64,000 nucleotides of DNA from Acidobacteriota bacterium (GTDB lineage Bacteria > Acidobacteriota > Terriglobia > Bryobacterales > Bryobacteraceae). How positions within the stretch are numbered: the stretch's first letter is position 1; every line of letters starts with the position of its first letter. The notes beneath the pieces were generated by a model that saw nothing but the letters and a program-made list of their open reading frames with translations, had not been told where the DNA came from and did no database searches. This document shows, one piece after another, positions 1 through 64,000 of the stretch. The stretch spans positions 62,001 to 126,000 of the forward strand of contig JACTMJ010000020.1 of NCBI GenBank assembly GCA_014584705.1, in the 5' to 3' direction. Both the position numbers and the translations under genes were made by a program.

Positions 1-1377
1 CGACGTGCCCAGATCGAGCCCGTAGCTCATCAGCCGCTTCTCGCCCTCTTTCGTGGTTTCGAAAAGCGCCTCTCCCGCGTACTCGCCCCCGTCGAAAACC
101 GTAACCGGCCCTCCGTCCAGCGTCAGGCCGGAATCGTTGGTCATCTCAAAGGCCAGCATCGGGTGGTTGGTGACGGGCTGGCGCTCGGTGAAAATCAGCA
201 GACGCTGCGCCGAAACCGGTTTCTGCAGAAACGGCAGCATCACGGACTCTCCCTTGCGGACATTCACATGGCCGGGGAAGTGATACGCGAACAGCGCGCC
301 CGCCTCAATCCCGGCCGCCACGGATGCAAGGCCGCTTGGCCGCGCCTCCAGTCTCTGGGCGGAATCGGCGGCCATGTCCCGTCTCTCAAACCTGCCGCTC
401 GCCAAAGCACTGGCCATCGCCTTCTCCATTGCCGGCGCAGGCGCCGCCGCGGGGGCGGGGGCAATCGCGGCTTGCACGCGCATCTCACTCTCGTATGTCA
501 CCGGAGCCGTGCTGCCAATTCCCGGCAGGGGCACAAACGGTCGTGCCACATTGACGGGCGGATAGATATTCGTCAGGAAGGATACCGGCTTCCCGGATAT
601 CAGAGAGAGGTTGATGCCGTTCCAGTCTTCGCCGGAGGTATTGTCCACCACCGCCCAGCCCTCAAGCGTTGGTTTACCCTCTTTCCCGAAGATCATTCGA
701 TAACTGGACTTCCAAACCGGCATCGGCGTCATGTAGCGAGCCGAAAGCTGCGTATTTCCATTCCGGAGTACATCAATCGACACGCTGCGCCGGTTCTGGT
801 TGCGGGCTTCCGCGACAATGCGCAGATAGTCCGTCACCTGCTGCTGCAGCTTCGCATTCGCGAATCGTAGCCGCCCCAGAGACGCGATTTCGTAGCTGTT
901 CATCGCGCCGCCGTCTTCGAGCAGCGTTACGTACTCTCTCGCGGGAGTCTGGTTCGTCGCGGGCACCGTCTGGGCGGAGAGAATCGCGCCCCGCACGTTC
1001 TCCGCCCCGCGTGCGGCCTCAATTCGCTCTCCCCGCAGCGCATCCAGCAGCGAAGCCATGTTTTCTCCGGGATTGATGCGGAATGGAAACGACTTGAGCT
1101 TCTCTTCGAGGCTCTCGTCCGTGGAAAACCGCACCCGCTCCACGCTCCCATTCGTCGCGCTGACGCTGAGGGATTTGAGCACATCCGTCATCTCATCGGC
1201 GCCGAAGGTGAGAGAAACGGGGCCGGAAGCGCTTACCTCGCCCACCCTCTCCACATAGCCCACGCCGTTCTTATACAGAACCACCCGCCGCACCGGAAGT
1301 TCCTGCGCGCATGCACCGGCGGACACGGCGAATAGCGCGGCGGCAAGGCTTGGGATCGCACAATACAGTCTTTTCAT
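1..1377 (-). CDS. DUF4139 domain-containing secreted protein, C-terminus cut by window edge
   Basis: Reading the minus strand from the ATG at 1377 gives 459 codons without a stop up to base 1, so the gene runs off the left edge. The N-terminus is a typical Sec signal (MKRLYCAIPSLAAALFAVSA, then AGACAQ before the mature part). The mature part opens with PVRRVVLYKNGVGYVER, the characteristic start of DUF4139/mucoidy-inhibitor-like proteins that begin with a 'valine-x-LYKxG' strand. A later stretch (YMTPMPVWKSSYRM, then WAVVDNTSGEDWNGINLSLISGKP) matches the core DUF4139 beta-sandwich. An Ala/Pro linker (APAPAAAPAPAMEKAM) separates two halves. Exported or envelope-associated role inferred; biochemical function unknown. 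Its divergent or downstream neighbours do not form an operon with it. Confidence 0.8.
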   Translation of the reverse strand, partial: MKRLYCAIPSLAAALFAVSAGACAQELPVRRVVLYKNGVGYVERVGEVSASGPVSLTFGADEMTDVLKSLSVSATNGSVERVRFSTDESLEEKLKSFPFRINPGENMASLLDALRGERIEAARGAENVRGAILSAQTVPATNQTPAREYVTLLEDGGAMNSYEIASLGRLRFANAKLQQQVTDYLRIVAEARNQNRRSVSIDVLRNGNTQLSARYMTPMPVWKSSYRMIFGKEGKPTLEGWAVVDNTSGEDWNGINLSLISGKPVSFLTNIYPPVNVARPFVPLPGIGSTAPVTYESEMRVQAAIAPAPAAAPAPAMEKAMASALASGRFERRDMAADSAQRLEARPSGLASVAAGIEAGALFAYHFPGHVNVRKGESVMLPFLQKPVSAQRLLIFTERQPVTNHPMLAFEMTNDSGLTLDGGPVTVFDGGEYAGEALFETTKEGEKRLMSYGLDLGTS

Positions 1378-1494
1378 AGCTGGTTATCCCTTCTTACGAG
1401 GGGGAAGCGCGCGCGGTTTCTGCAAGCCAGCAGAATGTTCCGGCCCGGCGGCGTGCGGAATACAGCCCCGACCTCGATTATGACGGAACGCACG

Positions 1495-1908
1495 CTATTC
1501 GCCCATTACTTTGATTAAGACGCGTTTGGGGCGTCGTCCGTCGAATTCGGCGTAATATACCTGCTGCCAGGGTCCCAGGTCCAACTTCCCGTCCGTGACC
1601 GGCACGATTACCTGATGATGCGCAATCAGGCTCTTGAGGTGAGCGTCCCCATTGGTTTCGCCCGTGCGGTGATGCCGGTAGTTTTCCCGGAACGGAGCCA
1701 GTTGCTCCAGCCAATCGTCAATGTCCGAGATCAACCCGTCCTCGGCGTCATTCACGTACACCCCGGCTGTAATGTGCATTGCGGAAACCAGAATCATTCC
1801 ATCCCTAATCCCGCTCTTGCCCAGCGCGGTGCTCACTTCGCCGGTGATGTTGATATAGTCACGCTTCGATTTGGTATGAAAGGTAAGGTATTCAGTATGA
1901 AACGTCAT
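1495..1908 (-). CDS. yjbQ: YjbQ/UPF0047 family protein (secondary thiamine-phosphate synthase-like)
   Basis: A 137-residue protein from the ATG at 1908. An upstream in-frame start at 2001 would add a basic, low-complexity leader unlike the family, so the shorter start is chosen. Family signatures are visible: [16 protein letters not shown] in the first half, then [16 protein letters not shown] and [16 protein letters not shown] near the C-terminus. These carry the conserved His/Asp/Glu residues of the small UPF0047 fold. The E. coli member has weak thiamine-phosphate synthase activity in vivo, but the physiological role is unsettled. Cytoplasmic. It is divergent from the beta-barrel gene at 2184, with a 275-bp gap between them, and is a single-gene unit by spacing. 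Confidence 0.88.
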
Positions 1909-2183
1909 ATCCCGGGATGATATCAGCAGACACGAACGGAAGCGGAAATTTGGCCTCCGCGCCCGTCGCATCATTTGTTTCCGGCGGGGCATGTTACTCA
2001 AGATAAACGGAATGGATCTTGACAGCGTTCCTGCCCTTCGTCAGACTCGAAATGTCCGGGTCTGGCGTCCGCACGGCGCTTCCAGGCGATGTGTCATGGC
2101 CGCGGCAGAGCCGGCGACAGCTATTGTCTTCAGACAAATGGGATTCATTCCGTTCGCATCTCTGCATGCTTTGGGGGTAGAAA

Positions 2184-3677
2184 TTGCGTTATCAGACCGT
2201 CAGCCGTTGCGCGGCGTTGGTGATATGGGTGTTGACAGGCTTGCCCCTGGCGCATGGCGGCGCGGCTTCCCTGGCCGGGGCTTCCGCGTCCATCGCCATT
2301 GGCACTCGCCCGCTCCTGCATTGGAACGCTTCCCAGGCCCCGCAGGCCGGCGTATCTACGACGCCGCCAGAAAGCGAGAATGAAATTCCTGTCTACCTTC
2401 CAGGAGGGGATGAGGCAGGCCCTACGCTGCCTTCCCAACGGGGTATTGGAGCCATTCGCTCCAGCGAAGGGCTGTTCCGGATTGCCCCGTATCTCGGCGT
2501 CAACGCTATTTACGATACCGGCCTGGCCCCGCTCACCCTGGGTGCGGACGGCGTCTTTCCTTCCCGATCCGCCATGGGAGTCGACTTATCCTTCGGTATA
2601 ACGGGAAGCAAGGCATTCCGCCATACGTTGATGAGTCTCATGTATCGCGGCGGCTACTCCCACTATCCGAGGATCTCTTCCCTTTCCAATTCGAACCATC
2701 AGGGCGCCCTCGGGATAACTCACGCCTTTAGCCGCCGCCTCCAGTTGAGTTCGCAGAATACCTTCGGAATTTCCAATAACGCCTTCTTCGGAAGTTTTGG
2801 ATTTGAGAACCTGGGATACGCTGGCAATATCGTCCCCGACAATGAGTTTTTCAACTCGCCGGTGCTCTTCCTGCAATCGAACCAGACGCTTAGCTATCAG
2901 AAAACGGCCCGGCTCTCCTTCGCCGTTGGAGGCGGGGGCAGCATGCAGTGGCGCAGGTCGAGCGCCCTGGCCGGGGTAAAGGCCGGTAACCTCCTTGCCA
3001 ACACTTCCTACCGGATCTCCGCGAGGCAGACCATCGGCATCACCTATCTGTTCAACCAGTACTTCTTCACGAACCAGTACGGCGGTTCGAACGTGCACAC
3101 CCTCAATGTGGAATATGGTGCCAGGTTGTCCCGCACCGTGGACCTCGCCCTTTCCGTGGGCGGCGCGCGTGTCGAATCTCAATCCCTCGAGCGTGTGGAG
3201 GTGGATCCGATCATCGCGGAGCTGTTCGGGACAACGGGCGGTATCGCGGCTGTCTACCGGAACTCGTATTTGCCCACCTTTCAAGGCAGCCTCCGCTACA
3301 GCAAGCGGAGTTGGTCCGCCGAGGTGAGCGCGGGACGCGCGATCAATTCTGGCAACGGGATTGTGTTAACCAACCGGAACACCACCGCGAGTGCGAGCGT
3401 CAGATATAGCGCCCGCCGATGGAATGCCGGTGGGGGCGTTTTCTATAACGAGATGAAGTCGCTTAAGCTGGACTACGGTAACTACAGAAGCACTTCCGCC
3501 GATATCGGCTTCTCCGTGATGATGGGGCGTGGCTTCTCCTGGACCAACAACTTCTCGGTGCGCCGTTACGGAGGTGCCGGTTCCGTCATTTCCAACGCAT
3601 TTCTTGACAGGAACCAATACCGGGTGTCTACCGGCATTTTCTGGTCCCCGTCCGCGTTCCCATTGCCCCTGTTTTAG
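2184..3677 (+). CDS. Secreted outer-membrane beta-barrel protein, unknown function
   Basis: A 497-residue protein starting at TTG 2184, with a G-rich stretch about 8 nt upstream. Residues 1-25 form a signal peptide (VSRCAALVIWVLTGLPLAHG). From about residue 95 the sequence is a run of alternating polar/hydrophobic strands ending in aromatic or Tyr/Phe residues, with Ser/Asn/Gly-rich turns, typical of an outer-membrane barrel. The C-terminus ends in a hydrophobic residue pattern finishing in Phe. No enzymatic motif is seen and no named family recognised. A short perfect hairpin (TTGTCT-TC-AGACAA, 2124-2137) lies 47 bp upstream. The response regulator starts 75 bp downstream. Confidence 0.75.
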   Translation: MRYQTVSRCAALVIWVLTGLPLAHGGAASLAGASASIAIGTRPLLHWNASQAPQAGVSTTPPESENEIPVYLPGGDEAGPTLPSQRGIGAIRSSEGLFRIAPYLGVNAIYDTGLAPLTLGADGVFPSRSAMGVDLSFGITGSKAFRHTLMSLMYRGGYSHYPRISSLSNSNHQGALGITHAFSRRLQLSSQNTFGISNNAFFGSFGFENLGYAGNIVPDNEFFNSPVLFLQSNQTLSYQKTARLSFAVGGGGSMQWRRSSALAGVKAGNLLANTSYRISARQTIGITYLFNQYFFTNQYGGSNVHTLNVEYGARLSRTVDLALSVGGARVESQSLERVEVDPIIAELFGTTGGIAAVYRNSYLPTFQGSLRYSKRSWSAEVSAGRAINSGNGIVLTNRNTTASASVRYSARRWNAGGGVFYNEMKSLKLDYGNYRSTSADIGFSVMMGRGFSWTNNFSVRRYGGAGSVISNAFLDRNQYRVSTGIFWSPSAFPLPLF

Positions 3678-3752
3678 CGCCCCGGGGGGCGGGCGAGGCT
3701 TCACCGGAAATCGATCGCGAACGCCGCGGATTTCCGGTACATCCACAACGCT

Positions 3753-4133
3753 ATGTTGCCGATTCTCATTGCCGAGGACGACGAACAACTGGGAAGAGCG
3801 CTTGAACTCTACCTGGTCTCACTCGGCTTCGAGGTGTCCCTGCATCGTGCGGCCGCCTCGGCAAAGAAAGCGGTTCTCTCGCATCCCGGGAAATTCGCCT
3901 TTGCCATGGTCGACTATCAACTCGGCGTTGACTGCGGCGTCGACCTCGCAAAGTGGATTCTGGCCAGAGAACCGGAACTCCGGCTCGTGTTTATGAGCGG
4001 CTTCCCTCCTGGCGAGAGTATGGATTTGGCGGCCCTTGGCGAGCGTGCCGTCTTTCTTCAGAAGCCGTTTCACCCCAGGGAAGTGATCACCTGCTTCCGC
4101 TTCCTCCACCCGGTGCTGATGATGAGCATGTAA
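3753..4133 (+). CDS. Single-domain response regulator (CheY-like receiver)
   Basis: A stand-alone receiver domain of 126 residues with no output domain. The acidic pair D9/D10 (IAEDDE), phosphoacceptor D54 (FAMVDYQLG), S82 (VFMSGFP) and K104 (FLQKPF) occupy the canonical receiver positions, so phosphotransfer chemistry looks intact. A cognate histidine kinase is not present in the window. It follows the barrel gene in the same direction at 75 bp and precedes the POTRA gene by 192 bp. Shared transcription is possible but not shown. It probably acts through protein-protein contact, as CheY or Spo0F do; target unknown. Confidence 0.88.
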   Translation: MLPILIAEDDEQLGRALELYLVSLGFEVSLHRAAASAKKAVLSHPGKFAFAMVDYQLGVDCGVDLAKWILAREPELRLVFMSGFPPGESMDLAALGERAVFLQKPFHPREVITCFRFLHPVLMMSM

Positions 4134-4325
4134 GGGCGGGTGGGCCCCATCCGCGTTCTTCCGCTTGCATCACGTTCGGCCTCGCGGTCCCGCGAAACCA
4201 GCGGGGGCGGAAGAAGAATCCGGCTGCGTGGCGCTACCGGAACGAAGCGCGCGCCGCATCGTGAGTGGCTACTGCCCAAAACGGCAACCCGGACGGGGAG
4301 CGAGCCGTACAATTGGTGTATCGCT

Positions 4326-5768
4326 ATGCCGAAACTCCGCTTCGCGTGTCTGCTGGCCCTCTGTCTCCCGGCCCTGTGCCTCCCCCTGTTTGCGCAGACC
4401 GCACCGGGGACGGCGCCCTCCGTGGCCCGGCGGCCCGCCCCCGCAAAGCCCGCAACCGCAACCGCGCCGGAGGTGAGAACTCCCGCGGCGCCTGTGAAGA
4501 AATCCGGAAACACTTTTGATCCCGCAACGCGGCTTCCTTTGCTGAGCGTGCGAGTCGAAGGCAACCACCGGTTGAATATCGCGAAGGTGACCGCGCTGAG
4601 CGGATTGCGCGTGGGCGTTTCCGTGAATCGGGATTCCTTCGCCGCGGCACACAAGGCTCTCATGGACACCGGACTGTTCGAGAGCGTCGCCTATCGCTTC
4701 GAAAAGCCCGCCGCGACGCACGGCTACATTGTCACTTTTGAGGTTCAGGAAACGAAACTCTTCTACCCCATCCGCTTCGAGGAGATCCCCGCGGAACGGG
4801 ACGACTTGCTCGCGCACCTCAAGGTGGCGGACCCGGCGTTTGACGGCGAATCCGCCGCCACCGAACCCGCGCTCCGGCGCTACAGCCGGATGATTGAGGA
4901 GTACCTGGCCGCGAACGGCAAGAAGATGAAAGTGCGCGGGCAGGTCTGGGCGGAGCAGGGCGGTGAACTTTCCGTGATGTACCGCCCGGATACGCCCGTG
5001 CCCTCCATTTCCGATGTGCGTTTTGAAGGCTCGGTCAAGATCGATCCTCTGGAATTGCGCCGCATCCTGATCCAGACCGCCACGGGCCTGCTGTTTACCG
5101 AAGAGCGCTTCCGCACCGTGCTCACAAACGAGATCGTGCCCGCCTACTGGGCGATTGGCCGCCTGGGCGTCACGTTTCCGAAGATAGTAGCCGTGCCGCT
5201 GACAGAGGAGAAGGGCGTCCGCGTCCTGGTGACCGTGGACGAAGGCCCGGAATTCGTCCTGAACGCCGCGCACGTGGATTCCCGCGTATTCCCGGAAGCG
5301 GAGCTGTTGAAGTTGGGCAAGTTCCCCATCGGGGAGCCGGCCTTGATGAAGACCGTCGCCGACGGCGTAAGGGAAATTCTCAATCGCTACAAGAAGCAGG
5401 GCTATATCAAGGCTGATGCCAAATTCGACCCCAAGCTCGATTTTCAGGCGAAGACGGCGGACGTTACCGTGGTGATCGACGAAGGCCCGCGGTATCTGTT
5501 CCAGGAGCTGAAAATCGAGGGCTTGGATCTGGTCGCGGAGGCGGGAATCCGAAAGCTCTGGGCCATGGAACCGGGCCAACCCTTCAACTCGCTTTATCCC
5601 GACTTTTTCCTGGACCAGATTCGGGAGCGGCAATTGTTTGACTCCCTGGGTTCCAGCAAAGCCAGAGTAGATCTCGACGACGGGAAGCACCTTGCCACCG
5701 TCACGCTGAGCTTCAAGCCCGAAGATAAGACGCCGCCCCCCAGGGTGCCGCTCGTGCGCCCCCAATAG
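4326..5768 (+). CDS. Periplasmic multi-POTRA protein without a beta-barrel
   Basis: 480 residues from the ATG at 4326; the frame is open upstream to 4140, but the signal peptide (MPKLRFACLLALCLPALCLP) sets the start. A Pro/Ala-rich spacer (residues about 28-58) is followed by repeated POTRA-like modules, for example LLSVRVEGNHRLNIAKV at about 70, ISDVRFEGSVKIDPLELRR at about 230 and YLFQELKIEGLDLVAEAG at about 390. Each has the beta-alpha-alpha-beta-beta pattern of BamA/TamA N-terminal domains. The protein stops right after the last module (PPPRVPLVRPQ), where BamA would start its 16-strand barrel. It may be a periplasmic scaffold or chaperone for outer-membrane protein handling; this is inference from domain content only. 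Confidence 0.8.
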   Translation: MPKLRFACLLALCLPALCLPLFAQTAPGTAPSVARRPAPAKPATATAPEVRTPAAPVKKSGNTFDPATRLPLLSVRVEGNHRLNIAKVTALSGLRVGVSVNRDSFAAAHKALMDTGLFESVAYRFEKPAATHGYIVTFEVQETKLFYPIRFEEIPAERDDLLAHLKVADPAFDGESAATEPALRRYSRMIEEYLAANGKKMKVRGQVWAEQGGELSVMYRPDTPVPSISDVRFEGSVKIDPLELRRILIQTATGLLFTEERFRTVLTNEIVPAYWAIGRLGVTFPKIVAVPLTEEKGVRVLVTVDEGPEFVLNAAHVDSRVFPEAELLKLGKFPIGEPALMKTVADGVREILNRYKKQGYIKADAKFDPKLDFQAKTADVTVVIDEGPRYLFQELKIEGLDLVAEAGIRKLWAMEPGQPFNSLYPDFFLDQIRERQLFDSLGSSKARVDLDDGKHLATVTLSFKPEDKTPPPRVPLVRPQ

Positions 5769-5899
5769 ACGCCGAAGGCCGGATTCTCTATTGCGCCCGT
5801 TTCTCCGCTGCATAAGTGCCGCCGCGCCGATGCGGTTGTATTCTGGTTCTTCAGGATGCCTCCGGCCGCATCCGCCCTTCGTCCCGGGAATTGCTAGCC

Positions 5900-8089
5900 A
5901 TGACACGACTGCGAAACTTCCTGCCCCTTACCCTCCTCTGCGCGGTATTTGGTTTGCTGGGTGCCGCCTTCCTTCCCGCCCAGAACGCGCCGATGCGCGG
6001 ATTCCCGGCGGGAGCGGTGGCCACGGAGCGCGCCGTCGAGGAGAAGGCACGCCGGCTGGCCAGCGCGGCAAAGGTAAAGGAATACATGCACGCGATGGCG
6101 GCGGAACCGCACCATGCGGGCACGGCCGCATCGCGCAAGGTGGCGGAATACATTGTGGAGAACTTGCGCCGCTGGGGTTGGAAGGCGGAGATCGAGCGCT
6201 TCGATGTGCTGCTGCCGTTTCCCGGGCGGCGTCACCTGGAGATGCTGTCTCCCAAGCGCTACGTGGCATCCCTCTCGGAACCGGCGATCGACCAGGATAG
6301 CGACACGGGTGACGCCAACCAGTTGGCAACGTTCAACGCCTACGGCGGCAATGGCGATGTCACCGCGCCGCTGGTGTACGTGAACTATGGCACGCCGGAA
6401 GATTACGCATCGCTCCAGGCGATGGGCGTTTCGCTCAAAGGCAAAATTGCGATCGCCCGCTATGGGCAGTGCTGGCGCGGCATCAAGGCGAAACTCGCGC
6501 AGGAGCACGGCGCTCTCGGCTGCCTGATCTATTCCGATCCGGCGGACGACGGCTACGGGAAGGGCGCCACCTACCCCGAGGGTCCGTACCGCCCCCCGCA
6601 AGGAGTGCAGCGCGGAAGCGTGATGGATATGCCGATTTATCCCGGCGACCCAACCACGCCCTTCGTCGCCAGCGTCCCCGGCGTGGAGCGGCTGAGCGTG
6701 CAAGCGTCACCCACGATTCTGAAGATTCCCGTGCTGCCGATTTCCCATCACGACGCGCGCCCCTTGCTCGAAGCGCTGCGCGGCAGGGAAGCGCCAAGAG
6801 GGTGGCAGGGAGGGCTTCGCTTCACTTACCGGCTCGGCGCGGCGGAAGGGGAACAGGCGGTTCAGGTACGATTGCAGGTCGAGAACGACTTCGCGATTCG
6901 GCCGATCTATAACGTCATCGCCACAATGGCCGGGAAGGACTTCCCCGACGAATGGGTGCTCTACGGCAATCATCATGACGCCTGGGTGAATGGGGCCAAC
7001 GACCCGGTGAGCGGCAGTGCGGTAGTGCTCGAAACCGCGCGCGTGCTGGGGGAATTGCGCCGCGGCGGCTGGCAGCCCTCGCGTACCATCAAACTCGCCT
7101 TCTGGGACGGCGAGGAGTTCGGGATCATTGGCAGCACGGAGTGGGTGGAAAAGCACGGACCCGAATTGCAGCGAAAGCTGGCTGCCTATTTCAACTCCGA
7201 TTCCAACGGCCGCGGGCAGATCCGGGCGGCCGGATCTCACCATCTCGCGCCCTTTCTGCGCGAGGTGCTCGCCGATGTGCCGGTCCCGGCGGGCGGGCGT
7301 TCGGTGCTGGAGGCCCGAATTCAGGCCCAGAGCCAGGCCGATGGAGAAGTCCGGCCCTTCACCGTGGACGCGGCAGGCTCGGGCTCGGACTACGCGCCGT
7401 TCCTGCATCACATCACGATGCCTTCCTTGAATCTCGGGTTCAGCGGCGGCTGCCCGGGAGCCGGCGTCTACCACTCGGTCTACGACACGCTCGCTTGGTA
7501 TGAGAAGTTCTGCGACCCGGGGCATCGTTATGGCAAGGCGTTTAGCGACGTGATGCTCACGGCACTCCTGCGGATCTCCGCCGCGCCGCTGCTCCCTTAT
7601 GACTTTGAAGAGCTTTCCACAACCGTGAAAGGCTACCGCGCGGGCATCGCCAAACTGGCGAGAGAGAGCCGCGTGTCGCTCGATTTCGAACGCTTTGACC
7701 GGGCCGTGGCCGGGCTTGCGCGCGAGAGCGCGGAATGGAATTCGTGGTCGAGGCGTCACCTCGACAGCCTGGCCGCGGATCGCACCGGCCAAGCCGCTCT
7801 GAACGAACACCTGATCGCGGCCGAACGGCAATTGGCCCTCGGGAAGGGATTGCCCGGCCGGCCTTGGTACCGGCATCCGATTTACGCCCCCGGGCTTTAC
7901 ACCGGATACGGAGTGAAGACGCTGCCGGGCATTCGCGAATCCTTGGAGCAGCGGCAGCCGGAATTGGCGCGGGAACAACTTGCGTTAGCCGCCGAGGCGA
8001 TCGAAAGACTCAATGCACATCTGCGGGTTCTGCGGACGGAGGCGGAGTCCCGGCGGATGAGCGCTCCGGGGCAGGCACCCGGGAACTGA
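5900..8089 (+). CDS. M28 family metallopeptidase, glutamate carboxypeptidase II-like
   Basis: 729 residues from the ATG at 5900, chosen because it opens a signal peptide (MTRLRNFLPLTLLCAVFGLL). Domain order follows GCPII/transferrin-receptor-like peptidases. There is a protease-associated (PA) domain around 150-270 (KGKIAIARYGQCWRGIKAKLA). The M28 di-zinc core carries GNHHDAWVNGANDPVSG (zinc His and bridging Asp), FWDGEEFGIIGSTEW (general base and zinc Glu), NSDSNG and YHSVYDTLAWYEKF (zinc His). A C-terminal helical dimerisation domain starts at about 570. Ligand and catalytic residues look complete, so an active exported carboxy/aminopeptidase is likely. Its 3' end overlaps fliJ tail-to-tail by 80 nt. 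Confidence 0.93.
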   Translation: MTRLRNFLPLTLLCAVFGLLGAAFLPAQNAPMRGFPAGAVATERAVEEKARRLASAAKVKEYMHAMAAEPHHAGTAASRKVAEYIVENLRRWGWKAEIERFDVLLPFPGRRHLEMLSPKRYVASLSEPAIDQDSDTGDANQLATFNAYGGNGDVTAPLVYVNYGTPEDYASLQAMGVSLKGKIAIARYGQCWRGIKAKLAQEHGALGCLIYSDPADDGYGKGATYPEGPYRPPQGVQRGSVMDMPIYPGDPTTPFVASVPGVERLSVQASPTILKIPVLPISHHDARPLLEALRGREAPRGWQGGLRFTYRLGAAEGEQAVQVRLQVENDFAIRPIYNVIATMAGKDFPDEWVLYGNHHDAWVNGANDPVSGSAVVLETARVLGELRRGGWQPSRTIKLAFWDGEEFGIIGSTEWVEKHGPELQRKLAAYFNSDSNGRGQIRAAGSHHLAPFLREVLADVPVPAGGRSVLEARIQAQSQADGEVRPFTVDAAGSGSDYAPFLHHITMPSLNLGFSGGCPGAGVYHSVYDTLAWYEKFCDPGHRYGKAFSDVMLTALLRISAAPLLPYDFEELSTTVKGYRAGIAKLARESRVSLDFERFDRAVAGLARESAEWNSWSRRHLDSLAADRTGQAALNEHLIAAERQLALGKGLPGRPWYRHPIYAPGLYTGYGVKTLPGIRESLEQRQPELAREQLALAAEAIERLNAHLRVLRTEAESRRMSAPGQAPGN

Positions 8090-8531
8090 GCGCCAGCCGC
8101 CGCTGGGTCAACCGGCCCAGATAGCTCTCCGTGGCGTCCGCCTCTTCCTGCCGGTTAACGTCTCTGAGCCATTCGGCGTATCGCTTCTCGCGTAGCCGCG
8201 CCACGAGTTCGTAGTTGCGGCGGGCCTGAAGAAAAGCCCGTTGCTGCTCCGCGATCTTCGCGTGAAGGCTCGTCAGTTGGGCCGCGATCTCGCGAACGGC
8301 TGCCCGGGAACTGGCATGCGCAAGGCGAAACTCAGCTACGCTCTCACTGGAGACCCAGGCGGCGCTTGCGAGTTGATTCCCCGCTTCGTCCATGGACTCC
8401 TCCACGCGCCGCCGTTCCGATTCGAGGTGCGCCCGGTTCGCGATGAGCGCTTCAAGAACCGCCGCCTCCGCCTCCCATTGGCGCTTGCGAAACGCCAGCA
8501 CTTTCTCTAGCGGGAATCGAAACGACTTCAT
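8010..8531 (-). CDS. fliJ: Flagellar export protein FliJ
   Basis: 173 residues, almost entirely charged helix with heptad character (MKSFRFPLEKVLAFRKRQWE at the N-terminus, then long Glu/Arg/Ala coiled-coil segments). This matches FliJ, which binds FliI and FlhA in the flagellar type III export gate. The N-terminal 'FRFPLEKVLAFRK' signature is diagnostic. It lies 3 nt downstream of fliI and is the last gene of the operon. It is about 25 residues longer than usual. The extra Ser/Pro-rich tail (SRVPAPERSSAGTPPPSAEP) is the part encoded inside the 3' end of the convergent M28 gene. Confidence 0.9.
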   Translation of the reverse strand: MKSFRFPLEKVLAFRKRQWEAEAAVLEALIANRAHLESERRRVEESMDEAGNQLASAAWVSSESVAEFRLAHASSRAAVREIAAQLTSLHAKIAEQQRAFLQARRNYELVARLREKRYAEWLRDVNRQEEADATESYLGRLTQRRLALSSRVPAPERSSAGTPPPSAEPADVH

Positions 8532-8534
8532 CGC

Positions 8535-9950
8535 TTATCCTCTTTCGAGCAGCGCGGCGAGCCTCCCGAGGCCGTCCAGCGTCTCCTCGCGCGGGGACGC
8601 TACATCCGGCTCCTGGCACAGGAAGCGCTCGATCTCCGGCTTCACCGCCAGCACGGTGTCGAGCTTTGGATTGGTACCCTTGCTGTAAGCGCCGAGGTTG
8701 ATCAGGTCCTGCGCCTGTTCGTACCGGGAAAGCGATTCCCGCAACGCGCGGGCATGTTGCAATTGTGGACGTTCGCTGATCTGCGAAGAGAGCCGGCTTA
8801 CGGAGCGAAGCACGTCGATGGCCGGATAGTGACCGGCCGACCCAAGGTCGCGCGAAAGCACCACGTGCCCGTCGAGAATCGCCCGCACGGCGTCGCAGAT
8901 GGGTTCATTGAAATCGTCGCCTTCAACCAGGACGGTGAAGAATCCGGTAATGGAACCTCGCGGAAAATTGCCCGCGCGCTCAAACACTTTGGGCAGCAAA
9001 TTGAACACCGATGGGGTGTACCCTTTCTGGCTGGGAGGTTCTCCGGCGGCGAGGCCGATCTCGCGTTGCGCCATCGCGAGGCGGGTCACCGAATCCATCA
9101 CCATCAGCACGTTCGCGCCCTGGTCCCGAAAGTATTCCGCCACCGCCATTGCCACAAAGCAGGCCCGCACGCGGAGCGGCGCGGGGCGGTCGGAAGTCGC
9201 CACTACCACCACGGAGCGCCGCAGGCCGTCGGGGCCAAGGTCGTTCTCGATGAACTCGCGCACCTCCCGGTTTCGTTCCCCAATCAGCGCGATCACGGAG
9301 ACGTCGGCCGCATTGTGCCGCGCCATGGCCCCAAGCAGCGTGCTCTTGCCCACGCCGGATCCGCCGAAGATGCCGATTCGCTGGCCTTGCCCGCAGGGGA
9401 GCAAGCCATCGATCACCCGGATGCCGGTGGCGAGAGGCTTCCGGATGTTTTCCCGGTCAAGCGGGTTCGAGGGTTGGCGGTAGAGGTCGTAAAGCTGGCG
9501 CGGCCCATGGGAAAACCCGGGTGGTGCGCCTTCGCCCCGTTCGTGTGGTGCGTTTTCGGGTTCCCCGGGCGGCGTCACCGGGAAGCCTTCCCCGCCGGGA
9601 ACATCCAGAAAGTTTCCAAAGCCATCGAGAACCCGGCCGAGCAGATGCGGTCCCACTTCAACGCGCGCCGCCTCTGGCCTCGCAACCACGGTGTCTCCCA
9701 GGTGAATGCCGTCCGTCTCCTCCAGCGGGATAGAGAGCACCCGCTGGTCCCGGAAGCCCACCACCTGCACGCGGATGCGGCGTCCGGTGGCGGTCTCCAC
9801 CTCACAGAAATCGCCCAGGGCGGCCATCGGACCAATCGATTCGATCAGCAAGCCCACCGCCTGCGTCACCGTTCCCGTCCAGCGGCTGAAATGGCGGCTG
9901 GCGAGAAAGCTTTGTCCGGCATTCGCTTCAAACAGCTTGGATCGCATCAT
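8535..9950 (-). CDS. fliI: Flagellar export ATPase FliI
   Basis: 471 residues, the usual FliI length. An N-terminal beta-barrel domain (about 20-110) is followed by an F1-beta-like ATPase core with Walker A GGSGVGKST at about 196-204, and VIALIGERNREVREF and VLMVMDSVTRLAMAQREIGL (Walker B region) downstream. A C-terminal domain ends the protein. It powers or chaperones export of flagellar subunits with FliH and FliJ. The start ATG at 9950 overlaps the stop of an upstream mini-ORF by 4 nt (ATGA). That mini-ORF is a duplicated copy of the fliH/fliI junction, so translation coupling that would normally come from fliH now comes from the chimera. Confidence 0.95.
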   Translation of the reverse strand: MMRSKLFEANAGQSFLASRHFSRWTGTVTQAVGLLIESIGPMAALGDFCEVETATGRRIRVQVVGFRDQRVLSIPLEETDGIHLGDTVVARPEAARVEVGPHLLGRVLDGFGNFLDVPGGEGFPVTPPGEPENAPHERGEGAPPGFSHGPRQLYDLYRQPSNPLDRENIRKPLATGIRVIDGLLPCGQGQRIGIFGGSGVGKSTLLGAMARHNAADVSVIALIGERNREVREFIENDLGPDGLRRSVVVVATSDRPAPLRVRACFVAMAVAEYFRDQGANVLMVMDSVTRLAMAQREIGLAAGEPPSQKGYTPSVFNLLPKVFERAGNFPRGSITGFFTVLVEGDDFNEPICDAVRAILDGHVVLSRDLGSAGHYPAIDVLRSVSRLSSQISERPQLQHARALRESLSRYEQAQDLINLGAYSKGTNPKLDTVLAVKPEIERFLCQEPDVASPREETLDGLGRLAALLERG

Positions 9951-10240
9951 GAAGCGCTCCTTCGAAGACGGTCAACCAGCCCGCTCTCAATCTCTTCCAA
10001 CTGCCTGGCGATCGATCCGTCCAGCGTTCCGTAGTCGGTATCAAACAGCAGGGCGCCCCGCGCCAGCGACCCGTCCGCCTCCACGCGAATGGTACGACGA
10101 TCGCCCAGGGCGGCCATCGAACCTATCGATTCGATCAGCAAGCCCACCGCCCGCGTCAGCGTTCCCGTCCAGCGGCTGAACTGGCGGCCGGCGAGAAAGC
10201 TCTGGCCGGCATTCGCTTCAAACAGCCTGGATCGCATCAT
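9947..10240 (-). pseudogene. In-frame FliI(N)-FliH(C) chimeric mini-ORF from junction duplication
   Basis: 97 residues. Residues 1-47 repeat the FliI N-terminus (MMRSRLFEANAGQSFLAGRQ through SIGSMAALGD). Residues 50-97 repeat the FliH C-terminus (TIRVEADGSLARGALLFDTD through ESGLVDRLRRSAS). The join is in frame, and the stop overlaps the fliI ATG by 4 nt. It is best explained as the by-product of a tandem duplication across the fliH/fliI boundary. It may still be translated and could couple ribosomes into fliI. Whether the peptide does anything is unknown: it lacks the FliI ATPase core and the FliH coiled coil, but it carries the FliH C-terminal region that normally binds the FliI N-terminus. 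Confidence 0.85.
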
Positions 10241-10496
10241 GAAGCGCTCCTTCGAAGCCGGTCCACCAACCCGCTCTCAATCTCTTCCAACTGCGTGGCG
10301 ATCGACCCGTCCAGCGTTCCGTAGTCGGTATCGAACAGCAGCGCGCCCCGCGCCAGCGACGCGTCCGCCTCCACGCGAATGTCGATTCGATCAGCAAGCC
10401 CACCGCCTGCGTCACCGTTCCCGTCCAGCGGCTGAACTGGCGGCTCGCCAGGAGGCTCTGGCCGGCATTCGCTTTAAACAGCCTGGACCGCATCAT
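10218..10496 (-). pseudogene. Second fliI(N)/fliH(C) junction copy, out of frame
   Basis: The ATG at 10496 overlaps the true fliH stop (10493) by 4 nt, as a genuine fliI start would. The first 38 residues repeat the FliI N-terminus (MMRSRLFKANAGQSLLASRQ through LLIES). The following fliH-derived segment is then read in the wrong frame (TFAWRRTRRWRGARCC...), because this repeat offset is 256 bp rather than a frame-preserving length. The frame ends at 10218, 23 bp inside the next chimera. Non-functional as a protein fusion; likely a duplication remnant. Confidence 0.8.
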
Positions 10497-11215
10497 GGAG
10501 CGCTCCTTCGAAGCCGGTCCACCAACCCGCTCTCAATTTCTTCCAACTGCGTGGCGATCGACCCGTCCAGCGTTCCGTAGTCGGTATCGAACAGCAGCGC
10601 GCCCCGCGCCAGCGACGCGTCCGCCTCCACGCGAATGACGCGAATGGCCCGTTTGGAAGAGTGCGCGGCAAGCGCTTCCTCCACCGCCCCGCGATCCGCC
10701 GGATGAATGCGGACGCACTGCACCGTCTTTCCGGCGAGCCGTTCCAGCGCGGACCGGGTAAGACCCTGAAGCGCCTCCGGGTCGATCTGGATCTGGCGGT
10801 TGAGAATCTTCTCGGCGATGGCGATCGAGAGTCTGGCTAGATCGGCGTCCGCCTGTTCGAGCAATTCGCGGCGTGCCGCCTCCGCTGCACGAAGCGTCGC
10901 GGCAATCTGGCTCCGGAAACGGTCCATCTCTCCCTGGTTTTCCGCGATCCCTTTTCGGAAACCGGCGTCGAAGCCGGATTGGTACGACGCGCTGATGTTT
11001 GCTTCGGCTTCGGCGCGCGCACGCTGCAACTCGGTCTGGACGGCGGCCAGTTCCCGCGAAAACTCGGCCGGTGGCGCGCTCTCCGTGGGCCGTGCCGGTG
11101 CGGCACCGCGGGTCCCGCCGCCGTCCGATGCTCCGGCCAGCGCCATCCAGCCGGAAGCGTCTCCCGGATGCGCCGTTTCACGCACGATTCCCGCGGGCAA
11201 CAGTCTAGCTGACAT
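10493..11215 (-). CDS. fliH: Flagellar assembly protein FliH
   Basis: 240 residues from the ATG at 11215 (MSARLLPAGIVRETAHPGDA); an in-frame ATG at 11239 exists but lies inside the overlapped chimera. The organisation is that of FliH/V-ATPase subunit E-like proteins: a disordered N-terminus, a long helix with small-residue spacing (about 75-150, ETDLARLSIAIAEKILNR-like), and a C-terminal globular domain (AGKTVQCVRIHPADRGAVEE). FliH binds the FliI N-terminus and regulates its ATPase in the export apparatus. The start overlaps the upstream chimera by 11 nt and the stop overlaps a remnant fliI start by 4 nt. Both ends of this gene are the sites of the junction duplications. Confidence 0.9.
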   Translation of the reverse strand: MSARLLPAGIVRETAHPGDASGWMALAGASDGGGTRGAAPARPTESAPPAEFSRELAAVQTELQRARAEAEANISASYQSGFDAGFRKGIAENQGEMDRFRSQIAATLRAAEAARRELLEQADADLARLSIAIAEKILNRQIQIDPEALQGLTRSALERLAGKTVQCVRIHPADRGAVEEALAAHSSKRAIRVIRVEADASLARGALLFDTDYGTLDGSIATQLEEIESGLVDRLRRSAP

Positions 11216-11591
11216 ACCTATCTCCGCCCGTGCCGCCAAGACCGATCGAGCGCTCCGTCTCCAGTTGCCGGGCCACCTCGATCATCTGGTGCCGCGCCTC
11301 GTCGACGTCGCGGATCTTCACCGGACCCAGCGTACCCATATCCTCGCGCAGCGTAACCGACGCTCCCGCGGGCGCTATCCGGCCGGTAGCGTCGCCCGGA
11401 TGCGCCGCTTTACGCACGATTCCCGCGGGCGGTAGCTTAGCTGACATACTCATCTCCGCCGGCGCCGCCAAGGTTGATCGCACCCTCCGTCTCCAGTTGC
11501 CGCACGACTTCAATAATCTGCTGCTGCGCCTCGTCGACATCGCGGATCTTCACCGGACCCAGCGCATCCATATCCTCGCGCAGCATATCCG
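11137..11591 (-). repeat. Two tandem copies of the fliG 3'-end / fliH 5'-start junction
   Basis: A unit of about 222 bp with a 232-bp offset occurs at about 11137-11359 and 11369-11591. Each copy contains the last ~49 FliG codons and the first ~25-30 FliH codons, with the same 11-nt stop/start overlap. The copies are more diverged from each other than the fliH/fliI copies. For example, FliG DALGPVKIRDVDEAQQQIIE corresponds to GTLGPVKIRDVDEARHQMIE in the extra copy. That suggests an older event. Confidence 0.9.
11205..11447 (-). pseudogene. In-frame FliH(N)-FliG(C) chimeric mini-ORF, 80 residues
   Basis: It starts at ATG 11447 inside the last codons of fliG (11-nt overlap), reads MSAKLPPAGIVRKAAHPGDA as a second FliH N-terminus, then TLREDMGTLGPVKIRDVDEA through GGTGGDRYVS as a second FliG C-terminus. 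It stops at 11205, 11 nt inside fliH. The frame is fully open despite many substitutions relative to the parent copies. That could mean it is translated to keep fliG-fliH coupling, or that it is simply recent. The FliG C-terminal segment here is only the last helices, not the whole FliM/MotA-binding domain. Confidence 0.82.
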
Positions 11592-12519
11592 CCGCTCGCC
11601 CGGACATGACTTTGATGAAGTGCTGCCGGAGCACCTCGCTCGTTCCCTTGAGAGCGACCGTGAGGAGCTTGCGATCCACCCTGGATAGAATCTCGCGGAT
11701 CGCGTTGGCATCGAGCTTGATGATGTCTTCGAAAACAAACATCAGGTGCCGGATGCTCTTGCCCAGCGTCTCGTCGTTGCTCTCGATCTGTTCGAGGATC
11801 TCCTTCGTGGAGTTGGCGTCCAGGCGGTTGAACAATTCCGCGACCGCCTGCACGCCCCCGTAGGATTCCCGGCTGTATTCGCCCAGCTCCTGAATCTTCT
11901 GGCCGATAATGGCGGCGATGCGAGAGACAATCTCGGGCGAAATGCGATCGAGATTGGCCATGCGGGTGGCGATATCGGCATGGCACTCCGGCGGTAGAGA
12001 CGTGAGCAGCGCCGCCGCCTGCGTGGTGTTCAGGTGCGAGAGGATCAGTGCAATCGTCTGCGGATGTTCATTCTGAATGAATTTGGCGAGTTGCTGCGGG
12101 TCCGCTTTCTGCAGCGGATCAAAGGTGGCTGCATCCTCGCCGATCGTCTGCGCCAGTCGATCGAGAATCCGCCGGGCCGGTTCATTCCCGAACGCACCCA
12201 CGAGCATCTTCCGCGCGTAGTCCATGCCGCCCTTCACGACGTACTCGCGGGCCACGGTCATCTGATAGAACTCTTCGAGAATGTCATCTACATTCTGCGA
12301 AGTGATGGTCGACGATCGCGCAATCTCCTTGGAGATGGTTTGCACCTCGTCTTCGCTCAGATGCCGCACGATCTCCGCGCCGGACTTCTCCCCAAGGATC
12401 ACCAGAAGCATCGCGGCTTTGCGCGCGCCGCTAAACTTGTCTGTGCTTCGCTTCTTCGTTCCGGTTTCCGGCGGCGGCAATACCGCCAGTTCCGTGCCGG
12501 TCTCGGGTGCGGCGCTCAT
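11437..12519 (-). CDS. fliG: Flagellar motor switch protein FliG
   Basis: 360 residues from ATG 12519, which overlaps the fliF stop by 4 nt (ATGA); an in-frame ATG at 12540 is less likely. The N-terminal domain (ARKAAMLLVILGEKSGAEIV, about 30-50) binds the FliF tail. The middle domain has the EHPQTIALILSHL signature (EHPQ motif that contacts FliM). The C-terminal domain has the charged torque helix region (DIIKLDANAIREILSRVD). It forms the rotor switch ring with FliM/FliN. The C-terminus (GGAGGDEYVS) is duplicated downstream in the 11205-11447 chimera. Confidence 0.95.
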   Translation of the reverse strand: MSAAPETGTELAVLPPPETGTKKRSTDKFSGARKAAMLLVILGEKSGAEIVRHLSEDEVQTISKEIARSSTITSQNVDDILEEFYQMTVAREYVVKGGMDYARKMLVGAFGNEPARRILDRLAQTIGEDAATFDPLQKADPQQLAKFIQNEHPQTIALILSHLNTTQAAALLTSLPPECHADIATRMANLDRISPEIVSRIAAIIGQKIQELGEYSRESYGGVQAVAELFNRLDANSTKEILEQIESNDETLGKSIRHLMFVFEDIIKLDANAIREILSRVDRKLLTVALKGTSEVLRQHFIKVMSGRAADMLREDMDALGPVKIRDVDEAQQQIIEVVRQLETEGAINLGGAGGDEYVS

Positions 12520-14255
12520 CGGCGGTCCTCCGTCAGCCAACTGCGCAGGATCTGTGCCGCTCCCGCCGGATCTTTGCTCACCGTATCGATCAAGTGGCCG
12601 GTGAGGACCTCGCTGTCGCTTCTCGGCTTCACCCCCTTGAGCGATGCGAGGGCGGCATTCTCCTTCAATTTCAGCCGCTCCTGCTGCTCCTGAATGAAGG
12701 CCTCCAGATTCCCGCTGTTGGCATCAAAACCATCTGGAATTTCAAACTCTCCTCCCGCTCCGCGCGGGACGGCATGCGCCGCCGACGGCGCTCCCAGCGC
12801 AGGTGGCGTGGGCACCGAGGTTACCTTGCGGAGCTTCTTCCGCCTCCGCAACAGCAGGAACCCCGCCGTCAGCAGCAGAAGCAGCACCGCTCCGGCGCCC
12901 GCGCCCCAAACCCAGAGGGGCGTCCCCCGCGGCAGGAAGGAGAGCCACCCCGGCAGGGGAGAATCCGTCGTTGAGCCGGGGGCGGGCGCGACGCCCGGGG
13001 GCGGAGGTTCGGAGATTGTCGCGTCGAAGGGGAGCGCCTCCACTACTAGTTGATCGCCGCGGTCTTCCTGCAGCCCCAGCGCACCTGTGACGAGTTCCCG
13101 GATGCTGTCGATCGTTTGCTGGCTGGGCGCTTCCAGAATGCGCTTGGCATCCTTGCCGGTCCCCTCCCATCGCAGTCTGTGGTCCACCAGTACCGCCACG
13201 GAAACGCGCTTGAGCACGCCGCGCGGCACCACCGTGTTGCGAACGGTACGGCTGGTTTGGAACTGAACGGATTCAGACCGGCGTACTACGCCGCCTGATG
13301 TCGTGCGAGCACGGGTTCCGCTCCTCGGCAGATTGGATGCCGTGCCGGGGACTCCCCCGCTGCGCACACCGTTCGAAACGTCCTCCTGCTTCTGGGTGCT
13401 CGTCATCACCGAGCTTTCCGGATCGAACGTTTCCGCGCTCTCGTTTCCGCTGGTCATGTCCAGATCCGCGGAAACGTTCGCGCGATATCGCCCCGGCCCC
13501 AACAGCGGATCGAGCGTCGAACTGAGCTTCGATTCCAGGTCCGCTTCCACGCGATGGCGATACTGCAGAAGGGCTTCGGGCGGCTCCTGCCCTTCGTCCC
13601 CTTCTTCCTTCCTGGGGCGACTGAGCAGGTTGCCCCGCATATCGATGATCGATACCTGATCCGGCCGCAGCCCCTCCACCGCGCTTGCCACCAGATGCGC
13701 GATGGCCGCCGATTGCTTCGGGTCCATCGTGGCGCCGGGCCGCAGCTTCACCATCACGCTGCCCTTCGCCGGCTCCTTATTCTCGAGGAAGACGGAGTTC
13801 TTCGCGAAGGTGACATGCACCCGTGCCTGCTCAATGGCCTGGATGGTGCGCAGGCTGCGCTCCAGTTCTCCCTCAATCGCGCGCTTGTAGTTGATGTGTT
13901 CGGTGAAATCGGTCGCGCCGAAGTTGGTCTGATCGAAAATCTCAAAACCGATGCGGCCGGTTTGCGGCAGGCCCTGCGCGGCCAGGCTCAGGCGCTGTTC
14001 CGCCACCTGCGCGGACGGTACGGAGATCCGCGTCCCCGCGTCGTTCACGCGCACCGGGATGCCCGCTTCCTTCAGCTTGGCGACGATCTGCCCGGCCTCT
14101 TCGGGATTCAGATTGTCGAACAGCGGCTGAAAATCCCTCTCCGTCTGCCACCGAACGAAGGCGTAGAGCCCCGCCACCAGCACAACCGCGGCAACGCCAA
14201 TCACCAGACGCTGGCGAAGGCTGAGCTTGGTAAAGAGTTGGATCAATTGGGTCAT
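12516..14255 (-). CDS. fliF: Flagellar M-ring protein FliF
   Basis: 579 residues, normal for FliF. An N-terminal membrane helix (RLVIGVAAVVLVAGLYAFV, about 17-35) is followed by the periplasmic ring-building motifs (PLFDNLNPEEAGQIVAKLKE, RISVPSAQVAEQRLSLA, FTEHINYKRAIEGELERSL) and a low-complexity Ser/Thr/Arg loop around 270-330. A second membrane helix (VWGAGAGAVLLLLLTAGFLLL, about 445-465) leads to a cytoplasmic tail ending in LRSWLTEDRR, the FliG-binding end. It forms the MS-ring on which the rotor and export gate assemble. Confidence 0.95.
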   Translation of the reverse strand: MTQLIQLFTKLSLRQRLVIGVAAVVLVAGLYAFVRWQTERDFQPLFDNLNPEEAGQIVAKLKEAGIPVRVNDAGTRISVPSAQVAEQRLSLAAQGLPQTGRIGFEIFDQTNFGATDFTEHINYKRAIEGELERSLRTIQAIEQARVHVTFAKNSVFLENKEPAKGSVMVKLRPGATMDPKQSAAIAHLVASAVEGLRPDQVSIIDMRGNLLSRPRKEEGDEGQEPPEALLQYRHRVEADLESKLSSTLDPLLGPGRYRANVSADLDMTSGNESAETFDPESSVMTSTQKQEDVSNGVRSGGVPGTASNLPRSGTRARTTSGGVVRRSESVQFQTSRTVRNTVVPRGVLKRVSVAVLVDHRLRWEGTGKDAKRILEAPSQQTIDSIRELVTGALGLQEDRGDQLVVEALPFDATISEPPPPGVAPAPGSTTDSPLPGWLSFLPRGTPLWVWGAGAGAVLLLLLTAGFLLLRRRKKLRKVTSVPTPPALGAPSAAHAVPRGAGGEFEIPDGFDANSGNLEAFIQEQQERLKLKENAALASLKGVKPRSDSEVLTGHLIDTVSKDPAGAAQILRSWLTEDRR

Positions 14256-14552
14256 AGCGCCTTCACCCGGACGCGCGGCAGCCTAAGCGTTTCCCCGCAC
14301 CTCAGCCGCGCCTCTTCGTGCTCGCACCCGAGTTCCGTCGCCACCCCGCCAGTGCCCGTTCGAGATGTCCCCCCCGCCGGGCCCCCGCCACGTATCGGGC
14401 AATTCGACCGTGTCTCGTGCCCCCGCGCGGGCGCTCCGTCCCCGGCGCGTTGCGGGTGGCTTGGGGTGTGGCTCCTTACCGGCATCCAAGCGTTTATCGG
14501 CGGATGCGCGAAAGAACTTGAGACGAATCCCGGAGAGATTCGCGGACGAATC
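14256..14552 (-). other. 297-bp gap between fliE and fliF with no supported gene
   Basis: In the operon the other gaps are a few nt, or 98-122 bp upstream of fliE and flgC. This gap is GC-rich and open in more than one frame, but the translations (Gly/Arg/Pro-rich) lack any FliE or FliF resemblance. I could not match it to a copy of a neighbouring junction by eye. It may be a decayed duplicate or a simple spacer. Confidence 0.5.
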
Positions 14553-14888
14553 CTAAATTTGCATACGCATAATTTCCTGGTAACCCTGAATGAGCTTGTT
14601 TCTTACCTGCAACAGCAACTCAAACGATATCTGGGCTTCCTGCGCCTGAATGGCGACGGTGTGCAACTCCACGTTCTCTCCGCGCAGCAGCTTCTCCCGC
14701 AGTTCGCCCGATGCTCTCGCGCTGTTCTCCACCTTGGCCATCGCGCCGGCAAGTTCCGTCGCGAAGGAGGCCTCGGCGGCATCGCCCGGGCGCTTGGCGC
14801 TCCCGGCCCCCAGTGGGCTCTTGTACAAGTTGTCCAGAGCTTCCAGCCCTGCGAGGCCGGGGGCGGCACGGGGAATCGAGGGGATCAT
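14553..14888 (-). CDS. fliE: Flagellar hook-basal body protein FliE
   Basis: 111 residues from ATG 14888, preceded by a good ribosome-binding site (AAAGGAGAAGGA). The family pattern is clear: an N-terminal disordered part (MIPSIPRAAPGLAGLEALDN), then FATELAGAMAKVENSARASG and the C-terminal signature LHTVAIQAQEAQISFELLLQ followed by VRNKLIQGYQEIMRMQI. FliE joins the MS-ring to the rod and is the first export substrate. It sits downstream of flgC in the standard flgB-flgC-fliE order. Confidence 0.93.
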   Translation of the reverse strand: MIPSIPRAAPGLAGLEALDNLYKSPLGAGSAKRPGDAAEASFATELAGAMAKVENSARASGELREKLLRGENVELHTVAIQAQEAQISFELLLQVRNKLIQGYQEIMRMQI

Positions 14889-15010
14889 ACGAAGTCCTTC
14901 TCCTTTCGAGCTTGACGAACACGAATCCTGGAATACGCAAGAGCGCGGCCGCGAGGAGCGCATCTTCACCGGCTCGGCGCGGCGAAGGCGTCCGCCGCGA
15001 AGCGCCTTCC

Positions 15011-15454
15011 CTAGGCGCGGAAGAGTTCCAGGGAGCGGCGCACCATATCTTTGGTTACGGTCATGGCCGCGATATTCGCCTCATACGCCCGCGCGGCGCC
15101 TTGCAGGTTCACCATCTCTTCCGCCGGCTGGATGCTGGGATAGGCCACGTAGCCATTGGCGTCCGCATCCGGATGCCCCGGCTGGTAGCGCCGCTCGACC
15201 GCTTGCGGATCTTCCCGCACTTCGCTTACCGCCACGCCCATTTGCGGCGCATCCAGCGCGGACGCGAAATGGTCCTGAAACGAACCGCCCGAAAGCGCGC
15301 TCGATTCGAAGACGACATCCTTGCGCAGATACGGGCCGCCGCCCGGCGTCCGGGTGGTCTCCGCGTTGGCGAGGTTCTCGGCGAGCGCTTGCAGACGCGC
15401 GCGCTGGGCATCCATTCCGGAAGCGCTGATCGAGAGAGAATGCATGAGGCTCAC
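15011..15454 (-). CDS. flgC: Flagellar basal-body rod protein FlgC
   Basis: 147 residues. It starts at GTG 15454, overlapping the flgB stop by one nt (TAGTG). The N-terminus SLSISASGMDAQRARLQALA then ENLANAETTRT is the rod/hook family motif, here ENLANAET instead of the commoner ANNLANxxT. The C-terminus has YPSIQPAEEMVNLQGAARAY and ANIAAMTVTKDMVRRSLEL, matching the FlgC helix that packs with other axial proteins. Exported through the flagellar type III apparatus to build the proximal rod. Confidence 0.92.
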   Translation of the reverse strand: MSLMHSLSISASGMDAQRARLQALAENLANAETTRTPGGGPYLRKDVVFESSALSGGSFQDHFASALDAPQMGVAVSEVREDPQAVERRYQPGHPDADANGYVAYPSIQPAEEMVNLQGAARAYEANIAAMTVTKDMVRRSLELFRA

Positions 15455-15822
15455 TAGGAGTTCCCTTCCTTAATGGCGAGGCGAATCGTCCGGTAGCGGC
15501 TGGCCAGCAACGCCGAGCCCAGCTCAAAGCGCATGGCATTCTCGGCCATCATCCGAGCCTCCCGGTCAAGACTCACATTGTTCCCATCGTTGTTCAGCGC
15601 AAGGCCCTCCACCTCCGTGGCGGCGGGCGGCATGGCTGAATGAACAGCATCCTGGCCCGCCCGGGTGCGTGTGAGGGCGGAAGCAAGTTCGTTCTGGAAA
15701 TCAATGTCCCGGGTCCGGTATCCGGGCGTATCCAAGTTGGCGACGTTCGATGCCACCAGTTTCTGCCGGGTGGCTACAAGATCAAGGTAGACTTCTAGCG
15801 ATTGCGCGACGCGGTCAATCAT
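15454..15822 (-). CDS. flgB: Flagellar basal-body rod protein FlgB
   Basis: 122 residues from ATG 15822 (a TTG start at 15852 is possible but adds no family sequence). The N-terminal LVATRQKLVASNVANLDTPG carries the axial-protein signature NxANxxTPGY (…DTPGYRTRDIDF). The C-terminal helix is NAMRFELGSALLASRYRTIR. It is the first gene of the minus-strand flagellar operon flgB-flgC-fliE-fliF-fliG-fliH-fliI-fliJ. The presumed promoter lies between 15823 and 15925, below the hairpin that ends the preceding isomerase gene. Confidence 0.9.
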   Translation of the reverse strand: MIDRVAQSLEVYLDLVATRQKLVASNVANLDTPGYRTRDIDFQNELASALTRTRAGQDAVHSAMPPAATEVEGLALNNDGNNVSLDREARMMAENAMRFELGSALLASRYRTIRLAIKEGNS

Positions 15823-15925
15823 ACACCGCGACGGTTGCAGTTCCCTTGCCAAGAGGGAACTTACTGAAAAGACTAGGTTTAGCGAGGCGGGAAGAGAGAC
15901 GTGATTTCGTCGGTGGCAAGAACTT

Positions 15926-15964
15926 GCCGTGCCTCTCCCGCCCGAGGGGAGGGAAAGGCACGGC
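15926..15964 (-). terminator. Hairpin downstream of the parvulin gene
   Basis: Inverted arms GCCGTGCC (15926-15933) and GGCACGGC (15957-15964), extended inward by CTCCC/GGGAG pairing around a short loop. It begins 39 bp after the stop of the isomerase gene (minus strand) and precedes flgB. It lacks a T-run, so its strength as an intrinsic terminator is uncertain, but it separates two functional units. Confidence 0.5.
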
Positions 15965-16002
15965 TTCGAAATCGGAGAGCGAGTCGTTGAGTTCCGGCGG
16001 TC

Positions 16003-16986
16003 TTACTCGCCTGCCGGGCCCGCCGGCTTCACCCCTTCGGGCTCCTGCGCGGCCGCAAAGTACGTATCGTTCAGCGTAACGCCCTTCGATTCAGTGAGCG
16101 TCTTCAGTTGCTCGCGTGCCACGGTGGGCTTCAATTGCTCCGTAATCTCGTCCTTCACTTCCGGGAGCGTCTTCGATTTCCGGTTCTCCACCAGTATCAG
16201 GTGGTAGCCGAACGCGGTCTTCACCGGATCGCTCACCTGACCAATCGCCTGCGTAAACGCGACATTCTCGAATTCAGGGATCATCTGCCCCTTGCCGAAG
16301 GTGCCCAGACTCCCTCCACCCTGGCCGGAACCCGTGTCGTCGGATTCCGCCTTAGCCAGTTCCTCGAACTTCTCTCCGGCGGCGAGACGGGCCTTCAAGG
16401 CCGTTGCCTTGGCGAGCGCCTCTTCCTCGCTCAACTCGGGAGCGTCCTTACGCGCCGGAACCTGGGAGCCCTTGAACCGAACCAGAATGTGCCGCGCCGT
16501 CACTTCTTCGAACGAATCCTTGTTTTCGGTGTAGAATTTCTCCACCTGCGCGGGGTCCACCCGCGCCTCCCGCACCAGTTGCTGATAGAGGAATCCAGCC
16601 AGCATGTTGTCCCGCTGGTACTTGAGCCGCATCTGCAACTCCGGCTGGGCATCGAGCTTTCGCTTCTCGGCTTCATCCGCCACGGCGAACAACTCGGCGA
16701 TCTGCCGCGCGAACTCCCGCTTCTGCGGGCCGCGGGCCGCTGCCTGCAATTGCGGCGGCAGCGCCAGAATCAGATTCTCAAATTGCTGGCGTGTAAAGCT
16801 TTGCTCGCCCACGCGAAGCACAACCGCGTCCGGAGCAACTGCGTCGGCGGGGTTCGGGGTTGCCGTGGCAGCCGGCGTAGTTGGCGCGGGAACCGGTGCG
16901 GCGGAGGGGGGCGGTGCATCCTGCGCGAACGCGGCCATCGCGCACACGGCCAAGCCGCTGATAATGAAAGAGCTTAATCTCAACAA
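16003..16986 (-). CDS. Secreted parvulin-type peptidyl-prolyl isomerase (SurA/PrsA-like)
   Basis: About 327 residues. The frame is open upstream to 17145, but the signal peptide (LRLSSFIISGLAVCAMAAFAQD) and a GGAAAGGA ribosome site about 8 nt before TTG 16986 favour a TTG start there. An Ala/Pro linker is followed by a SurA-N-like chaperone helix region (FTRQQFENLILALPPQLQAA). The parvulin rotamase domain runs EEVTARHILVRFKGSQ ... GSGQGGGSLGTFGKGQMIPE ... VKTAFGYHLILVENR. All conserved parvulin His/Phe positions are present. Likely helps periplasmic folding of outer-membrane or secreted proteins. Divergent from bshC. Confidence 0.88.
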   Translation of the reverse strand: MLRLSSFIISGLAVCAMAAFAQDAPPPSAAPVPAPTTPAATATPNPADAVAPDAVVLRVGEQSFTRQQFENLILALPPQLQAAARGPQKREFARQIAELFAVADEAEKRKLDAQPELQMRLKYQRDNMLAGFLYQQLVREARVDPAQVEKFYTENKDSFEEVTARHILVRFKGSQVPARKDAPELSEEEALAKATALKARLAAGEKFEELAKAESDDTGSGQGGGSLGTFGKGQMIPEFENVAFTQAIGQVSDPVKTAFGYHLILVENRKSKTLPEVKDEITEQLKPTVAREQLKTLTESKGVTLNDTYFAAAQEPEGVKPAGPAGE

Positions 16987-17272
16987 AGGGGAAATCCTTT
17001 CCAAATGTGGGGCACTTCCTGCTATTGTCGCAAAGAAGCGCTGCCAGGATAGACGCGCGCCGGAAATCGCGGGTTTACTTCGGATTCCGGGTAGCGCAAA
17101 CCGCAATCCGCCGGAAACCTCCTGGCGTTCCGCAGCGCCAAACAAAAGATCGCCGGAATGGATGCTCTACACTGATATTGGCGTGCCCGGTGTATCGCCA
17201 TCTGGCGATGCGGTCTGGAACCTTTCGAAGCCTTCCTCCGCGCACTCTCATCTGAACAGACTGGTTAGACGA

Positions 17273-18865
17273 ATGGAATCACACTGCCTGCGACACGATC
17301 GCTTACCCGGCGCGAGCCGCCTGCTTCTCGATTACGTCTACCGGTTTGAGAATCTCTCCTCGTTTTACACCTACGCCCCTTACGATCCGGATTCAGCGCG
17401 ACGCGCGGCGGAGGCCATCCAATTCCCCTCCGAACGGCGACGCGGGATTGTGCAAGCGCTGAGTGTGCAGAACCCGGGCTCTCCGCTTCTCGAAAAGCTG
17501 GCGGGAGAGGGGACGGTCGCGGTCGCCACCGGCCAGCAGGTAGGCTATCTGGGCGGTCCGGCCTACACGGTCTACAAGGCGCTGACGGCGGTTCGTGTGG
17601 CTGAAAAGTTGGAGGCGTCGGGCATTCCCGCCGTACCGGTATTCTGGCTTGCCAGTGAAGATCATGATCTCGAAGAGGTCGATCATGCCTGGCTCTTTGA
17701 CGGCTGCCGGGAACCGCTGCGATATCAGGCGAAGGCCGGTTCGGCGGAACACGATGGAAACTCAACGCGGCCGGTGGGTTCGCTGCCCATCCCCCCGCTG
17801 CGCCGGGAGGAACTGGAACGGGCCTTCGCGGATCTGCCCTTCGGCGCGATGGCAACCGCGCTTGCCGGGGAGACCTACCGCGAGGGGCAAACCTACGCGC
17901 AGGCGTTCCGAGAACTCCTGGAACGCATGCTTGGAAGCCACCGCCTGCTCTTCCTCGACCCCCTCGCGGAGGAAATTCGCACTCTCGCCGCACCCCTGCT
18001 TGCAAGGGCGGTTGAGCAGTTCCCGGTGCTTTCCCCTCGCGTGATTGCGCGCGGAGCCGCTCTCGAGAAGGCCGGCTATCATACACAGGTACACCTTGAG
18101 GCGGAGACGTCCTTCTTTTTTCTGCTCAGCGAAGGGGAACGGCTGAGCTTGAAAGCGCGCAACGGAGGATTCGCCAACGGCAAGCGTACCTGGAGCGCGG
18201 CGGACCTGGCCGCGCACGCTGCCTCCATTTCCCCGAACGCGCTGTTGCGGCCCGTGCTACAAGACTATTTGCTCCCCACTGCGTGTCTGGTGGGGGGCGG
18301 CGCCGAGATCGCCTATCTGGCGCAATCCGCGCCCCTCTATGAGGAACTGCTCGGCCGGGAGCCGGTATTTCTGCCGCGCAACGGCTTCACTCTCGTGGAT
18401 GGAAAGGCCGTCCGCTATCTGGATCGCTACGGGCTGACCATACCGGACTGCTTTTCCACGGGGCAAGTGTTCGAGGAACGTCTGGGCCGCACGCGGATTC
18501 CAACCGAATTGAAGAGCACCATGGCAAGTTCCGTGAGCGAGGCGGAAGCGCTGCTCGACCGGTTGCGGCGGGAACTCCTGGCATTCGACCCCACACTGGC
18601 CGCGGCGGCGGAACGAAGCCGAACGCGCGTCCTCTATCAGTTCCAGAAACTGGAGCGAAAGACGGCCCGCGAAGTCGCCCGCCGCGAAGTCCGCGTGCGT
18701 GCCGATGCGCACTACCTGAGCGGCCTCATTTACCCCGGCAAGCATCTGCAGGAGCGGACCTATTCTTTCCTGCCGTTCCTCGCCGCTTACGGTACAGGCG
18801 TCGTGGACCTCATCTACGCCGGGACCCACGAGCATTGCCAGGATCATCATGTGCTGATGGTGTAG
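17273..18865 (+). CDS. bshC: Bacillithiol biosynthesis cysteine-adding enzyme BshC
   Basis: 530 residues from the ATG at 17273; the frame is open further upstream, but homologous sequence begins near here. Diagnostic blocks are VAVATGQQVGYLGGPAYTVY followed by KALTAV, then PAVPVFWLASEDHDLEEVDH and, near the C-terminus, ERTYSFLPFLAAYGTGVVDLI. These match the nucleotide-like binding fold of BshC, which ligates cysteine to glucosaminyl-malate in the last step of bacillithiol synthesis. No bshA or bshB is in the window. The low-molecular-weight-thiol role is from family knowledge and the substrate has not been verified for this lineage. Confidence 0.92.
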   Translation: MESHCLRHDRLPGASRLLLDYVYRFENLSSFYTYAPYDPDSARRAAEAIQFPSERRRGIVQALSVQNPGSPLLEKLAGEGTVAVATGQQVGYLGGPAYTVYKALTAVRVAEKLEASGIPAVPVFWLASEDHDLEEVDHAWLFDGCREPLRYQAKAGSAEHDGNSTRPVGSLPIPPLRREELERAFADLPFGAMATALAGETYREGQTYAQAFRELLERMLGSHRLLFLDPLAEEIRTLAAPLLARAVEQFPVLSPRVIARGAALEKAGYHTQVHLEAETSFFFLLSEGERLSLKARNGGFANGKRTWSAADLAAHAASISPNALLRPVLQDYLLPTACLVGGGAEIAYLAQSAPLYEELLGREPVFLPRNGFTLVDGKAVRYLDRYGLTIPDCFSTGQVFEERLGRTRIPTELKSTMASSVSEAEALLDRLRRELLAFDPTLAAAAERSRTRVLYQFQKLERKTAREVARREVRVRADAHYLSGLIYPGKHLQERTYSFLPFLAAYGTGVVDLIYAGTHEHCQDHHVLMV

Positions 18866-18979
18866 CGCTGCCCACACCTCTCATCGCCGCACGGCCTGTC
18901 GTGGCACTCTGGTATGATTTTTCACACGCCTTAGCCGCATTTCTTCGCGGCAAGCATGACTATCTTTTGGAGACTCTAC

Positions 18980-19867
18980 ATGGGCCACAACCGCAGAACT
19001 TTCCTGCAATCCGCCGGCGCGTCCTCCCTGCTTTCGGGCGCGATTTCATCCGCGGCTTCCGCACAAACAAAGCCATCCGCCACCAAACCGGGGAGCGCAC
19101 AAGTGCAGCACTTCGTGCGGATCGCTCACGGCGGGGCAAGGCACTACGGGTTGCTCGAAGGCGAGCAGGTGCGAATCCTGGCGGGAGGGCTCTTCGGAAA
19201 CCATCGTCCCACGGGACAGGTAGTACCGCTCAAAGACGCAAAGCTCCTTGTTCCTTGCGAACCCAAGCAGGTGATCGCCTGCGGACTCAACTATCGTAGT
19301 CACCTTGCCGGCGCACCCGTTCCCACGCGGCCCGAGATTTTCTTTAAGTCCATTTCCTGCCTGCAGAATCCCGGCGATCCGATTCTGATCCCCCCCGGCG
19401 CGAAGAATGTGCACTTCGAGGCCGAGATTGTGATCGTGGTGGGCAAGCCGGTCCGGAACGCCACGCGCGCCCAGGCCGAGGCCGCCATCTTCGGCGTCAC
19501 CTGCGGCAACGACGTTTCGGAGCGCGATTGGCAGGGCGGGCCGGACAAGGACCTGCAGTGGTGGCGCGCAAAAGGCGCGGCTACTTTCGGGCCTCTCGGG
19601 CCGTCGATCGCCCGTGGTGTGAACTACGGCAATCTGCTCGTGCAAATGCGGCTCAACGGCAAGGTGATGCAGAAGCAGTACACCTCGGATTTGATTTTCG
19701 ACCTCCCGGCGATCCTCATGCACGTTTCAAAGTACATGGATGTCTATCCTGGCGATGTGATCTATACCGGCACGCCCGGTTCCACGTCCGCGATGAAGCC
19801 GGGCGACATCGCGGAAGTCGATATCGAAGGAATCGGCATTCTGCGGAACCCGGTGAAGGCGGGTTGA
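18980..19867 (+). CDS. Tat-exported fumarylacetoacetate hydrolase family protein
   Basis: 295 residues from ATG 18980, preceded by GGAG with 7-8 nt spacing. A twin-arginine signal (HNRRTFLQSAGASSLLSGAI) shows export in folded form. The FAH core follows: QVIACGLNYRSHLAG (start of domain), HFEAEIVIVVGKPVRN (metal-binding E-x-E), CGNDVSERDWQ (metal Asp), and DVIYTGTPGSTSAMKPGD (C-terminal signature). FAH proteins hydrolyse C-C bonds or hydrate/decarboxylate 2-oxo acids with a divalent metal. A Tat-exported form is unusual because most act in the cytoplasm. The DUF1080 gene follows by 72 bp, also Tat-exported. Confidence 0.88.
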   Translation: MGHNRRTFLQSAGASSLLSGAISSAASAQTKPSATKPGSAQVQHFVRIAHGGARHYGLLEGEQVRILAGGLFGNHRPTGQVVPLKDAKLLVPCEPKQVIACGLNYRSHLAGAPVPTRPEIFFKSISCLQNPGDPILIPPGAKNVHFEAEIVIVVGKPVRNATRAQAEAAIFGVTCGNDVSERDWQGGPDKDLQWWRAKGAATFGPLGPSIARGVNYGNLLVQMRLNGKVMQKQYTSDLIFDLPAILMHVSKYMDVYPGDVIYTGTPGSTSAMKPGDIAEVDIEGIGILRNPVKAG

Positions 19868-19939
19868 TCTTTCACGCGGCTGGAATGGATTCCGGCGCGG
19901 TTGCGCGCGGGCGGCGATAGTCACAAGAATGGAAGGGCA

Positions 19940-21085
19940 ATGCAGAGACGCACTTTTCTCCTGAGCACGGCGGCCCTCGCCGTGACGCCGGCCATTTCGC
20001 GCGCGGCCGGGCCGCAGCCGCTCTTCAACGGCAAGGACCTTTCCGGATGGCACATCGTCGATGGCCCGGACAGCGCCTTCTATGTGGAAGACGGCGCGAT
20101 TTGCGCCAGCCCGTCGTCCGGGTGGCCCGCGTGGCTCGCCTCCGATCGCCGGTTTGAAAACTTCGACCTTTCGCTCGAGTTCTTTGTCGGCGGCTGGAGC
20201 GACGGAGGGGTTTACTTCTCCGCTCCCCCCTTCGGCCCACCCACGGCCTGCGGTTTCAAGGTGAACATCTTCCAGCAGGTGGATGCGGAGCCAAAGTCCA
20301 ACTCGATGGGAGCGATCTTTCCGGTGGTCGCGCCCTCCAAAGTAAATGTGAAAAACAAGGGCGAATGGAACACCATGCGCATTCGCTTCGATTGGCCCAC
20401 GCTTCAGGTGTGGACCAACGGCGAAAAGATCCAGGACCTCGACGTGCGCCAGAATCCCGAACTGGCCCATCGCCTGCGGCAGGGCAGCATTGGTCTCGAA
20501 GGCCTAGGCTATCCCCTCAAGTATCGAAATCTGCGCATCGAAGAACTCCCCCCCACCGACAAGTGGATCGTCCTCTTTAACGAAGCCTCCGATATTGAGA
20601 AGAACTGGTTGATTACCGATAATCGCAAGAGCAACCCGGTGCGTTTCGTCGGTTATGGCCCGGTGCTCTGGTGCGATGGCGCCGGCAATCTTGGCACCAA
20701 GGAGATGTTCGACGATTTTGAGCTGCATCTCTACATTCGGGGACCCCGGCAGCACAACAGCGGCGTGATCTTCCGCTCGAATGGCGACAAGGCCGCCTCC
20801 ATCGAAGGGAAGTACGAAATTCAGGTGCATAACGTACCGGAGGCGCATTACCCCACCGGTTCGCTGTATCACTACAAGCGCTCCCGATACCCGCAAATCG
20901 AGGATGAGAAGTGGTACCTCTTCCAGATGGGCGCCAAGGGCGCGAACTGCTGGGTGCGGGTGAACGGCGAAACCGTCATGGAGTACAGCGACCTCAAGAA
21001 CCTCAAACCGGGCCGGATCGAGTTGCAGGCGCATCAGCCCGGCAAGTGGGTGGAGTTCCGCGAAATCTGGGTGAAACGAATTTAA
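19940..21085 (+). CDS. Tandem DUF1080 (3-keto-disaccharide hydrolase-like) exported protein
   Basis: 381 residues from ATG 19940 (GGAAGG ribosome site immediately upstream). It opens with MQRRTFLLSTAALAVTPAIS, a twin-arginine signal. Two DUF1080 concanavalin-like sandwiches follow. The first (about 30-205) starts QPLFNGKDLSGWHIVDGPDS. The second (about 210-381) contains ELHLYIRGPRQHNSGVIFRS and YEIQVHNVPEAHYPTGSLYH and ends in GKWVEFREIWVKRI. Family members bind or hydrolyse glycans; recent work links DUF1080 to 3-keto-glycoside breakdown. The GWxI/V and NSGI/VxFRS motifs are intact in the second domain. Probably carbohydrate-directed in the periplasm or at the surface. Confidence 0.88.
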   Translation: MQRRTFLLSTAALAVTPAISRAAGPQPLFNGKDLSGWHIVDGPDSAFYVEDGAICASPSSGWPAWLASDRRFENFDLSLEFFVGGWSDGGVYFSAPPFGPPTACGFKVNIFQQVDAEPKSNSMGAIFPVVAPSKVNVKNKGEWNTMRIRFDWPTLQVWTNGEKIQDLDVRQNPELAHRLRQGSIGLEGLGYPLKYRNLRIEELPPTDKWIVLFNEASDIEKNWLITDNRKSNPVRFVGYGPVLWCDGAGNLGTKEMFDDFELHLYIRGPRQHNSGVIFRSNGDKAASIEGKYEIQVHNVPEAHYPTGSLYHYKRSRYPQIEDEKWYLFQMGAKGANCWVRVNGETVMEYSDLKNLKPGRIELQAHQPGKWVEFREIWVKRI

Positions 21086-21124
21086 GGCCACTCCGCGCCC
21101 GACTTCCTGTTGCAACGGAAACTC

Positions 21125-21814
21125 ATGATGCGAAAACGAGTTCATATTGGCGGGCTGGTGGCAGTTGCGCTGCTGCTCGCCAACTGCGGCAAGAATACGT
21201 CCAATACGCCGCCACCAGACGCGGGCGGACCTCCCTCCGCGCCTGCCGCTTCCTCCCCACCGCCGGCAGGGACGCTGCCTGGCGACACCTCGAATACTTC
21301 GCCCGGCGCAGCACCGGCCAGCCCGGCTTCGGGAATACCCACGCAGGCGGGCGGCTTGCAGTGGTCCGCTCCTGAGAATTGGACGGCCGAAGCGGAACGG
21401 CCCATGCGTGCCGCCACCTATCGCGTTCCGTCCGCGGCGGACGACACGGAAGCGGGGGAATGCGCGGTGTTTTACTTTGGTCCCAATGAGGGCGGCGGCG
21501 TCGAAGCCAATATAGACCGCTGGATCGGGCAAATGAAGCAGCCTGACGGTTCCTCGTCCGCGGCGAAAGCAAAGACCCGCAAGCTTAACGGCGCGCTGCC
21601 CATTACGCTAGTAGACCTTACCGGCACGTACATGGCTATCGGTGGGCCGATGATGCAGGTAACCGCGGAGAAGCCGGGGTTCCGTTTGATCGGGGCAATC
21701 GTGCAGGGACCTCAGGGTGCGGTGTTCTTTAAGTTCACCGGGCCGGAGAAAACGGTGGAAGCGAACGCCGCGAAGTTCCTGGCCATGGTGCAAGCCACGG
21801 GCTTGGCGAAATAG
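21125..21814 (+). CDS. Putative lipoprotein, unknown function
   Basis: 229 residues from the ATG at 21125 (an ATG also follows at 21128). The N-terminus MMRKRVHIGGLVAVALLLAN then CGKN is a lipoprotein signal with a lipobox ending at Cys (LLANC). A Pro/Ser/Ala-rich linker (about 25-75) leads to a compact domain with QWSAPENWTAEAERPMRAAT and CAVFYFGPNEGGGVEANIDR, resembling small periplasmic 'heme-binding-like' lipoproteins of Acidobacteria and Planctomycetes. I do not recognise a named family with certainty. It ends 10 bp before the convergent pseudokinase gene. Confidence 0.75.
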   Translation: MMRKRVHIGGLVAVALLLANCGKNTSNTPPPDAGGPPSAPAASSPPPAGTLPGDTSNTSPGAAPASPASGIPTQAGGLQWSAPENWTAEAERPMRAATYRVPSAADDTEAGECAVFYFGPNEGGGVEANIDRWIGQMKQPDGSSSAAKAKTRKLNGALPITLVDLTGTYMAIGGPMMQVTAEKPGFRLIGAIVQGPQGAVFFKFTGPEKTVEANAAKFLAMVQATGLAK

Positions 21815-21823
21815 ATTTCGCGC

Positions 21824-24601
21824 TCAACGCGGAGCGCCGGGTGCGGCTCCCGAGTTGCTCTCGCTATTGACCGGCTCCGCCACGAAAATATTGCCGCTCA
21901 GTTCCCCCATGGTGAACACCAGCCTGCCCGGCTGAACGATCATCTCCGCGTATCCGCGCGGCACGTTGCGTAACGAACGGCGTGCCGCCTTCGACTCAAA
22001 AACGGCGAAGGGTTGCCCTTCCGGCTTCCGTGTCCGCTGGTCGAGGCGCTGCGCGTAGATGCTCCGGTTGCCATCCCGCTCCGACATAAAGTACATCAAA
22101 TTCCCTTCCGGAGACCACTGCGCGCCACGGTCGAGAATGCCGCCGCTTGTAATCGGGATCCATTGCCGTTCGGCGGCGGAAGAAGTTCCCGCAATCGCGA
22201 GAGCCACTATCTTGCGAACGTCCGTCGTCTCCATTGCATGAAAGGCGATCCAGCGATCTCCGGGGCCGAATCGCGGAGAAAGGATCGGAAAACGGTCGCT
22301 CTGGGCGAGCAAGGTGCGCACGCCGGTGCCGCGCTCCACCATGCCGATGCTGTAGTTGTGCGAGGAGCGCGAATAAAGCAGATAGTTGCCATCCGAGGAC
22401 CAGTCTCTCGGCGTCTCACAGTCTTCGCATAGCATTGTAGCCGCACCGCCCTGTGTCCCGCGAAGATAGATGATCGTCTTCCCTTGCTCCCATTGCGTGT
22501 AGGCCAGCCACTTGCCATCAGGTGTAAGAACGCCGGTGGGCGTAAAGAACCGGTACGGGTTTGCGGTTACCGGCTCTTCACTCCCCGTCTCCATATCCCG
22601 AAGCCAAACATTCTGCTGGCCATTTCGGTCCGATGTAAAGGCGAGCCAGCGGCCATCATGGCTCAGCGAGGGCCGAACGGCCAAACCGCCACTCACATAG
22701 AAGCGCTCTGGCGCACCGGTAATGCGCCCACTCTCGGCGTCGAGGGGAGCCATCCAAAGATTGATACTGTCTCGCGTTGACGAAAAGTAGAGATGGCCGT
22801 CATTGCTTACGCTCGCGTGGCTGAAGTCCTCTTCACCATCGAGGATGCGTTGCGAATCGCCTTCCGCCCTCCGCGTTGCCATCGGGACGCGCAACTTCCA
22901 GAGGCTCGTGTGTTGCCCGGCGCGGGCCGTAAAGTAGAGCGTATCGTTCACCCACGCGTCCGGGACGATCGCCGACAGAAACCACCGCCGCACGATACGG
23001 TAGGCCTCCAGGTTCTCGACAACACCACCGCTTGCGGGCGTCACCCAGAAATCGAGCGGATCTCCCTTGGTACGGGAGCCCAGGAAAAGCAAGTAGCCTC
23101 CGTCGGCGGACCACACCGGATATAGCGCGGAATAGAAATCGGAAGCAAGCTGCCTCGGCGCGCCCCCGGCAGCGGGAATCACGTAGATTGCCCCTACGTC
23201 TTCGTTCTGCAGGGTTCGTGCCCAGAAGGCGATCCGGCTTCCATCGGGTGAGTACCGTGGCCGCCGACCCTGATTGGCGATCCATCGCGGTGCGGAACTG
23301 CCGTCCGCGGGAGCGGTATAGATGCCTCCAGCGAGGCGCTCAGAGCGCCAGGCAATCGTGCGGCCGTCGGGTGACAGTGTGGGGTCGCGCTCATCGGCGG
23401 CATCGGAGGTGATCCGGCGAACCGCACCGTCGGCAACGGACTGGATATATATATCGAGGTTATCGCCGCCACGGTCGCTGCTGAAGACCAGAGTGGAGCC
23501 GTCGGCGCTGATTGCCGGATCCCGGCTGAGCGTGTCGCCGCTTGTTACCGCGCTCACAACGGGTGGCGGGGGGCGCTTCGGAGAGATGGCCCGAAACAGC
23601 ACGCGGTGCCCGCCGAAATAGGCGACGATGGCGAGCACCGCCAGCACCGGCAACACCCACCATATTCGGGGAGCACCGGGCATCTCCACGGTGCTGAGAA
23701 TCTCGGCGAACTCCAGATCTTCGCGCTGTTCCTGAAGATCGAGTTTGAGGTCCAGCATGTGCTGGTATCGGCGGTCGGGGTCTTTCCGGAGGCACCGCCG
23801 CAGCACCCGAACCATCTCTGCCGGAACGCCCTGGGCAACCTCATCAATTGGGCGCGGCGGGCGCTCGGTGACCGCTCTCAGTGTGAGTTCGCTATTCTTG
23901 CGCGCGAATGCCCGCTTGCCACTCAGCAGTTCGTAGAACAGACAGCCTAGAGAGAACACATCGGAGCGCGAATCGGGCGTCTGCCCCGCGATGCATTCGG
24001 GAGCGCGATAACCGGCGCGCCGCAACCGCACGCGTTCGAGCGCCTGATGCTCCGGGCTGTGCGGATCGGCGCCATGGAACTGCCATTCATCTTCGATCAT
24101 TCGCAGCGCGGCGGAGCCGAAGCCAAATAGCTTCACGAGTCCGGTTTCCGCAATCAGGACGGTGGAAGGGTCCACGCCCCCATGCACAATGCCCTGGCGA
24201 TGCGCCGCCTCCAGCACGTCGGCCAACTGGATGATGCAAGCGGCCGCGTGATTCGCGGGGATTGCACCGTTGGCCAGCATCTGCGCGAGAGTCTGGCCGG
24301 CGAAGTAGTCGTAAACGAGCAGCAGGCCGTCGTCCCCATCGAGCACTTCCCGGACAGGCAGCAGGTTGGGGTGGGGATACTGCGCCAGCGCCCGGATCTC
24401 ATAGAGAAATCGCTCGCGCTGACGAGGACGGCTGTGCTGCCATCCCACGAACTGGAGGAAGACGGTAGTGTCGCGCGAGCGCCCGGATATCCCGGTCTGA
24501 CCCTCGCGGTCATGAGCCACGTAGGTAAGGCCCGCGGTACTGTCAGCCAACAAACCGGCGAGTTCAAATCGAGTCGCGAGTTGGCTCCGGATGGAGAGCA
24601 T
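21824..24601 (-). CDS. Membrane pseudokinase fused to a PD40/TolB-type beta-propeller
   Basis: 925 residues from ATG 24601 (ATG 24640 also in frame). Residues 1-300 have the Hanks-kinase fold (YEIRALAQYPHPNLLPV for helix C; AGYRAPECIAGQTPDSRSDV then FSLGCLFYELLSGKRAF for the C-lobe). The catalytic parts are missing: beta-3 reads TVFLQFVGW (no Lys), the catalytic loop is HGGVDPSTVL at 140-149 instead of HRDLKPEN, and DFG is GFG at 160-162. One membrane helix (IWWVLPVLAVLAIVAYFGG, about 313-331) leads to an extracytoplasmic propeller of repeated 'SPDGxxIAF' blades. It is likely a signalling scaffold or ligand sensor rather than an active kinase. Downstream of the LolA-like gene by 92 bp. Confidence 0.85.
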   Translation of the reverse strand: MLSIRSQLATRFELAGLLADSTAGLTYVAHDREGQTGISGRSRDTTVFLQFVGWQHSRPRQRERFLYEIRALAQYPHPNLLPVREVLDGDDGLLLVYDYFAGQTLAQMLANGAIPANHAAACIIQLADVLEAAHRQGIVHGGVDPSTVLIAETGLVKLFGFGSAALRMIEDEWQFHGADPHSPEHQALERVRLRRAGYRAPECIAGQTPDSRSDVFSLGCLFYELLSGKRAFARKNSELTLRAVTERPPRPIDEVAQGVPAEMVRVLRRCLRKDPDRRYQHMLDLKLDLQEQREDLEFAEILSTVEMPGAPRIWWVLPVLAVLAIVAYFGGHRVLFRAISPKRPPPPVVSAVTSGDTLSRDPAISADGSTLVFSSDRGGDNLDIYIQSVADGAVRRITSDAADERDPTLSPDGRTIAWRSERLAGGIYTAPADGSSAPRWIANQGRRPRYSPDGSRIAFWARTLQNEDVGAIYVIPAAGGAPRQLASDFYSALYPVWSADGGYLLFLGSRTKGDPLDFWVTPASGGVVENLEAYRIVRRWFLSAIVPDAWVNDTLYFTARAGQHTSLWKLRVPMATRRAEGDSQRILDGEEDFSHASVSNDGHLYFSSTRDSINLWMAPLDAESGRITGAPERFYVSGGLAVRPSLSHDGRWLAFTSDRNGQQNVWLRDMETGSEEPVTANPYRFFTPTGVLTPDGKWLAYTQWEQGKTIIYLRGTQGGAATMLCEDCETPRDWSSDGNYLLYSRSSHNYSIGMVERGTGVRTLLAQSDRFPILSPRFGPGDRWIAFHAMETTDVRKIVALAIAGTSSAAERQWIPITSGGILDRGAQWSPEGNLMYFMSERDGNRSIYAQRLDQRTRKPEGQPFAVFESKAARRSLRNVPRGYAEMIVQPGRLVFTMGELSGNIFVAEPVNSESNSGAAPGAPR

Positions 24602-24693
24602 CGAACAAAATCCCAGCGTAGTCTTATGATGCCAGAGCACTCACCTGCAAATCAGGGGTCTGGCGCTGGGCGAAGCTGTGCCTCAAATCAGCG

Positions 24694-25479
24694 CTAGTGG
24701 ACGACGATGATCTCTTCGCCGCCCTTTGCGCGCGGGCTGGTAAAGAGGGAATCGTCCAACTCGACGTTAATTTCGGAGCTCGATAGCTCCATCGTGATCG
24801 GGGCAAGAGGGTTTACCACGCGGACGCGCATCGGTTCCATCGTCCCCTCGATCTTCTTGTAGTCTTCAAGGTAAATCTGGCTCTCGATATCGCCCTGGGG
24901 CATATTCGACACCGAATCCATCCGCAGCAACAAGCCGCTTTCCTGGGCAAGAAACCAGGTCTCGGGAGATCCCTCCGCCGGATGCAGGCGCACTTTGTCC
25001 ACCTTGGTGCCGTTCAGCGTCTCGACGCCCAGCCATTCGCGCTTCGGATAGTGCTTCTTGTAGTTGGCCGCCATGAAGAAATCGGCCTGCCGCACGGTGG
25101 CCGCAAGTTCGAGGCCGGTCTTCTCACGGTAGCCCTGAATCGGGTCCTGCACCCAGGCGGTCGTGCCATCGTACGCTTCAGTTATCTCGCCAATGCCCGC
25201 GATTTTCATCGTCGTTCGCGACTTGTTTGGCGCCTTGGAAAGAACCTCGACATCACCCGAAACGCCCATGCCCGTGAGCGTCATCTTCCCTCGGTCACGC
25301 CGCGAGGTCTGGCCCTTCAGCGCATCCAGTTCGCCGGTGACGCGCAGGAAGCGGTCGAGGATCTGGTCCGCTTTCGCTTCGCTCTGTGCTGCGCTTAACG
25401 TCTGTGCGAAGGCAGCCGGCAGCAGCGACAACGCGAGAGTGAGCGCGGCGATAAGACTGGGGAATCGGTGGAGGTTCAT
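24694..25479 (-). CDS. LolA/LolB-like periplasmic outer-membrane lipoprotein-sorting protein
   Basis: 261 residues with a clear Sec signal (MNLHRFPSLIAALTLALSLL). The mature part has the half-barrel beta pattern of LolA-type proteins: KADQILDRFLRVTGELDALK, MTLTGMGVSGDVEVLSKAPN, ITEAYDGTTAWVQDPIQGYR, and GLLLRMDSVSNMPQGDIESQ. This version belongs to the group seen repeatedly in Acidobacteria beside S41 peptidases; substrate unknown. It follows the S41 gene by 45 bp and precedes the pseudokinase gene, all on the minus strand, so a three-gene unit is possible. Confidence 0.75.
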   Translation of the reverse strand: MNLHRFPSLIAALTLALSLLPAAFAQTLSAAQSEAKADQILDRFLRVTGELDALKGQTSRRDRGKMTLTGMGVSGDVEVLSKAPNKSRTTMKIAGIGEITEAYDGTTAWVQDPIQGYREKTGLELAATVRQADFFMAANYKKHYPKREWLGVETLNGTKVDKVRLHPAEGSPETWFLAQESGLLLRMDSVSNMPQGDIESQIYLEDYKKIEGTMEPMRVRVVNPLAPITMELSSSEINVELDDSLFTSPRAKGGEEIIVVH

Positions 25480-25524
25480 ATCATCCTTTACAGTGAACGG
25501 GGCGTGCCCTTGAGATGCGATGGC

Positions 25525-26850
25525 TCATTCTCCCGTTACGGTAATCCCGCCGTTGCCGGGACCGCTGGTGGCGGGGGCCATGCGGTCCAGTGCCGCGCGG
25601 GCTGCCTCCAGTGGAAGGTCCTCCCCGGCTAGCAGCGATTCCGCGCTAAGCGAAACCGCGATGTCCGGTGCAACGCCCTTGCCCTCGATGCGAACTCCCT
25701 TGGGTGTGACAAAATCGGCGGCGGCATACTGCAGCAGTGCGCCGTTCGGCAGATCCACGATATAGGAAGGGAGCGCCGCGCCCATACTGCGTTCCCCTAC
25801 CACGATCGCGCGGCCCATCTCCTGCAATCCCGCCGCGAAGATCTCGGAGGTGGATGCTGAGTTGCGATCGACAAGAACCGCAACCGGGCCACGGAATGCG
25901 CCATCCTGCGGAAAGGCCAGAAATTTCAGTTCCGTCCCGCGCATCTTCATCACACCCAGGCTCGCCTGCTTGCTAACGAGATAGCCGGCGATGCCGTTTG
26001 CCATGGCTCCGATGCCGCCGGGGTTCCCGCGTACGTCAAACACAATGCCCCGTGTCCCGTCCGTGGCAGCCTGCTTCACGGCTTCGCGGATCCGGGGCAG
26101 CAGCGACATGACGAAGAGATTGAAGCGGATCGAGATGATGCCCCGCGAGAGCCGCTTCACCTCAAAATCCGTTTCCATGCTGGGCATGAAACCGAAACTC
26201 TCGGAGCGCTCCCGCTGCGAATAACGCAACGGCACTTCCGCTGATAGTTCCTCCGCCGCGCCGCAGGTGAAGCGGACTTTCACCTGATCCCCGGCCCGGC
26301 CCGTGAGCAGCGTTTCGACGGCTTCATGATAGAGGAAATTGTCCGCCGCCGCGCCTTTCGATTGGGCGCGTATCTGCGCCCGGAGGTCGCGGAGCGAAGT
26401 ACCGGAAACATCCAGGAGCGCGCAGCCGGGCCGAAGCCCTCCGGCAACAGCAGGCTCGCGCATGCGCCAGACCAGCACTTTCCCGCTGGCTTCAGTAATC
26501 TCAATCCCGGCGCTCGCGGCGCCTCTGCGATTCAGATGCTTCGTGCCAATCCAGGTGGGCGGCAACACCCGAAAATGCGATTGGCCCAGGCGGTCCACCA
26601 TCTCCTGCAGCGACTCGTAGAAGGCTTCGTCCGTCGGGGCATTGATTGCTTTGGGCTTTGTCTCCCGGCCCACCGCATCCCAATCGAGGCCCCCGAAGGC
26701 AGGGTCAAAGTATCGGTCCCGCACCGTTTCCCACACGGCACGAAACGTCTCTTCGCGAATCTTACGCGAGACGGAATTCGACTCTCCGGCGGAGATCGGC
26801 AACGCCGCCAGCACGGCTAGAAACAGCGCGAATGACAGTCGCGAAAGCAA
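25525..26850 (-). CDS. Secreted S41 family peptidase (tricorn-core/Ctp type)
   Basis: 441 residues with a Sec signal (MLSRLSFALFLAVLAALPIS). An N-terminal helical region (FRAVWETVRDRYFDPAFGGL) is followed by LGQSHFRVLPP, a PDZ-like segment, and the S41 core: GIVFDVRGNPGGIGAMANGI, then VLVDRNSASTSEIFAAGLQE with the nucleophile Ser in SASTSE. The Lys that bacterial CtpA uses is not evident in the GERSMGAALP segment. The upstream SHF motif suggests a tricorn-like Ser/His arrangement instead. Probably a periplasmic processing protease. gatB lies 12 bp upstream in the same direction. Confidence 0.88.
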   Translation of the reverse strand: MLSRLSFALFLAVLAALPISAGESNSVSRKIREETFRAVWETVRDRYFDPAFGGLDWDAVGRETKPKAINAPTDEAFYESLQEMVDRLGQSHFRVLPPTWIGTKHLNRRGAASAGIEITEASGKVLVWRMREPAVAGGLRPGCALLDVSGTSLRDLRAQIRAQSKGAAADNFLYHEAVETLLTGRAGDQVKVRFTCGAAEELSAEVPLRYSQRERSESFGFMPSMETDFEVKRLSRGIISIRFNLFVMSLLPRIREAVKQAATDGTRGIVFDVRGNPGGIGAMANGIAGYLVSKQASLGVMKMRGTELKFLAFPQDGAFRGPVAVLVDRNSASTSEIFAAGLQEMGRAIVVGERSMGAALPSYIVDLPNGALLQYAAADFVTPKGVRIEGKGVAPDIAVSLSAESLLAGEDLPLEAARAALDRMAPATSGPGNGGITVTGE

Positions 26851-26862
26851 TGGGCTGCGTCT

Positions 26863-28353
26863 CTATGCGTCCAGCTTGCGCCGGAGAATCTCGTTCACCG
26901 CCTGCGGATTGGCCTGGCCGCGGGACGCCTTCATCACCTGGCCCACGAGGAAGCCGATCACTGTCGTTTTCCCGCCCCGGTACTGCTCCACCTGGGCCGG
27001 ATTTCCGCTGATGACGCCGTCGATGATCGACTCCAGTTCGCCGGAATCGGAAATCTGCTTCAGGCCTTCGCGCTCCATGATCTCGCGCGCGGAATCCCCG
27101 CTTTCAAACATCTTCGCGAAAATCTCCTTGGCGAGTTTGCCGGAGATTTCGCCTTTCTCGATCAGGGAAACAAGTTCGCCGATTCGCTCCGCCGCAACGG
27201 GGCTCTCGGAAATCTCCTTGCCCGCGCCCTTCAGCGCGCCAAGCAGTTCTCCGGTCACCCAGTTCGCGGTGGTCTTTGGGTTCGAGGATGCGCGCGCGGC
27301 AACGTCAAAATACTCGCTCATCTCCTTGGTGAGAGTGAGCACCTGCGCATCGTACTCGCGCAATCCGAACTCCTCCACGAAGCGTTTGCGGATGGAGGCC
27401 GGCAATTCCGGCAGATCCGCCGCAATCTCCTTGAGCCAGGCGCTGCTGATCCTCAGCGGCAGCAAGTCCGGTTCGGGGAAATACCGATAGTCGTGCGCAT
27501 GCTCTTTGCTGCGCATGCTCACCGTTTCGCCAGTGCCCACGTTGTAAAGGCGTGTCTCCTGTTCCACCTCGCCGCCCGCCTCGATCAACCCCACTTGCCG
27601 GGAAACTTCATAGTCGAGCGCGAGTTTCACGTAGCGAAATGAATTCAGGTTCTTGATCTCGGCCTTCGTGCCAAACTTCTCCTGGCCAATGGGGCGCACG
27701 GAGACGTTGGCATCGCAACGAAGCTGTCCCTTCTCCATATCGCAGTTCGAGACGCCCGCGAACTGCAGCGCCAGCTTCACTTCGCTGAGATAGGCATACG
27801 CTTCGTCGGAGCTGCGAATGTCCGGCTCGCTCACAATCTCAACGAGCGGCGCGCCGGCACGGTTAAGATCCACGTAGCTGTACTTGGAGGAGTCACTAAA
27901 CCCCTCGTGGATGCTCTTTCCCGCATCCTCTTCCAGGTGCGCGCGCGTAATCCCGATGCGTTTGGACTTCCCATCCACGGAGATATCGATCCAGCCATGT
28001 TCCGCTACCGGCTGGTCGTACTGCGAGATTTGGTAGCCCTTCGGAAGATCGGGATAAAAGTAATTCTTGCGCGCAAAGACCGAGACCGGACGGATGGCGC
28101 AATTCAGCGCCAAACCGGCTTTCACGGCCAGTTCCACTACGTGCTTATTCAGCACCGGAAGCGTTCCGGGCATCCCGAGGCACAAAGGCGTCACCATCGT
28201 GTTGGGAGCATCTCCAAACGTAATTGGCGCCGCCGAGAAAATCTTGGTGTTCGTGCCCAGTTGGACGTGGACTTCCAGGCCGATCACGACCTCATACTTC
28301 GCAAGTTGTTCGGCGGTTGCCAGCGGCGCCATCACGGTGGACATGCATTCCAT
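26863..28353 (-). CDS. gatB: Asp-tRNA(Asn)/Glu-tRNA(Gln) amidotransferase subunit B
   Basis: 496 residues, full length. The N-terminal signature is YEVVIGLEVHVQLGTNTKIF, followed by PVLNKHVVELAVKAGLALNC, FARKNYFYPDLPKGYQISQY (the classic GatB block) and VEIVSEPDIRSSDEAYAYL. The helical tail domain ends in VGQVMKASRGQANPQAVNEI then LRRKLDA. With GatC and GatA it makes Gln-tRNA or Asn-tRNA by transamidation; gatA and gatC are not in this window. Start options are 28353, 28344 or 28332. Confidence 0.97.
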   Translation of the reverse strand: MECMSTVMAPLATAEQLAKYEVVIGLEVHVQLGTNTKIFSAAPITFGDAPNTMVTPLCLGMPGTLPVLNKHVVELAVKAGLALNCAIRPVSVFARKNYFYPDLPKGYQISQYDQPVAEHGWIDISVDGKSKRIGITRAHLEEDAGKSIHEGFSDSSKYSYVDLNRAGAPLVEIVSEPDIRSSDEAYAYLSEVKLALQFAGVSNCDMEKGQLRCDANVSVRPIGQEKFGTKAEIKNLNSFRYVKLALDYEVSRQVGLIEAGGEVEQETRLYNVGTGETVSMRSKEHAHDYRYFPEPDLLPLRISSAWLKEIAADLPELPASIRKRFVEEFGLREYDAQVLTLTKEMSEYFDVAARASSNPKTTANWVTGELLGALKGAGKEISESPVAAERIGELVSLIEKGEISGKLAKEIFAKMFESGDSAREIMEREGLKQISDSGELESIIDGVISGNPAQVEQYRGGKTTVIGFLVGQVMKASRGQANPQAVNEILRRKLDA

Positions 28354-28392
28354 TATAGGGGAGACGCGCGGGCAGACCGGGGCTTCCTTCCC

Positions 28393-28713
28393 CTAGCTCT
28401 TCAGCATGATCAGCAGCATTACCAACTCGGTCTTGGCCTTGACGCTGTGAGGCAATTGGGCGGTCATGTGGACAAGAGTTCCTTCCGCTGCCTGCTTCGC
28501 GTCGTCGCCTAGCGTAAGATCGGCTTCGCCTTTGGCGATATAGAGGATGGCGGGGAACGGAGCGGTATGCGCGCTCAACTCCTGCCCCGGCGCGAACACG
28601 AATTGAATGATCTTGCTGTGCTCGTCCGCCTGCAGCGTGGTGCTCAGAATGCCCCGCTCGGGCACGGGAACATGTTCGCGCAGATCGTCAACAAAAGCGT
28701 ACTTCTCGCTCAT
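28393..28713 (-). CDS. Small cupin-domain protein
   Basis: 106 residues from ATG 28713, which overlaps the ferredoxin stop by one nt (TGATG). The single cupin barrel shows FVFAPGQELSAHTAPFPAIL in motif 1 and GTLVHMTAQLPHSVKAKTEL in motif 2. Metal-type His residues (H in SAHTA, H in LPHSV) are partly conserved. It is co-transcribed with the ferredoxin gene by overlap. It may be a redox- or metal-responsive sensor or a detoxifying cupin; function unknown. Confidence 0.85.
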   Translation of the reverse strand: MSEKYAFVDDLREHVPVPERGILSTTLQADEHSKIIQFVFAPGQELSAHTAPFPAILYIAKGEADLTLGDDAKQAAEGTLVHMTAQLPHSVKAKTELVMLLIMLKS

Positions 28714-28961
28714 CAATAGATCTCCCCGGCGTCCCGGCGATTCATCTCGAGGCCGGCCTCCCATCCCATCGTAGCCGCTTCCGAGATGGCGTCGATCGGG
28801 CACGCGGGGATGCAGACCGGCGCCTCCGCGTAACCGACGCACTCCGTGCAGAGGTAGCGGGAGATCTCGATCCCGGCGGCGGTCTCCACGATGGCGTTCA
28901 CCGGGCAGATGGCCAGACAGATGCCGCATGCGTTACAGTGGGTTTCAATCCTGCATGCCAT
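28713..28961 (-). CDS. 2[4Fe-4S] ferredoxin-like protein
   Basis: 82 residues. Two cluster-binding motifs: CNACGICLAICP near residue 9-20 and CTECVGYAEAPVCIPACP in the middle, the second with an expanded loop as in Alvin/YfhL-type ferredoxins. Low-potential electron carrier in the cytoplasm. Its start ATG sits in the same CATG as the divergent Crp/Fnr start (28959-28962), so it has no separate upstream leader. The cupin gene is translationally coupled downstream. Confidence 0.92.
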   Translation of the reverse strand: MACRIETHCNACGICLAICPVNAIVETAAGIEISRYLCTECVGYAEAPVCIPACPIDAISEAATMGWEAGLEMNRRDAGEIY

Positions 28962-29649
28962 GACAACATCCCCATCGCGCGCGGAAGAAACCCTTGCTCA
29001 GATCCCCATGTTCTCGAGCCTCGACGCCAGCGAGCGCGCGGCGCTGGCGGAACTCGCGGTTGAACGCCGCTATCCGCCCGGTGTGGTCCTCTTCGCGGAA
29101 GGCGAGCCCTGCGAAGGCATCTACCTGATTGGCGAAGGTGTCGTGAAAATCGTCAAGACCACCACGTCCGGTCGAGAGATCATGCTGACGCTCGAGGCCG
29201 CGCCCTCTACCGTCGCCGAAGTGCCCATCTTCGACGGCGGCCCCTATCCGGCCAGCGTCGTCGCCGTCCGCGATACGGTCGCCTACCTGATTTCGAAGAA
29301 CGACTTTTATCGCGTCTGCCGCTCTCACCCCGAGATCCCCATGAAGATGCTTCGCGTGATGGGGAAGCGGTTGCGGCAACTGGTGATGCTCGTGCAAGCG
29401 GTCACCTTCGGGAGCGTTCGCCAGCGTCTCGCGCGGCAGTTGCTCGACTGGCAAGCAGAGGCCGGTAGCGACGAGTTCGCCCTCCCCTCCAGCCACGAAG
29501 AACTCGCCATGCGCCTGGGTACCGTCCGGGAAGTGGTATCGCGTAACCTGAGCCGATTCCAGGCGGAGGGCTTGCTGGTGATCGAACGGAGACGCATCCG
29601 GGTGCTCGATGCCAGGGGCTTGCGCAACGAAGCGGATTCCGAATTGTAG
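28960..29649 (+). CDS. Crp/Fnr family transcriptional regulator
   Basis: 229 residues from ATG 28960. The cNMP-binding-type beta-roll runs FSSLDASERAALAELAVERR, VVLFAEGEPCEGIYLIGEGV and AEVPIFDGGPYPASVVAVRD. A dimer helix and C-terminal winged helix follow, with SSHEELAMRLGTVREVVSRN, then LSRFQAEGLLVIERRRI as the recognition helix region. No N-terminal Cys cluster is seen, so it is probably not an oxygen-sensing FNR with [4Fe-4S]. It is closer to Crp/Dnr-type effector sensors. A TGTGA-N6-TCACG palindrome lies 46 bp downstream, in front of the polyferredoxin gene, as a likely own-type target. Confidence 0.92.
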   Translation: MTTSPSRAEETLAQIPMFSSLDASERAALAELAVERRYPPGVVLFAEGEPCEGIYLIGEGVVKIVKTTTSGREIMLTLEAAPSTVAEVPIFDGGPYPASVVAVRDTVAYLISKNDFYRVCRSHPEIPMKMLRVMGKRLRQLVMLVQAVTFGSVRQRLARQLLDWQAEAGSDEFALPSSHEELAMRLGTVREVVSRNLSRFQAEGLLVIERRRIRVLDARGLRNEADSEL

Positions 29650-29695
29650 AGCCGCAGCCATCCCATTCAGAATGGCCCGGAATGCGATGCAAGGC

Positions 29696-29711
29696 TGTGA
29701 CTGGGGTCACG
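29696..29711. promoter_or_regulatory. Crp/Fnr-type operator
   Basis: TGTGA-CTGGGG-TCACG: two 5-bp half-sites, four of five bases symmetric, with a 6-bp spacer, the standard Crp/Fnr geometry. It sits between the Crp/Fnr gene and the polyferredoxin gene, 34 bp upstream of the GTG start at 29745. If the site is real, the polyferredoxin start must be downstream of it, which supports GTG 29745 over ATG 29682. Confidence 0.6.
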
Positions 29712-29744
29712 GACATTCGCACTCCCGCAAGGGAGCATGAAGGT

Positions 29745-30827
29745 GTGGCATGTGCTGTTACACCCCCGGGTCCCGCCGCTGGCGAAAGGAAACAGAAGAA
29801 ACAATACCTGCGCCGGATTGACCCGAACCGCTCGCAGCGCTACCGGCGCGCCACCCAGTTCGCTTTCGTCCTGCTGAACGTCTGGATCTGCACCGAATTT
29901 CTTCTCTTCGTGCGCCAGTTTGAGGGTTATTCCCTGCCCTTCCCCGTTTCCCGTCCCGCGGGCGTGGAAGGCTGGCTCCCCATCATGGGGCTGATGCAGA
30001 CCAAGTACGCGTTCCTGACAGGCCGCATCCCGGAACTGCACCCGGCGGCCGGTGTGCTGCTCGTCAGTTTCGTCATGATGTCTTTGCTGCTGCGGCGGTC
30101 TTTCTGCAGTTGGCTATGCCCGATCGGCACGCTTTCCGAATACCTGTGGAAGTTGGGCCGCCGCTTCACGCGTCGCATGTACTTCCCGCCCCGCTGGCTC
30201 GACATTATCTTGCGGGGATTGAAGTACACGTTCCTTGCGCTCTTCATCTATGCGGTGGGCACGATGTCCGCCGCTGCGATCGCCGCCTTCGCGGGGTCTC
30301 CCTACGGCCTGATTTCAGACGTAAAGATGCTCAACTTCTTCCGCTATCTTGGCCTCACCGGCGGCATCATTCTCGTGCTTCTGACGGTGATGTCCCTCTT
30401 TACGCCGAACTTCTGGTGCCGTTACCTGTGCCCCTACGGCGCGCTCATGGGCCTCACGAGCTTGCTTAGCCCGCTTCGGATCCGGCGTATTCCGGAGAAG
30501 TGCATTGATTGCGCCAAGTGCGCCCGGGCCTGCCCGTCCCAGCTTCCGGTGGATCGTCTGGTACAGATCCGTTCCGCGGAGTGCCTCGGCTGCATGGAAT
30601 GTGTCGCCAGTTGCCCGGTGGAAGATGCACTCGGCATGCAGGTGATCGGCGTGCCCACATCCCGAGCCACCCGCTTCTTCCACCCGGAGTGGATGGCCGC
30701 CGGCGTCGTCGCCCTCTTCCTGGGCTTCGTGATTGCCGCCAAACTCACCGGCCACTGGGACTCCGCCATTCCCCACCACGTCTACGAACAACTGATCCCG
30801 ATGGCGGATGAGTTCGGCCACCCGTAA
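29745..30827 (+). CDS. NapH/CcoG-like membrane polyferredoxin (4Fe-4S binding) protein
   Basis: 360 residues from GTG 29745 (GGGAG ribosome site about 9 nt upstream); an ATG at 29682 is in frame but would place the regulatory palindrome inside the gene. Several membrane helices (for example FAFVLLNVWICTEFLLFV, ILVLLTVMSLFTPNF) carry the NosR/NapH motifs SWLCPIG and RYLCPYGALMG. A cytoplasmic ferredoxin segment has CIDCAKCARACP and CLGCMECVASCP. A last helix is WMAAGVVALFLGFVIAAKL. Such proteins pass electrons across the membrane to periplasmic reductases or to CcoG-type targets. It is downstream of a Crp/Fnr regulator and its operator, suggesting redox control. Confidence 0.88.
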   Translation: MACAVTPPGPAAGERKQKKQYLRRIDPNRSQRYRRATQFAFVLLNVWICTEFLLFVRQFEGYSLPFPVSRPAGVEGWLPIMGLMQTKYAFLTGRIPELHPAAGVLLVSFVMMSLLLRRSFCSWLCPIGTLSEYLWKLGRRFTRRMYFPPRWLDIILRGLKYTFLALFIYAVGTMSAAAIAAFAGSPYGLISDVKMLNFFRYLGLTGGIILVLLTVMSLFTPNFWCRYLCPYGALMGLTSLLSPLRIRRIPEKCIDCAKCARACPSQLPVDRLVQIRSAECLGCMECVASCPVEDALGMQVIGVPTSRATRFFHPEWMAAGVVALFLGFVIAAKLTGHWDSAIPHHVYEQLIPMADEFGHP

Positions 30828-30854
30828 TCCCGAGACGCGCTCCCGGAATCGATT

Positions 30855-31215
30855 ACGGCTACTTACGAAAAATTCATGTCCTCCGAACTCCCTCCATCCA
30901 AACCCCTTAGCCAATCGAGGATCCCACCCTCCCGATGAAGGAGTTCGTTTTCGACAAAGCAAAACCGATAATCAAACGTGCGGGAGAATTGTGTTCTCCG
31001 GTCGGCCTGGCTACCCATCCTGGAAATCCCGATCCTACCGCAGCTCTTTGACAACGGAATCAAGCTCTTCGAACGACGGCAACCGCTGCCCTGGAAGGTC
31101 CCGGTTTGTCCGGATCCATCCGGACAAACCGGACATTGTCCGATGGCTTCGACCGTCGCAAGCGGCCCAGCATCAACAACTTACGAGATCTCTGGAGATT
31201 CTTCGGAAGAACCGA
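30855..31215 (+). repeat. Dispersed intergenic repeat, copy A (partner at 36.7-37.0 kb in opposite orientation)
   Basis: It fills about half of the 711-bp gap between the polyferredoxin gene and the secreted protein gene. Blocks shared with copy B: GCTACTT...AAATTCA at 30857-30876, TTAGCC at 30907, GAGTTCGTTTTCG then GCAAAACCGAtAATCAAACG and TGCGGGAGAA at 30941-30988, a less exact stretch to 31075, then a perfect palindrome CCGGTTTGTCCGGAT-CC-ATCCGGACAAACCGG at 31101-31132. No open frame here has protein character. It probably belongs to a REP/MITE-like structured repeat family; I see no transposase. Confidence 0.75.
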
Positions 31216-31474
31216 ATTTTCCACACGCCCTCGCAGCAAGTTGCCATTTGGGAAATCGTCTGCCCCCCCGCCCTGCCACGGCGACCGCATGCAACGGCTT
31301 CGTTTCGCAAAATCCGCGCGCGAGCCACCCCGTCACGCACGGCGTGGCATCGAGGGAAGCCGCGACGGCGTTGACTGGGGGTGCGTGCCCGCTCCTCCAG
31401 CGTGTGGCTGTCCAGGCGGAGACGAACACCGGTTCCGCCGACTTCCGCACAGAGCGGTTCCGAGGCAGCCAAAC

Positions 31475-31517
31475 GCAGCAATGGCGAGGAAGCTTCATGC
31501 TTCCCCGCCATTGCTGC
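31475..31517 (-). terminator. Long hairpin downstream of the 31539-33230 gene
   Basis: Arms GCAGCAATGGCGAGGAAGC (31475-31493) and GCTTCCCCGCCATTGCTGC (31499-31517) pair over 19 bp with one mismatch and a 5-nt loop. The hairpin starts 21 bp past the stop codon of the minus-strand gene. There is no clear U-run, but position and stem length suggest transcription termination or 3'-end protection. Confidence 0.6.
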
Positions 31518-31538
31518 CGCATTGCGTGCGCTCACGCT

Positions 31539-33230
31539 CTACTGATAATTCACGGATTTTGAGTCCACCGCGCTGACGGAGAACACTCCCAGGTCAATGC
31601 CGGGCGCTTCAAAAAAGCCCGGCGTGATGGCGCCGCCCACACTCAGCGTTCCCGAAGGCAGCAATGTGTTTCCGCCATTGTCTGATGCCACCATGGCATT
31701 CAACACATAGGCGGGAACGGTGAAGGCGCCCGCCGCGGGATCCGCATAGCAGAAGAATGCGGAGGTCACCTTCTTCGGTACGGAATAGGAGAGCCCGGTA
31801 ATGACAACCACTCCGGATTGTGCCTGGCCCGCGGTCCAGGTCACGTTCAACGGCTGCGAACGGACGACGTCCACAATCGCGGCCCGATTGCTCCAATCGA
31901 TAAAAGTGGGGACATTCTTCGTGAAGCTGAAAGCGCCCACATCCGCGCCGCCCGCTCCGTTGCCCATCGTATAGACTCCCGGCGTCAGGAAGCTGGAAAG
32001 TGGATTCAGCACGTTCCCCAGCATCCCGAAGTAGCTGCCCACCTCGCCCGTCGTCTTCGGCAAGTCTTTCTGGCCGTTCGGGCCGGCCACCGAGATGGCA
32101 GCGCCTGCATCAAGGTCGCGGATGGTATACGCAGCCATCGGGTCTGGAGTTTCTCCCGCGCTGCCATTGTCAAAATCCACACGATAGTTCGCCACGGCGC
32201 AGCTATTCGCCGAAAGGGACCCCTGCGCCATCGACGAACCGCCAGCCAGCAGACCCAGTCCGTTGAGTTCCACAAAGGCGGCTGCGCCAGACTCCGTGGA
32301 AGTCTCGAAGCCAGCCAACTGCATCCTGGTTCGCATCAGCCCGATGGAGCCTGTCTTTAGATTGCCCTTGGAAATCAACTGGTCAAGCCGGTTCGAATCC
32401 AGCCCGAATGCACCGTCGCATTGAGTGCCGCCATTCTTGATCGCCATCATCGTGAAGTTGCTGGGAATACCGTTCAGCGTTACCACCACCGGAACGAAGC
32501 AGCCCTCAACGTTCTGGGGCACGACGAAATTCACCTGGTCAACGCCTGCGCAGCAGCCGGACCGGCCGGCATACTCGACATTCGCCTGAACACCGCCCAC
32601 GTAAACACGAACCTGGTCTCGAGGCAGCAGATCACCGGGCGCCGGTAGATTGCGGTCGTCGCCATTGAGAGAAGCGCCGAGCCCCGTGGCCCAGAGAATG
32701 GCAACCTGCCCCGGATGCGCCGCCTGATTGATGGCATTGTCGGGCTGGCTCGACGGGCTGATGTAATTCTGGATTACGGATTGCCCGGAGCCGGACGAAT
32801 TGCGTGAGAACACACCCGCCATGCGAGCAACCACCGGGAAAGTGATCGCATTGCTGGCCTGGCCGTTATACGTCAACACCAGCGTAGCCGTCCCAGCGGG
32901 AACGTTCGACGGGAGAATACCGGACACCTGAGAATTCAGTACAAAGATCATCGGGCAATCGAAATTCTGCCCGTTCGCGCTGACGCGAACCGAGACTCCT
33001 CCCAGCGAGGTGGGAAGCGGGAACTGGTTCACGTTCACTGCCGTCGTCGGGCCCAAGTCCACGCCGAAAACCGTGAACAGACTTCCCTGGGCAATCGCCG
33101 CGTTGGGAGAGCCGTCCACGGCAAAGCTGGCGGCGTTCACAATCGATCCCTGCTGCAATTGGGGAGCCGCCGAAGCACCCGCAATCAGCGAAAAAAGGCC
33201 TAAAGCAATCCAAAGAAAATTTCTGCGCAT
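31539..33230 (-). CDS. Secreted protein with Solibacter-type (TIGR03437-like) domain
   Basis: 563 residues from ATG 33230; the frame is open upstream to 33461, but the signal peptide MRRNFLWIALGLFSLIAGAS fixes the start. The first ~260 residues hold the repeated extracellular beta-sandwich typical of many Solibacter secreted proteins: IVNAASFAVDGSPNAAIAQG, SLFTVFGVDLGPT, LPTSLGGVSVRVSANGQNFD, QVSGILPSNVPAGTATLVLT, AILWATGLGASLNGDD and VGGVQANVEYAGRSGCCAGV. The rest is Gly/Asn/Ser-rich with no recognised enzyme motif. Probably surface-exposed; role unknown. It is useful as a lineage marker for the genome. Confidence 0.82.
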   Translation of the reverse strand: MRRNFLWIALGLFSLIAGASAAPQLQQGSIVNAASFAVDGSPNAAIAQGSLFTVFGVDLGPTTAVNVNQFPLPTSLGGVSVRVSANGQNFDCPMIFVLNSQVSGILPSNVPAGTATLVLTYNGQASNAITFPVVARMAGVFSRNSSGSGQSVIQNYISPSSQPDNAINQAAHPGQVAILWATGLGASLNGDDRNLPAPGDLLPRDQVRVYVGGVQANVEYAGRSGCCAGVDQVNFVVPQNVEGCFVPVVVTLNGIPSNFTMMAIKNGGTQCDGAFGLDSNRLDQLISKGNLKTGSIGLMRTRMQLAGFETSTESGAAAFVELNGLGLLAGGSSMAQGSLSANSCAVANYRVDFDNGSAGETPDPMAAYTIRDLDAGAAISVAGPNGQKDLPKTTGEVGSYFGMLGNVLNPLSSFLTPGVYTMGNGAGGADVGAFSFTKNVPTFIDWSNRAAIVDVVRSQPLNVTWTAGQAQSGVVVITGLSYSVPKKVTSAFFCYADPAAGAFTVPAYVLNAMVASDNGGNTLLPSGTLSVGGAITPGFFEAPGIDLGVFSVSAVDSKSVNYQ

Positions 33231-33366
33231 AAATAAAACAAGAGTTCCTCTATTTGAGTAGCGAGAGTCTCTCCCGCTGAGGCTCAGTGTCTCACAGCGG
33301 CCGGCACTTTCCGGAGAAGAAACCGCATCTGCGGCCGGGCAGGCATTGGTGCTACGATAGGCGGCG

Positions 33367-34944
33367 ATGAACCGCCGACGTTTCCTGCAGGCCGCGGTTG
33401 CCGCGCCCGCCGTTGCAGCTTCCATGGGCTCCTGCGCGCTGAACCGGGATCCCCGCCCCAACGTGCTGTTTGTTATTAGCGACGATCAATCGCAACCGCA
33501 TACCAGTGCCTACGGTTCAAAGTTCGTGTCCACCCCCGGCTTCGACCGCATCGCGTCCGAGGGCGTGCTCTTCAAGAACGCGTTTGTGTCGACGCCATCC
33601 TGCTGCCCCTCGCGAGGATCGGTGCTTGCCGGCCTTGATTTCTTCCTGCTCAAGGAAGCCTCGATGAACCACACCGTCTGGCCATTGGGAAAGATCCCCT
33701 TGTATACCGACATGCTCAGCGATTACGGCTACCACGTCGGCTTTACAGGCAAAGGCTGGGGGCCTGGAAACTGGCAGGTTTCCGGGCGCGCGGTCTCCCC
33801 GGCGGGGCGGGAATATAACACCGCGAAAGCGGCCGCTCCCGACCGGGAACTGTCCACCGTCGATTACGCCGGGAACTTCGAGTTGTTTCTGGAATCGAGG
33901 CCGCCAGATACGCCGTTCTGTTTCTGGGTGGGCTTCCAGGAGCCGCACCGCCCGTTCGACAAAGGCGTGGGCGCGCGCAACGGGAAGAACCCCGCCGCCG
34001 TCGAGGTGCCGGGATTTCTTCCGGACCTTCCGGAAGTTCGCGGGGACATCGCCGACTACGCCTATGAAATTGAACATGCCGACAAGCACTTGCAGCGCAT
34101 TCTGGGCCTGCTTGAGCAACGCGGAGAATTGAACAACACGCTGATTATCGCAACGTCGGATAACGGCATGGCATTCCCCCGCGCCAAGGGGAACCTCTAC
34201 GATTACGGCACGCGCATGCCGCTCGCCATCCGCTGGAGCGCGCGCATTCCGGGCGGGCGCGTGGTGGACGATTTCGTCAGTCACCGCGATATCGCCCCCA
34301 CCATCCTTGAAGTCACCGGGTTGCGCGTGCCGGGTTCGATGAGCGGGGAAAGCCTGATGTACGTGCTCGATACGCGGCAGAGCGGCCAAGTGGACCCCAA
34401 GCGCCACTATGCCGTTTTCGGCATCGAGCGCCATTTTCCGGGGAGCCGCCCCAACGGAGCCGGTTACCCCTCCCGCGCCATTCGCACCAGCGAATATCTC
34501 TACATTCGCAATTTCACGCCGGACCGTAATCCGGTGGGCGACATCCCCGGCCCCGTCTGGCCGGCGGACGACCCGGTTGGCGGCTACGGCGATACCGACG
34601 GCGGCCCCTCCAAGACCGCTCTCTACGAGAAGCGCGACTCGTTCCCGATGCTTTTCGACGCCGCTTTCGGCAAGCGGCCCGCGGAGGAGCTGTATCTCAT
34701 CGCGGAGGATCCGTTCCAGCTCAAGAATCTGGCGATGGACCCGCAGTTCAGCGACGCCAAGCGCTCTCTCAGCGCGCAGCTCGACGACTACCTCACCCGC
34801 CACCGGGACCCGCGGTTCCTGCAGGACGGCGCGTTCTTCGACGAGGTCATGCGGCGCTATCCCGTCGAAGGAGCAAATGCTTCTGCCCCCGCCGCGATAT
34901 CGGTGCCGCCCCCGGTGTCAACGGTGCCGTCCGCGCCGCGCTAA
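33367..34944 (+). CDS. Tat-exported sulfatase (heparan N-sulfatase/arylsulfatase type)
   Basis: 525 residues with a twin-arginine start (MNRRRFLQAAVAAPAVAASM). The metal-binding start is NVLFVISDDQS (D39, D40). The formylglycine motif is C79-C80-P81-S82-R83 (STPSCCPSRGSVLAG), a proper C-x-P-S-R. SDNGMAFPRAKGNLYDYGTR gives the second metal Asp/Asn pair. The C-terminal region shares the RSVRT/RAIRTSEYLYIRNF-type substrate subdomain. Likely releases sulfate from a polysaccharide or sulfonated sugar outside the cytoplasm. A formylglycine-generating enzyme is needed but not present in the window. Convergent with a second sulfatase, 11 bp apart. Confidence 0.92.
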   Translation: MNRRRFLQAAVAAPAVAASMGSCALNRDPRPNVLFVISDDQSQPHTSAYGSKFVSTPGFDRIASEGVLFKNAFVSTPSCCPSRGSVLAGLDFFLLKEASMNHTVWPLGKIPLYTDMLSDYGYHVGFTGKGWGPGNWQVSGRAVSPAGREYNTAKAAAPDRELSTVDYAGNFELFLESRPPDTPFCFWVGFQEPHRPFDKGVGARNGKNPAAVEVPGFLPDLPEVRGDIADYAYEIEHADKHLQRILGLLEQRGELNNTLIIATSDNGMAFPRAKGNLYDYGTRMPLAIRWSARIPGGRVVDDFVSHRDIAPTILEVTGLRVPGSMSGESLMYVLDTRQSGQVDPKRHYAVFGIERHFPGSRPNGAGYPSRAIRTSEYLYIRNFTPDRNPVGDIPGPVWPADDPVGGYGDTDGGPSKTALYEKRDSFPMLFDAAFGKRPAEELYLIAEDPFQLKNLAMDPQFSDAKRSLSAQLDDYLTRHRDPRFLQDGAFFDEVMRRYPVEGANASAPAAISVPPPVSTVPSAPR

Positions 34945-34955
34945 GTTGGCCCGCG

Positions 34956-36365
34956 CTACAGCGCCGGGGGCACAATGCCGCGCACGGATGTGGGGTCCCC
35001 CGCGTTGGGCTGCCGCGAGAGCGGCGGCAGATAGTCGTAGCTCGCGTTCATCCAATCACTCAGCAGGTTTCGGTGCCTTAGCACTTCGGCCTCATACTCG
35101 GGGCGATCGATGGCATTGTCGAACTCGTTGGGGTCTTTCCGCAGATCGTAAAACTCCAGCGCCGGCCGGGAGGTTTCGAGCAACCGTGTTTGCTGCTGCG
35201 TCAGGCCCCCGCTCCTCGCCCGACGCCGGATCGCCGCCCAGCTCGGAGAGTCTTCAAGATCCCAGGACGGGCGGTAGCCCAACTCCGGTCGCGCATTGAA
35301 AATGAGCTTGAAGTTGGCGGTGCGCACGGAGCGCATCGGGTCGTAGGTGTCGTGCCAGTTGCGCTCGCCGTAAACCGCGTCGCGGGCCTCGTACGCCTCT
35401 CCGCGCAGCAAAGGCAGAAAGCCGCGGCCCTGCATTTTCGCCGTCGGCCGAATCCCCGCCGCCGCCAGCCACGTGGGCGCCAGGTCCACGTGGCTGATGA
35501 GCTCGTCTCGCACCCCACCAGCGGCGATCTTGCCCGGCCACCATGCAATCAGCGGGACGTGAATCCCCGGATCGTAAAGCGTTCCTTTCGCGCGAGGAAA
35601 GGGAAGGCCATTGTCGCCGGTAACAATCACCAGCGTATTTTCGAGCAGACCGCGTTCGCGCAGAACGCCGAGCAGTTCGCCGCACTCCGTGTCGAAACGG
35701 GAGATCTCGTCGTAGTAGAGCGCCAGATCCTTGCGAACCGCCGGATCGTCGGGCAGATATGGCGGCACGGTCACCTTCGCCGGGTCGTGCGGCGGCGTCA
35801 CCGCGCCGGGCGCATACGGACGGTGCGGGTCCGTGGAGCCAAACTGCAGGAAGAACGGCTTCCCCTTCGGCAGCTTGTCGGCAAACGCGGAGAACGGCGC
35901 TTTGGCATCGCCGTAAAAATCGAGTTTCTTCTCAAAGTTCGCGCCCTGGTGATGCTTACGGAAAATGCCGGTGAAATATCCGCGCTCTTTGAGCAGATCG
36001 AGCACCGTCGTTTCCCATGGCGGCATCGGCGCGTGCAAGCGCGACGTGCCGATCGTGTGCGGTGTGCAGCCGGAGAAGATAGCGGAACGGTTCGGGCTGC
36101 ACTGCGGAGAGGCCACGAACGCATTCGCAAAACGCACGCCTTCGCGAGCCAACTGGTCAATCCGCGGCGTCCGGACGTGCGGATTGCCATAGCAGCCAAG
36201 ATCGGGCACGCTATGGTCGTCCGAAATCAAAAACACGAAATTCGGTAACGCCGCCGGGTTCCCGGAAGAGCCCTGCGCCCCAGCCCCGAGAGATTGAGGA
36301 GCAGCCACGACGCCCGCACCCATGGAACCCGCCAGAAACCGCCTTCGACCGATTGAAGATTGCAT
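34956..36365 (-). CDS. Tat-exported sulfatase, second of a convergent pair
   Basis: 469 residues from ATG 36365, where the twin-arginine signal begins (MQSSIGRRRFLAGSMGAGVV). Metal site NFVFLISDDHSVPDLGCYG (D49, D50). The activation motif reads C89-S90-P91-N92-R93 (ASPQCSPNRSAIFSG): the fourth position is Asn, where most characterised sulfatases have Ser or Ala. GDNGLPFPRAKGTLYDPGIH is the second metal segment. Family resemblance is to heparan-N-sulfatase-like enzymes. Tail-to-tail with the 33367 sulfatase, so the pair may have arisen by duplication with inversion, although their sequences differ widely. Confidence 0.92.
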   Translation of the reverse strand: MQSSIGRRRFLAGSMGAGVVAAPQSLGAGAQGSSGNPAALPNFVFLISDDHSVPDLGCYGNPHVRTPRIDQLAREGVRFANAFVASPQCSPNRSAIFSGCTPHTIGTSRLHAPMPPWETTVLDLLKERGYFTGIFRKHHQGANFEKKLDFYGDAKAPFSAFADKLPKGKPFFLQFGSTDPHRPYAPGAVTPPHDPAKVTVPPYLPDDPAVRKDLALYYDEISRFDTECGELLGVLRERGLLENTLVIVTGDNGLPFPRAKGTLYDPGIHVPLIAWWPGKIAAGGVRDELISHVDLAPTWLAAAGIRPTAKMQGRGFLPLLRGEAYEARDAVYGERNWHDTYDPMRSVRTANFKLIFNARPELGYRPSWDLEDSPSWAAIRRRARSGGLTQQQTRLLETSRPALEFYDLRKDPNEFDNAIDRPEYEAEVLRHRNLLSDWMNASYDYLPPLSRQPNAGDPTSVRGIVPPAL

Positions 36366-36424
36366 CACGCTACCGAGTATATGAACTTCCCGCATTGCCG
36401 CGGAATCGCCCGATGCCGCCAGGC

Positions 36425-36616
36425 TCACTGCGGAGCGGGGACGGAACCATCCGGGAAGTCCAGGAGAGTTCGCATAGCGCCGCCCACGTGAAAGTCGCGC
36501 CAGTCACCGAAATACTGTGCCAACTGAATCTTCTCCACACTCTCGCTTTCACGGGTTGCCCGGCAAGGAAGCGGACGGCGCCGGGGTGTGCGAGCACACT
36601 GCTCAATTGACGCCAT
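36425..36616 (-). other. Doubtful 63-codon open frame
   Basis: A short open frame in the 1.3-kb gap whose end (FGDWRDFHVGGAMRTLLDFP) has better amino-acid composition than the surrounding noncoding frames and could be a remnant of a gene C-terminus. No ribosome site or homologous family is recognised. Left as doubtful rather than called a gene. Confidence 0.2.
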
Positions 36617-36689
36617 GCCGTGAGGATTGAGAAAAATTGCACGATTTGCGCGGGGCGTTCCAAGTTTCCTAAGCCATTTGTCTCCAGTA

Positions 36690-37020
36690 GCCTACAGAGG
36701 TTTCTGACTGCTGGTCGTTGTCCGGATTGTCCGGATGGATCCGGACAATCCGGCCTGTGCTTGAGGCCGGTTTTCCGCGGAACTGCGCGCTGTTCGATGC
36801 GGAGTTTTCCAAAGTTTCGCCTGTCAAGGAACGGTGGAAGGAATGCCTTTCGCGCAGTGGGTTGCCAAACCCACCGGGGAACGCAGTTCTCCCGCACGTT
36901 TGATTGTCGGTTTTGCATTGCCCGAAACGAACTGTCCGGCCAGGGCGGGCGTGCTTCCCGGGCGGCTAATCGCTTCGGTTGGCGGGAGTTAGGGGCGGGT
37001 GAATTTGTTTGAAGTAGCGG
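36690..37020 (-). repeat. Dispersed intergenic repeat, copy B
   Basis: Read on the minus strand from about 37020, this aligns with copy A at 30.86 kb: GCTACTT...CAAATTCA, TTAGCC, CAGTTCGTTTCGG, GCAAAACCGACAATCAAACG then TGCGGGAGAA (36885-36918), a looser middle, then a perfect palindrome CCGGATTGTCCGGAT-GG-ATCCGGACAATCCGG at 36722-36753. Relative to copy A, one base pair in the stem is swapped on both arms (T:A to A:T), so pairing is kept. Orientation is opposite to copy A; the intervening 5.7 kb holds the secreted protein and both sulfatases. Confidence 0.75.
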
Positions 37021-37660
37021 TGACCGTTCCATTGAGCCGCAGGGATTCTCCGCGTTCCTGTCGGCCGGCCGGCGTTTTGGTTTGGCGTTCCTGGAATGCC
37101 GTTGGCGGGAAGGGCGTCGTCTCACTGCATGCGGCCAGTGGGGGACCTTTGGGATGCACGGGCGTTCGAGTGCCCATCCAAATGTGGCCGGGCGTGGCCG
37201 CCGGGAAGTCGCACCGCCAAACGGGGCGGATGCTCCGCGGACTCGCTCGCGCGAGGCGGAGTTGTTGGCGCGGACCCTGGGCTGACGCCCAGGGCTGGGG
37301 TTTGCCGCCCGTTGGGCTTTTTGGGGCGGGGGGTGGAATTGTCCTACGGTCGGAAGGATGTCGTGCCTACTGCAAGACCGGCGGTCAAAATCCTGGCTCT
37401 AACTTCGGACGTCATCGGTGCGGGCCTGCCTGGCTTCGACCAACGCGCTCTCGTCGAGGGGCGGGGCCAAAAATGCATGTGCGGTTTTCGCTGGACCCCA
37501 CCCCAACGCAAGGAGGCGGTGACCAGAAATACAGACCTGTGACAACGATGCCAGAGCATCGGCCCCGACCACGCAGTGTAGGCTGCATTGCTTCGATCTC
37601 AAGACTGCTTCGTTACCGGGACGACAAGGGAGTCCTCCGTCTTCCTTTCACAGAGACGCA
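37021..37660. other. Gap without a supported gene; contains a small GC-rich hairpin
   Basis: 640 bp between repeat copy B and the symporter stop. A long plus-strand open frame crosses it, but its translation is Gly/Arg/Cys-rich and continues antisense into the symporter, so I do not call it. The only structure is CCCTGGGC-TGAC-GCCCAGGG at 37275-37294, resembling the small GC hairpins common in intergenic repeats. Confidence 0.5.
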
Positions 37661-39274
37661 TCATGAATGTCCCCGGAGATCCCACGACTTCGCCTCAATC
37701 TCCTCCGATATGGTTGCGACAGGCAGACTCCACCGCGTCAAGCCCAGCCATTTATCGCTTGGCGGCGATGAAGAGAGCAGACTTGCGAGATAGCCGCATG
37801 CCATCGTAGCCAAGGTTCCCAGGAAACCGAAGTAGAACGTGGAGATTCGTCCCAATTCCATCGCGGCGAGGGCCACGCCGGATGCGCCGATACCGCTGTC
37901 CGAGGGAACCAGCACTCTGAGCAACGGCACACAGATAGTTATGAGAAATCCGATGAGTGCGCCAATCAATGCTCCTCGCCCGTTGGTCCGCCTCGTCAGT
38001 AGACCCAGGAGGAAAACTCCCAAGAGGACGCCGGAGAAGGGATACATCACGATATTCAAAATTTGCAGAATGTTATTCTTCTCCCCCAATTCCTTTACGA
38101 CAAAGCCAAAAACGATGATCGCAACTCCCACGGCGGCGATCAATCGTCTCGCGAGCCGCAGATTCTCCGGTTCGGTTACCGATCGACGATACCAGCATTG
38201 AATAGCGTGAGTATGGATAGCCGCGGTGACTGCGGTAATCCCCGAGGTCAGGCTCGTGAGAACGGCGGATACGACGGCAACGATCATCAGGCCTCGAACT
38301 CCCGCCGGAAGCACATTCATCACAAAGACGGCAAATGCGTCATCGGGCGATCGCATCGCCGCGGCAGCTTCCGGATGGTGATGGAAATACGTAAACATAA
38401 TCAGCCCCAGACAAGGGAAGATCAGGCTTATGGGCTTCAACCAAATGGCATTTCGCCACAAGGCTGCCTTAGCTTCTCGTTCCGATTTCGCGGTGAGATA
38501 TGTCTGCAGTATCACCTGATCCGCTCCCGAACTGGCAAGCATCCCCACGAATCCGAGAAGAATTCCACTTGAGAGGCTGAGTTCCGTTGTGGGATCAAAC
38601 AACGGAGGCATCTCCAACTTGCCGAACGCAAGCCCGGTTGTAATAACACCCTCCAGCCCGCCGCTAAGTTGCACACCCAGCAACACCATAGAGACAATGG
38701 CGAAAGTGAACACAAAGAATTGGATTACGTCGGTCCAGATTACTGCATACATACCCCCTGTGAATGCGAAGAAGGTTCCAAGACCGCCGAGCAAAGCGAT
38801 GACCCATCGCTGTTGTTCCGTACCCCAACCGAGCATTTGCACGGACACCAGAGAAGCGGAGTAAGCCATCGTCGCCATCCACATGATCCTGGCGCCCAGG
38901 AACAGCACGGTTCCCATCGACCTTACCTTCAGATCGAAGCGCTTCTCGAGGTATTCATACGCCGTTGTTATTTTGAGCTTCATGAAGACGGTCGGAAAGA
39001 GCCAGATCACTACCGGCGCGGCGAGAATGATGCCGATGGTTTGCAAGCCGATCCACACGGTCCCGTTTGGCCGGCTCAGCCACCCAGTCACTCCTATCAA
39101 GGTGTTGGTGCTGAAGAGCGCCATATACATGCTCAGAGCGACGGGCCAGCGGCCCATGGATCGTCCGGCGAGGAAGACATCCTCACGATTGTGGATTTTC
39201 GAACTCTGATAACGAGCCACCCAAACCAGCAAAGTCAGGTAACTGGCAATCACTAGCCAATCTATCCAGATCAC
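37661..39274 (-). CDS. Sodium:solute symporter family (SSS) transporter
   Basis: 537 residues with about 13 predicted membrane helices. The N-terminus is IDWLVIASYLTLLVWVARYQ, followed by EDVFLAGRSMGRWPVALSMY, the family block after helix 1. FLGARIMWMATMAYSASLVS and AFTGGMYAVIWTDVIQFFVF are also typical of SGLT/SSS carriers. It probably imports a sugar or sugar acid with Na+. It is the last gene of the minus arm of the catabolic island (aldolase, TonB receptor, propeller protein, symporter), 65 bp after the propeller gene. Substrate cannot be read from sequence; some SSS members carry sialic acid or galactose. Confidence 0.93.
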   Translation of the reverse strand: MIWIDWLVIASYLTLLVWVARYQSSKIHNREDVFLAGRSMGRWPVALSMYMALFSTNTLIGVTGWLSRPNGTVWIGLQTIGIILAAPVVIWLFPTVFMKLKITTAYEYLEKRFDLKVRSMGTVLFLGARIMWMATMAYSASLVSVQMLGWGTEQQRWVIALLGGLGTFFAFTGGMYAVIWTDVIQFFVFTFAIVSMVLLGVQLSGGLEGVITTGLAFGKLEMPPLFDPTTELSLSSGILLGFVGMLASSGADQVILQTYLTAKSEREAKAALWRNAIWLKPISLIFPCLGLIMFTYFHHHPEAAAAMRSPDDAFAVFVMNVLPAGVRGLMIVAVVSAVLTSLTSGITAVTAAIHTHAIQCWYRRSVTEPENLRLARRLIAAVGVAIIVFGFVVKELGEKNNILQILNIVMYPFSGVLLGVFLLGLLTRRTNGRGALIGALIGFLITICVPLLRVLVPSDSGIGASGVALAAMELGRISTFYFGFLGTLATMACGYLASLLSSSPPSDKWLGLTRWSLPVATISEEIEAKSWDLRGHS

Positions 39275-39339
39275 GAATCCCCCAGATCACGGCACAGCAC
39301 GCATCACGTGGCCTCTGGGAGGCCACTCCGCGGCCGGGA

Positions 39340-40998
39340 CTACTCACGGTGGCTGGAGCTTGACGGCACAGGCAAGTCCCGCGTTCCCTCGGCGCCCGGA
39401 CTCCCCGCCGCCAGGAAGCCGCGACTTTCACCGGCCGGTGTGGGGCTCACCCAGAAGGCATAGAGACTCGCGTCGCGCACATAGAAACGAATGGCGACGT
39501 CCCTGCCCGCAAGCTCCGCCAGGGTGCGTCCCCCTTTCCACGACAGGGCGAGTCTGGTCCCATCCCGCTTCACGGCAATGGATTGCTTGCGACTGAACGG
39601 TTCCAAGACACGGCCACCCGCATCCAGCACTTCCGCCTCGATGGATCCGCGGCTCGCGTCAGCATTCACAAACAGATAAGCGCCACTGAACCGCAGTTTC
39701 CGGGTGAGCAATACACCCTGCCCGATCGCATCCATCGATGCAAAACCATCGCGGCGGAGCACCGCCAAGCCAGTGCTCGCGTCCCCATCCGCATTGATGC
39801 CTGGCGCGCCCGAGGGGTTGCCGCGACGTCCGCTGAAGTAGAAATAGAGCTTGTCTCCCACCACAATGCAGCCTCCGCCAACCGACTGCACATTCCCCCA
39901 ATTCCAGTTGCCTCTCTTTTCAGAGACTCCGATGAAGGGCCTGCGATCCGGGCGGTCCCAATGAAATCCGTCTCGGCTGTAACCAAGCACAATCTCGTTC
40001 CGCTTGGGCCTGTCCACAATCTCCGCGTTCTCGGGCCCTCTCCAGATACTGAACAGGCCGAGCATCAGGCTCTCATACGGCGTGGCATCCAAATTGTAAA
40101 GCTGGGCCGGCGCCTTAATCTCCGGGTCCGGTAAGTCGCGCTCGTCCGCGCTTTCCCATTGCGCAAGTTCCCGGCGTTCCTTCCAACCTTCGGCAAAGTC
40201 TTCGACTTCTTTGTAATAGCGAACGCGCCCGATCCCCGGCGGCAACTCAGGCGCGGACAGCGGACCCACATTGCTCACGCGCACGCTGTAGACCCAGCGG
40301 TTCCGAAAGGGATTGAAGAACATGGAACTGCGGTCGTAATTGGGCTGCTTATAGGTGCGGCCCGTACCCAGGGTCTCGCCCCAATGAATTCCATCGGGCG
40401 AGGCGATGAAGTGAATCGCGTCTTCGAGCCGCCCGCTTGTGAACACCATCATTTTGTGGCGCTTCGCCGGATCCTTCTCATTCAGGTCCAGCCAGACGCT
40501 CGCCGAGTCGCGCAGACCCTTGCGTACGACGTTCGTACCGGGCACAACGTCCAGCCGCGGACGCTCCCACTTCACGCCATCCCGGGATGTGGCATAGCAG
40601 GTGTCCGCGTCACAGCGGTACCACGCGCGGAACAGCTTCATCGTGGGGTCGTAAAAAATGCCATCGCTGAACGCCATCGCGTACCTGCGTTGACCCTCTA
40701 GCCCGGCGCGAATTACAGGATTCGCGGAGTGCATCCGCGGCTGATGGAAGCGCCGCTTCAGCGTGGTGGATTGAATCAGAAAATCGTCCACAAACAGCTG
40801 TCTGCCAACATCAATCGGCACGACCTCGGGTGGGTGCTCCAGGTAGGGCACCGGGCGATATGCGCGCGAAAGCGTTCGTTGCGGAGGCCAGACTCCTTCG
40901 ATCCGTATCCCGTTATAGAGAACCTCAGCGGGAGCCGACTGGATCAGCAGCAGAACCCACAACACGCATACGCTTTGTCTTGCAATCAAAGCACCCAT
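39340..40998 (-). CDS. Secreted five-bladed-propeller glycosidase-like protein (GH32/43-like)
   Basis: 552 residues from ATG 40998, which has GGGAGAA about 9 nt upstream and opens a signal segment (QSVCVLWVLLLIQSAPAEVL); the frame continues upstream to 41115. Repeated blade motifs are visible: DGIFYDPTMKLFRAWYRCDA, CYATSRDGVKWERPRLDVVP, IHFIASPDGIHWGETLGTG, IVLGYSRDGFHWDRPDRRPF and KLYFYFSGR. This 'SxDGxxW' pattern is that of GH43/GH32/GH130-like propellers. A C-terminal beta-sandwich (SIEAEVLDAGGRVLEPFSRK) resembles the GH32 accessory domain. Catalytic acids not assigned. Between the TonB receptor and the SSS gene, so likely processes the same substrate outside the inner membrane. Confidence 0.8.
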   Translation of the reverse strand: MGALIARQSVCVLWVLLLIQSAPAEVLYNGIRIEGVWPPQRTLSRAYRPVPYLEHPPEVVPIDVGRQLFVDDFLIQSTTLKRRFHQPRMHSANPVIRAGLEGQRRYAMAFSDGIFYDPTMKLFRAWYRCDADTCYATSRDGVKWERPRLDVVPGTNVVRKGLRDSASVWLDLNEKDPAKRHKMMVFTSGRLEDAIHFIASPDGIHWGETLGTGRTYKQPNYDRSSMFFNPFRNRWVYSVRVSNVGPLSAPELPPGIGRVRYYKEVEDFAEGWKERRELAQWESADERDLPDPEIKAPAQLYNLDATPYESLMLGLFSIWRGPENAEIVDRPKRNEIVLGYSRDGFHWDRPDRRPFIGVSEKRGNWNWGNVQSVGGGCIVVGDKLYFYFSGRRGNPSGAPGINADGDASTGLAVLRRDGFASMDAIGQGVLLTRKLRFSGAYLFVNADASRGSIEAEVLDAGGRVLEPFSRKQSIAVKRDGTRLALSWKGGRTLAELAGRDVAIRFYVRDASLYAFWVSPTPAGESRGFLAAGSPGAEGTRDLPVPSSSSHRE

Positions 40999-41068
40999 TT
41001 TCTGGCGTTCTCCCAAATACATCACGATCGACCGCGGTCGACCGCCCTCCGACAAAGTTTTCGTGTCC

Positions 41069-41112
41069 GGTGCGAAGGCTCCGGCTCGCCGGCGCGGCAG
41101 AGCCTTCGCACC
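41069..41112 (-). terminator. Hairpin between the TonB receptor and the propeller gene
   Basis: Perfect 13-bp arms GGTGCGAAGGCTC (41069-41081) and GAGCCTTCGCACC (41100-41112) with an 18-nt GC-rich loop, 9 bp after the receptor stop (41121) and 71 bp before the downstream ATG (40998). In minus-strand sense the second arm is followed by GGACACGAAAACTTTG, not a U-run. It may reduce transcription into the downstream genes or stabilise the receptor mRNA end. Confidence 0.55.
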
Positions 41113-41120
41113 CATCCTGG

Positions 41121-44100
41121 CTAGAAGGAAATGCGTACCCCAAATCGGAAGAGTCGCTCATCGATACCATCGCGGGCGGCCGCGGTGGACCCGATTGTGG
41201 TTACCTCCATGAACCCGCCAAGAGAGCGGATGGAACCATCGGCATTGCGCACCATGCTCGACGCGTTCCCCCCGGGATTCCCAAAATGGGGGGTGTTCGT
41301 CAGGTTGAACGCCTCGGCGCGGAACTGAACGGCAACGCGCTCTCCGACGCGAAAGTTGCGGAAGAGCCCGGCATCTACCCCAATGTAGCCCGGACCTCGC
41401 AGTGTGTTAAAGCCGGCCGTCCCGAATCGGGCTTCCGTGACAGGGGCGAAAGCGAGCGGGTCAAAGAACGCTGCGCCCGCTCCCACCTTCCCGTATCGCT
41501 CAACGCTCGACTTCACTTGATCGGCGCGTTGCGTGTTCCCAGGAGCATTCAGAGATACACCAGAAGCGGTTACTGAGAACGGGAGCCCTGAAAACGCACT
41601 AAAGATGCCGTTAAGCTGCCAACCACCCGCGATCGCGGAGAGAACGCCGCCGCTATTCCAATAGCGCCGTCCGCGCCCAAAAGGCAGCTCAATCAATCCG
41701 GTAACCCGCAGATTATGGGTTCGATCGTAGCCGGTCACGGACCGGTTCAGACGATAGTAGTCGGTGAGTTGAATGGCCGGAGTCGCATCGCTGTTGTCGT
41801 TGCAACAAATACCTATTGCCTTGGACCATGTGTAATTGGCGCCAATTTGCACTCCCCGAGCGAATGACCGGCTCAATGAAGCCTGCAAGGCATCATAGGT
41901 GCCGGTGCCGAGCGGCTGCACGTAGCGGGTAGAGGTTGTTCGTCCGAAGCGAGCGTAGAGCGGCCTGCTGGCGTTACCGCCCCCAGGCCTGCCCGCGTTG
42001 ATGTCGAAGAAGCCAAGTTGACGCACCTGCCGGGTTGCGACGTATCCCGCTTGAGCAACAAAGCCGAGTCCTATCGTCCTTTGGAGGGTGAGGTTCCAGG
42101 ATTGCAGGTACCCTCGCGGGAAGTCCCTGGGCATGCTATTTGTCGCGAACTGTCCTGGAACGTCGATCAGGCCATTGCCGAGGTCGGGGGCGACAAGCGG
42201 AGGTATCCCTTGCTCAATCTGTCTTGCCGCCGTAAAGGAGTTGGCTCCGTCGAGGCGGAGCGCCACCAGCGCCGGATAGTTCGTCACCATCGGTCGAGAA
42301 AGTACGTAGGGATCGTTCGTGATACCATATCCAGCCCGGATTACTGTGTCGCCGGAGATTCGGTAGGCAATTCCGAGGCGCGGAGCAAAGTTCCTTTTCG
42401 ATACCTTTACTCCGCAGTCGGTAGGTTGTTCGCCCACGCCGCATATCATCATCTGGTTGGTGAGAGGATTATAATTCTCCAATCCTCTGTCTTTTCGCGT
42501 GGGTACGGGGAAGTGCTCCCAGCGCAAGCCATAGGAAAGCGTCAGTTTTCGGTTCACCTGCCACTGATCTCGCGCGTAGAAACCCATGACGGTGGCCCGA
42601 GTAGTGATCTCATCGGGAACCTGGAGCATCTTCTGCACGGTGAAAGGGCTTCCCAGCAGAAAATCGCTGTAGGCGTTGTACGCGTTGGGAGACGGACCGC
42701 CAAGCACGTTGGTAACGCCGCCGGTGAAGCTGAATGCGCCCGCCGCTCCGCCGCCCCCGCCGCCGAGCTCATATTGAATTCGATTCATGTGTTGACGCGA
42801 AACGTCGAACCCGAAGCGGATATTGTGGTTTTGTTTCGTCCAGTTCAGATTCGAAGAGTACTGCCACGCCGGATCGTGCCAAATGATGGGCCAATTAGTC
42901 GAGTTTAGGCCAAGCCTAGTGAAATTCGATATTGCAAACTGAGGCCAGCCGCCTTCGAATCGCCGCGGTCCGTTCGTACCCGGGATCCCTAGGAAGTCGA
43001 GCCCGAGCTTCTCATCCATTCGAATCTGTTGGGAATCGGTATCTAGAAGATTGTAGCCAAAATTTCCATCAAATAGCAGATCAGGTGTGATAACGCGGGT
43101 ACCTCCCAGGCTTAGGCTGTGGGTGTTACCTCTTGCAACACCAGCGAATCCGGAGTTGCTCTTCGTCATGGGGCCGCCAAGTTCTCCAAAGATCGGCGGG
43201 CTGTCCATGTGGTATTGCAGAAAGCCATAGCGGGCGTATAGGAAGGTATTGGCTGAAGCATTCCAATTGAGCTTCAAGTCCACGGTATCTCTGTCAAATT
43301 GATAGGGGTCACCCTTGAAGTAATTGCTCGCCAATCGGTTTTCATACATGGGCAGCGGCGTCAGTGCCGTGAGCTTTGCCGTAATGGGAGAGATCCGATT
43401 GAAGGGAATCTGGTTATTAGCAAAGGCAAGCTTTCCTGAACCATTCAAGTTGCCAGTCGCCGGGTCATAAATTGGTCGAGTGGAGCCTGACATATCGCCA
43501 CTTCGCATTGCTACCGTCGGGACGCTTGCAAAGGAGGTCCCCGTTTGACGATCTTTTGTCCCCTCATAGGCAACGAAAAAGAACACTTTGTCCCTAACTA
43601 TGGGTCCTCCGACGGTGCCACCAAATTGATTCATGATTGACTTCGGATTGCGCTCGCCCGCCGGTAAAAAGAAGGGCTTCGCTTTGGTGGCATTATTGTT
43701 GTGGTACTCAAATATCGATCCGCGGAACTCGTTCGTGCCACTTTTTATCTGCAGATTGATCGCCGAACCACCAGCCATACCCTGCTCCGCGTCAAAGCTA
43801 TTGGCGGATACGTTCACGGTCTCGATGGCCTCAAGCGACGGCACGTAAGTGGTAAGGTGAGGAAGCCAAACACCATTTGTCGTTACACCATCGACTTTTA
43901 TATTGTTGCCATAGCGGCTTGAGCCGTTCACATTGAAAGTCAGTGATCGCGCCGGATTCGCGGCTACACTGTTTGTCTGTGCCGCGGGCGTGAACCCGGG
44001 CAAAGTGCTAAGCAACTGCTGGAAGTTTCTCCCCGGCGGAACAGGCAGTTCCTCGAGCGAGCGGGCGTCGATTTCACTTCGTACATCCGCGCGGTCCATC

Positions 44101-44483
44101 TGCAACGGTGTCACTCGCGCGTCAACCACGACACTCTCGGAGACCTGCCCCAGTTGCAGCGGAACGTCCACTCGCACGACCTGGTTGATAGAAACCTGTA
44201 TTCCTTGTCTCACAAATTCGGTGAAGCCATCCTGGGCAACCCGGAGTTCGTAAGGACCGCTTAGTACGTTCGGAAACGAGAAAATGCCGGATGCGTTCGT
44301 CATCGTTGTCCGGGGTTGATTGATAGCCGTGTTCGTCAGTGTTACCGATGCGCCCGCCACGCTGGCACCGGTGCCATCGGTCACCGTTCCCGTAACTGTT
44401 CCATAGAGAACTTGCGCCGAAGCGGGTAAGGTCGTGAGCGCAAGGACGATCACGATTGCGATACAGAAGGGTAGGTGTTTCAT
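41121..44483 (-). CDS. Oar-type TonB-dependent receptor
   Basis: 1120 residues from ATG 44483, the start of the signal peptide (MKHLPFCIAIVIVLALTTLP). An N-terminal carboxypeptidase-regulatory-like domain (YGTVTGTVTDGTGASVAGAS then FSFPNVLSGPYELRVAQDGF) precedes the plug (ARSLEELPVPPGRNFQQLLS). A long outer-membrane barrel ends in ERLFRFGVRISF, with the terminal Phe expected for BAM recognition. These receptors import oligosaccharides or other large solutes. It lies downstream of the HpaI aldolase (60 bp) and has an IclR-type palindrome 70-86 bp upstream. Codon use looks more AT-rich than the flagellar and envelope regions, which may mean acquisition by transfer. Confidence 0.93.
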   Translation of the reverse strand: MKHLPFCIAIVIVLALTTLPASAQVLYGTVTGTVTDGTGASVAGASVTLTNTAINQPRTTMTNASGIFSFPNVLSGPYELRVAQDGFTEFVRQGIQVSINQVVRVDVPLQLGQVSESVVVDARVTPLQMDRADVRSEIDARSLEELPVPPGRNFQQLLSTLPGFTPAAQTNSVAANPARSLTFNVNGSSRYGNNIKVDGVTTNGVWLPHLTTYVPSLEAIETVNVSANSFDAEQGMAGGSAINLQIKSGTNEFRGSIFEYHNNNATKAKPFFLPAGERNPKSIMNQFGGTVGGPIVRDKVFFFVAYEGTKDRQTGTSFASVPTVAMRSGDMSGSTRPIYDPATGNLNGSGKLAFANNQIPFNRISPITAKLTALTPLPMYENRLASNYFKGDPYQFDRDTVDLKLNWNASANTFLYARYGFLQYHMDSPPIFGELGGPMTKSNSGFAGVARGNTHSLSLGGTRVITPDLLFDGNFGYNLLDTDSQQIRMDEKLGLDFLGIPGTNGPRRFEGGWPQFAISNFTRLGLNSTNWPIIWHDPAWQYSSNLNWTKQNHNIRFGFDVSRQHMNRIQYELGGGGGGAAGAFSFTGGVTNVLGGPSPNAYNAYSDFLLGSPFTVQKMLQVPDEITTRATVMGFYARDQWQVNRKLTLSYGLRWEHFPVPTRKDRGLENYNPLTNQMMICGVGEQPTDCGVKVSKRNFAPRLGIAYRISGDTVIRAGYGITNDPYVLSRPMVTNYPALVALRLDGANSFTAARQIEQGIPPLVAPDLGNGLIDVPGQFATNSMPRDFPRGYLQSWNLTLQRTIGLGFVAQAGYVATRQVRQLGFFDINAGRPGGGNASRPLYARFGRTTSTRYVQPLGTGTYDALQASLSRSFARGVQIGANYTWSKAIGICCNDNSDATPAIQLTDYYRLNRSVTGYDRTHNLRVTGLIELPFGRGRRYWNSGGVLSAIAGGWQLNGIFSAFSGLPFSVTASGVSLNAPGNTQRADQVKSSVERYGKVGAGAAFFDPLAFAPVTEARFGTAGFNTLRGPGYIGVDAGLFRNFRVGERVAVQFRAEAFNLTNTPHFGNPGGNASSMVRNADGSIRSLGGFMEVTTIGSTAAARDGIDERLFRFGVRISF

Positions 44484-44543
44484 GCTGATCTTCTCCTCGA
44501 GACTGAACCTTTGATTCATCATGTGGTGGGCTGCCCTGGCGAA

Positions 44544-45395
44544 TCAACGAATGTTCCGCATACCGGAATGCGACCCTTGTTCCAACCTCGCCGTGCTCTC
44601 CACCAGGGCGCAAAGATCCGTGTGCGTCGAGCGTAGCGAATCACGAACGGCACCTATGTCCGACGCTCCAATCACGATCTGCGCGCCCGCATCGAGAGCG
44701 GAGCGAAGCAAGCCTCTGTGGCCGGTGGCTGTGGCGGCAATCTTGCCGCAGGAGCGAATCCTGGCGATAGCCTGCCGATAGCAAGCGACGAACTTCGGAT
44801 TCTCAAACTCAAGAGGCATGCCGAGTGAAATCGAAAGGTCCGCTGGTCCGACCAGCCCCCCCGAGATACCTTCCACGCCGACAATTTGCTCAATCCGATC
44901 GAAGCCTTCCGCGGTTTCGATCTGTGGAAATAGATGCGTATCGGCGTTCGCCGAGAGCATCGCGGCGGCGCTGCCCTCCAGGCCATAGGCCAGCGCGCGC
45001 GTGCCGCCGTTGAATCCCCGATTCCCCAAAGGAGCAAATTTCCCATGCCGCACGATTTCATAGGCGGTGGCCGCGTCGCTCACCATCGGAATCACAATCA
45101 GGCGCGCGCCCAGCTCCAACGCGTGGAGAATGGATGTCCTGCTGGCATTTGCCAATCGCATAAGCGGGAGAGCGCCTGTCAGATCGCAGGCCATGCAGAA
45201 AGCTTGCAAGGTGGAGATGTCTCGGCAGTAGTGTTCCAGATCAATCCAGATGATGTCGTAACCCAGATACCCGGCGATCTCCACGAATTGGGGTGAACCG
45301 CTGTCCACGGCGCACCCGAGCAGTACGCCCTCTCTCGCAAGTCGGCTAGTCAACTCGATTGTCTCCGGCTCCTTCACCGAAATCTCCTTCCTCAT
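44544..45395 (-). CDS. HpcH/HpaI family class II pyruvate aldolase
   Basis: 283 residues. The active-site set of HpaI-type metal aldolases is present: IIWIDLEHYCRD (His), LPLMRLANA (Arg), FPQIETAEGFDRIEQIVGVE (metal Glu in QIET) and GLVGPADLSISLGMPLEF (metal Asp). It cleaves or makes 4-hydroxy-2-oxo acids, giving pyruvate and an aldehyde, so it suits the end of a 2-keto-3-deoxy sugar-acid pathway. It is the first gene of the minus arm and is divergent from the C45 gene across a 219-bp control region with an IclR-type palindrome. Confidence 0.92.
   Translation of the reverse strand: MRKEISVKEPETIELTSRLAREGVLLGCAVDSGSPQFVEIAGYLGYDIIWIDLEHYCRDISTLQAFCMACDLTGALPLMRLANASRTSILHALELGARLIVIPMVSDAATAYEIVRHGKFAPLGNRGFNGGTRALAYGLEGSAAAMLSANADTHLFPQIETAEGFDRIEQIVGVEGISGGLVGPADLSISLGMPLEFENPKFVACYRQAIARIRSCGKIAATATGHRGLLRSALDAGAQIVIGASDIGAVRDSLRSTHTDLCALVESTARLEQGSHSGMRNIR
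44553..44569. promoter_or_regulatory. IclR-type palindrome upstream of the TonB receptor gene
   Basis: GTTCCGCATACCGGAAT: TTCCG and CGGAA half-sites around a 5-bp centre. It overlaps the last codons of the aldolase gene and lies 70-86 bp before the receptor ATG, a suitable operator position for a second promoter inside the minus arm. Same half-sites and spacing as the site at 45541-45557. Confidence 0.5.
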
Positions 45396-45540
45396 CTCAA
45401 CCCGTCGGGCTGAACTGCACTCGGCGTGTTGCTTCGTGGTTTCACAATCACTCCGCCAAGTTGGGTCCTCGTCGCCCCAGTAATTGCAACCGGGGCATGA
45501 CTAAAGCTTATGGCCGCTACGTCGGATTCCGGCTAGTTCC

Positions 45541-45557
45541 GTTCCACAATGCGGAAC
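45541..45557. promoter_or_regulatory. IclR-type operator in the divergent control region
   Basis: GTTCCACAATGCGGAAC; its reverse complement GTTCCGCATTGTGGAAC differs at three central positions, so this is a near-perfect 17-bp dyad with GTTCC/GGAAC ends. It lies 58 bp before the C45 start and 146 bp before the aldolase start, between the two arms of the island. IclR regulators bind dyads of this type; the regulator gene is two positions away (46707). Confidence 0.6.
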
Positions 45558-45614
45558 ACTCGACCGAGAAACGTATTCTCGACGAGTTGGTCCTGTAGAC
45601 TGTTCATAACTGAA

Positions 45615-46706
45615 ATGACACGTAGGGATGTACTCGGAATGCCACTTCTCCAAGTGGTTCCTGGCGACGCACTCCCGCTGGTCCACCGTTGGCGAGGGTC
45701 GGCGAGACAAATTGGAAAACTGCACGGGTCCGCGCTCTCCAATGAAATTCGCCAGGAGTTCGCAAGCGCATTGAAAGAGTTGGCGCTGACAACCGGTGAA
45801 TCCGAGATAGATGCCGCAAGGAGGGTATGGCGTGTGTATCGCGGCGAATTTGCGCGGCGCGTGCCATCCTCTATTGACGAGATTGAAGGGATCGCGGAGG
45901 GAAGTGGCCTTCCTCTGGAGATTGCGTTTTTTGCGGCCACGCGAGATCTGCTCCCTCTCCGGCATGGTTGTACGGCCGTTCTCTGCGACGCTAACCGCTC
46001 AGCAAGCGGAATGCCTATCATTGGCCAAACGAAAGACACGGCGGCTCCGCTCAACCGATACCAACTGATGGAATTGCAATACGATTCCGGGCTACGCGCG
46101 GTGGCACTAGGCTACCCGGGCTGGATTGGCAATATGAGCCTAAACAGCCACGGGCTCGCATGGACCGGCAACTCGCTCTATGCCGCCGAACCCTCCGGCT
46201 TCGTACAGCCCGCGAGTTTGATGAAGAGGATCTTTCTCGAATCGGCCACGGTGAGCGAAGCCCTGGAGCGCTCGGAAGGGTTGCGCCTCGGGAACTGCTG
46301 TTTTGGAGCCGCGGATCGTAGCGGCCGCGCCGTTTTCCTCGAGTGGGTTGGCGGCGAGTGTGACGTGATCGAAGCGAGAACTGGCCTCCTTGGCCACGCG
46401 AATGGGATACTGGGGCGCTTTCGGGATCGTGATCGATCTGTCATCGAATCTCCTGGATCCTCGTCTCGGCAGCAACGTATTGATGCTCTGCTCTCGGACG
46501 CGCGCGAGGAGGTGACTGTTAGCCATTTCAAAATTTGGTTTCGCGACCATCACGACACCGCTTATTCCATCTGCAGCCATAGATCGTCCCATGGGGTATT
46601 CCCCACCACCGCCGCCTATGTTGCGGATGTTGGAAGCCTGGAGTTCCATGTCGTCGTCGGCCCCCCATGTCTGGGGAGATTCCGAACGTTCAGAGTGGAG
46701 GCTTAG
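45615..46706 (+). CDS. C45 family hydrolase/acyltransferase-like protein
   Basis: 363 residues from ATG 45615 (an ATG at 45639 is an alternative). The family start PLVHRWRGSARQIGKLHG is followed by the nucleophile block RHGCTAVLCDANRSASGMPI then IGQTKD, with Cys119 as the N-terminal-nucleophile residue that would be exposed by self-cleavage in active members. Later NMSLNSHGLAWTGNSL and a C-terminal TAAYVADVGSLEFHVVVGP are typical of isopenicillin N acyltransferase-like proteins. No signal peptide, so cytoplasmic. In this context an N-acyl amidase acting on an imported acyl-sugar is plausible but unproven. The IclR gene starts right after its stop. Confidence 0.85.
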   Translation: MTRRDVLGMPLLQVVPGDALPLVHRWRGSARQIGKLHGSALSNEIRQEFASALKELALTTGESEIDAARRVWRVYRGEFARRVPSSIDEIEGIAEGSGLPLEIAFFAATRDLLPLRHGCTAVLCDANRSASGMPIIGQTKDTAAPLNRYQLMELQYDSGLRAVALGYPGWIGNMSLNSHGLAWTGNSLYAAEPSGFVQPASLMKRIFLESATVSEALERSEGLRLGNCCFGAADRSGRAVFLEWVGGECDVIEARTGLLGHANGILGRFRDRDRSVIESPGSSSRQQRIDALLSDAREEVTVSHFKIWFRDHHDTAYSICSHRSSHGVFPTTAAYVADVGSLEFHVVVGPPCLGRFRTFRVEA

Positions 46707-47504
46707 ATGAGTAGCCCTGCATATCGCGCAATCCCTTTCATCACGCCGGTCTTTCGGGAGAACTCGCTCTCCTCCGTCCTCAAGGCGCTCGAACTCTTAT
46801 GCTGCTTCACTACTCAGCGTCCAGAATGGGGTGTGACGGAGATGGCCGACTATCTGGGCATGTCAAAGAGCGCCGTACATCGGATCCTGGTGACCTGCGA
46901 GCAGATGCGATTTGTTGAGCGCACCGCGGACCGACGCTACCGCATCGGGGTGCGTGCTCTGGAACTCGGGAATGTCTATCGTTTTGATCGCAGCATGCTG
47001 AACGGCGCGGACATAGCGCTTCGCCGCTTGGCTGATTCCACGAATTCAACGGCACACCTGGCTGAACTCGACGGCCGCGAAATTGTTGAACTGATGCAGG
47101 CCTCCGGGGAACGTGCCGTGCGATTCAACTCAAGACCCATCCTGCGCGCGTCCGCGCATGCCACGGCGACCGGCAAGGTGTTGCTGGCGAGCTTGAAGCC
47201 GGAAGTCCTCGACCAGATTGTTGGCAAGCAGCGCCGATTAAAGCAGTACACACCCTACACCATTGTGGATCCTCTCGCCCTCCGCTTGGAATTGAAAGAA
47301 GTAGCCGCGCAAGGATGGGCGTTCTCCAATCAGGAATCTACGCTGGGATGCTGCTGCCTTGCGATTCCTCTGCGTGACAGAGCCGGTCGCGTCGTTGCCA
47401 GTATCAGTATTTCAAATACACGCGATGTTTTTGCCAACTCCAACCTGGCAAAGTATCTAGGGCGCTTATTCCTCACGGCTGAGTCCATAGCACGAGACTT
47501 CTGA
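46707..47504 (+). CDS. IclR family transcriptional regulator
   Basis: 265 residues. The ATG follows the C45 stop directly (TAGATG), with GGAGG 5 nt upstream. The N-terminal winged helix is SLSSVLKALELLCCFTTQRP, EWGVTEMADYLGMSKSAVHR then ILVTCEQMRFVERTADRRYR. The effector domain shows TAHLAELDGREIVELMQASG, AHATATGKVLLASLKPEVL and GCCCLAIPLRDRAGRVVASI. Likely senses the pathway substrate or intermediate and controls both arms through the palindromes at 45541 and 44553. Confidence 0.93.
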   Translation: MSSPAYRAIPFITPVFRENSLSSVLKALELLCCFTTQRPEWGVTEMADYLGMSKSAVHRILVTCEQMRFVERTADRRYRIGVRALELGNVYRFDRSMLNGADIALRRLADSTNSTAHLAELDGREIVELMQASGERAVRFNSRPILRASAHATATGKVLLASLKPEVLDQIVGKQRRLKQYTPYTIVDPLALRLELKEVAAQGWAFSNQESTLGCCCLAIPLRDRAGRVVASISISNTRDVFANSNLAKYLGRLFLTAESIARDF

Positions 47505-47509
47505 ACGCC

Positions 47510-48670
47510 ATGGACTTCGGTGAGATAGCCGCGCGGTCAAGCGACACCCTTACAAATCGTGTGCTTCCTTGGTGGATCGAAAACGCTGTCGACCGCGATC
47601 GCGGCGGCATTCGAACGATGATCTCTGACGAAGCAGTGATCACCGGCGAGGACAAGTTCGTATGGTCGCAGGCTCGGTGGCTGTGGGTAACGAGCGCAAC
47701 CTGTAACCGGCTGGGCGCTACTCAGGAGTTGATCGAGACCGCGCACAGCACGGCCGACTTTCTGCGCCGTTTCGGTCAGCATGAACCTGGCCGCTGGAAC
47801 TTCCTCCTGAGCCGGGAAGGGTGTGCCCTGGAGGGGCCTTCAAGTATCTTTTCGGATTGCTTTGCAATATATGGATTAAGCGAATATTATCGTCTGAGCA
47901 AGGAACCATGGGCGATTGATCTCGCGCTCGAAACCTTCCGAAACGTGATTACCCGAATCGAGGCCAGCGATTTCGCGGCAATTCGCCCCTACCGGATGGA
48001 ACCGGGGTGGCGAGCCCATGCCGTCTACATGATCCTCCTGGAGACAGCGCAGGAACTCTCCATCACTCTGGATGGCTTTCCCGAAGCAGACGAAGTTGCG
48101 GATAACTGCGTGGCTCGAATCCTAGGGAACTTCCTCCAGCCAAATAACGGGTTGATCGTCGAGTACCTGGATCGGGAGTTTCGCCCGTTTCGTCATTCGA
48201 TGGATGCATTGGTAGTACCAGGGCACGCTATTGAATGCATGTGGTTCATGGCCCACTTGAGTCTCCGCCGGCGTGGCGGAGAAAACCTGGATGTTATTGG
48301 TGCATCGTTGCTCCGCCATCTCAAGTTTGGCTGGGATCTTGAATACGGAGGACTGGTCCTGAACTCCAATACTGCCGGAAATCGCCGTGCTTATGTAAAT
48401 GGAGAAATGAAAATCTGGTGGCCACATACCGAAGCTCTATATGCAACCGCATTACTATTCCACGCTACGCGTGACGAGCGCTTTGCAAAATGGTACGAAC
48501 GTATTCAAGCTTATTGCAAGTCACACTTCGAACTACCGAACGGCGAGTGGCGGCAGCGGTTGAATCGCGATGGCAGCCCATCCGACACGTTAGTGGCCCT
48601 ACCGGTGAAAGACCCCTTTCATCTGCCAAGAGCGCTCCTGCATCAGGCAACATTGAAAGCTCAGTTTTGA
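47510..48670 (+). CDS. AGE family (N-acylglucosamine 2-epimerase-like) sugar epimerase/isomerase
   Basis: 386 residues starting 5 bp after the IclR stop. An (alpha/alpha)6 barrel pattern with the family active-site motifs: VWSQARWLWVTS (Arg56), PGHAIECMWFMAHL (His239) and KIWWPHTEALYATALLF near residue 305 (His/Glu), and GEWRQRLNRDGSP near the end. AGE enzymes interconvert N-acetylglucosamine/N-acetylmannosamine or related aldose/ketose sugars without cofactor beyond nucleotide effects. With an acyl-hydrolase gene upstream and an aldolase opposite, an epimerisation step of an imported sugar is likely. Confidence 0.92.
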   Translation: MDFGEIAARSSDTLTNRVLPWWIENAVDRDRGGIRTMISDEAVITGEDKFVWSQARWLWVTSATCNRLGATQELIETAHSTADFLRRFGQHEPGRWNFLLSREGCALEGPSSIFSDCFAIYGLSEYYRLSKEPWAIDLALETFRNVITRIEASDFAAIRPYRMEPGWRAHAVYMILLETAQELSITLDGFPEADEVADNCVARILGNFLQPNNGLIVEYLDREFRPFRHSMDALVVPGHAIECMWFMAHLSLRRRGGENLDVIGASLLRHLKFGWDLEYGGLVLNSNTAGNRRAYVNGEMKIWWPHTEALYATALLFHATRDERFAKWYERIQAYCKSHFELPNGEWRQRLNRDGSPSDTLVALPVKDPFHLPRALLHQATLKAQF

Positions 48671-49187
48671 CCTTCCTTTAATACGCGTCCGCCAAGGGCC
48701 GTCATGCTCGCGCTTGCTTTCCGTGGATCGACCGCCAAGTGTCCACGATTTTTTCGTGGACACTTGCCTGGTTGCGCGTGTCAATTTGGATGCGTTTCGG
48801 TCCGCGGCGCACGTCGTGTGCCGCTCTGTCTTGCCTCTTACCGAGGGCATAACGAGTCTTGTGTAAGCCGCGTGCTCGAAGAGGGCAAGAGGACACGAGG
48901 ACGCATGGAAGTAACCACGTTGGAATCGGCTCAGGATGGGCTGTTGAAGATATACCGGGAGCCGGGCAGATTGCGGGTTCCGGGGAATTCGAAAGAATTG
49001 GCGAAGCCGTTGGTTGAGTAGGCGATGGCGGCGGAGTTGAGCGGTCAGGTGGGCTACGAGGGGCGCCGGGCTCAATGTCGTGGGCAGATGAGGGGCGGCG
49101 CTGTGGGTCGCGCCGCCCCCGGGGTGGGCCAGGAGCGGATCTCCGCTTCGGGCGGGTCTACTTCTGGCAGGTCTACTTCTTGGCGGT
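48671..49187. other. Gap at the right edge of the catabolic island, no supported gene
   Basis: 517 bp. Short open frames exist on both strands but none shows a ribosome site plus protein-like composition. The gap contains a perfect palindrome at 48736-48766 and ends in 15-bp repeats at 49158-49202. It marks the change from the AT-richer island to GC-rich flanking genes. Confidence 0.5.
48736..48766. repeat. Perfect 13-bp inverted repeat
   Basis: CAAGTGTCCACGA (48736-48748), five T, TCGTGGACACTTG (48754-48766). It lies 66 bp after the epimerase stop. It could terminate the plus arm or be an isolated REP-type hairpin. A T-run occupies the loop rather than the 3' side, so it is not a textbook intrinsic terminator. 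Confidence 0.8.
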
Positions 49188-49202
49188 CTACTTCTTGCCG
49201 GT
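49158..49202 (-). repeat. Three 15-bp tandem repeats carrying in-frame stop codons
   Basis: Read on the minus strand: ACC GGC AAG AAG TAG, ACC GCC AAG AAG TAG, ACC TGC CAG AAG TAG. The first unit is the end of the 49188 gene and its stop. The next two repeat the last codons and the stop in the same frame. Confidence 0.85.
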
Positions 49203-51233
49203 GTCTTCCCAGTTCGGGAAGGAAACGTTCGCCCGATAGTTCGATTCGTTGTAGTCGGGGTTTCGTATCGGCGCGTAGATTCGCTTGCCTTCGAAGGGAC
49301 GGTCCTGCGTATAGATCCACACCCGCTGCTCGTCCCAGAGCACGATCTCGTCGCGGGCGTCCCCGGTCAGATTCAGGACGGAAGCGGCGAGGGCGGGGTG
49401 CCCGTCGTCGGGAAACATCACCACCCGCCGCAGGTGGCCGTCGATCATGCCGCCCTGCTTCGGGCCGCCGGAAAGGAATACGAACTCCTGCCCGTCCCCG
49501 CGCCAGTTCACCGGGAGCATGCAACTGCCGGTGTGAACCGGCTCGCCCTGGGTGATGATATTGCCGTCGAAATCGAACAGGGTCACGATTCCGGGATTCC
49601 GCCAGAAATTGATGCCCATATACTGCAGGCCCGGCAGGTCCGGCCGGAAGCGCCCCACCGCGGGGCTCTGGTTGTGGCCCACCCGGACGTGTTTCAGCAA
49701 TTTCCCCGAGCGGTCGAACATCAGGAACCCTTCGTCGCTGCCGCTCGAGTAAATCCGGGGCTCCGCGTTGGGGTCGCCGCTCAGGTTGCCCATCATCACG
49801 GCGTCCGAATGGTCGTGAAGCACACGGTCATTGGACCATAGCTGTTTGCCGGTGTGATCCCACAGGGCATAGCCGATCGCGATGAGATCCCGGCCCTCGC
49901 TGGGGAAAGGATAGGGATAGTGGCCAAGCTGGCCCGACCCCGTCCAGAGCATTTCCAGCGAGTTGTTGAAGACCCAGAAGTTGTCATAGCGGTCTTTCAC
50001 CAGAATTTCGTGCCGGGCCGGGTTGCCGGAGAGATTCACGAACGCGATGGAATCCCCGTTGACGCGCTCGAAGGGGCGCTCGCGGGACGGCGGCGCTTTC
50101 GGCATCCATGCCCACTTGCGGAGCTTTCCGGTGGAACCGTCGAGGATCTGGAGCTGGAAATCGCGAATCAGCACGACCTCGTTGCGGCCATCGCCGTCAA
50201 CGTCATGGATCTGGAACGGGGTGTCGTTGGTGAGCAAGCCGTTTCGCGGGTCCGGCCGCCCGGATTGCCAGAGGATCTTGCCGTCCAGATCCACCGCGGT
50301 CAGGCAACTGATGCTGTCAAAGGCGTCGCCCCGAACCTGGGGGATGTTCTGGCCGATGAGCATGTCGATGACGCCATCGCCGTTCAGATCTCCGAAGCGC
50401 ACGTTGCGTCCGGCACCATAGCCGGGAGTCTCGAACTTCTTCCACAGCTTCGGCTGGGGATTCTCCGCGCGCACCCGTTCGAGTTCGCTGTTGCGCTGCC
50501 GGATGCGCTCCGCAATCTTCTTCTCCGTCTCGTCGGAGGCGCTCACGCGAAAATCCTGGAAGCGCGCGGGGACCGCCGCGGTCACCCCCGTCTTGCCCTG
50601 CAAGAGCTCCGAACTCGAAGCTTCGAGAACCAGCTTGCCATCCACGAAGGCCCGGATGCTGGGGCCGGAGTTCTCCACCCGGAGCGTGTAGTAGCGATCC
50701 GTGTCGTAGTAAAACTCGGCTGACGCGATCTCGCGGACGTCGCGCACGCGAAACGCCTTCTCCAGCGGCATGTGCAGGCTGAGCACCGCCCGGTTTCCGC
50801 CCGAGATCCCAAAGCGGTAGTAGTGCATGTTGGTGTGATAGCGGAAGACCACGCCCGCCACGTCATCGAAGGCGAGCGGCTTCACTTTCACCTCAACCGT
50901 GTAATCGCTCCACTCCGGTTCACCCGTCAGAAAGATCGCGGTCGCGGAGGAAAACGCCGGCTGATTCGGTGTCAAATGCTGTTCCAGGAACGGCTTCCCA
51001 TTCTCGGAGCTCACGAGCCAGGAATCCATGTGGGAAATTGCGCTATCCCACGGGCCCAGAGGCACGCCCCGGTTCGGCATGTAGTGATATTCCTGGATCG
51101 CCGCGTTCAATGCCCCCACGGGGCTTGTCAGCAATCCAGCGGGAAACCTGGAGAAATCGTCAGAAAACAACTCCCCGGCCAAGGCATGCGCAACCAAAGC
51201 GGTGGCAAGAAACAGGGTCCGAATGATTCTCAT
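49188..51233 (-). CDS. Secreted FG-GAP/VCBS repeat protein with N-terminal LamG-like domain
   Basis: 681 residues from ATG 51233; the frame is open much further upstream, but the Sec signal MRIIRTLFLATALVAHALAG sets the start. The N-terminal half (about 25-235) is a concanavalin-like sandwich (YTVEVKVKPLAFDDVAGVVF, YYTLRVENSGPSIRAFVDGK). A helical linker (about 240-265) leads to a calcium-type propeller with DLNGDGVIDMLIGQ, DVDGDGRNEVVLI and LTGDARDEIVLWD blades. The layout recalls rhamnogalacturonan lyase-like (PL11) and other polysaccharide-binding propellers, but lyase residues are not assigned. It ends in GKK followed by repeats of the stop region. Confidence 0.8.
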   Translation of the reverse strand: MRIIRTLFLATALVAHALAGELFSDDFSRFPAGLLTSPVGALNAAIQEYHYMPNRGVPLGPWDSAISHMDSWLVSSENGKPFLEQHLTPNQPAFSSATAIFLTGEPEWSDYTVEVKVKPLAFDDVAGVVFRYHTNMHYYRFGISGGNRAVLSLHMPLEKAFRVRDVREIASAEFYYDTDRYYTLRVENSGPSIRAFVDGKLVLEASSSELLQGKTGVTAAVPARFQDFRVSASDETEKKIAERIRQRNSELERVRAENPQPKLWKKFETPGYGAGRNVRFGDLNGDGVIDMLIGQNIPQVRGDAFDSISCLTAVDLDGKILWQSGRPDPRNGLLTNDTPFQIHDVDGDGRNEVVLIRDFQLQILDGSTGKLRKWAWMPKAPPSRERPFERVNGDSIAFVNLSGNPARHEILVKDRYDNFWVFNNSLEMLWTGSGQLGHYPYPFPSEGRDLIAIGYALWDHTGKQLWSNDRVLHDHSDAVMMGNLSGDPNAEPRIYSSGSDEGFLMFDRSGKLLKHVRVGHNQSPAVGRFRPDLPGLQYMGINFWRNPGIVTLFDFDGNIITQGEPVHTGSCMLPVNWRGDGQEFVFLSGGPKQGGMIDGHLRRVVMFPDDGHPALAASVLNLTGDARDEIVLWDEQRVWIYTQDRPFEGKRIYAPIRNPDYNESNYRANVSFPNWEDTGKK

Positions 51234-51865
51234 GAAAACTCCCTCGGTGATTGGAGTGAAATTGTAAACCCAATTGTACATGAAGAGGGATAAAATGCTA
51301 CCCCTTCCGTGCATCCCGCGTGCCGCCCAAAGAGCGCGTGACCAAAAACCCGGCAGCCACGCGATACGGCCACACTTGCGCCAAAGGCATGTTTCACCGG
51401 AAATTTCACCCGGAATGCCTCGTACACACAGAGAAACCTCCTGATAGTCCGCATTCCCGTGTCCCGGGGTAGGCAACTCTTTCGATACAGTGAAAATCCT
51501 CCAGCAATCGTTCGCGCGGCTAACAAATCATGGTGAAAGTCATCCTATTGGGATACCCGCCATCCATCGGCGGCGACAACAGATCGCTTCCCAGAACTCG
51601 GGCACCGCCACCCGCGCCGGCAGGTTTGCGCCAGCAACGCCCTTGGCGATGGGCTGCGTGGGATTGGGCGTGGCCGCGAACAGCGGGAAAATGGAACTCC
51701 GCCCATTCGATTGCCCGGATCCATTGTCCAAATCCATACGAACAAGGCGACCAAAGACGAAACGATCATACCGGTTCGCGACATAATGGGGCTTCCCCAC
51801 CCGACGAGGCGGCAGGCGCCCGCCGGTGAGGGAATCCATGACTATCCAAGGGAGGTACGCCGCGC
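51234..51865. other. Divergent intergenic region, no gene called
   Basis: 632 bp between the FG-GAP gene (minus) and the AsmA-like gene (plus). A minus-strand open frame at 51545-51784 begins with a signal-like stretch (RTGMIVSSLVALFVWIWTMD), but the rest is Arg/Pro/Ser-rich. A neighbouring frame reads more protein-like (IFPLFAATPNPTQPIAKGVA), so this could be a frameshifted secreted-protein remnant. Evidence is too weak to call. Confidence 0.35.
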
Positions 51866-53497
51866 ATGACGGAAGCGAAACGGGGATTCTGGCGTCGCCG
51901 GTGGTGGCAAGTGCTGCTGGTTCTCCTTGCGATATTTCTGGCCGCGTCATGGATTGCCGCCCGCATCGCGGCATCCCGCATTGAACCCTACGCCAGGGAG
52001 CGGTTCATCGCGTATCTGGAGGAACGCTTCCATGCCAACGTTGAGATCGGAGAGCTCGATGCCTCACTGCCCATAGACGACCCTTACAAGTTCATCACCT
52101 CCAAAGGACGCGGCACGCGCCTGAACCTCTTCGCGAAGGACGTGAAAGTCTCCCAGACCGGGCTGGAGGACCTGCCCCCGCTGCTCGAATGGAAGGGCCT
52201 CAAAGTGGTGGTGGATTTCCCTTCCCTGTTTGAGGACACGGTGTTCGTGAAGCATGTGGCGCTCACCGGCTTCCGCTTCACCGTCCCGCCGAAGGGCCGC
52301 CGTCCGGCGCTGGCCGCTCACCGCCCTGCGCCCGGCGATTCCACCTCCGGGGAGCAGCCCGCGGAGAGCCAGAAGCGAACACCCAAGGTGATCCTCGAAG
52401 AAATTGTCGCCGACGGAATGAACCTCACCATTCTTTCCTCGAACCCGGCAAAGGCGCCGCTTGAATTCGACATGAAGCGGCTCCGCCTCTTCGGAGCCAC
52501 TCCCGGCGCGCCGTTGCGCTACGAGGCGGATCTCACCAACCCGAAACCACCCGGCGTGGTGCATAGCGTTGGTCACTTCGGCCCGTATGTCACCGGCGAA
52601 CCGGGAGACTCGCCGCTGGATGGCACTTTCACCTTTGACGATGCGGACCTCTCCGTCTTCAAGGGCATTCGGGGCATCCTCCATTCGAAAGGAAACTTCA
52701 GCGGACAACTGAACCGCATCATTGCCGATGGCATCGCGGAGACGCCCGAGTTCGGACTCAGTTACAGCAAGAACACGGTGAAGCTGGTTACGAAATATCA
52801 CGCCATCATCGACGGCACGAACGGCAACACGGAGTTGCGGCCGGTCGAGGCCACCATCGGCTCCACGAAGCTCGTCTGCGATGGTTCCGTCGAGCGCTTC
52901 CCCGGAGAGAACGGCAAGACCGTCGGGTTGAAAGTGACGGCAAAGGACGGCGATCTGCGCGACATCCTCCTGCTCGCGATGAAGAATGACCAAGTTCCGC
53001 TGCGCGGCAGGATTGGTTTGGATATTGACCTGAAGGTGCCACCCGGCAAAGGGCAGTACGCCGACCGGCTACTTGTAACCGGAAAGTTCAAACTCAGCGA
53101 GGGCCATTTCACGAACAAAGATACGCAGGCCAAACTCAATGACATGAGCAGCCGCGCGCTGGGCAACCCCACTGAGCCCCCCAGCGAGAATGTGGCCACG
53201 GATTTTGACGGCAATTTCCGCCTGCAGGATCGCGTGCTCCACTTATCGAAGCTTCGATTTTTTATCCCCGGCGCCGCCGTCCAATTAAGCGGAACGTTCA
53301 ACCTCGCCAGCGACGATCTGGATTTCCACGGTACGTTGCGAACGGATGCCAAACTCTCCCAGATGATGAAAACGCGCTGGAAGCGCTGGGTTCTGAAACC
53401 GGTTGATCCCTTTTTCTCGAAGGGGGGCGCCGGCGCCCAGTTCAACATCGCCATCACGGGCAACCGGGAGAATCCGAAGTTCGGGCTCGATCGCTAA
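51866..53497 (+). CDS. AsmA-like (DUF748-type) inner-membrane anchored protein
   Basis: 543 residues from ATG 51866 with GGGAGG about 11 nt upstream. A single N-terminal membrane helix after a basic stretch (RRRWWQVLLVLLAIFLAASW, about 10-30) leads to a long periplasmic beta-rich part. Markers are YLEERFHANVEIGELDASLP near the start, VAGMNLTI-like short strands in the middle, and a C-terminal LHLSKLRFFIPGAAVQLSGT then FNLASDDLDFHGTLRTDA, the typical AsmA/TamB-like ending. Such proteins are thought to bridge the periplasm in lipid transport or outer-membrane homeostasis. Convergent with the Gfo/Idh/MocA gene. Confidence 0.85.
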   Translation: MTEAKRGFWRRRWWQVLLVLLAIFLAASWIAARIAASRIEPYARERFIAYLEERFHANVEIGELDASLPIDDPYKFITSKGRGTRLNLFAKDVKVSQTGLEDLPPLLEWKGLKVVVDFPSLFEDTVFVKHVALTGFRFTVPPKGRRPALAAHRPAPGDSTSGEQPAESQKRTPKVILEEIVADGMNLTILSSNPAKAPLEFDMKRLRLFGATPGAPLRYEADLTNPKPPGVVHSVGHFGPYVTGEPGDSPLDGTFTFDDADLSVFKGIRGILHSKGNFSGQLNRIIADGIAETPEFGLSYSKNTVKLVTKYHAIIDGTNGNTELRPVEATIGSTKLVCDGSVERFPGENGKTVGLKVTAKDGDLRDILLLAMKNDQVPLRGRIGLDIDLKVPPGKGQYADRLLVTGKFKLSEGHFTNKDTQAKLNDMSSRALGNPTEPPSENVATDFDGNFRLQDRVLHLSKLRFFIPGAAVQLSGTFNLASDDLDFHGTLRTDAKLSQMMKTRWKRWVLKPVDPFFSKGGAGAQFNIAITGNRENPKFGLDR

Positions 53498-53532
53498 TCG
53501 GCCGCCCTCCGCGAAGCCGCGTTAAGCCGCGA

Positions 53533-53569
53533 CGCCGCCTGCCCGCGCACTCCTCACTGGCAGGCGGCG
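53533..53569. terminator. Bidirectional terminator-like hairpin between convergent genes
   Basis: Perfect 11-bp arms CGCCGCCTGCC (53533-53543) and GGCAGGCGGCG (53559-53569) with a 15-nt loop, centred in the 86-bp gap between the AsmA-like stop (53497) and the Gfo/Idh/MocA stop (53584). Confidence 0.6.
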
Positions 53570-53583
53570 CGCAGACTACCCAC

Positions 53584-54879
53584 TCAAACGCGCGGCATGG
53601 GCCACTTATCCCGGTAGCGTTTGCGCAGCATCGCGTTCGCTTCCACATCGCCCGGAAACGTCTCTGTCACGGGATCGAATTTCACATCCCGCCCCAGGTG
53701 ATAGGAGATGTTACCGAGATGGCAGAGCGTCGTGCTCATCCGCCCGATCTCCACATCGGCGTTCGGCAGCTTGCGCGTCTTTACACACTCGAGGAAATTG
53801 CCCTCGTGGGAGCCTCCGGTGTCCTTCGCTTCCATCGCCAGCGAGCCATCCGGAGCGTACGCCTTCCAGCCACTCCCCGTCGCCACCAGAGTGCCTTCAG
53901 AGCCGTAGAAGGCGGTCCCGGCCCATTCCCCTTCGGGCGCGCGGGATCGCGAGAAACTTTGCAGGTCGAACGTCAGCAACATGTCTCCGTAGTCATAGGC
54001 TACGGTCTGGGTATCGGGAACCTCTTTGGCGTCGTTTAGCCAGTAAATGCCGCCTGTGGCCGAAACCCGCTTCGGCAGGCAGTTCTCCTGGCCCCTCATC
54101 TTTCCGAGAGCCATCAGCGCCACATCCAGCACATGCACTCCCTGGTTGCCCAGTTCGCTGTTGCCGTAATCCCAGAAGAAGCGCCAGTTGTAGTGGAAGC
54201 GATTTATGTTGAAGGGCCTCTCGGGCGCGGGTCCGAGCCACATCTCATAGTCCGCGGTTGCCGGGGGCGTTGCATCCGGCGGATTACCTATCGATTGGCG
54301 CACCTGGCTGATCCAGGCCTTCATCTGGCAGATCTTGCCCAGCTTGCCCGACGCCGCGTACTCAGCCGCGCTGATGAAGTGATGGAAGCTGCGCCGCTGC
54401 GTGCCGACCTGCACAATACGCTGGAGTTTGCGCGCGGCGTCACGGACCAGATGCCCCTCCTCGATCGTCTGCGTGAGCGGCTTCTCCGTATAGCAATCCT
54501 TGCCGGCGGCGAGGGCGTCGAGCGTGATATGGGTGTGCCAGTGGTCCGGCGTCGCGATCACCACGGCGTCGATCGACTTGTCTTCCAGCACTCGCCGAAA
54601 GTCGCGCTGGTGCTTCGGGCGAACGCCCTGTGCCTTTTCAAGATCGGGCGACACTTTGTCGAGAATCGCCTGGTCAATATCGCAGAAGGTTGCAATGCGC
54701 CCACCCGCTGCGATCATGCGCAGCGCCACGCTCCGTCCCTGGTTGCGCCCACCGATCAGCGCGACGTTGATCCGGTCGTTCGCGCCAAGCGCCTTCGGGT
54801 TGAGATTCAGCACCTGCGCCGCGGCAGCCGTGCCGGCCAGGGACTTCAAAATCTCGCGCCGGTTTGATGTTCGTTCCAT
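53584..54879 (-). CDS. Tat-exported Gfo/Idh/MocA family oxidoreductase
   Basis: 431 residues. N-terminus ERTSNRREILKSLAGTAAAA is a twin-arginine signal. The NAD(P)-binding Rossmann fold follows (INVALIGGRNQGRSVALRMI; a GGRNQGRS loop replaces the usual GxGxxG). DAVVIATPDHWHTHITLDAL and AGKDCYTEKPLTQTIEEGHL give the EKP motif of the active site. The C-terminal substrate domain has FFWDYGNSELGNQGVHVLDV. Likely oxidises a sugar or polyol in the periplasm with tightly bound cofactor, as in Tat-exported glucose-fructose oxidoreductase relatives. It lies 13 bp after the M14 fusion gene, so the two form an operon. Confidence 0.92.
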   Translation of the reverse strand: MERTSNRREILKSLAGTAAAAQVLNLNPKALGANDRINVALIGGRNQGRSVALRMIAAGGRIATFCDIDQAILDKVSPDLEKAQGVRPKHQRDFRRVLEDKSIDAVVIATPDHWHTHITLDALAAGKDCYTEKPLTQTIEEGHLVRDAARKLQRIVQVGTQRRSFHHFISAAEYAASGKLGKICQMKAWISQVRQSIGNPPDATPPATADYEMWLGPAPERPFNINRFHYNWRFFWDYGNSELGNQGVHVLDVALMALGKMRGQENCLPKRVSATGGIYWLNDAKEVPDTQTVAYDYGDMLLTFDLQSFSRSRAPEGEWAGTAFYGSEGTLVATGSGWKAYAPDGSLAMEAKDTGGSHEGNFLECVKTRKLPNADVEIGRMSTTLCHLGNISYHLGRDVKFDPVTETFPGDVEANAMLRKRYRDKWPMPRV

Positions 54880-54892
54880 GCCATTCCCTCAA

Positions 54893-57190
54893 TCACTTTG
54901 TATCATTCGAGCCAAGCCAGCGCTTGAGAAAAGCGAGGCCGCTCCCCAGTTCGATCTCGTGCTTCCCTTCGTGCATCACCAGTTGCGCACGGTCTCCGAT
55001 CCCGAGTTTCTCGTAGTGCGAACGCGCGGCGTTGAACTCCTCTACCACCTGCGGCCAGTATGCGATGCCATCTTTCTTCCCATGCTGCACCATCAGCGGA
55101 CGGGGGCAGATCAGGCTGGCCACATCGCTATCGGTGAACTCGGTCAGCCAGTCCCGCAGAAACACGTACTCCTCGTTCGTATCGAGGAACACGGAATAGC
55201 GCGCGTCCGGGACGGCCATCTTATTCCGCCGGTGGTTGAACCATGCCGTGATGATCGAAGCCTTGATGCGCGGCTCAAGCGGAGTCCAGTACATGCCGGC
55301 CATGCCCCCGAGACTGATGCCCCAGAAGCCGATGCGTTCCTGGTCAATCGCCGGATCCGCCAGCACGGCGTCGAGCAGCAATTTCATGCGTTCGAACTCG
55401 ACCCCGGCGAGCGACGTTCCATCGAGGCGCGCCAGGCGTTCCACGCGGTTTCTCCGCTCAATGGAGGAGAGGTTCATCGGCGCGAGCACAGCGAAACCCT
55501 GCTCCACGAGCGCCCGCCCATAAGCCTTGTAGACGCCGCTCTCGTCTTCGAGACCGAATACGCGCTCCGGGTAGCTATCGATGCCGTGTTGGGCGATGAT
55601 GAGCGGCACCTTGCCGTGGGCGTTCTCGGGCACGGCGAGAAGGCCCTCGGCAACCACTCCCCCCGATAACGGCAGCGTTACCCACTCCGCCCGGATGCCG
55701 GGAATGCGGGTGAACGGCGTCCTGCGCAGCACCCCTTCCGGTTTGAGACCCGGCAACACGAACATCGCGCGATAGCGCGTGCGGTTCGGCTCCACGCTCT
55801 TGAGATAGGCGGCTACGCTTGTATAGTCGCGATGCCAAAACTTCGCCTCGCGCGCCGGGTAGCCGTTCACGATGTCGTCGCGCAGCCAGCGCTCGAGGGT
55901 GCCTTCATAGGCGTTCAAGCGTTCGCGAATCGGGGTGCTGTAGTGGCTCACACTCGCGGGCGCGCTCGTGAGCGCTTCATCGATCAGGCGTGGGAGGGCC
56001 GCGCCGAAGTTCAGCCGGTCATTCGTCAGGGGCGGGCGACCAAACGCCGGGCTCGGATTCGTCATCAACTCCATCAGAAACGCGGGAGCGCCCGTCTTCG
56101 AGAAGACCCAGCGGTCCACGGTGAGACGCCCCCGGGCTTTCTCTCCCGCCGCGCTATCCCGCACGCCGCCGGCGGGGCTGAAATGGGTTGAGGTCTTGAG
56201 CAGCGTATTGAGCCGCTCCCCGATGGCATTCGCCGCGACGTTCTCCTCGCCGGCAGGCCCGGAGAGATAATCCGCGGATTCCGTGTTGTGCATCGTCAGA
56301 AAGAAATCAATGGAATGACCTTCCGCGACCCAGGCCTCCATCGCTTTCCGCGTGGCGGCAATCTCCGGCATCTGGCGCGCGTCGTCCACGTCCCAGTTGC
56401 GGTTGAGATCGTAGCCGTTGCGGTTGAAGCGCACGCCGCCCGCGGCGATGCCATCCGGGTCAAGCGTGGGGATCATCTGGAAGACATAGCGCCGTCGCAG
56501 TTCGGCCGCCGCCGGGGCCACGCCGGCGAGAAAGCGGGCAGCGCCTTCGAACACCCACGAAGTACCGGATTCCCAGGCATGCTGCCGCGCCATCAGCCAC
56601 ACTGTTTTCTTCTTCTCAATGGGCACTGTGGGGTCTGTAATCGTAATCAGTTGGAGCGGCCGGTTCCGCACGCTCCGGCCGAACTCGCGCACCGTCACCC
56701 AGCGCCGCGTTTCTATCGAACGGACCAGTTCGTCCAACTGCGTGAGGGTGTAGGGCGGAATCCGCGCGATCCAGATCCGTTCGCCACGCGGCTGGAATTT
56801 CACCCGGATCCGCGCCGGTTTATCAAGCCATTCCGTCGTCTCAAAGAACTGCCAATGCAGGTTGTCGTAGCTATAGGCGGGATGGACGTTGCGATGCGCG
56901 CTGCCGTCGTGCGGCTGAAAGTTGTACTCCCCTTCGAAGCCAGCGAGATCCACGGTAATCTCCCGGCCTTTCACCGAGGGGTCTTTGAATCCGTCAACGG
57001 AGAAATAGAACCAGCTTGGCTGATAATTCCGTCCCGCTGCGTCCGCCTGGCCCTGCACGGTGGCCACCAGATGCGTGGGGGATTCCCACTTGGAACTCTT
57101 GAGAGACCCGGATTCGAAGGAAGTGCTTACCGTGAGCGCAAGCAACAGAAATGCGAGCATTGCAACCTGCCTGGAAGCGGAGCGGCGCAC
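54893..57190 (-). CDS. Secreted M14 zinc carboxypeptidase fused to an alpha/beta hydrolase
   Basis: 765 residues with a hydrophobic signal near the N-terminus (VAMLAFLLLALTVSTSF). An N-terminal beta-sandwich (about 25-145) precedes the M14 domain: zinc ligands H204 and E207 (ARQHAWESGTS), DLNRNW at 261-266, zinc H301 (LTMHNTESADY) and catalytic Glu E374 (AFLMELM). The second half (about 480-765) is a separate alpha/beta hydrolase with nucleophile S626 (GFWGISLGGMAG), acid D707 (QHGKKDG) and H744 (HEGKHEIEL). Both active sites look intact. The order resembles cytosolic-carboxypeptidase-like M14 enzymes followed by an acetyl-xylan-esterase-like domain. Substrate unknown. Confidence 0.88.
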   Translation of the reverse strand: MRRSASRQVAMLAFLLLALTVSTSFESGSLKSSKWESPTHLVATVQGQADAAGRNYQPSWFYFSVDGFKDPSVKGREITVDLAGFEGEYNFQPHDGSAHRNVHPAYSYDNLHWQFFETTEWLDKPARIRVKFQPRGERIWIARIPPYTLTQLDELVRSIETRRWVTVREFGRSVRNRPLQLITITDPTVPIEKKKTVWLMARQHAWESGTSWVFEGAARFLAGVAPAAAELRRRYVFQMIPTLDPDGIAAGGVRFNRNGYDLNRNWDVDDARQMPEIAATRKAMEAWVAEGHSIDFFLTMHNTESADYLSGPAGEENVAANAIGERLNTLLKTSTHFSPAGGVRDSAAGEKARGRLTVDRWVFSKTGAPAFLMELMTNPSPAFGRPPLTNDRLNFGAALPRLIDEALTSAPASVSHYSTPIRERLNAYEGTLERWLRDDIVNGYPAREAKFWHRDYTSVAAYLKSVEPNRTRYRAMFVLPGLKPEGVLRRTPFTRIPGIRAEWVTLPLSGGVVAEGLLAVPENAHGKVPLIIAQHGIDSYPERVFGLEDESGVYKAYGRALVEQGFAVLAPMNLSSIERRNRVERLARLDGTSLAGVEFERMKLLLDAVLADPAIDQERIGFWGISLGGMAGMYWTPLEPRIKASIITAWFNHRRNKMAVPDARYSVFLDTNEEYVFLRDWLTEFTDSDVASLICPRPLMVQHGKKDGIAYWPQVVEEFNAARSHYEKLGIGDRAQLVMHEGKHEIELGSGLAFLKRWLGSNDTK

Positions 57191-57433
57191 GCTGGCCTCA
57201 ATCGCCCCGCCACGGCAATTACATCACAATGCACCGTACGCCTCGTGCCTCCGTGTCTGTATTATTCCAACGATCTCTTCCTTCGATTGCTACGGGAATT
57301 TAATGTTGCGAATCCGCGGCCTGGATAACCGACCCGCGAACCCGGCCGTCAAAACAATCAGCAGGGTATGTGTTGAGCCAACTGGATGTGGCTTGATCCT
57401 GCGGTTTTGCGCGCGCTGAGGAGATCGTACCCT

Positions 57434-59215
57434 GTGTTGTGCTGTCGAGTGTTTGGAACGTTTCGGCTCTGCCTGAGTCTGCTGGTGCTGTCCCTGAGCA
57501 TCGCCCTTCCCATGATTGGAGCCGCACCCAAGCTGACATTTCTTCCCGTGGCTCCCGTCCCTGGTTTCGAAGACGCCGTGGCAAAAGACGCGCTTCGCTA
57601 TCTCTGCTCGCAGGATTTGGAGCAGTTGCGGGAACATTTCACGAAGAAACGCCTTCCTTTCGTCGATACCATGGTCTCCCGGAAGCAGAAGCGCTACTGC
57701 CATATCTACTACGAGCCATCGGTAGCCGGTTTCCGGGCGTACACGGAATCGAATCGTGTGGAAGGCCTTGTGTTTACCGTGGATTCGCGCCGATTTCTGG
57801 CCCGGGGCGATACGGGCATGGGCGACAGCCTGGACGTCGCGAAGAGCATTCTGGAGACGGTGGAACGGCCGCTCGACGTCTCCATTCAGAGCAAGGCGGA
57901 AGTCTCCGCTAAGTGGCGGAACGCGGCGCTCGCGGGTTTTCTCCCGAACCGTTCCCACCGCATCCACCTTCGGGATAACCCGACCGACCGGCCCAACGTC
58001 TGGGCTCAGGATTACATCAAGAGCGGCGACGTCTCCGGAAAGCCGCACACGCTGGTGACCTGGAAATCTTACGAGGGAAAGGGCAAACACGGCGAAGCGT
58101 TCGACGCGCTCCTCAAGTCTCTGGAATCCGAGGGCTGGTATCGCTCGAAGCTCAGTTGGGACGGCGGCGATATCCAGTTCGGGGCAAATCCACGCATTCC
58201 AGGCCGCATTATCCTGTTTTATGGAGATTCCGCGCGCTTGTACTGGGGACAATCTCTGAAACCCGCGGAATACGAATACGTCCTCAAACTCGAATTTGGC
58301 GCGGATGATGCCATGGACCTGTCCGGTCTGGCAACGCATATCGACTATTTCGTATCGATTCTTCCCGACGGCAGGACGCTGATGGTCTCGCGGGAGATGC
58401 GGAACAACCTCGAACTCTGCCAGACCGCAATCAACGTTCTCATCGGGCGCTTTGGCCCAAACCCCTTGTTCCTGAAGCTGAAGGAGCAATTTGCCACGGA
58501 AGAGAGCGCCTTCGGTTCCGGGAAACCGGAGACACTTACCCTGCTGGCCGAAGCCCGAAAAACGCTCTCATCCTGGGACCCGCTGGTGAAAGTTGACGTG
58601 TTCGAAAGATTCAGCACGTATTGGAACAAGTACTGCCAGGAAGACGAATCTCTCTGCACATCCGGTGAGGGGTTCGAGTTCATGCTCGAGAGGAATCCCG
58701 CGCTTGCAAAGGACTGGGTTGCCGAAGCAACGCTTCTCAAGTCCGCGCCCCATCTCGCGGCTTCGCTGGTCGCACTGCTCGCCGGCCAGTTGGAGATCGA
58801 CGGAAGCGCGCGCGACAGGCTCGCGGAGTCGAAGATCCGTGAACTGCGGAAGCGGGGCTTCGACATTGTGGAAGTGCCTCAGATCATGGGGGATGCCACC
58901 GGAGAGATTCGATGGGCTGGAATCAGCTATGTGAACTCCGCCATCATTGACAATTTCGTCTTTGTCCCCGCGTTTGCGTTAGGTGAGGCGGAGAACGAGA
59001 TCATGGAAAAACTCCAGCGGGAACTGCCGCCGCCGTTCGTGGTGGTTCCCGTTTACGCACGCAATACGCTGGTGCTCAACGGCGGCGTCCATTGCGTCGT
59101 CGGCTTCCGCCGAACGCCGGAGAGCAGCGTTCCTAAGATAACCGAGACCATACATTCTTCCAAGCCACGCCCCGCAGCGCACGTGGATCGGAACCCGGCG
59201 CTCGTCAGCCAGTAG
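57434..59215 (+). CDS. Secreted peptidyl-arginine-deiminase-like enzyme (guanidino-modifying superfamily)
   Basis: 593 residues from GTG 57434, which has TGAGGAGAT 8 nt upstream; an ATG at 57386 is in frame but lacks a ribosome site. A signal peptide follows (FRLCLSLLVLSLSIALPMIG). Active-site candidates of the PAD/agmatine-deiminase fold: D193 (NVWAQDYIKSGD), H302 and D304 (LATHIDYFVSILPDG, like the PAD HVDEF block) and C554 (LNGGVHCVVGFRR). A KLSWDGGDIQFGANPRIPGR segment adds the GGD-type motif. Length and the HxDxF/GxVHC pattern fit protein-arginine deiminases (PF03068) better than small agmatine deiminases. It would convert Arg side chains to citrulline outside the cytoplasm; unproven. 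DUF2961 gene follows. Confidence 0.75.
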   Translation: MLCCRVFGTFRLCLSLLVLSLSIALPMIGAAPKLTFLPVAPVPGFEDAVAKDALRYLCSQDLEQLREHFTKKRLPFVDTMVSRKQKRYCHIYYEPSVAGFRAYTESNRVEGLVFTVDSRRFLARGDTGMGDSLDVAKSILETVERPLDVSIQSKAEVSAKWRNAALAGFLPNRSHRIHLRDNPTDRPNVWAQDYIKSGDVSGKPHTLVTWKSYEGKGKHGEAFDALLKSLESEGWYRSKLSWDGGDIQFGANPRIPGRIILFYGDSARLYWGQSLKPAEYEYVLKLEFGADDAMDLSGLATHIDYFVSILPDGRTLMVSREMRNNLELCQTAINVLIGRFGPNPLFLKLKEQFATEESAFGSGKPETLTLLAEARKTLSSWDPLVKVDVFERFSTYWNKYCQEDESLCTSGEGFEFMLERNPALAKDWVAEATLLKSAPHLAASLVALLAGQLEIDGSARDRLAESKIRELRKRGFDIVEVPQIMGDATGEIRWAGISYVNSAIIDNFVFVPAFALGEAENEIMEKLQRELPPPFVVVPVYARNTLVLNGGVHCVVGFRRTPESSVPKITETIHSSKPRPAAHVDRNPALVSQ

Positions 59216-59296
59216 GAACCGTGCGGGAGGCAAAGGATTCCGGGCCGGGTACCCGCGGAGTTTTGCACGCTCGCGGGGCTACGGTAGCATCGGAGC

Positions 59297-60493
59297 ATGC
59301 TCTATCGCGCACTCCTATGTGTTCTTGTCGCCAGCCTGCTGCCGGCGCTGGCCTCTGACCTGGCCAAGCGCCGTCCTGGAGCGCATACCCGCTGGTCCTC
59401 GTTTGAGAACCCGACGGCCGGCAAAGGCGTTGGAGGCAGCGAGAACCGGGGAGCCAAGGGGCATGCCTTTGACTCGATTGCCGCGGGAGAGACCAAGACC
59501 CTGCTCTCCGTCACCGGGCCCGGCGAGATCCGGCGCATCTGGGCTACGATCAAAGACCGCGACCCCGAGATGCTTCGATCGCTCCGCCTGGACATTTACT
59601 GGGATGGCAAGCGCACGCCCGCCGTCTCCGTACCCTTCGGCGATTTCTTTGGTGCCATCTTGGGCCGGTTCGGACCGTTCGAGAGCGAACTGTTCTCCAG
59701 CCCCGAAGGCCGCTCGTTCAACTGCTACATTCCTATGCCTTTTCGCAGCGGCGCGCGAGTGACCGTGACGAATGAATCCAGCCGAAACATCACGCATTTC
59801 TTTTATGACATTGACCTGCTGGCGCTCGACAAGCCGGACCCGGATTCGCTCTACTTCCACGCCGTCTGGCGGCGGGAGCGCTGGACCACGCTGGGACGCG
59901 ACTTCGAACTGCTCCCGCAGGTTCGCGGCGAGGGCAGATTCCTCGGTGTGCATGTGGGCGTGATGACCCATCCGGACAATATCGGCTGGTGGGGCGAGGG
60001 CGAAGTGAAAATGTACATGGACGGAGACCGGGAATTGCCCACCATCGTCGGCACCGGAACTGAAGACTACATCGGCACCGGCTGGGGCCAAGGCGTCTAC
60101 AAGCACCGGTATCAGGGGAGCACCGTTTCGGACAACAAGACCGGCCAGTATGCGTTCTACCGCTACCACATCCCCGACCCCGTCTATTTCCACCAGGAAC
60201 TGCGCGTGACCATGCAGCAGATTGGCGGCGACACGAAGGCGAAGATGATCGCCATGCAGAAGAGAGGCGTGGCCATGCGCCCGGTGAGTATCGATGAGGG
60301 GGGAAAGCTTACCGGACTGAACAAGCCCGGGGAGGCTGTGCAGTTGGATACGCTGAAGGCTCCCGACGATGCCTGGGTGAACGTCTACCGGCGCGACGAC
60401 TGGTCGGCGGTGGCATTGTTCTACCTGGATTCGCCGGAGAACGGGCTTCCCCCCTTGGCATCGGTGGAGAAGCGGACGGAAGCCCTGCGGTAG
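59297..60493 (+). CDS. Secreted DUF2961 protein (GH172-like)
   Basis: 398 residues with a Sec signal (MLYRALLCVLVASLLPALAS). The family core is strong: RWSSFENPTAGKGVGGSENR, GPGEIRRIWATIKDRDPEML, VSVPFGDFFGAI, FFYDIDLLAL, GWWGEGEVKMYMDGDRELPT and IVGTGTEDYIGTGWGQGVY, with the conserved acidic residues of the jelly-roll active site. Characterised GH172 members are alpha-D-fructofuranosidase/difructose-dianhydride or arabinofuranan enzymes, so a glycoside hydrolase acting outside the inner membrane is likely. Same direction as the deiminase-like gene upstream and GltS downstream. Confidence 0.9.
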   Translation: MLYRALLCVLVASLLPALASDLAKRRPGAHTRWSSFENPTAGKGVGGSENRGAKGHAFDSIAAGETKTLLSVTGPGEIRRIWATIKDRDPEMLRSLRLDIYWDGKRTPAVSVPFGDFFGAILGRFGPFESELFSSPEGRSFNCYIPMPFRSGARVTVTNESSRNITHFFYDIDLLALDKPDPDSLYFHAVWRRERWTTLGRDFELLPQVRGEGRFLGVHVGVMTHPDNIGWWGEGEVKMYMDGDRELPTIVGTGTEDYIGTGWGQGVYKHRYQGSTVSDNKTGQYAFYRYHIPDPVYFHQELRVTMQQIGGDTKAKMIAMQKRGVAMRPVSIDEGGKLTGLNKPGEAVQLDTLKAPDDAWVNVYRRDDWSAVALFYLDSPENGLPPLASVEKRTEALR

Positions 60494-60636
60494 CGGGTTC
60501 GGCCCTTCACACCGCGAACGCGAATTCGCGTTACCCTGGAGAATCCGCGCTGCTCGCCGTCGGCCGGAACGCTTGATTCCCGGGCCGGATGCGGCGTCGT
60601 CAAGCAATCTTAGACGCGGCACTCCATCACCACGCC

Positions 60637-61863
60637 ATGACCACGCTCAAACTCGATTCGATTCAGGTACTGGCAATCTCCGGATTCGGAATCGCCGTCG
60701 GTGTGTACCTGAAGCGCTGGATTCCTTTCATCGAGCGCGTGAACGTCCCCACGTCGGTGGCCGGAGGGCTGGTGTTTTCGCTGCTCATCCTCGGGCTCCG
60801 GGATCGCGTGATCAATTTCGAGATGGATCTCGTGCTGCAACGGGTTCTGATGATCGCCTTCTTCACCACGGTGGGGATGGGCGCCAGCATGCGTCTGCTG
60901 AAGGTGGGCGGAAGATTGATGGCGGTCTTCTTCGGGATCGCATCGCTGGGTGCGCTGCTCGAGAACATCGTGGGCGTGGGGCTGGCAAAACTGCTTGGCC
61001 TCAATCCGCTCATCGGCTTGGTGGCGGGGTCCGTTTCGATGGCGGGCGGGCCGGCGACCGCGCTGGCTTTCGGCGGCACCTTTGAGGAATGGGGCGTCGA
61101 AAGCGCGACGGTGCTCGGCGTAGCGGCCGCAATGGCAGGGATCGTCAGCGGAGGCCTCCTGGGCGGCTTCGTGGGCGGCGGGATCATTGAGGGAAAACGC
61201 CTGCGGCCCGCCTCGATCGGCGATGGCGGCGCTGCCGCCCGGATCGATTCCGCCGACATCGCGCCGCCTCCGGAATCCTCCGGCGCGAACGAGTCCATCA
61301 TGATGAACGCGCTGGTGATTGCTGTAGCCATGGGGCTGGGCACGCTGGTGAGCCTGGGGCTGAACGCGGGAGCGGCCGGGCTGGGCATCCGGCTGATTCT
61401 GCCGGAGTATATCGGTGCGATGATCGCCGCGGCGTTCATCCGCAACCTCGACGATTCCTTCCGTTTTCTTCGAATCTCTCAGGAACGGGTGGATGAACTG
61501 GGCAACGTCGCGCTGAACCTGTTTATCGTGATGGCCCTGCTCACCCTGCGCCTGTGGGAGTTGTTCAATCTCGCGCTTCCGGTGCTGATGATCATCACCG
61601 CCCAAGTGCTGCTGGTTTGGGCGATGGCGCGCTTTCTGGTCTACTCGCTGATGGGCCGCGACTTCGACAGCGCCGTTGCGAGCGGCGGCTTCTGCGGCTT
61701 CATGCTGGGCACCACCGCCAATGCTCTCTCTTCCATGGAAGTGCTTACCTCGAAGTATGGAGCCGCGCCGCGAACCGTGATTATCGTCTCACTCACCGGC
61801 GCTTTTCTGATCGATTTCACGAACGCCGCCATCGTCACGGCGATGGCGAACTGGCTGCGCTAG
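60637..61863 (+). CDS. gltS: Sodium/glutamate symporter GltS
   Basis: 408 residues from ATG 60637. About ten membrane helices in two inverted repeats: TLKLDSIQVLAISGFGIAVG and YLKRWIPFIERVNVPTSVAG then GLVFSLLIL, VGMGASMRLLKVGGRLM, LGLNPLIGLVAGSVSMAGGP then ATALAFG (the first substrate hairpin, GSVSMAGGPAT), and GFCGFMLGTTANALSSMEVL (the second). These are the GltS signature loops. Imports glutamate with Na+ at the inner membrane. No obvious operon partner; the upstream gene ends 143 bp before. Confidence 0.93.
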   Translation: MTTLKLDSIQVLAISGFGIAVGVYLKRWIPFIERVNVPTSVAGGLVFSLLILGLRDRVINFEMDLVLQRVLMIAFFTTVGMGASMRLLKVGGRLMAVFFGIASLGALLENIVGVGLAKLLGLNPLIGLVAGSVSMAGGPATALAFGGTFEEWGVESATVLGVAAAMAGIVSGGLLGGFVGGGIIEGKRLRPASIGDGGAAARIDSADIAPPPESSGANESIMMNALVIAVAMGLGTLVSLGLNAGAAGLGIRLILPEYIGAMIAAAFIRNLDDSFRFLRISQERVDELGNVALNLFIVMALLTLRLWELFNLALPVLMIITAQVLLVWAMARFLVYSLMGRDFDSAVASGGFCGFMLGTTANALSSMEVLTSKYGAAPRTVIIVSLTGAFLIDFTNAAIVTAMANWLR

Positions 61864-61957
61864 GCAAGCCGATTTCCGGCCTGGGTTCCACGCAGCGCGC
61901 GGCGAACGGGAGCGGAACGAAATCCCGGCCGGATTTCATGCGTATGATAGGGTACCG

Positions 61958-62737
61958 ATGTTCATGGTGATTCGATTCCTCCCGTTCCTGTTGCTTGCAC
62001 TGCCCCTCTTCGCGGCGGGCGTTGCACCCGAATCCGCGGCTGCTTTCAAAGCCTACGACCGGAAGGTGGAGCAGGAGATTCGCGCTCGCATCGCCTCAGG
62101 GCGGATCGTTTCGCTGCGAGAGCGGGTGAAGCGCAACGGAGGGAAAGCGATTGTCGAATCCGGTGCGGAACCGAACCCCAACGACGTCGGTTCCGCCTAC
62201 ATCCACGATTGGCTGGGCGCGATCTTTATTCCGGGCGGCACCGCCGCCGGGGTGAAGACGGTGCTTCAGAATTTTGACCGGCACAAGGACTACTATCAGC
62301 CGGAAGTGATCGGATCGAAGGTGCTTTCGAAGAATGGCGACGAGTTTCATTCGGCCTTGCGGCTGCGCAAGAAAAAGATCCTCACCGTGATTCTTTCGAG
62401 CGAATACACAACGCGGTTTACCGATCTCTCTCCCCTGGCGGGCTACTCCATTGCCCGCTCCACCAAGATGAGCGAAGTGGAGAACCCCGGCACCGCGGGC
62501 GAGCGCGAACTGCCGCCCGGCGAGGGACAGGGCTTCCTCTGGAATCTGAATTCGTACTGGAGTTGGGAGGAGCGGGAGGGAGGCGTTTATGTGGAATGCC
62601 GCGCCATCTCGCTTTCCCGCGACGTGCCCACGGGGCTGGGCTGGATGATCAATCCGATCATTCGGGACTTGCCGAAAGAGTCTCTCGAAGCCACTCTGAT
62701 CAATACCAGGAAAGCGGTGCTCGCCGCACAGCGCTAA
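61958..62737 (+). CDS. Exported START/SRPBCC-like protein of unknown function
   Basis: 259 residues with a Sec signal (MFMVIRFLPFLLLALPLFAA). The mature protein reads IHDWLGAIFIPGGTAAGVKT, YYQPEVIGSKVLSKNG, FHSALRLRKKKILTVILSSE, and, near the end, GVYVECRAISLSRDVPTGLG then WMINPIIRDLPKESLEATLI with a final helix. The beta-grip-with-long-C-terminal-helix order looks like a START/SRPBCC lipid-binding fold and recurs in Acidobacteria secreted proteins. No catalytic motif is known, so the function is left open. Confidence 0.7.
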   Translation: MFMVIRFLPFLLLALPLFAAGVAPESAAAFKAYDRKVEQEIRARIASGRIVSLRERVKRNGGKAIVESGAEPNPNDVGSAYIHDWLGAIFIPGGTAAGVKTVLQNFDRHKDYYQPEVIGSKVLSKNGDEFHSALRLRKKKILTVILSSEYTTRFTDLSPLAGYSIARSTKMSEVENPGTAGERELPPGEGQGFLWNLNSYWSWEEREGGVYVECRAISLSRDVPTGLGWMINPIIRDLPKESLEATLINTRKAVLAAQR

Positions 62738-62775
62738 TCTCTCGGCACGCTCATGGACGCCGGAGAACGTGCGGC

Positions 62776-63732
62776 TCACGATTGCGGCGTCGTGCCCGCC
62801 AGCAGGCGCGCGACCCGCTCGGCATTCTCCCGCATTTCGTCTTTGTACCGGGGGAACATCCCCACGATCACGGCATCGCTCGGCTTGATGTTGGAGTAGG
62901 CAAACGCGAACGCCTCGTCCAGCGCCTTAGGATTGCCGATCGCCCGGCCGGCGCCGAGGATCTTGAACGCGAAGCACGGCTTTTGCGTCTTGCGCACCAT
63001 CGCCGTCATCCGCGCGGGATCCCCTTCCATAAAAGCCTCGCCCAAGGGGGCCTCGCCAAACTCCGCGCGCGTTTCTTCCCGCGTCCGGCTCACGTGGTAG
63101 AGGCAGGTCATGTAGAAATCCACTTTCCAGCCACGCTCCTCAATGTATGCGAGCACCCTAGGGTTATGCATGGAAACGCCACCGGGCACTCCGGCGTCCC
63201 GCACCGCTTTCACGAAGTCGTGAACGACGTGCATCTCGCCGTTGCGGAAGCGGGTGTCGGTCCGGTTCCCATGATGAGCAATGCCGAGCGGCTTCAGCTT
63301 GGCCATCTCACGAATGAGTTTCCAATCCGTCATCAAGGCAAAATCGCCAAGCAGCAGCCAGTTCATCCTGCCGCCTTCGTCGCGATAGCGCTTCAGGTCT
63401 TCGATGGTCGGATCGTTGTAATGCACTTGCCAGGTGTTGATCCCCGCCGCTTCGGCGCGATGGAGCGTCCGGACGCGGTTCTCCCCGGTCATCCAGTCTT
63501 TCATCGTGCGGTCAAGAATAGAGTTGAAATGGGAATAGCCGTAGAGCGGATTGGAGCCGATCAGCAGCCTCGTGATCCGGGTACCGTGGAAATCCACCGT
63601 CGGGATGGGAACGGGAGAAACAATCGTGGCATTGGTCCCGCTCCCGCCCTCGATCGGAAACGGCGCGGAAGCCGCCGCTCCAACCGCGGCCATCTCCTTG
63701 AAGAAGAGCCTCCGGGACGAACTCCGCGCCAT
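62776..63732 (-). CDS. Tat-exported TIM-barrel-like protein (aldo/keto-reductase-related)
   Basis: 318 residues from ATG 63732, start of a twin-arginine-like signal (ARSSSRRLFFKEMAAVGAAA). FHGTRITRLLIGSNPLYGYS resembles the start of aldo/keto-reductase-like barrels. RTLHRAEAAGINTWQVHYND and VVHDFVKAVRDAGVPGGVSM are repeated beta-alpha units. The C-terminal AFAYSNIKPSDAVIVGMFPR resembles the NADP-phosphate-side loop. The catalytic Tyr/Lys/His set is not fully evident, so enzyme activity is unsure. Family common in Planctomycetes and Acidobacteria with unknown roles. Convergent with the START-like gene, 38 bp apart. Confidence 0.75.
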   Translation of the reverse strand: MARSSSRRLFFKEMAAVGAAASAPFPIEGGSGTNATIVSPVPIPTVDFHGTRITRLLIGSNPLYGYSHFNSILDRTMKDWMTGENRVRTLHRAEAAGINTWQVHYNDPTIEDLKRYRDEGGRMNWLLLGDFALMTDWKLIREMAKLKPLGIAHHGNRTDTRFRNGEMHVVHDFVKAVRDAGVPGGVSMHNPRVLAYIEERGWKVDFYMTCLYHVSRTREETRAEFGEAPLGEAFMEGDPARMTAMVRKTQKPCFAFKILGAGRAIGNPKALDEAFAFAYSNIKPSDAVIVGMFPRYKDEMRENAERVARLLAGTTPQS

Positions 63733-63897
63733 ATTCGCCTCCTGCATCGCCAACACTTAATCGGATGTGATTATCCTATTATCTCCCGAGTCTCGTTCGG
63801 TTGCCAGCGGAAAGTTCGCGGTTTCTCCAATCCAACCTAAGGCAGTCGACATTGGATGCCGATTGGAGTGATCTCCCGGTACCATGAAGAAGTGACT

Positions 63898-64000
63898 ATG
63901 AATCCCGCAACCGATCACCCGGTTCCCAAGAGGGAGGTCCGCGAAACGGACACGAACCTCCTTCGCTATATCAATTTGAAGTTAGCGGCGCTGGGCCAGC
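63898..64000 (+). CDS. Start of a gene cut by the right window edge
   Basis: ATG 63898 opens a frame reading MNPATDHPVPKREVRETDTN then LLRYINLKLAALGQ up to the last base without a stop. Composition is protein-like and helical. A short ATG-to-TGA frame lies just upstream (63884-63895). Too little is present to name it. Confidence 0.5.
   Translation, partial: MNPATDHPVPKREVRETDTNLLRYINLKLAALGQ

What the first reader, a model, noticed from the sequence alone, without database searches (positions are those of the whole stretch)
30855..37020. Inverted pair of a structured intergenic repeat with a compensatory palindrome change
Copies at 30.86-31.2 kb and 36.69-37.02 kb (opposite orientation) share several blocks over about 330 bp and both carry a 15-bp-arm palindrome with a 2-nt centre. 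The stem differs at one base pair (CCGGT... versus CCGGA...) and the opposite arm has the matching change, so the fold is kept while the primary sequence drifts. That suggests the DNA or RNA structure is maintained. The pair also flanks a 5.7-kb module with two sulfatases and could recombine to invert it.
Basis: seen in the sequence. Interest (0 to 1): 0.62.

Follow-up and report, generated by a model that had tools for sequence, protein, structure and literature searches.

The report
Genus-specific intergenic repeat at rearrangement breakpoints
Two opposite-facing copies of a non-coding DNA repeat turn out to belong to a multi-copy family, found only in one genus of Acidobacteriota, that sits where chromosomes of related species have been cut and re-joined, and what moves it is unknown.

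Summary
Copies W1 (about 30841-31221, +) and W2 (about 36602-37678, -) are two members of a dispersed family with about 16 recognisable copies in this Bryobacterales genome. Among 200 genomes of the family, strong matches occur only in the same genus. W2 is longer than reported (about 1.07 kb): a 360-bp block with a fixed 5' terminus, an Acido-Lenti-1-like hairpin, a covarying three-hairpin block (S), then the shared core and palindrome. The core is held by sequence: 24 copies show no two-sided pair changes, and outside the palindrome it folds no better than shuffles. In the palindrome only one pair covaries (T-A/A-T, shuffle p=0.003). The same change can arise by hairpin-templated repair, so a maintained RNA fold is not shown. 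Inversion of the sulfatase module is not supported: the longest identical stretch is 22 bp. In a congener the three genes are collinear but both flanks differ. In every informative case, collinearity with congeners stops at the element, and W1 marks one end of a 49.7-kb segment absent from two congeners. Best reading: a composite, non-autonomous, recombination-associated repeat, mobiliser unknown. An rRNA-leader-like boxA in the core leaves a transcribed non-coding RNA possible.

The parts
30841..31221 (+). Copy W1 of the repeat (5'-truncated relative to W2: no S block or upstream block)
   Evidence: Alignments to W2 and six other genomic copies; homology starts 14 nt after the stop of the Fer4 gene
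30941..31067 (+). W1 core, fixed-length segment GTTCGTTT... to boxA-like site
   Evidence: Covariance model R1, 105.6 bits; length 126-128 nt in 24 copies
31042..31061 (+). boxA-like motif AGCTCTTTGACAACGGAATC
   Evidence: Conserved in nearly all copies; the genome's own 16S rRNA leader has GATCTTTGACAAT 264 nt before 16S
31101..31132 (.). W1 palindrome, 15-bp arms with CC centre, followed by a second CCGGACA
31157..31185 (+). Weak inverted repeat CGCAAG ... CTTACG in the tail (GTAAN-N17-NTTAC in other copies)
   Evidence: Seen by eye in alignments; not tested statistically
36602..37678 (-). Copy W2, full composite unit (1.07 kb)
   Evidence: 69-74% identity to copies on contigs C5 and C7; 5' terminus shared with other copies
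37341..37678 (-). Upstream block U with fixed 5' terminus (CGGGGACATTCATGAT...)
   Evidence: Sequence upstream differs in every copy, sequence downstream is homologous; terminus found at 11 places in the genome
37275..37318 (+). Acido-Lenti-1-like hairpin (RF01687), on the strand opposite to W2
   Evidence: cmscan 35.2 bits, just under the gathering score of 37; other copies reach 38.0, 40.8 and 39.1 bits
37187..37272 (-). S block: three conserved hairpins, also present alone elsewhere in the genome
   Evidence: HMM hit; covariation 0/500 shuffles; model R2 finds at least 22 copies in this genome
36808..36934 (-). W2 core
   Evidence: Covariance model R1, 110.6 bits
36722..36753 (.). W2 palindrome, 15-bp arms with 2-nt centre
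31435..36393 (.). Three-gene module (unknown 640-aa protein and two sulfatases) between the copies
   Evidence: 77% identical and collinear over 5016 bp in congener G003 contig C67, without W1, W2 or the same flanks; Pfam

Best explanation
W1 and W2 are members of a genus-restricted, composite, non-coding dispersed repeat that multiplies within each lineage and lies at junctions where the chromosome has been rearranged. Shown: many copies, a modular build, a fixed 5' terminus of the upstream block, grouping of copies by genome, and loss of collinearity with congeners at the element. Inferred: the unit is non-autonomous and is spread, or used as a joint, by a recombinase or transposase encoded elsewhere. 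The palindrome with its 9-bp direct repeats (CCGGACAA) would be a protein recognition or hairpin-forming site in DNA, kept symmetrical by selection or by hairpin-templated repair. The pair does not act as an inversion switch for the sulfatase module.
For: About 16 dispersed copies in G000. R1 gives 10, 17 and 13 hits in three genomes of the genus and only marginal hits elsewhere among 200 genomes. Copies group by genome on a tree (5 label changes, shuffled mean 11.1, none of 2000 as low). The 5' terminus of block U is identical at several sites with unrelated upstream DNA. Collinearity with congeners stops on the element side in all ten informative element sites, against 2 breaks and 21 intact junctions elsewhere in the same alignments (hand tally; Fisher p=7e-7). 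W1 lies at the left edge of a 49.7-kb segment absent in two congeners, where the Fer4 gene is followed directly by priA. Two convergent elements share one palindrome in G003 (L033).
Against: No terminal inverted repeats or target-site duplications were found. No clean empty site was found for a single copy. No transposase carries these ends. The junction control is biased: alignments start at conserved flank genes, and element-bearing gaps are long. Long non-coding gaps may simply tolerate both rearrangement and repeats. The fixed spacing and motif order inside the core look like constraint, which a decaying mobile element would not need.
Confidence: 0.5

Rival explanations
1. A multi-copy non-coding RNA gene family: a promoter-like site (GATAAT/TAGAAT), a boxA antitermination site about 75 nt downstream, the palindrome as a strong hairpin, and an end near TTTTTCA. 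Copies would be kept because the RNA is used, and boxA would let RNA polymerase pass Rho-dependent termination.
For: Near-invariant AATC and TCTTTGNCA motifs at fixed spacing (126-128 nt segment). The genome's own rRNA leader has the same boxA-like string. boxA recruits NusB/NusE and blocks Rho-dependent termination in long untranslated RNA (PMC4807359). No fixed relation to neighbouring genes, as expected of an independent transcript.
Against: No sigma-70-type promoter or intrinsic terminator match in the W1 gap, and only an unrelated promoter-like match in W2. No covariation in the core. Folding of W1 no better than shuffles outside the palindrome. A short motif match is weak evidence.
Confidence: 0.2
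2. A protein-binding DNA site family (operator, nucleoid-associated or chromosome-organising site) centred on TTGTCCGGATNNATCCGGACAA, with the conserved core as further binding sites.
For: Inner arms nearly invariant in most copies. 9-bp direct repeats. Core-to-palindrome spacing is 44-46 nt in most copies, with outliers of 55, 66 and 67, close to whole helical turns.
Against: Copies are few, sit in no fixed place relative to genes and differ between species at the same sites. The spacing argument rests on a few outliers.
Confidence: 0.17
3. REP/BIME-type repeats moved by a RAYT (Y1) transposase.
For: Four Y1 genes in the genome. Blocks U and S lie near RAYT pieces on C17 and C21, and U abuts a RAYT C-terminus remnant at C28.
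Against: Flanks of the Y1 genes carry other hairpins (GGCCCCCGGCTTTGCCGGGG) and no CCGGACAA, S, U terminus or core. The element is far longer than a REP.
Confidence: 0.08
4. An invertible module: W1 and W2 recombine and flip the two-sulfatase segment.
For: Opposite orientation flanking 5.5 kb.
Against: Longest shared identity 22 bp, 72% overall. In G003 the module is collinear and both outer flanks are unrelated, so relocation, not inversion, is what is seen.
Confidence: 0.03

Closest known systems
Bacterial interspersed mosaic elements / REP sequences with RAYT transposases (PMC2817692, PMC3733652)
   Same: Intergenic, dispersed, palindromic, mosaic of smaller modules, in a genome that has RAYT genes
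   Different: Unit about 0.35-1.1 kb, not 20-40 bp REPs; about 16 core copies; palindrome not found beside any of the four RAYT genes
MITEs / small mobile intergenic sequences (RU elements; PMC10969869, PMC2229807)
   Same: Non-coding, non-autonomous looking, expands within a lineage
   Different: No terminal inverted repeats or target duplications found; internal conserved motifs at fixed spacing
Acido-Lenti-1 RNA (RF01687; PMC2864571)
   Same: A hairpin at or just below its gathering score is one module of W2 and of other long copies
   Different: Only 46 nt; it is on the opposite strand and does not include S, core or palindrome
rRNA leader / boxA antitermination regions
   Same: TCTTTGACAA string as in this genome's 16S leader
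   Different: No rRNA follows; transcription unproven

Membership tests
REP/BIME (RAYT-mobilised) | Palindromic unit found flanking a RAYT gene | tested here: not met
   None of the four Y1 loci has the palindrome, S or core within about 1.5 kb
REP/BIME (RAYT-mobilised) | Short (20-40 bp) palindromes in high copy (over 100) | tested here: not met
   10 places match the palindrome within 3 mismatches; about 16 core copies
MITE | Terminal inverted repeats | tested here: not met
   Block U has a fixed 5' end, but no matching inverted end was seen at the 3' side
MITE | Target-site duplication / empty sites | tested here: inconclusive
   Flanks in congeners are rearranged, so no clean empty site was available
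Acido-Lenti-1 RNA | cmscan score at or above gathering | tested here: inconclusive
   W2 35.2 bits against 37; copies on C7, C17, C21 score 38.0, 40.8, 39.1
boxA-bearing RNA | boxA string matching the genome's rRNA leader | tested here: met
   TCTTTGACAA in W1, variants of it in most copies, and in the 16S leader; W2 itself has TCCTTGACAG
boxA-bearing RNA | Transcription through the element | not testable with these tools
   No expression data
Structured RNA (core) | Compensatory changes in a predicted fold | tested here: not met
   0 two-sided changes, 454/500 shuffles reach the observed score
Structured RNA (S block) | Compensatory changes in a predicted fold | tested here: met
   4 pairs and 10 cells with two-sided changes, 0/500 shuffles; slid controls pair in at most 50% of cells against 96.5%

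The most novel reading that the evidence does not exclude
The family is a new kind of genus-specific, boxA-bearing non-coding RNA element that is both transcribed and mobile, whose hairpin modules (S and the CCGGACAA palindrome) are used by an unidentified recombinase, so that its copies define where chromosomes of the genus rearrange.
Probability: 0.12. Interest if true: 0.72.

Novelty: new variant of a known kind. Interest (0 to 1): 0.42.

Why it matters
It gives a defined, searchable repeat that coincides with synteny breakpoints and assembly breaks in an uncultured Acidobacteriota genus, and a covarying hairpin block (S) with no Rfam match. If the association with breakpoints survives a fair control, it offers a handle on how these genomes are rearranged.

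Tried and rejected
1) RNA fold of the core: rejected by covariation counts and shuffles. 2) RAYT as mobiliser of the palindrome: no shared motifs at the four Y1 loci. 3) Cis-regulation of neighbours: copies lie between convergent, divergent and codirectional genes without a pattern and next to unrelated families. 4) Rfam families: nothing but Acido-Lenti-1 in the two gaps; other hits looked like chance. 5) rRNA operons as the cause of contig ends near copies: the only 16S gene found is on C2. 6) A second element copy at the right end of the 49.7-kb segment: none. 7) Integron-like arrays: S copies sit in same-strand pairs 0.2-3.6 kb apart, but the gaps hold few credible ORFs and no attC-type ends were recognised.

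Full report
Observation. The two copies are present as described. Reading W1 on + and W2 on -, they share a 76-nt block and a 35-nt block, and each has a perfect palindrome of 15-bp arms around two bases. Neither the palindrome nor the 30-mer core is expected by chance. The outer arm differs by T-A against A-T with the matching change on the other arm.

Family. A blast of the whole genome (G000; the window is contig C8:62001-126000) gave further full copies on contigs C5, C7, C10, C12, C13 and C16. Iterated HMM searches added diverged or partial ones, about 16 places in all. The order of blocks is constant: GGTCACCG...; CAACTC...CTTA; GTTCGTTTCGG...AATCAAACGTGCGGGAGAACT; TGCTCTTTGACAA..GAATC; the palindrome followed by a second CCGGACAA; a weak inverted repeat; and a T-rich stretch. 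The segment from GTTCG to the TCTTTGACAA motif has nearly fixed length, and the palindrome follows 44-46 nt later in most copies, with 55, 66 and 67 as outliers.

W2 is larger than reported. Homology with copies on C5, C7, C10 and C13 continues upstream for another 330 nt through a block S of about 85 nt and an Acido-Lenti-1-like hairpin on the opposite strand. It then runs into a block U of about 360 bp that starts at the same base in all copies compared, while the DNA before it differs each time. The U terminus occurs at 11 places in G000. S also occurs alone; at least 22 copies were found (the number scored was capped at 22). W1 lacks U and S; its homology begins 14 nt after the stop codon of the Fer4 gene.

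Distribution. With covariance models, core R1 gives strong hits only in G000 and two congeners (10, 17 and 13), with single marginal hits in G001 and one other genome. S (R2) gives strong hits in all five genomes of the genus and marginal hits in two others. Both searches covered 200 genomes of the family in 76 genera. Copies of the core group by genome: 5 label changes on the tree against a shuffled mean of 11.1, and none of 2000 shuffles as low. This points to multiplication or homogenisation within each lineage.

Structure. S is a genuine covarying structure: 96.5% of cells paired, four pairs with changes on both sides, 0 of 500 shuffles as high. In the core helix chosen by RNAalifold there is no two-sided change, and the W1 core folds worse than the mean of its shuffles. 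In the palindrome, position 10 covaries (22 of 35 paired, null 14.9, p=0.003) while positions 11-15 do not reach significance. The 3' side carries two direct CCGGACAA repeats, and in different copies the 5' arm matches either the proximal or the distal one. Template switching between imperfect inverted repeats makes arms match without selection on a fold (PMC7202029, PMC8604942), so the compensated change is not by itself evidence of a used RNA or DNA hairpin.

Synteny. In congeners L112 and L113 the Fer4 gene is followed directly by priA. In G000 priA lies 49.7 kb further along the same contig, and W1 sits at the left joint; there is no copy at the right joint. Which state is ancestral is not known. 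The three-gene sulfatase module 31435-36393 is collinear in G003 (77%, 5016 bp), but neither W1, W2 nor the outer flanks are there. For flank genes of the other copies, collinearity with congeners holds away from the element and stops on its side; one site (C20) keeps a diverged copy in G003. A hand tally gives 10 of 10 element gaps broken against 2 of 23 other junctions (Fisher p=7e-7). The control is biased, because alignments were seeded on conserved flank genes and element gaps are long, so I treat the association as likely rather than proven.

Transcription. The motif TCTTTGACAA matches the boxA-like site in this genome's own 16S leader. Together with a GATAAT/TAGAAT site about 75 nt upstream it suggests, but does not show, a transcript reading in the direction of W1. 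Consensus scans found no sigma-70-type promoter in the W1 gap and none in the core of W2.

Mobiliser. Four Y1 (RAYT) genes exist, but their flanks carry other hairpins and none of the modules described here. RAYT pieces do lie near U and S on C17 and C21, and U abuts one at C28, which is a lead only.

Conclusion. The best-supported reading is a composite, non-autonomous, genus-restricted intergenic repeat associated with rearrangement joints. A boxA-bearing RNA gene family and a protein-binding site family remain open. Inversion of the sulfatase module is unlikely, with 22 bp as the longest identity.

Noticed in passing
L068 (G000 C24:296000-307800), 7058-10150 and 11435-11801: A Cas9 gene (1030 aa, PADLOC and Pfam hits) and a tandem-repeat stretch of about 66-bp period at the contig end, probably a CRISPR array, lie beside a partial copy of the repeat (boxA to palindrome only).
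   Followed up: partly
L266 (G000 C21:1-15000), about 3300-13700: A 10-kb stretch with small toxin-antitoxin-like genes, a tyrosine recombinase fragment, two broken RAYT copies and several U/S blocks: a plasticity zone. Gene names are by eye from the translations, except RAYT (tblastn).
   Followed up: partly
window 31475-31517: Near-perfect hairpin (19-bp arms, 95%, 5-nt loop) just beyond the 3' end of the 640-aa gene; possibly a terminator.
   Followed up: no
window 31539-33461 (-): 640-aa protein with no Pfam or PADLOC match, kept with two sulfatases as a collinear trio in congener G003.
   Followed up: no
L072 (G000 C20:1-10500), 1227-1301: Group II intron domain (RF00029, 55.9 bits) near an S/core copy; block U starts at the contig end.
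   Followed up: no
L114 11000-11800: In a related genome the same Fer4 gene is followed by a different repeat array: 9-bp TCCGACNNN direct repeats alternating with TTACGAAACGAAC.
   Followed up: no
L283 and L285 (G000 C27:48781, C6:105933): The 11-bp terminus TTTCGGTGACA also precedes other sequence types (TTTCGGTGACAGGCGCGGC...), sometimes several in tandem, each leading to an S-like hairpin.
   Followed up: no
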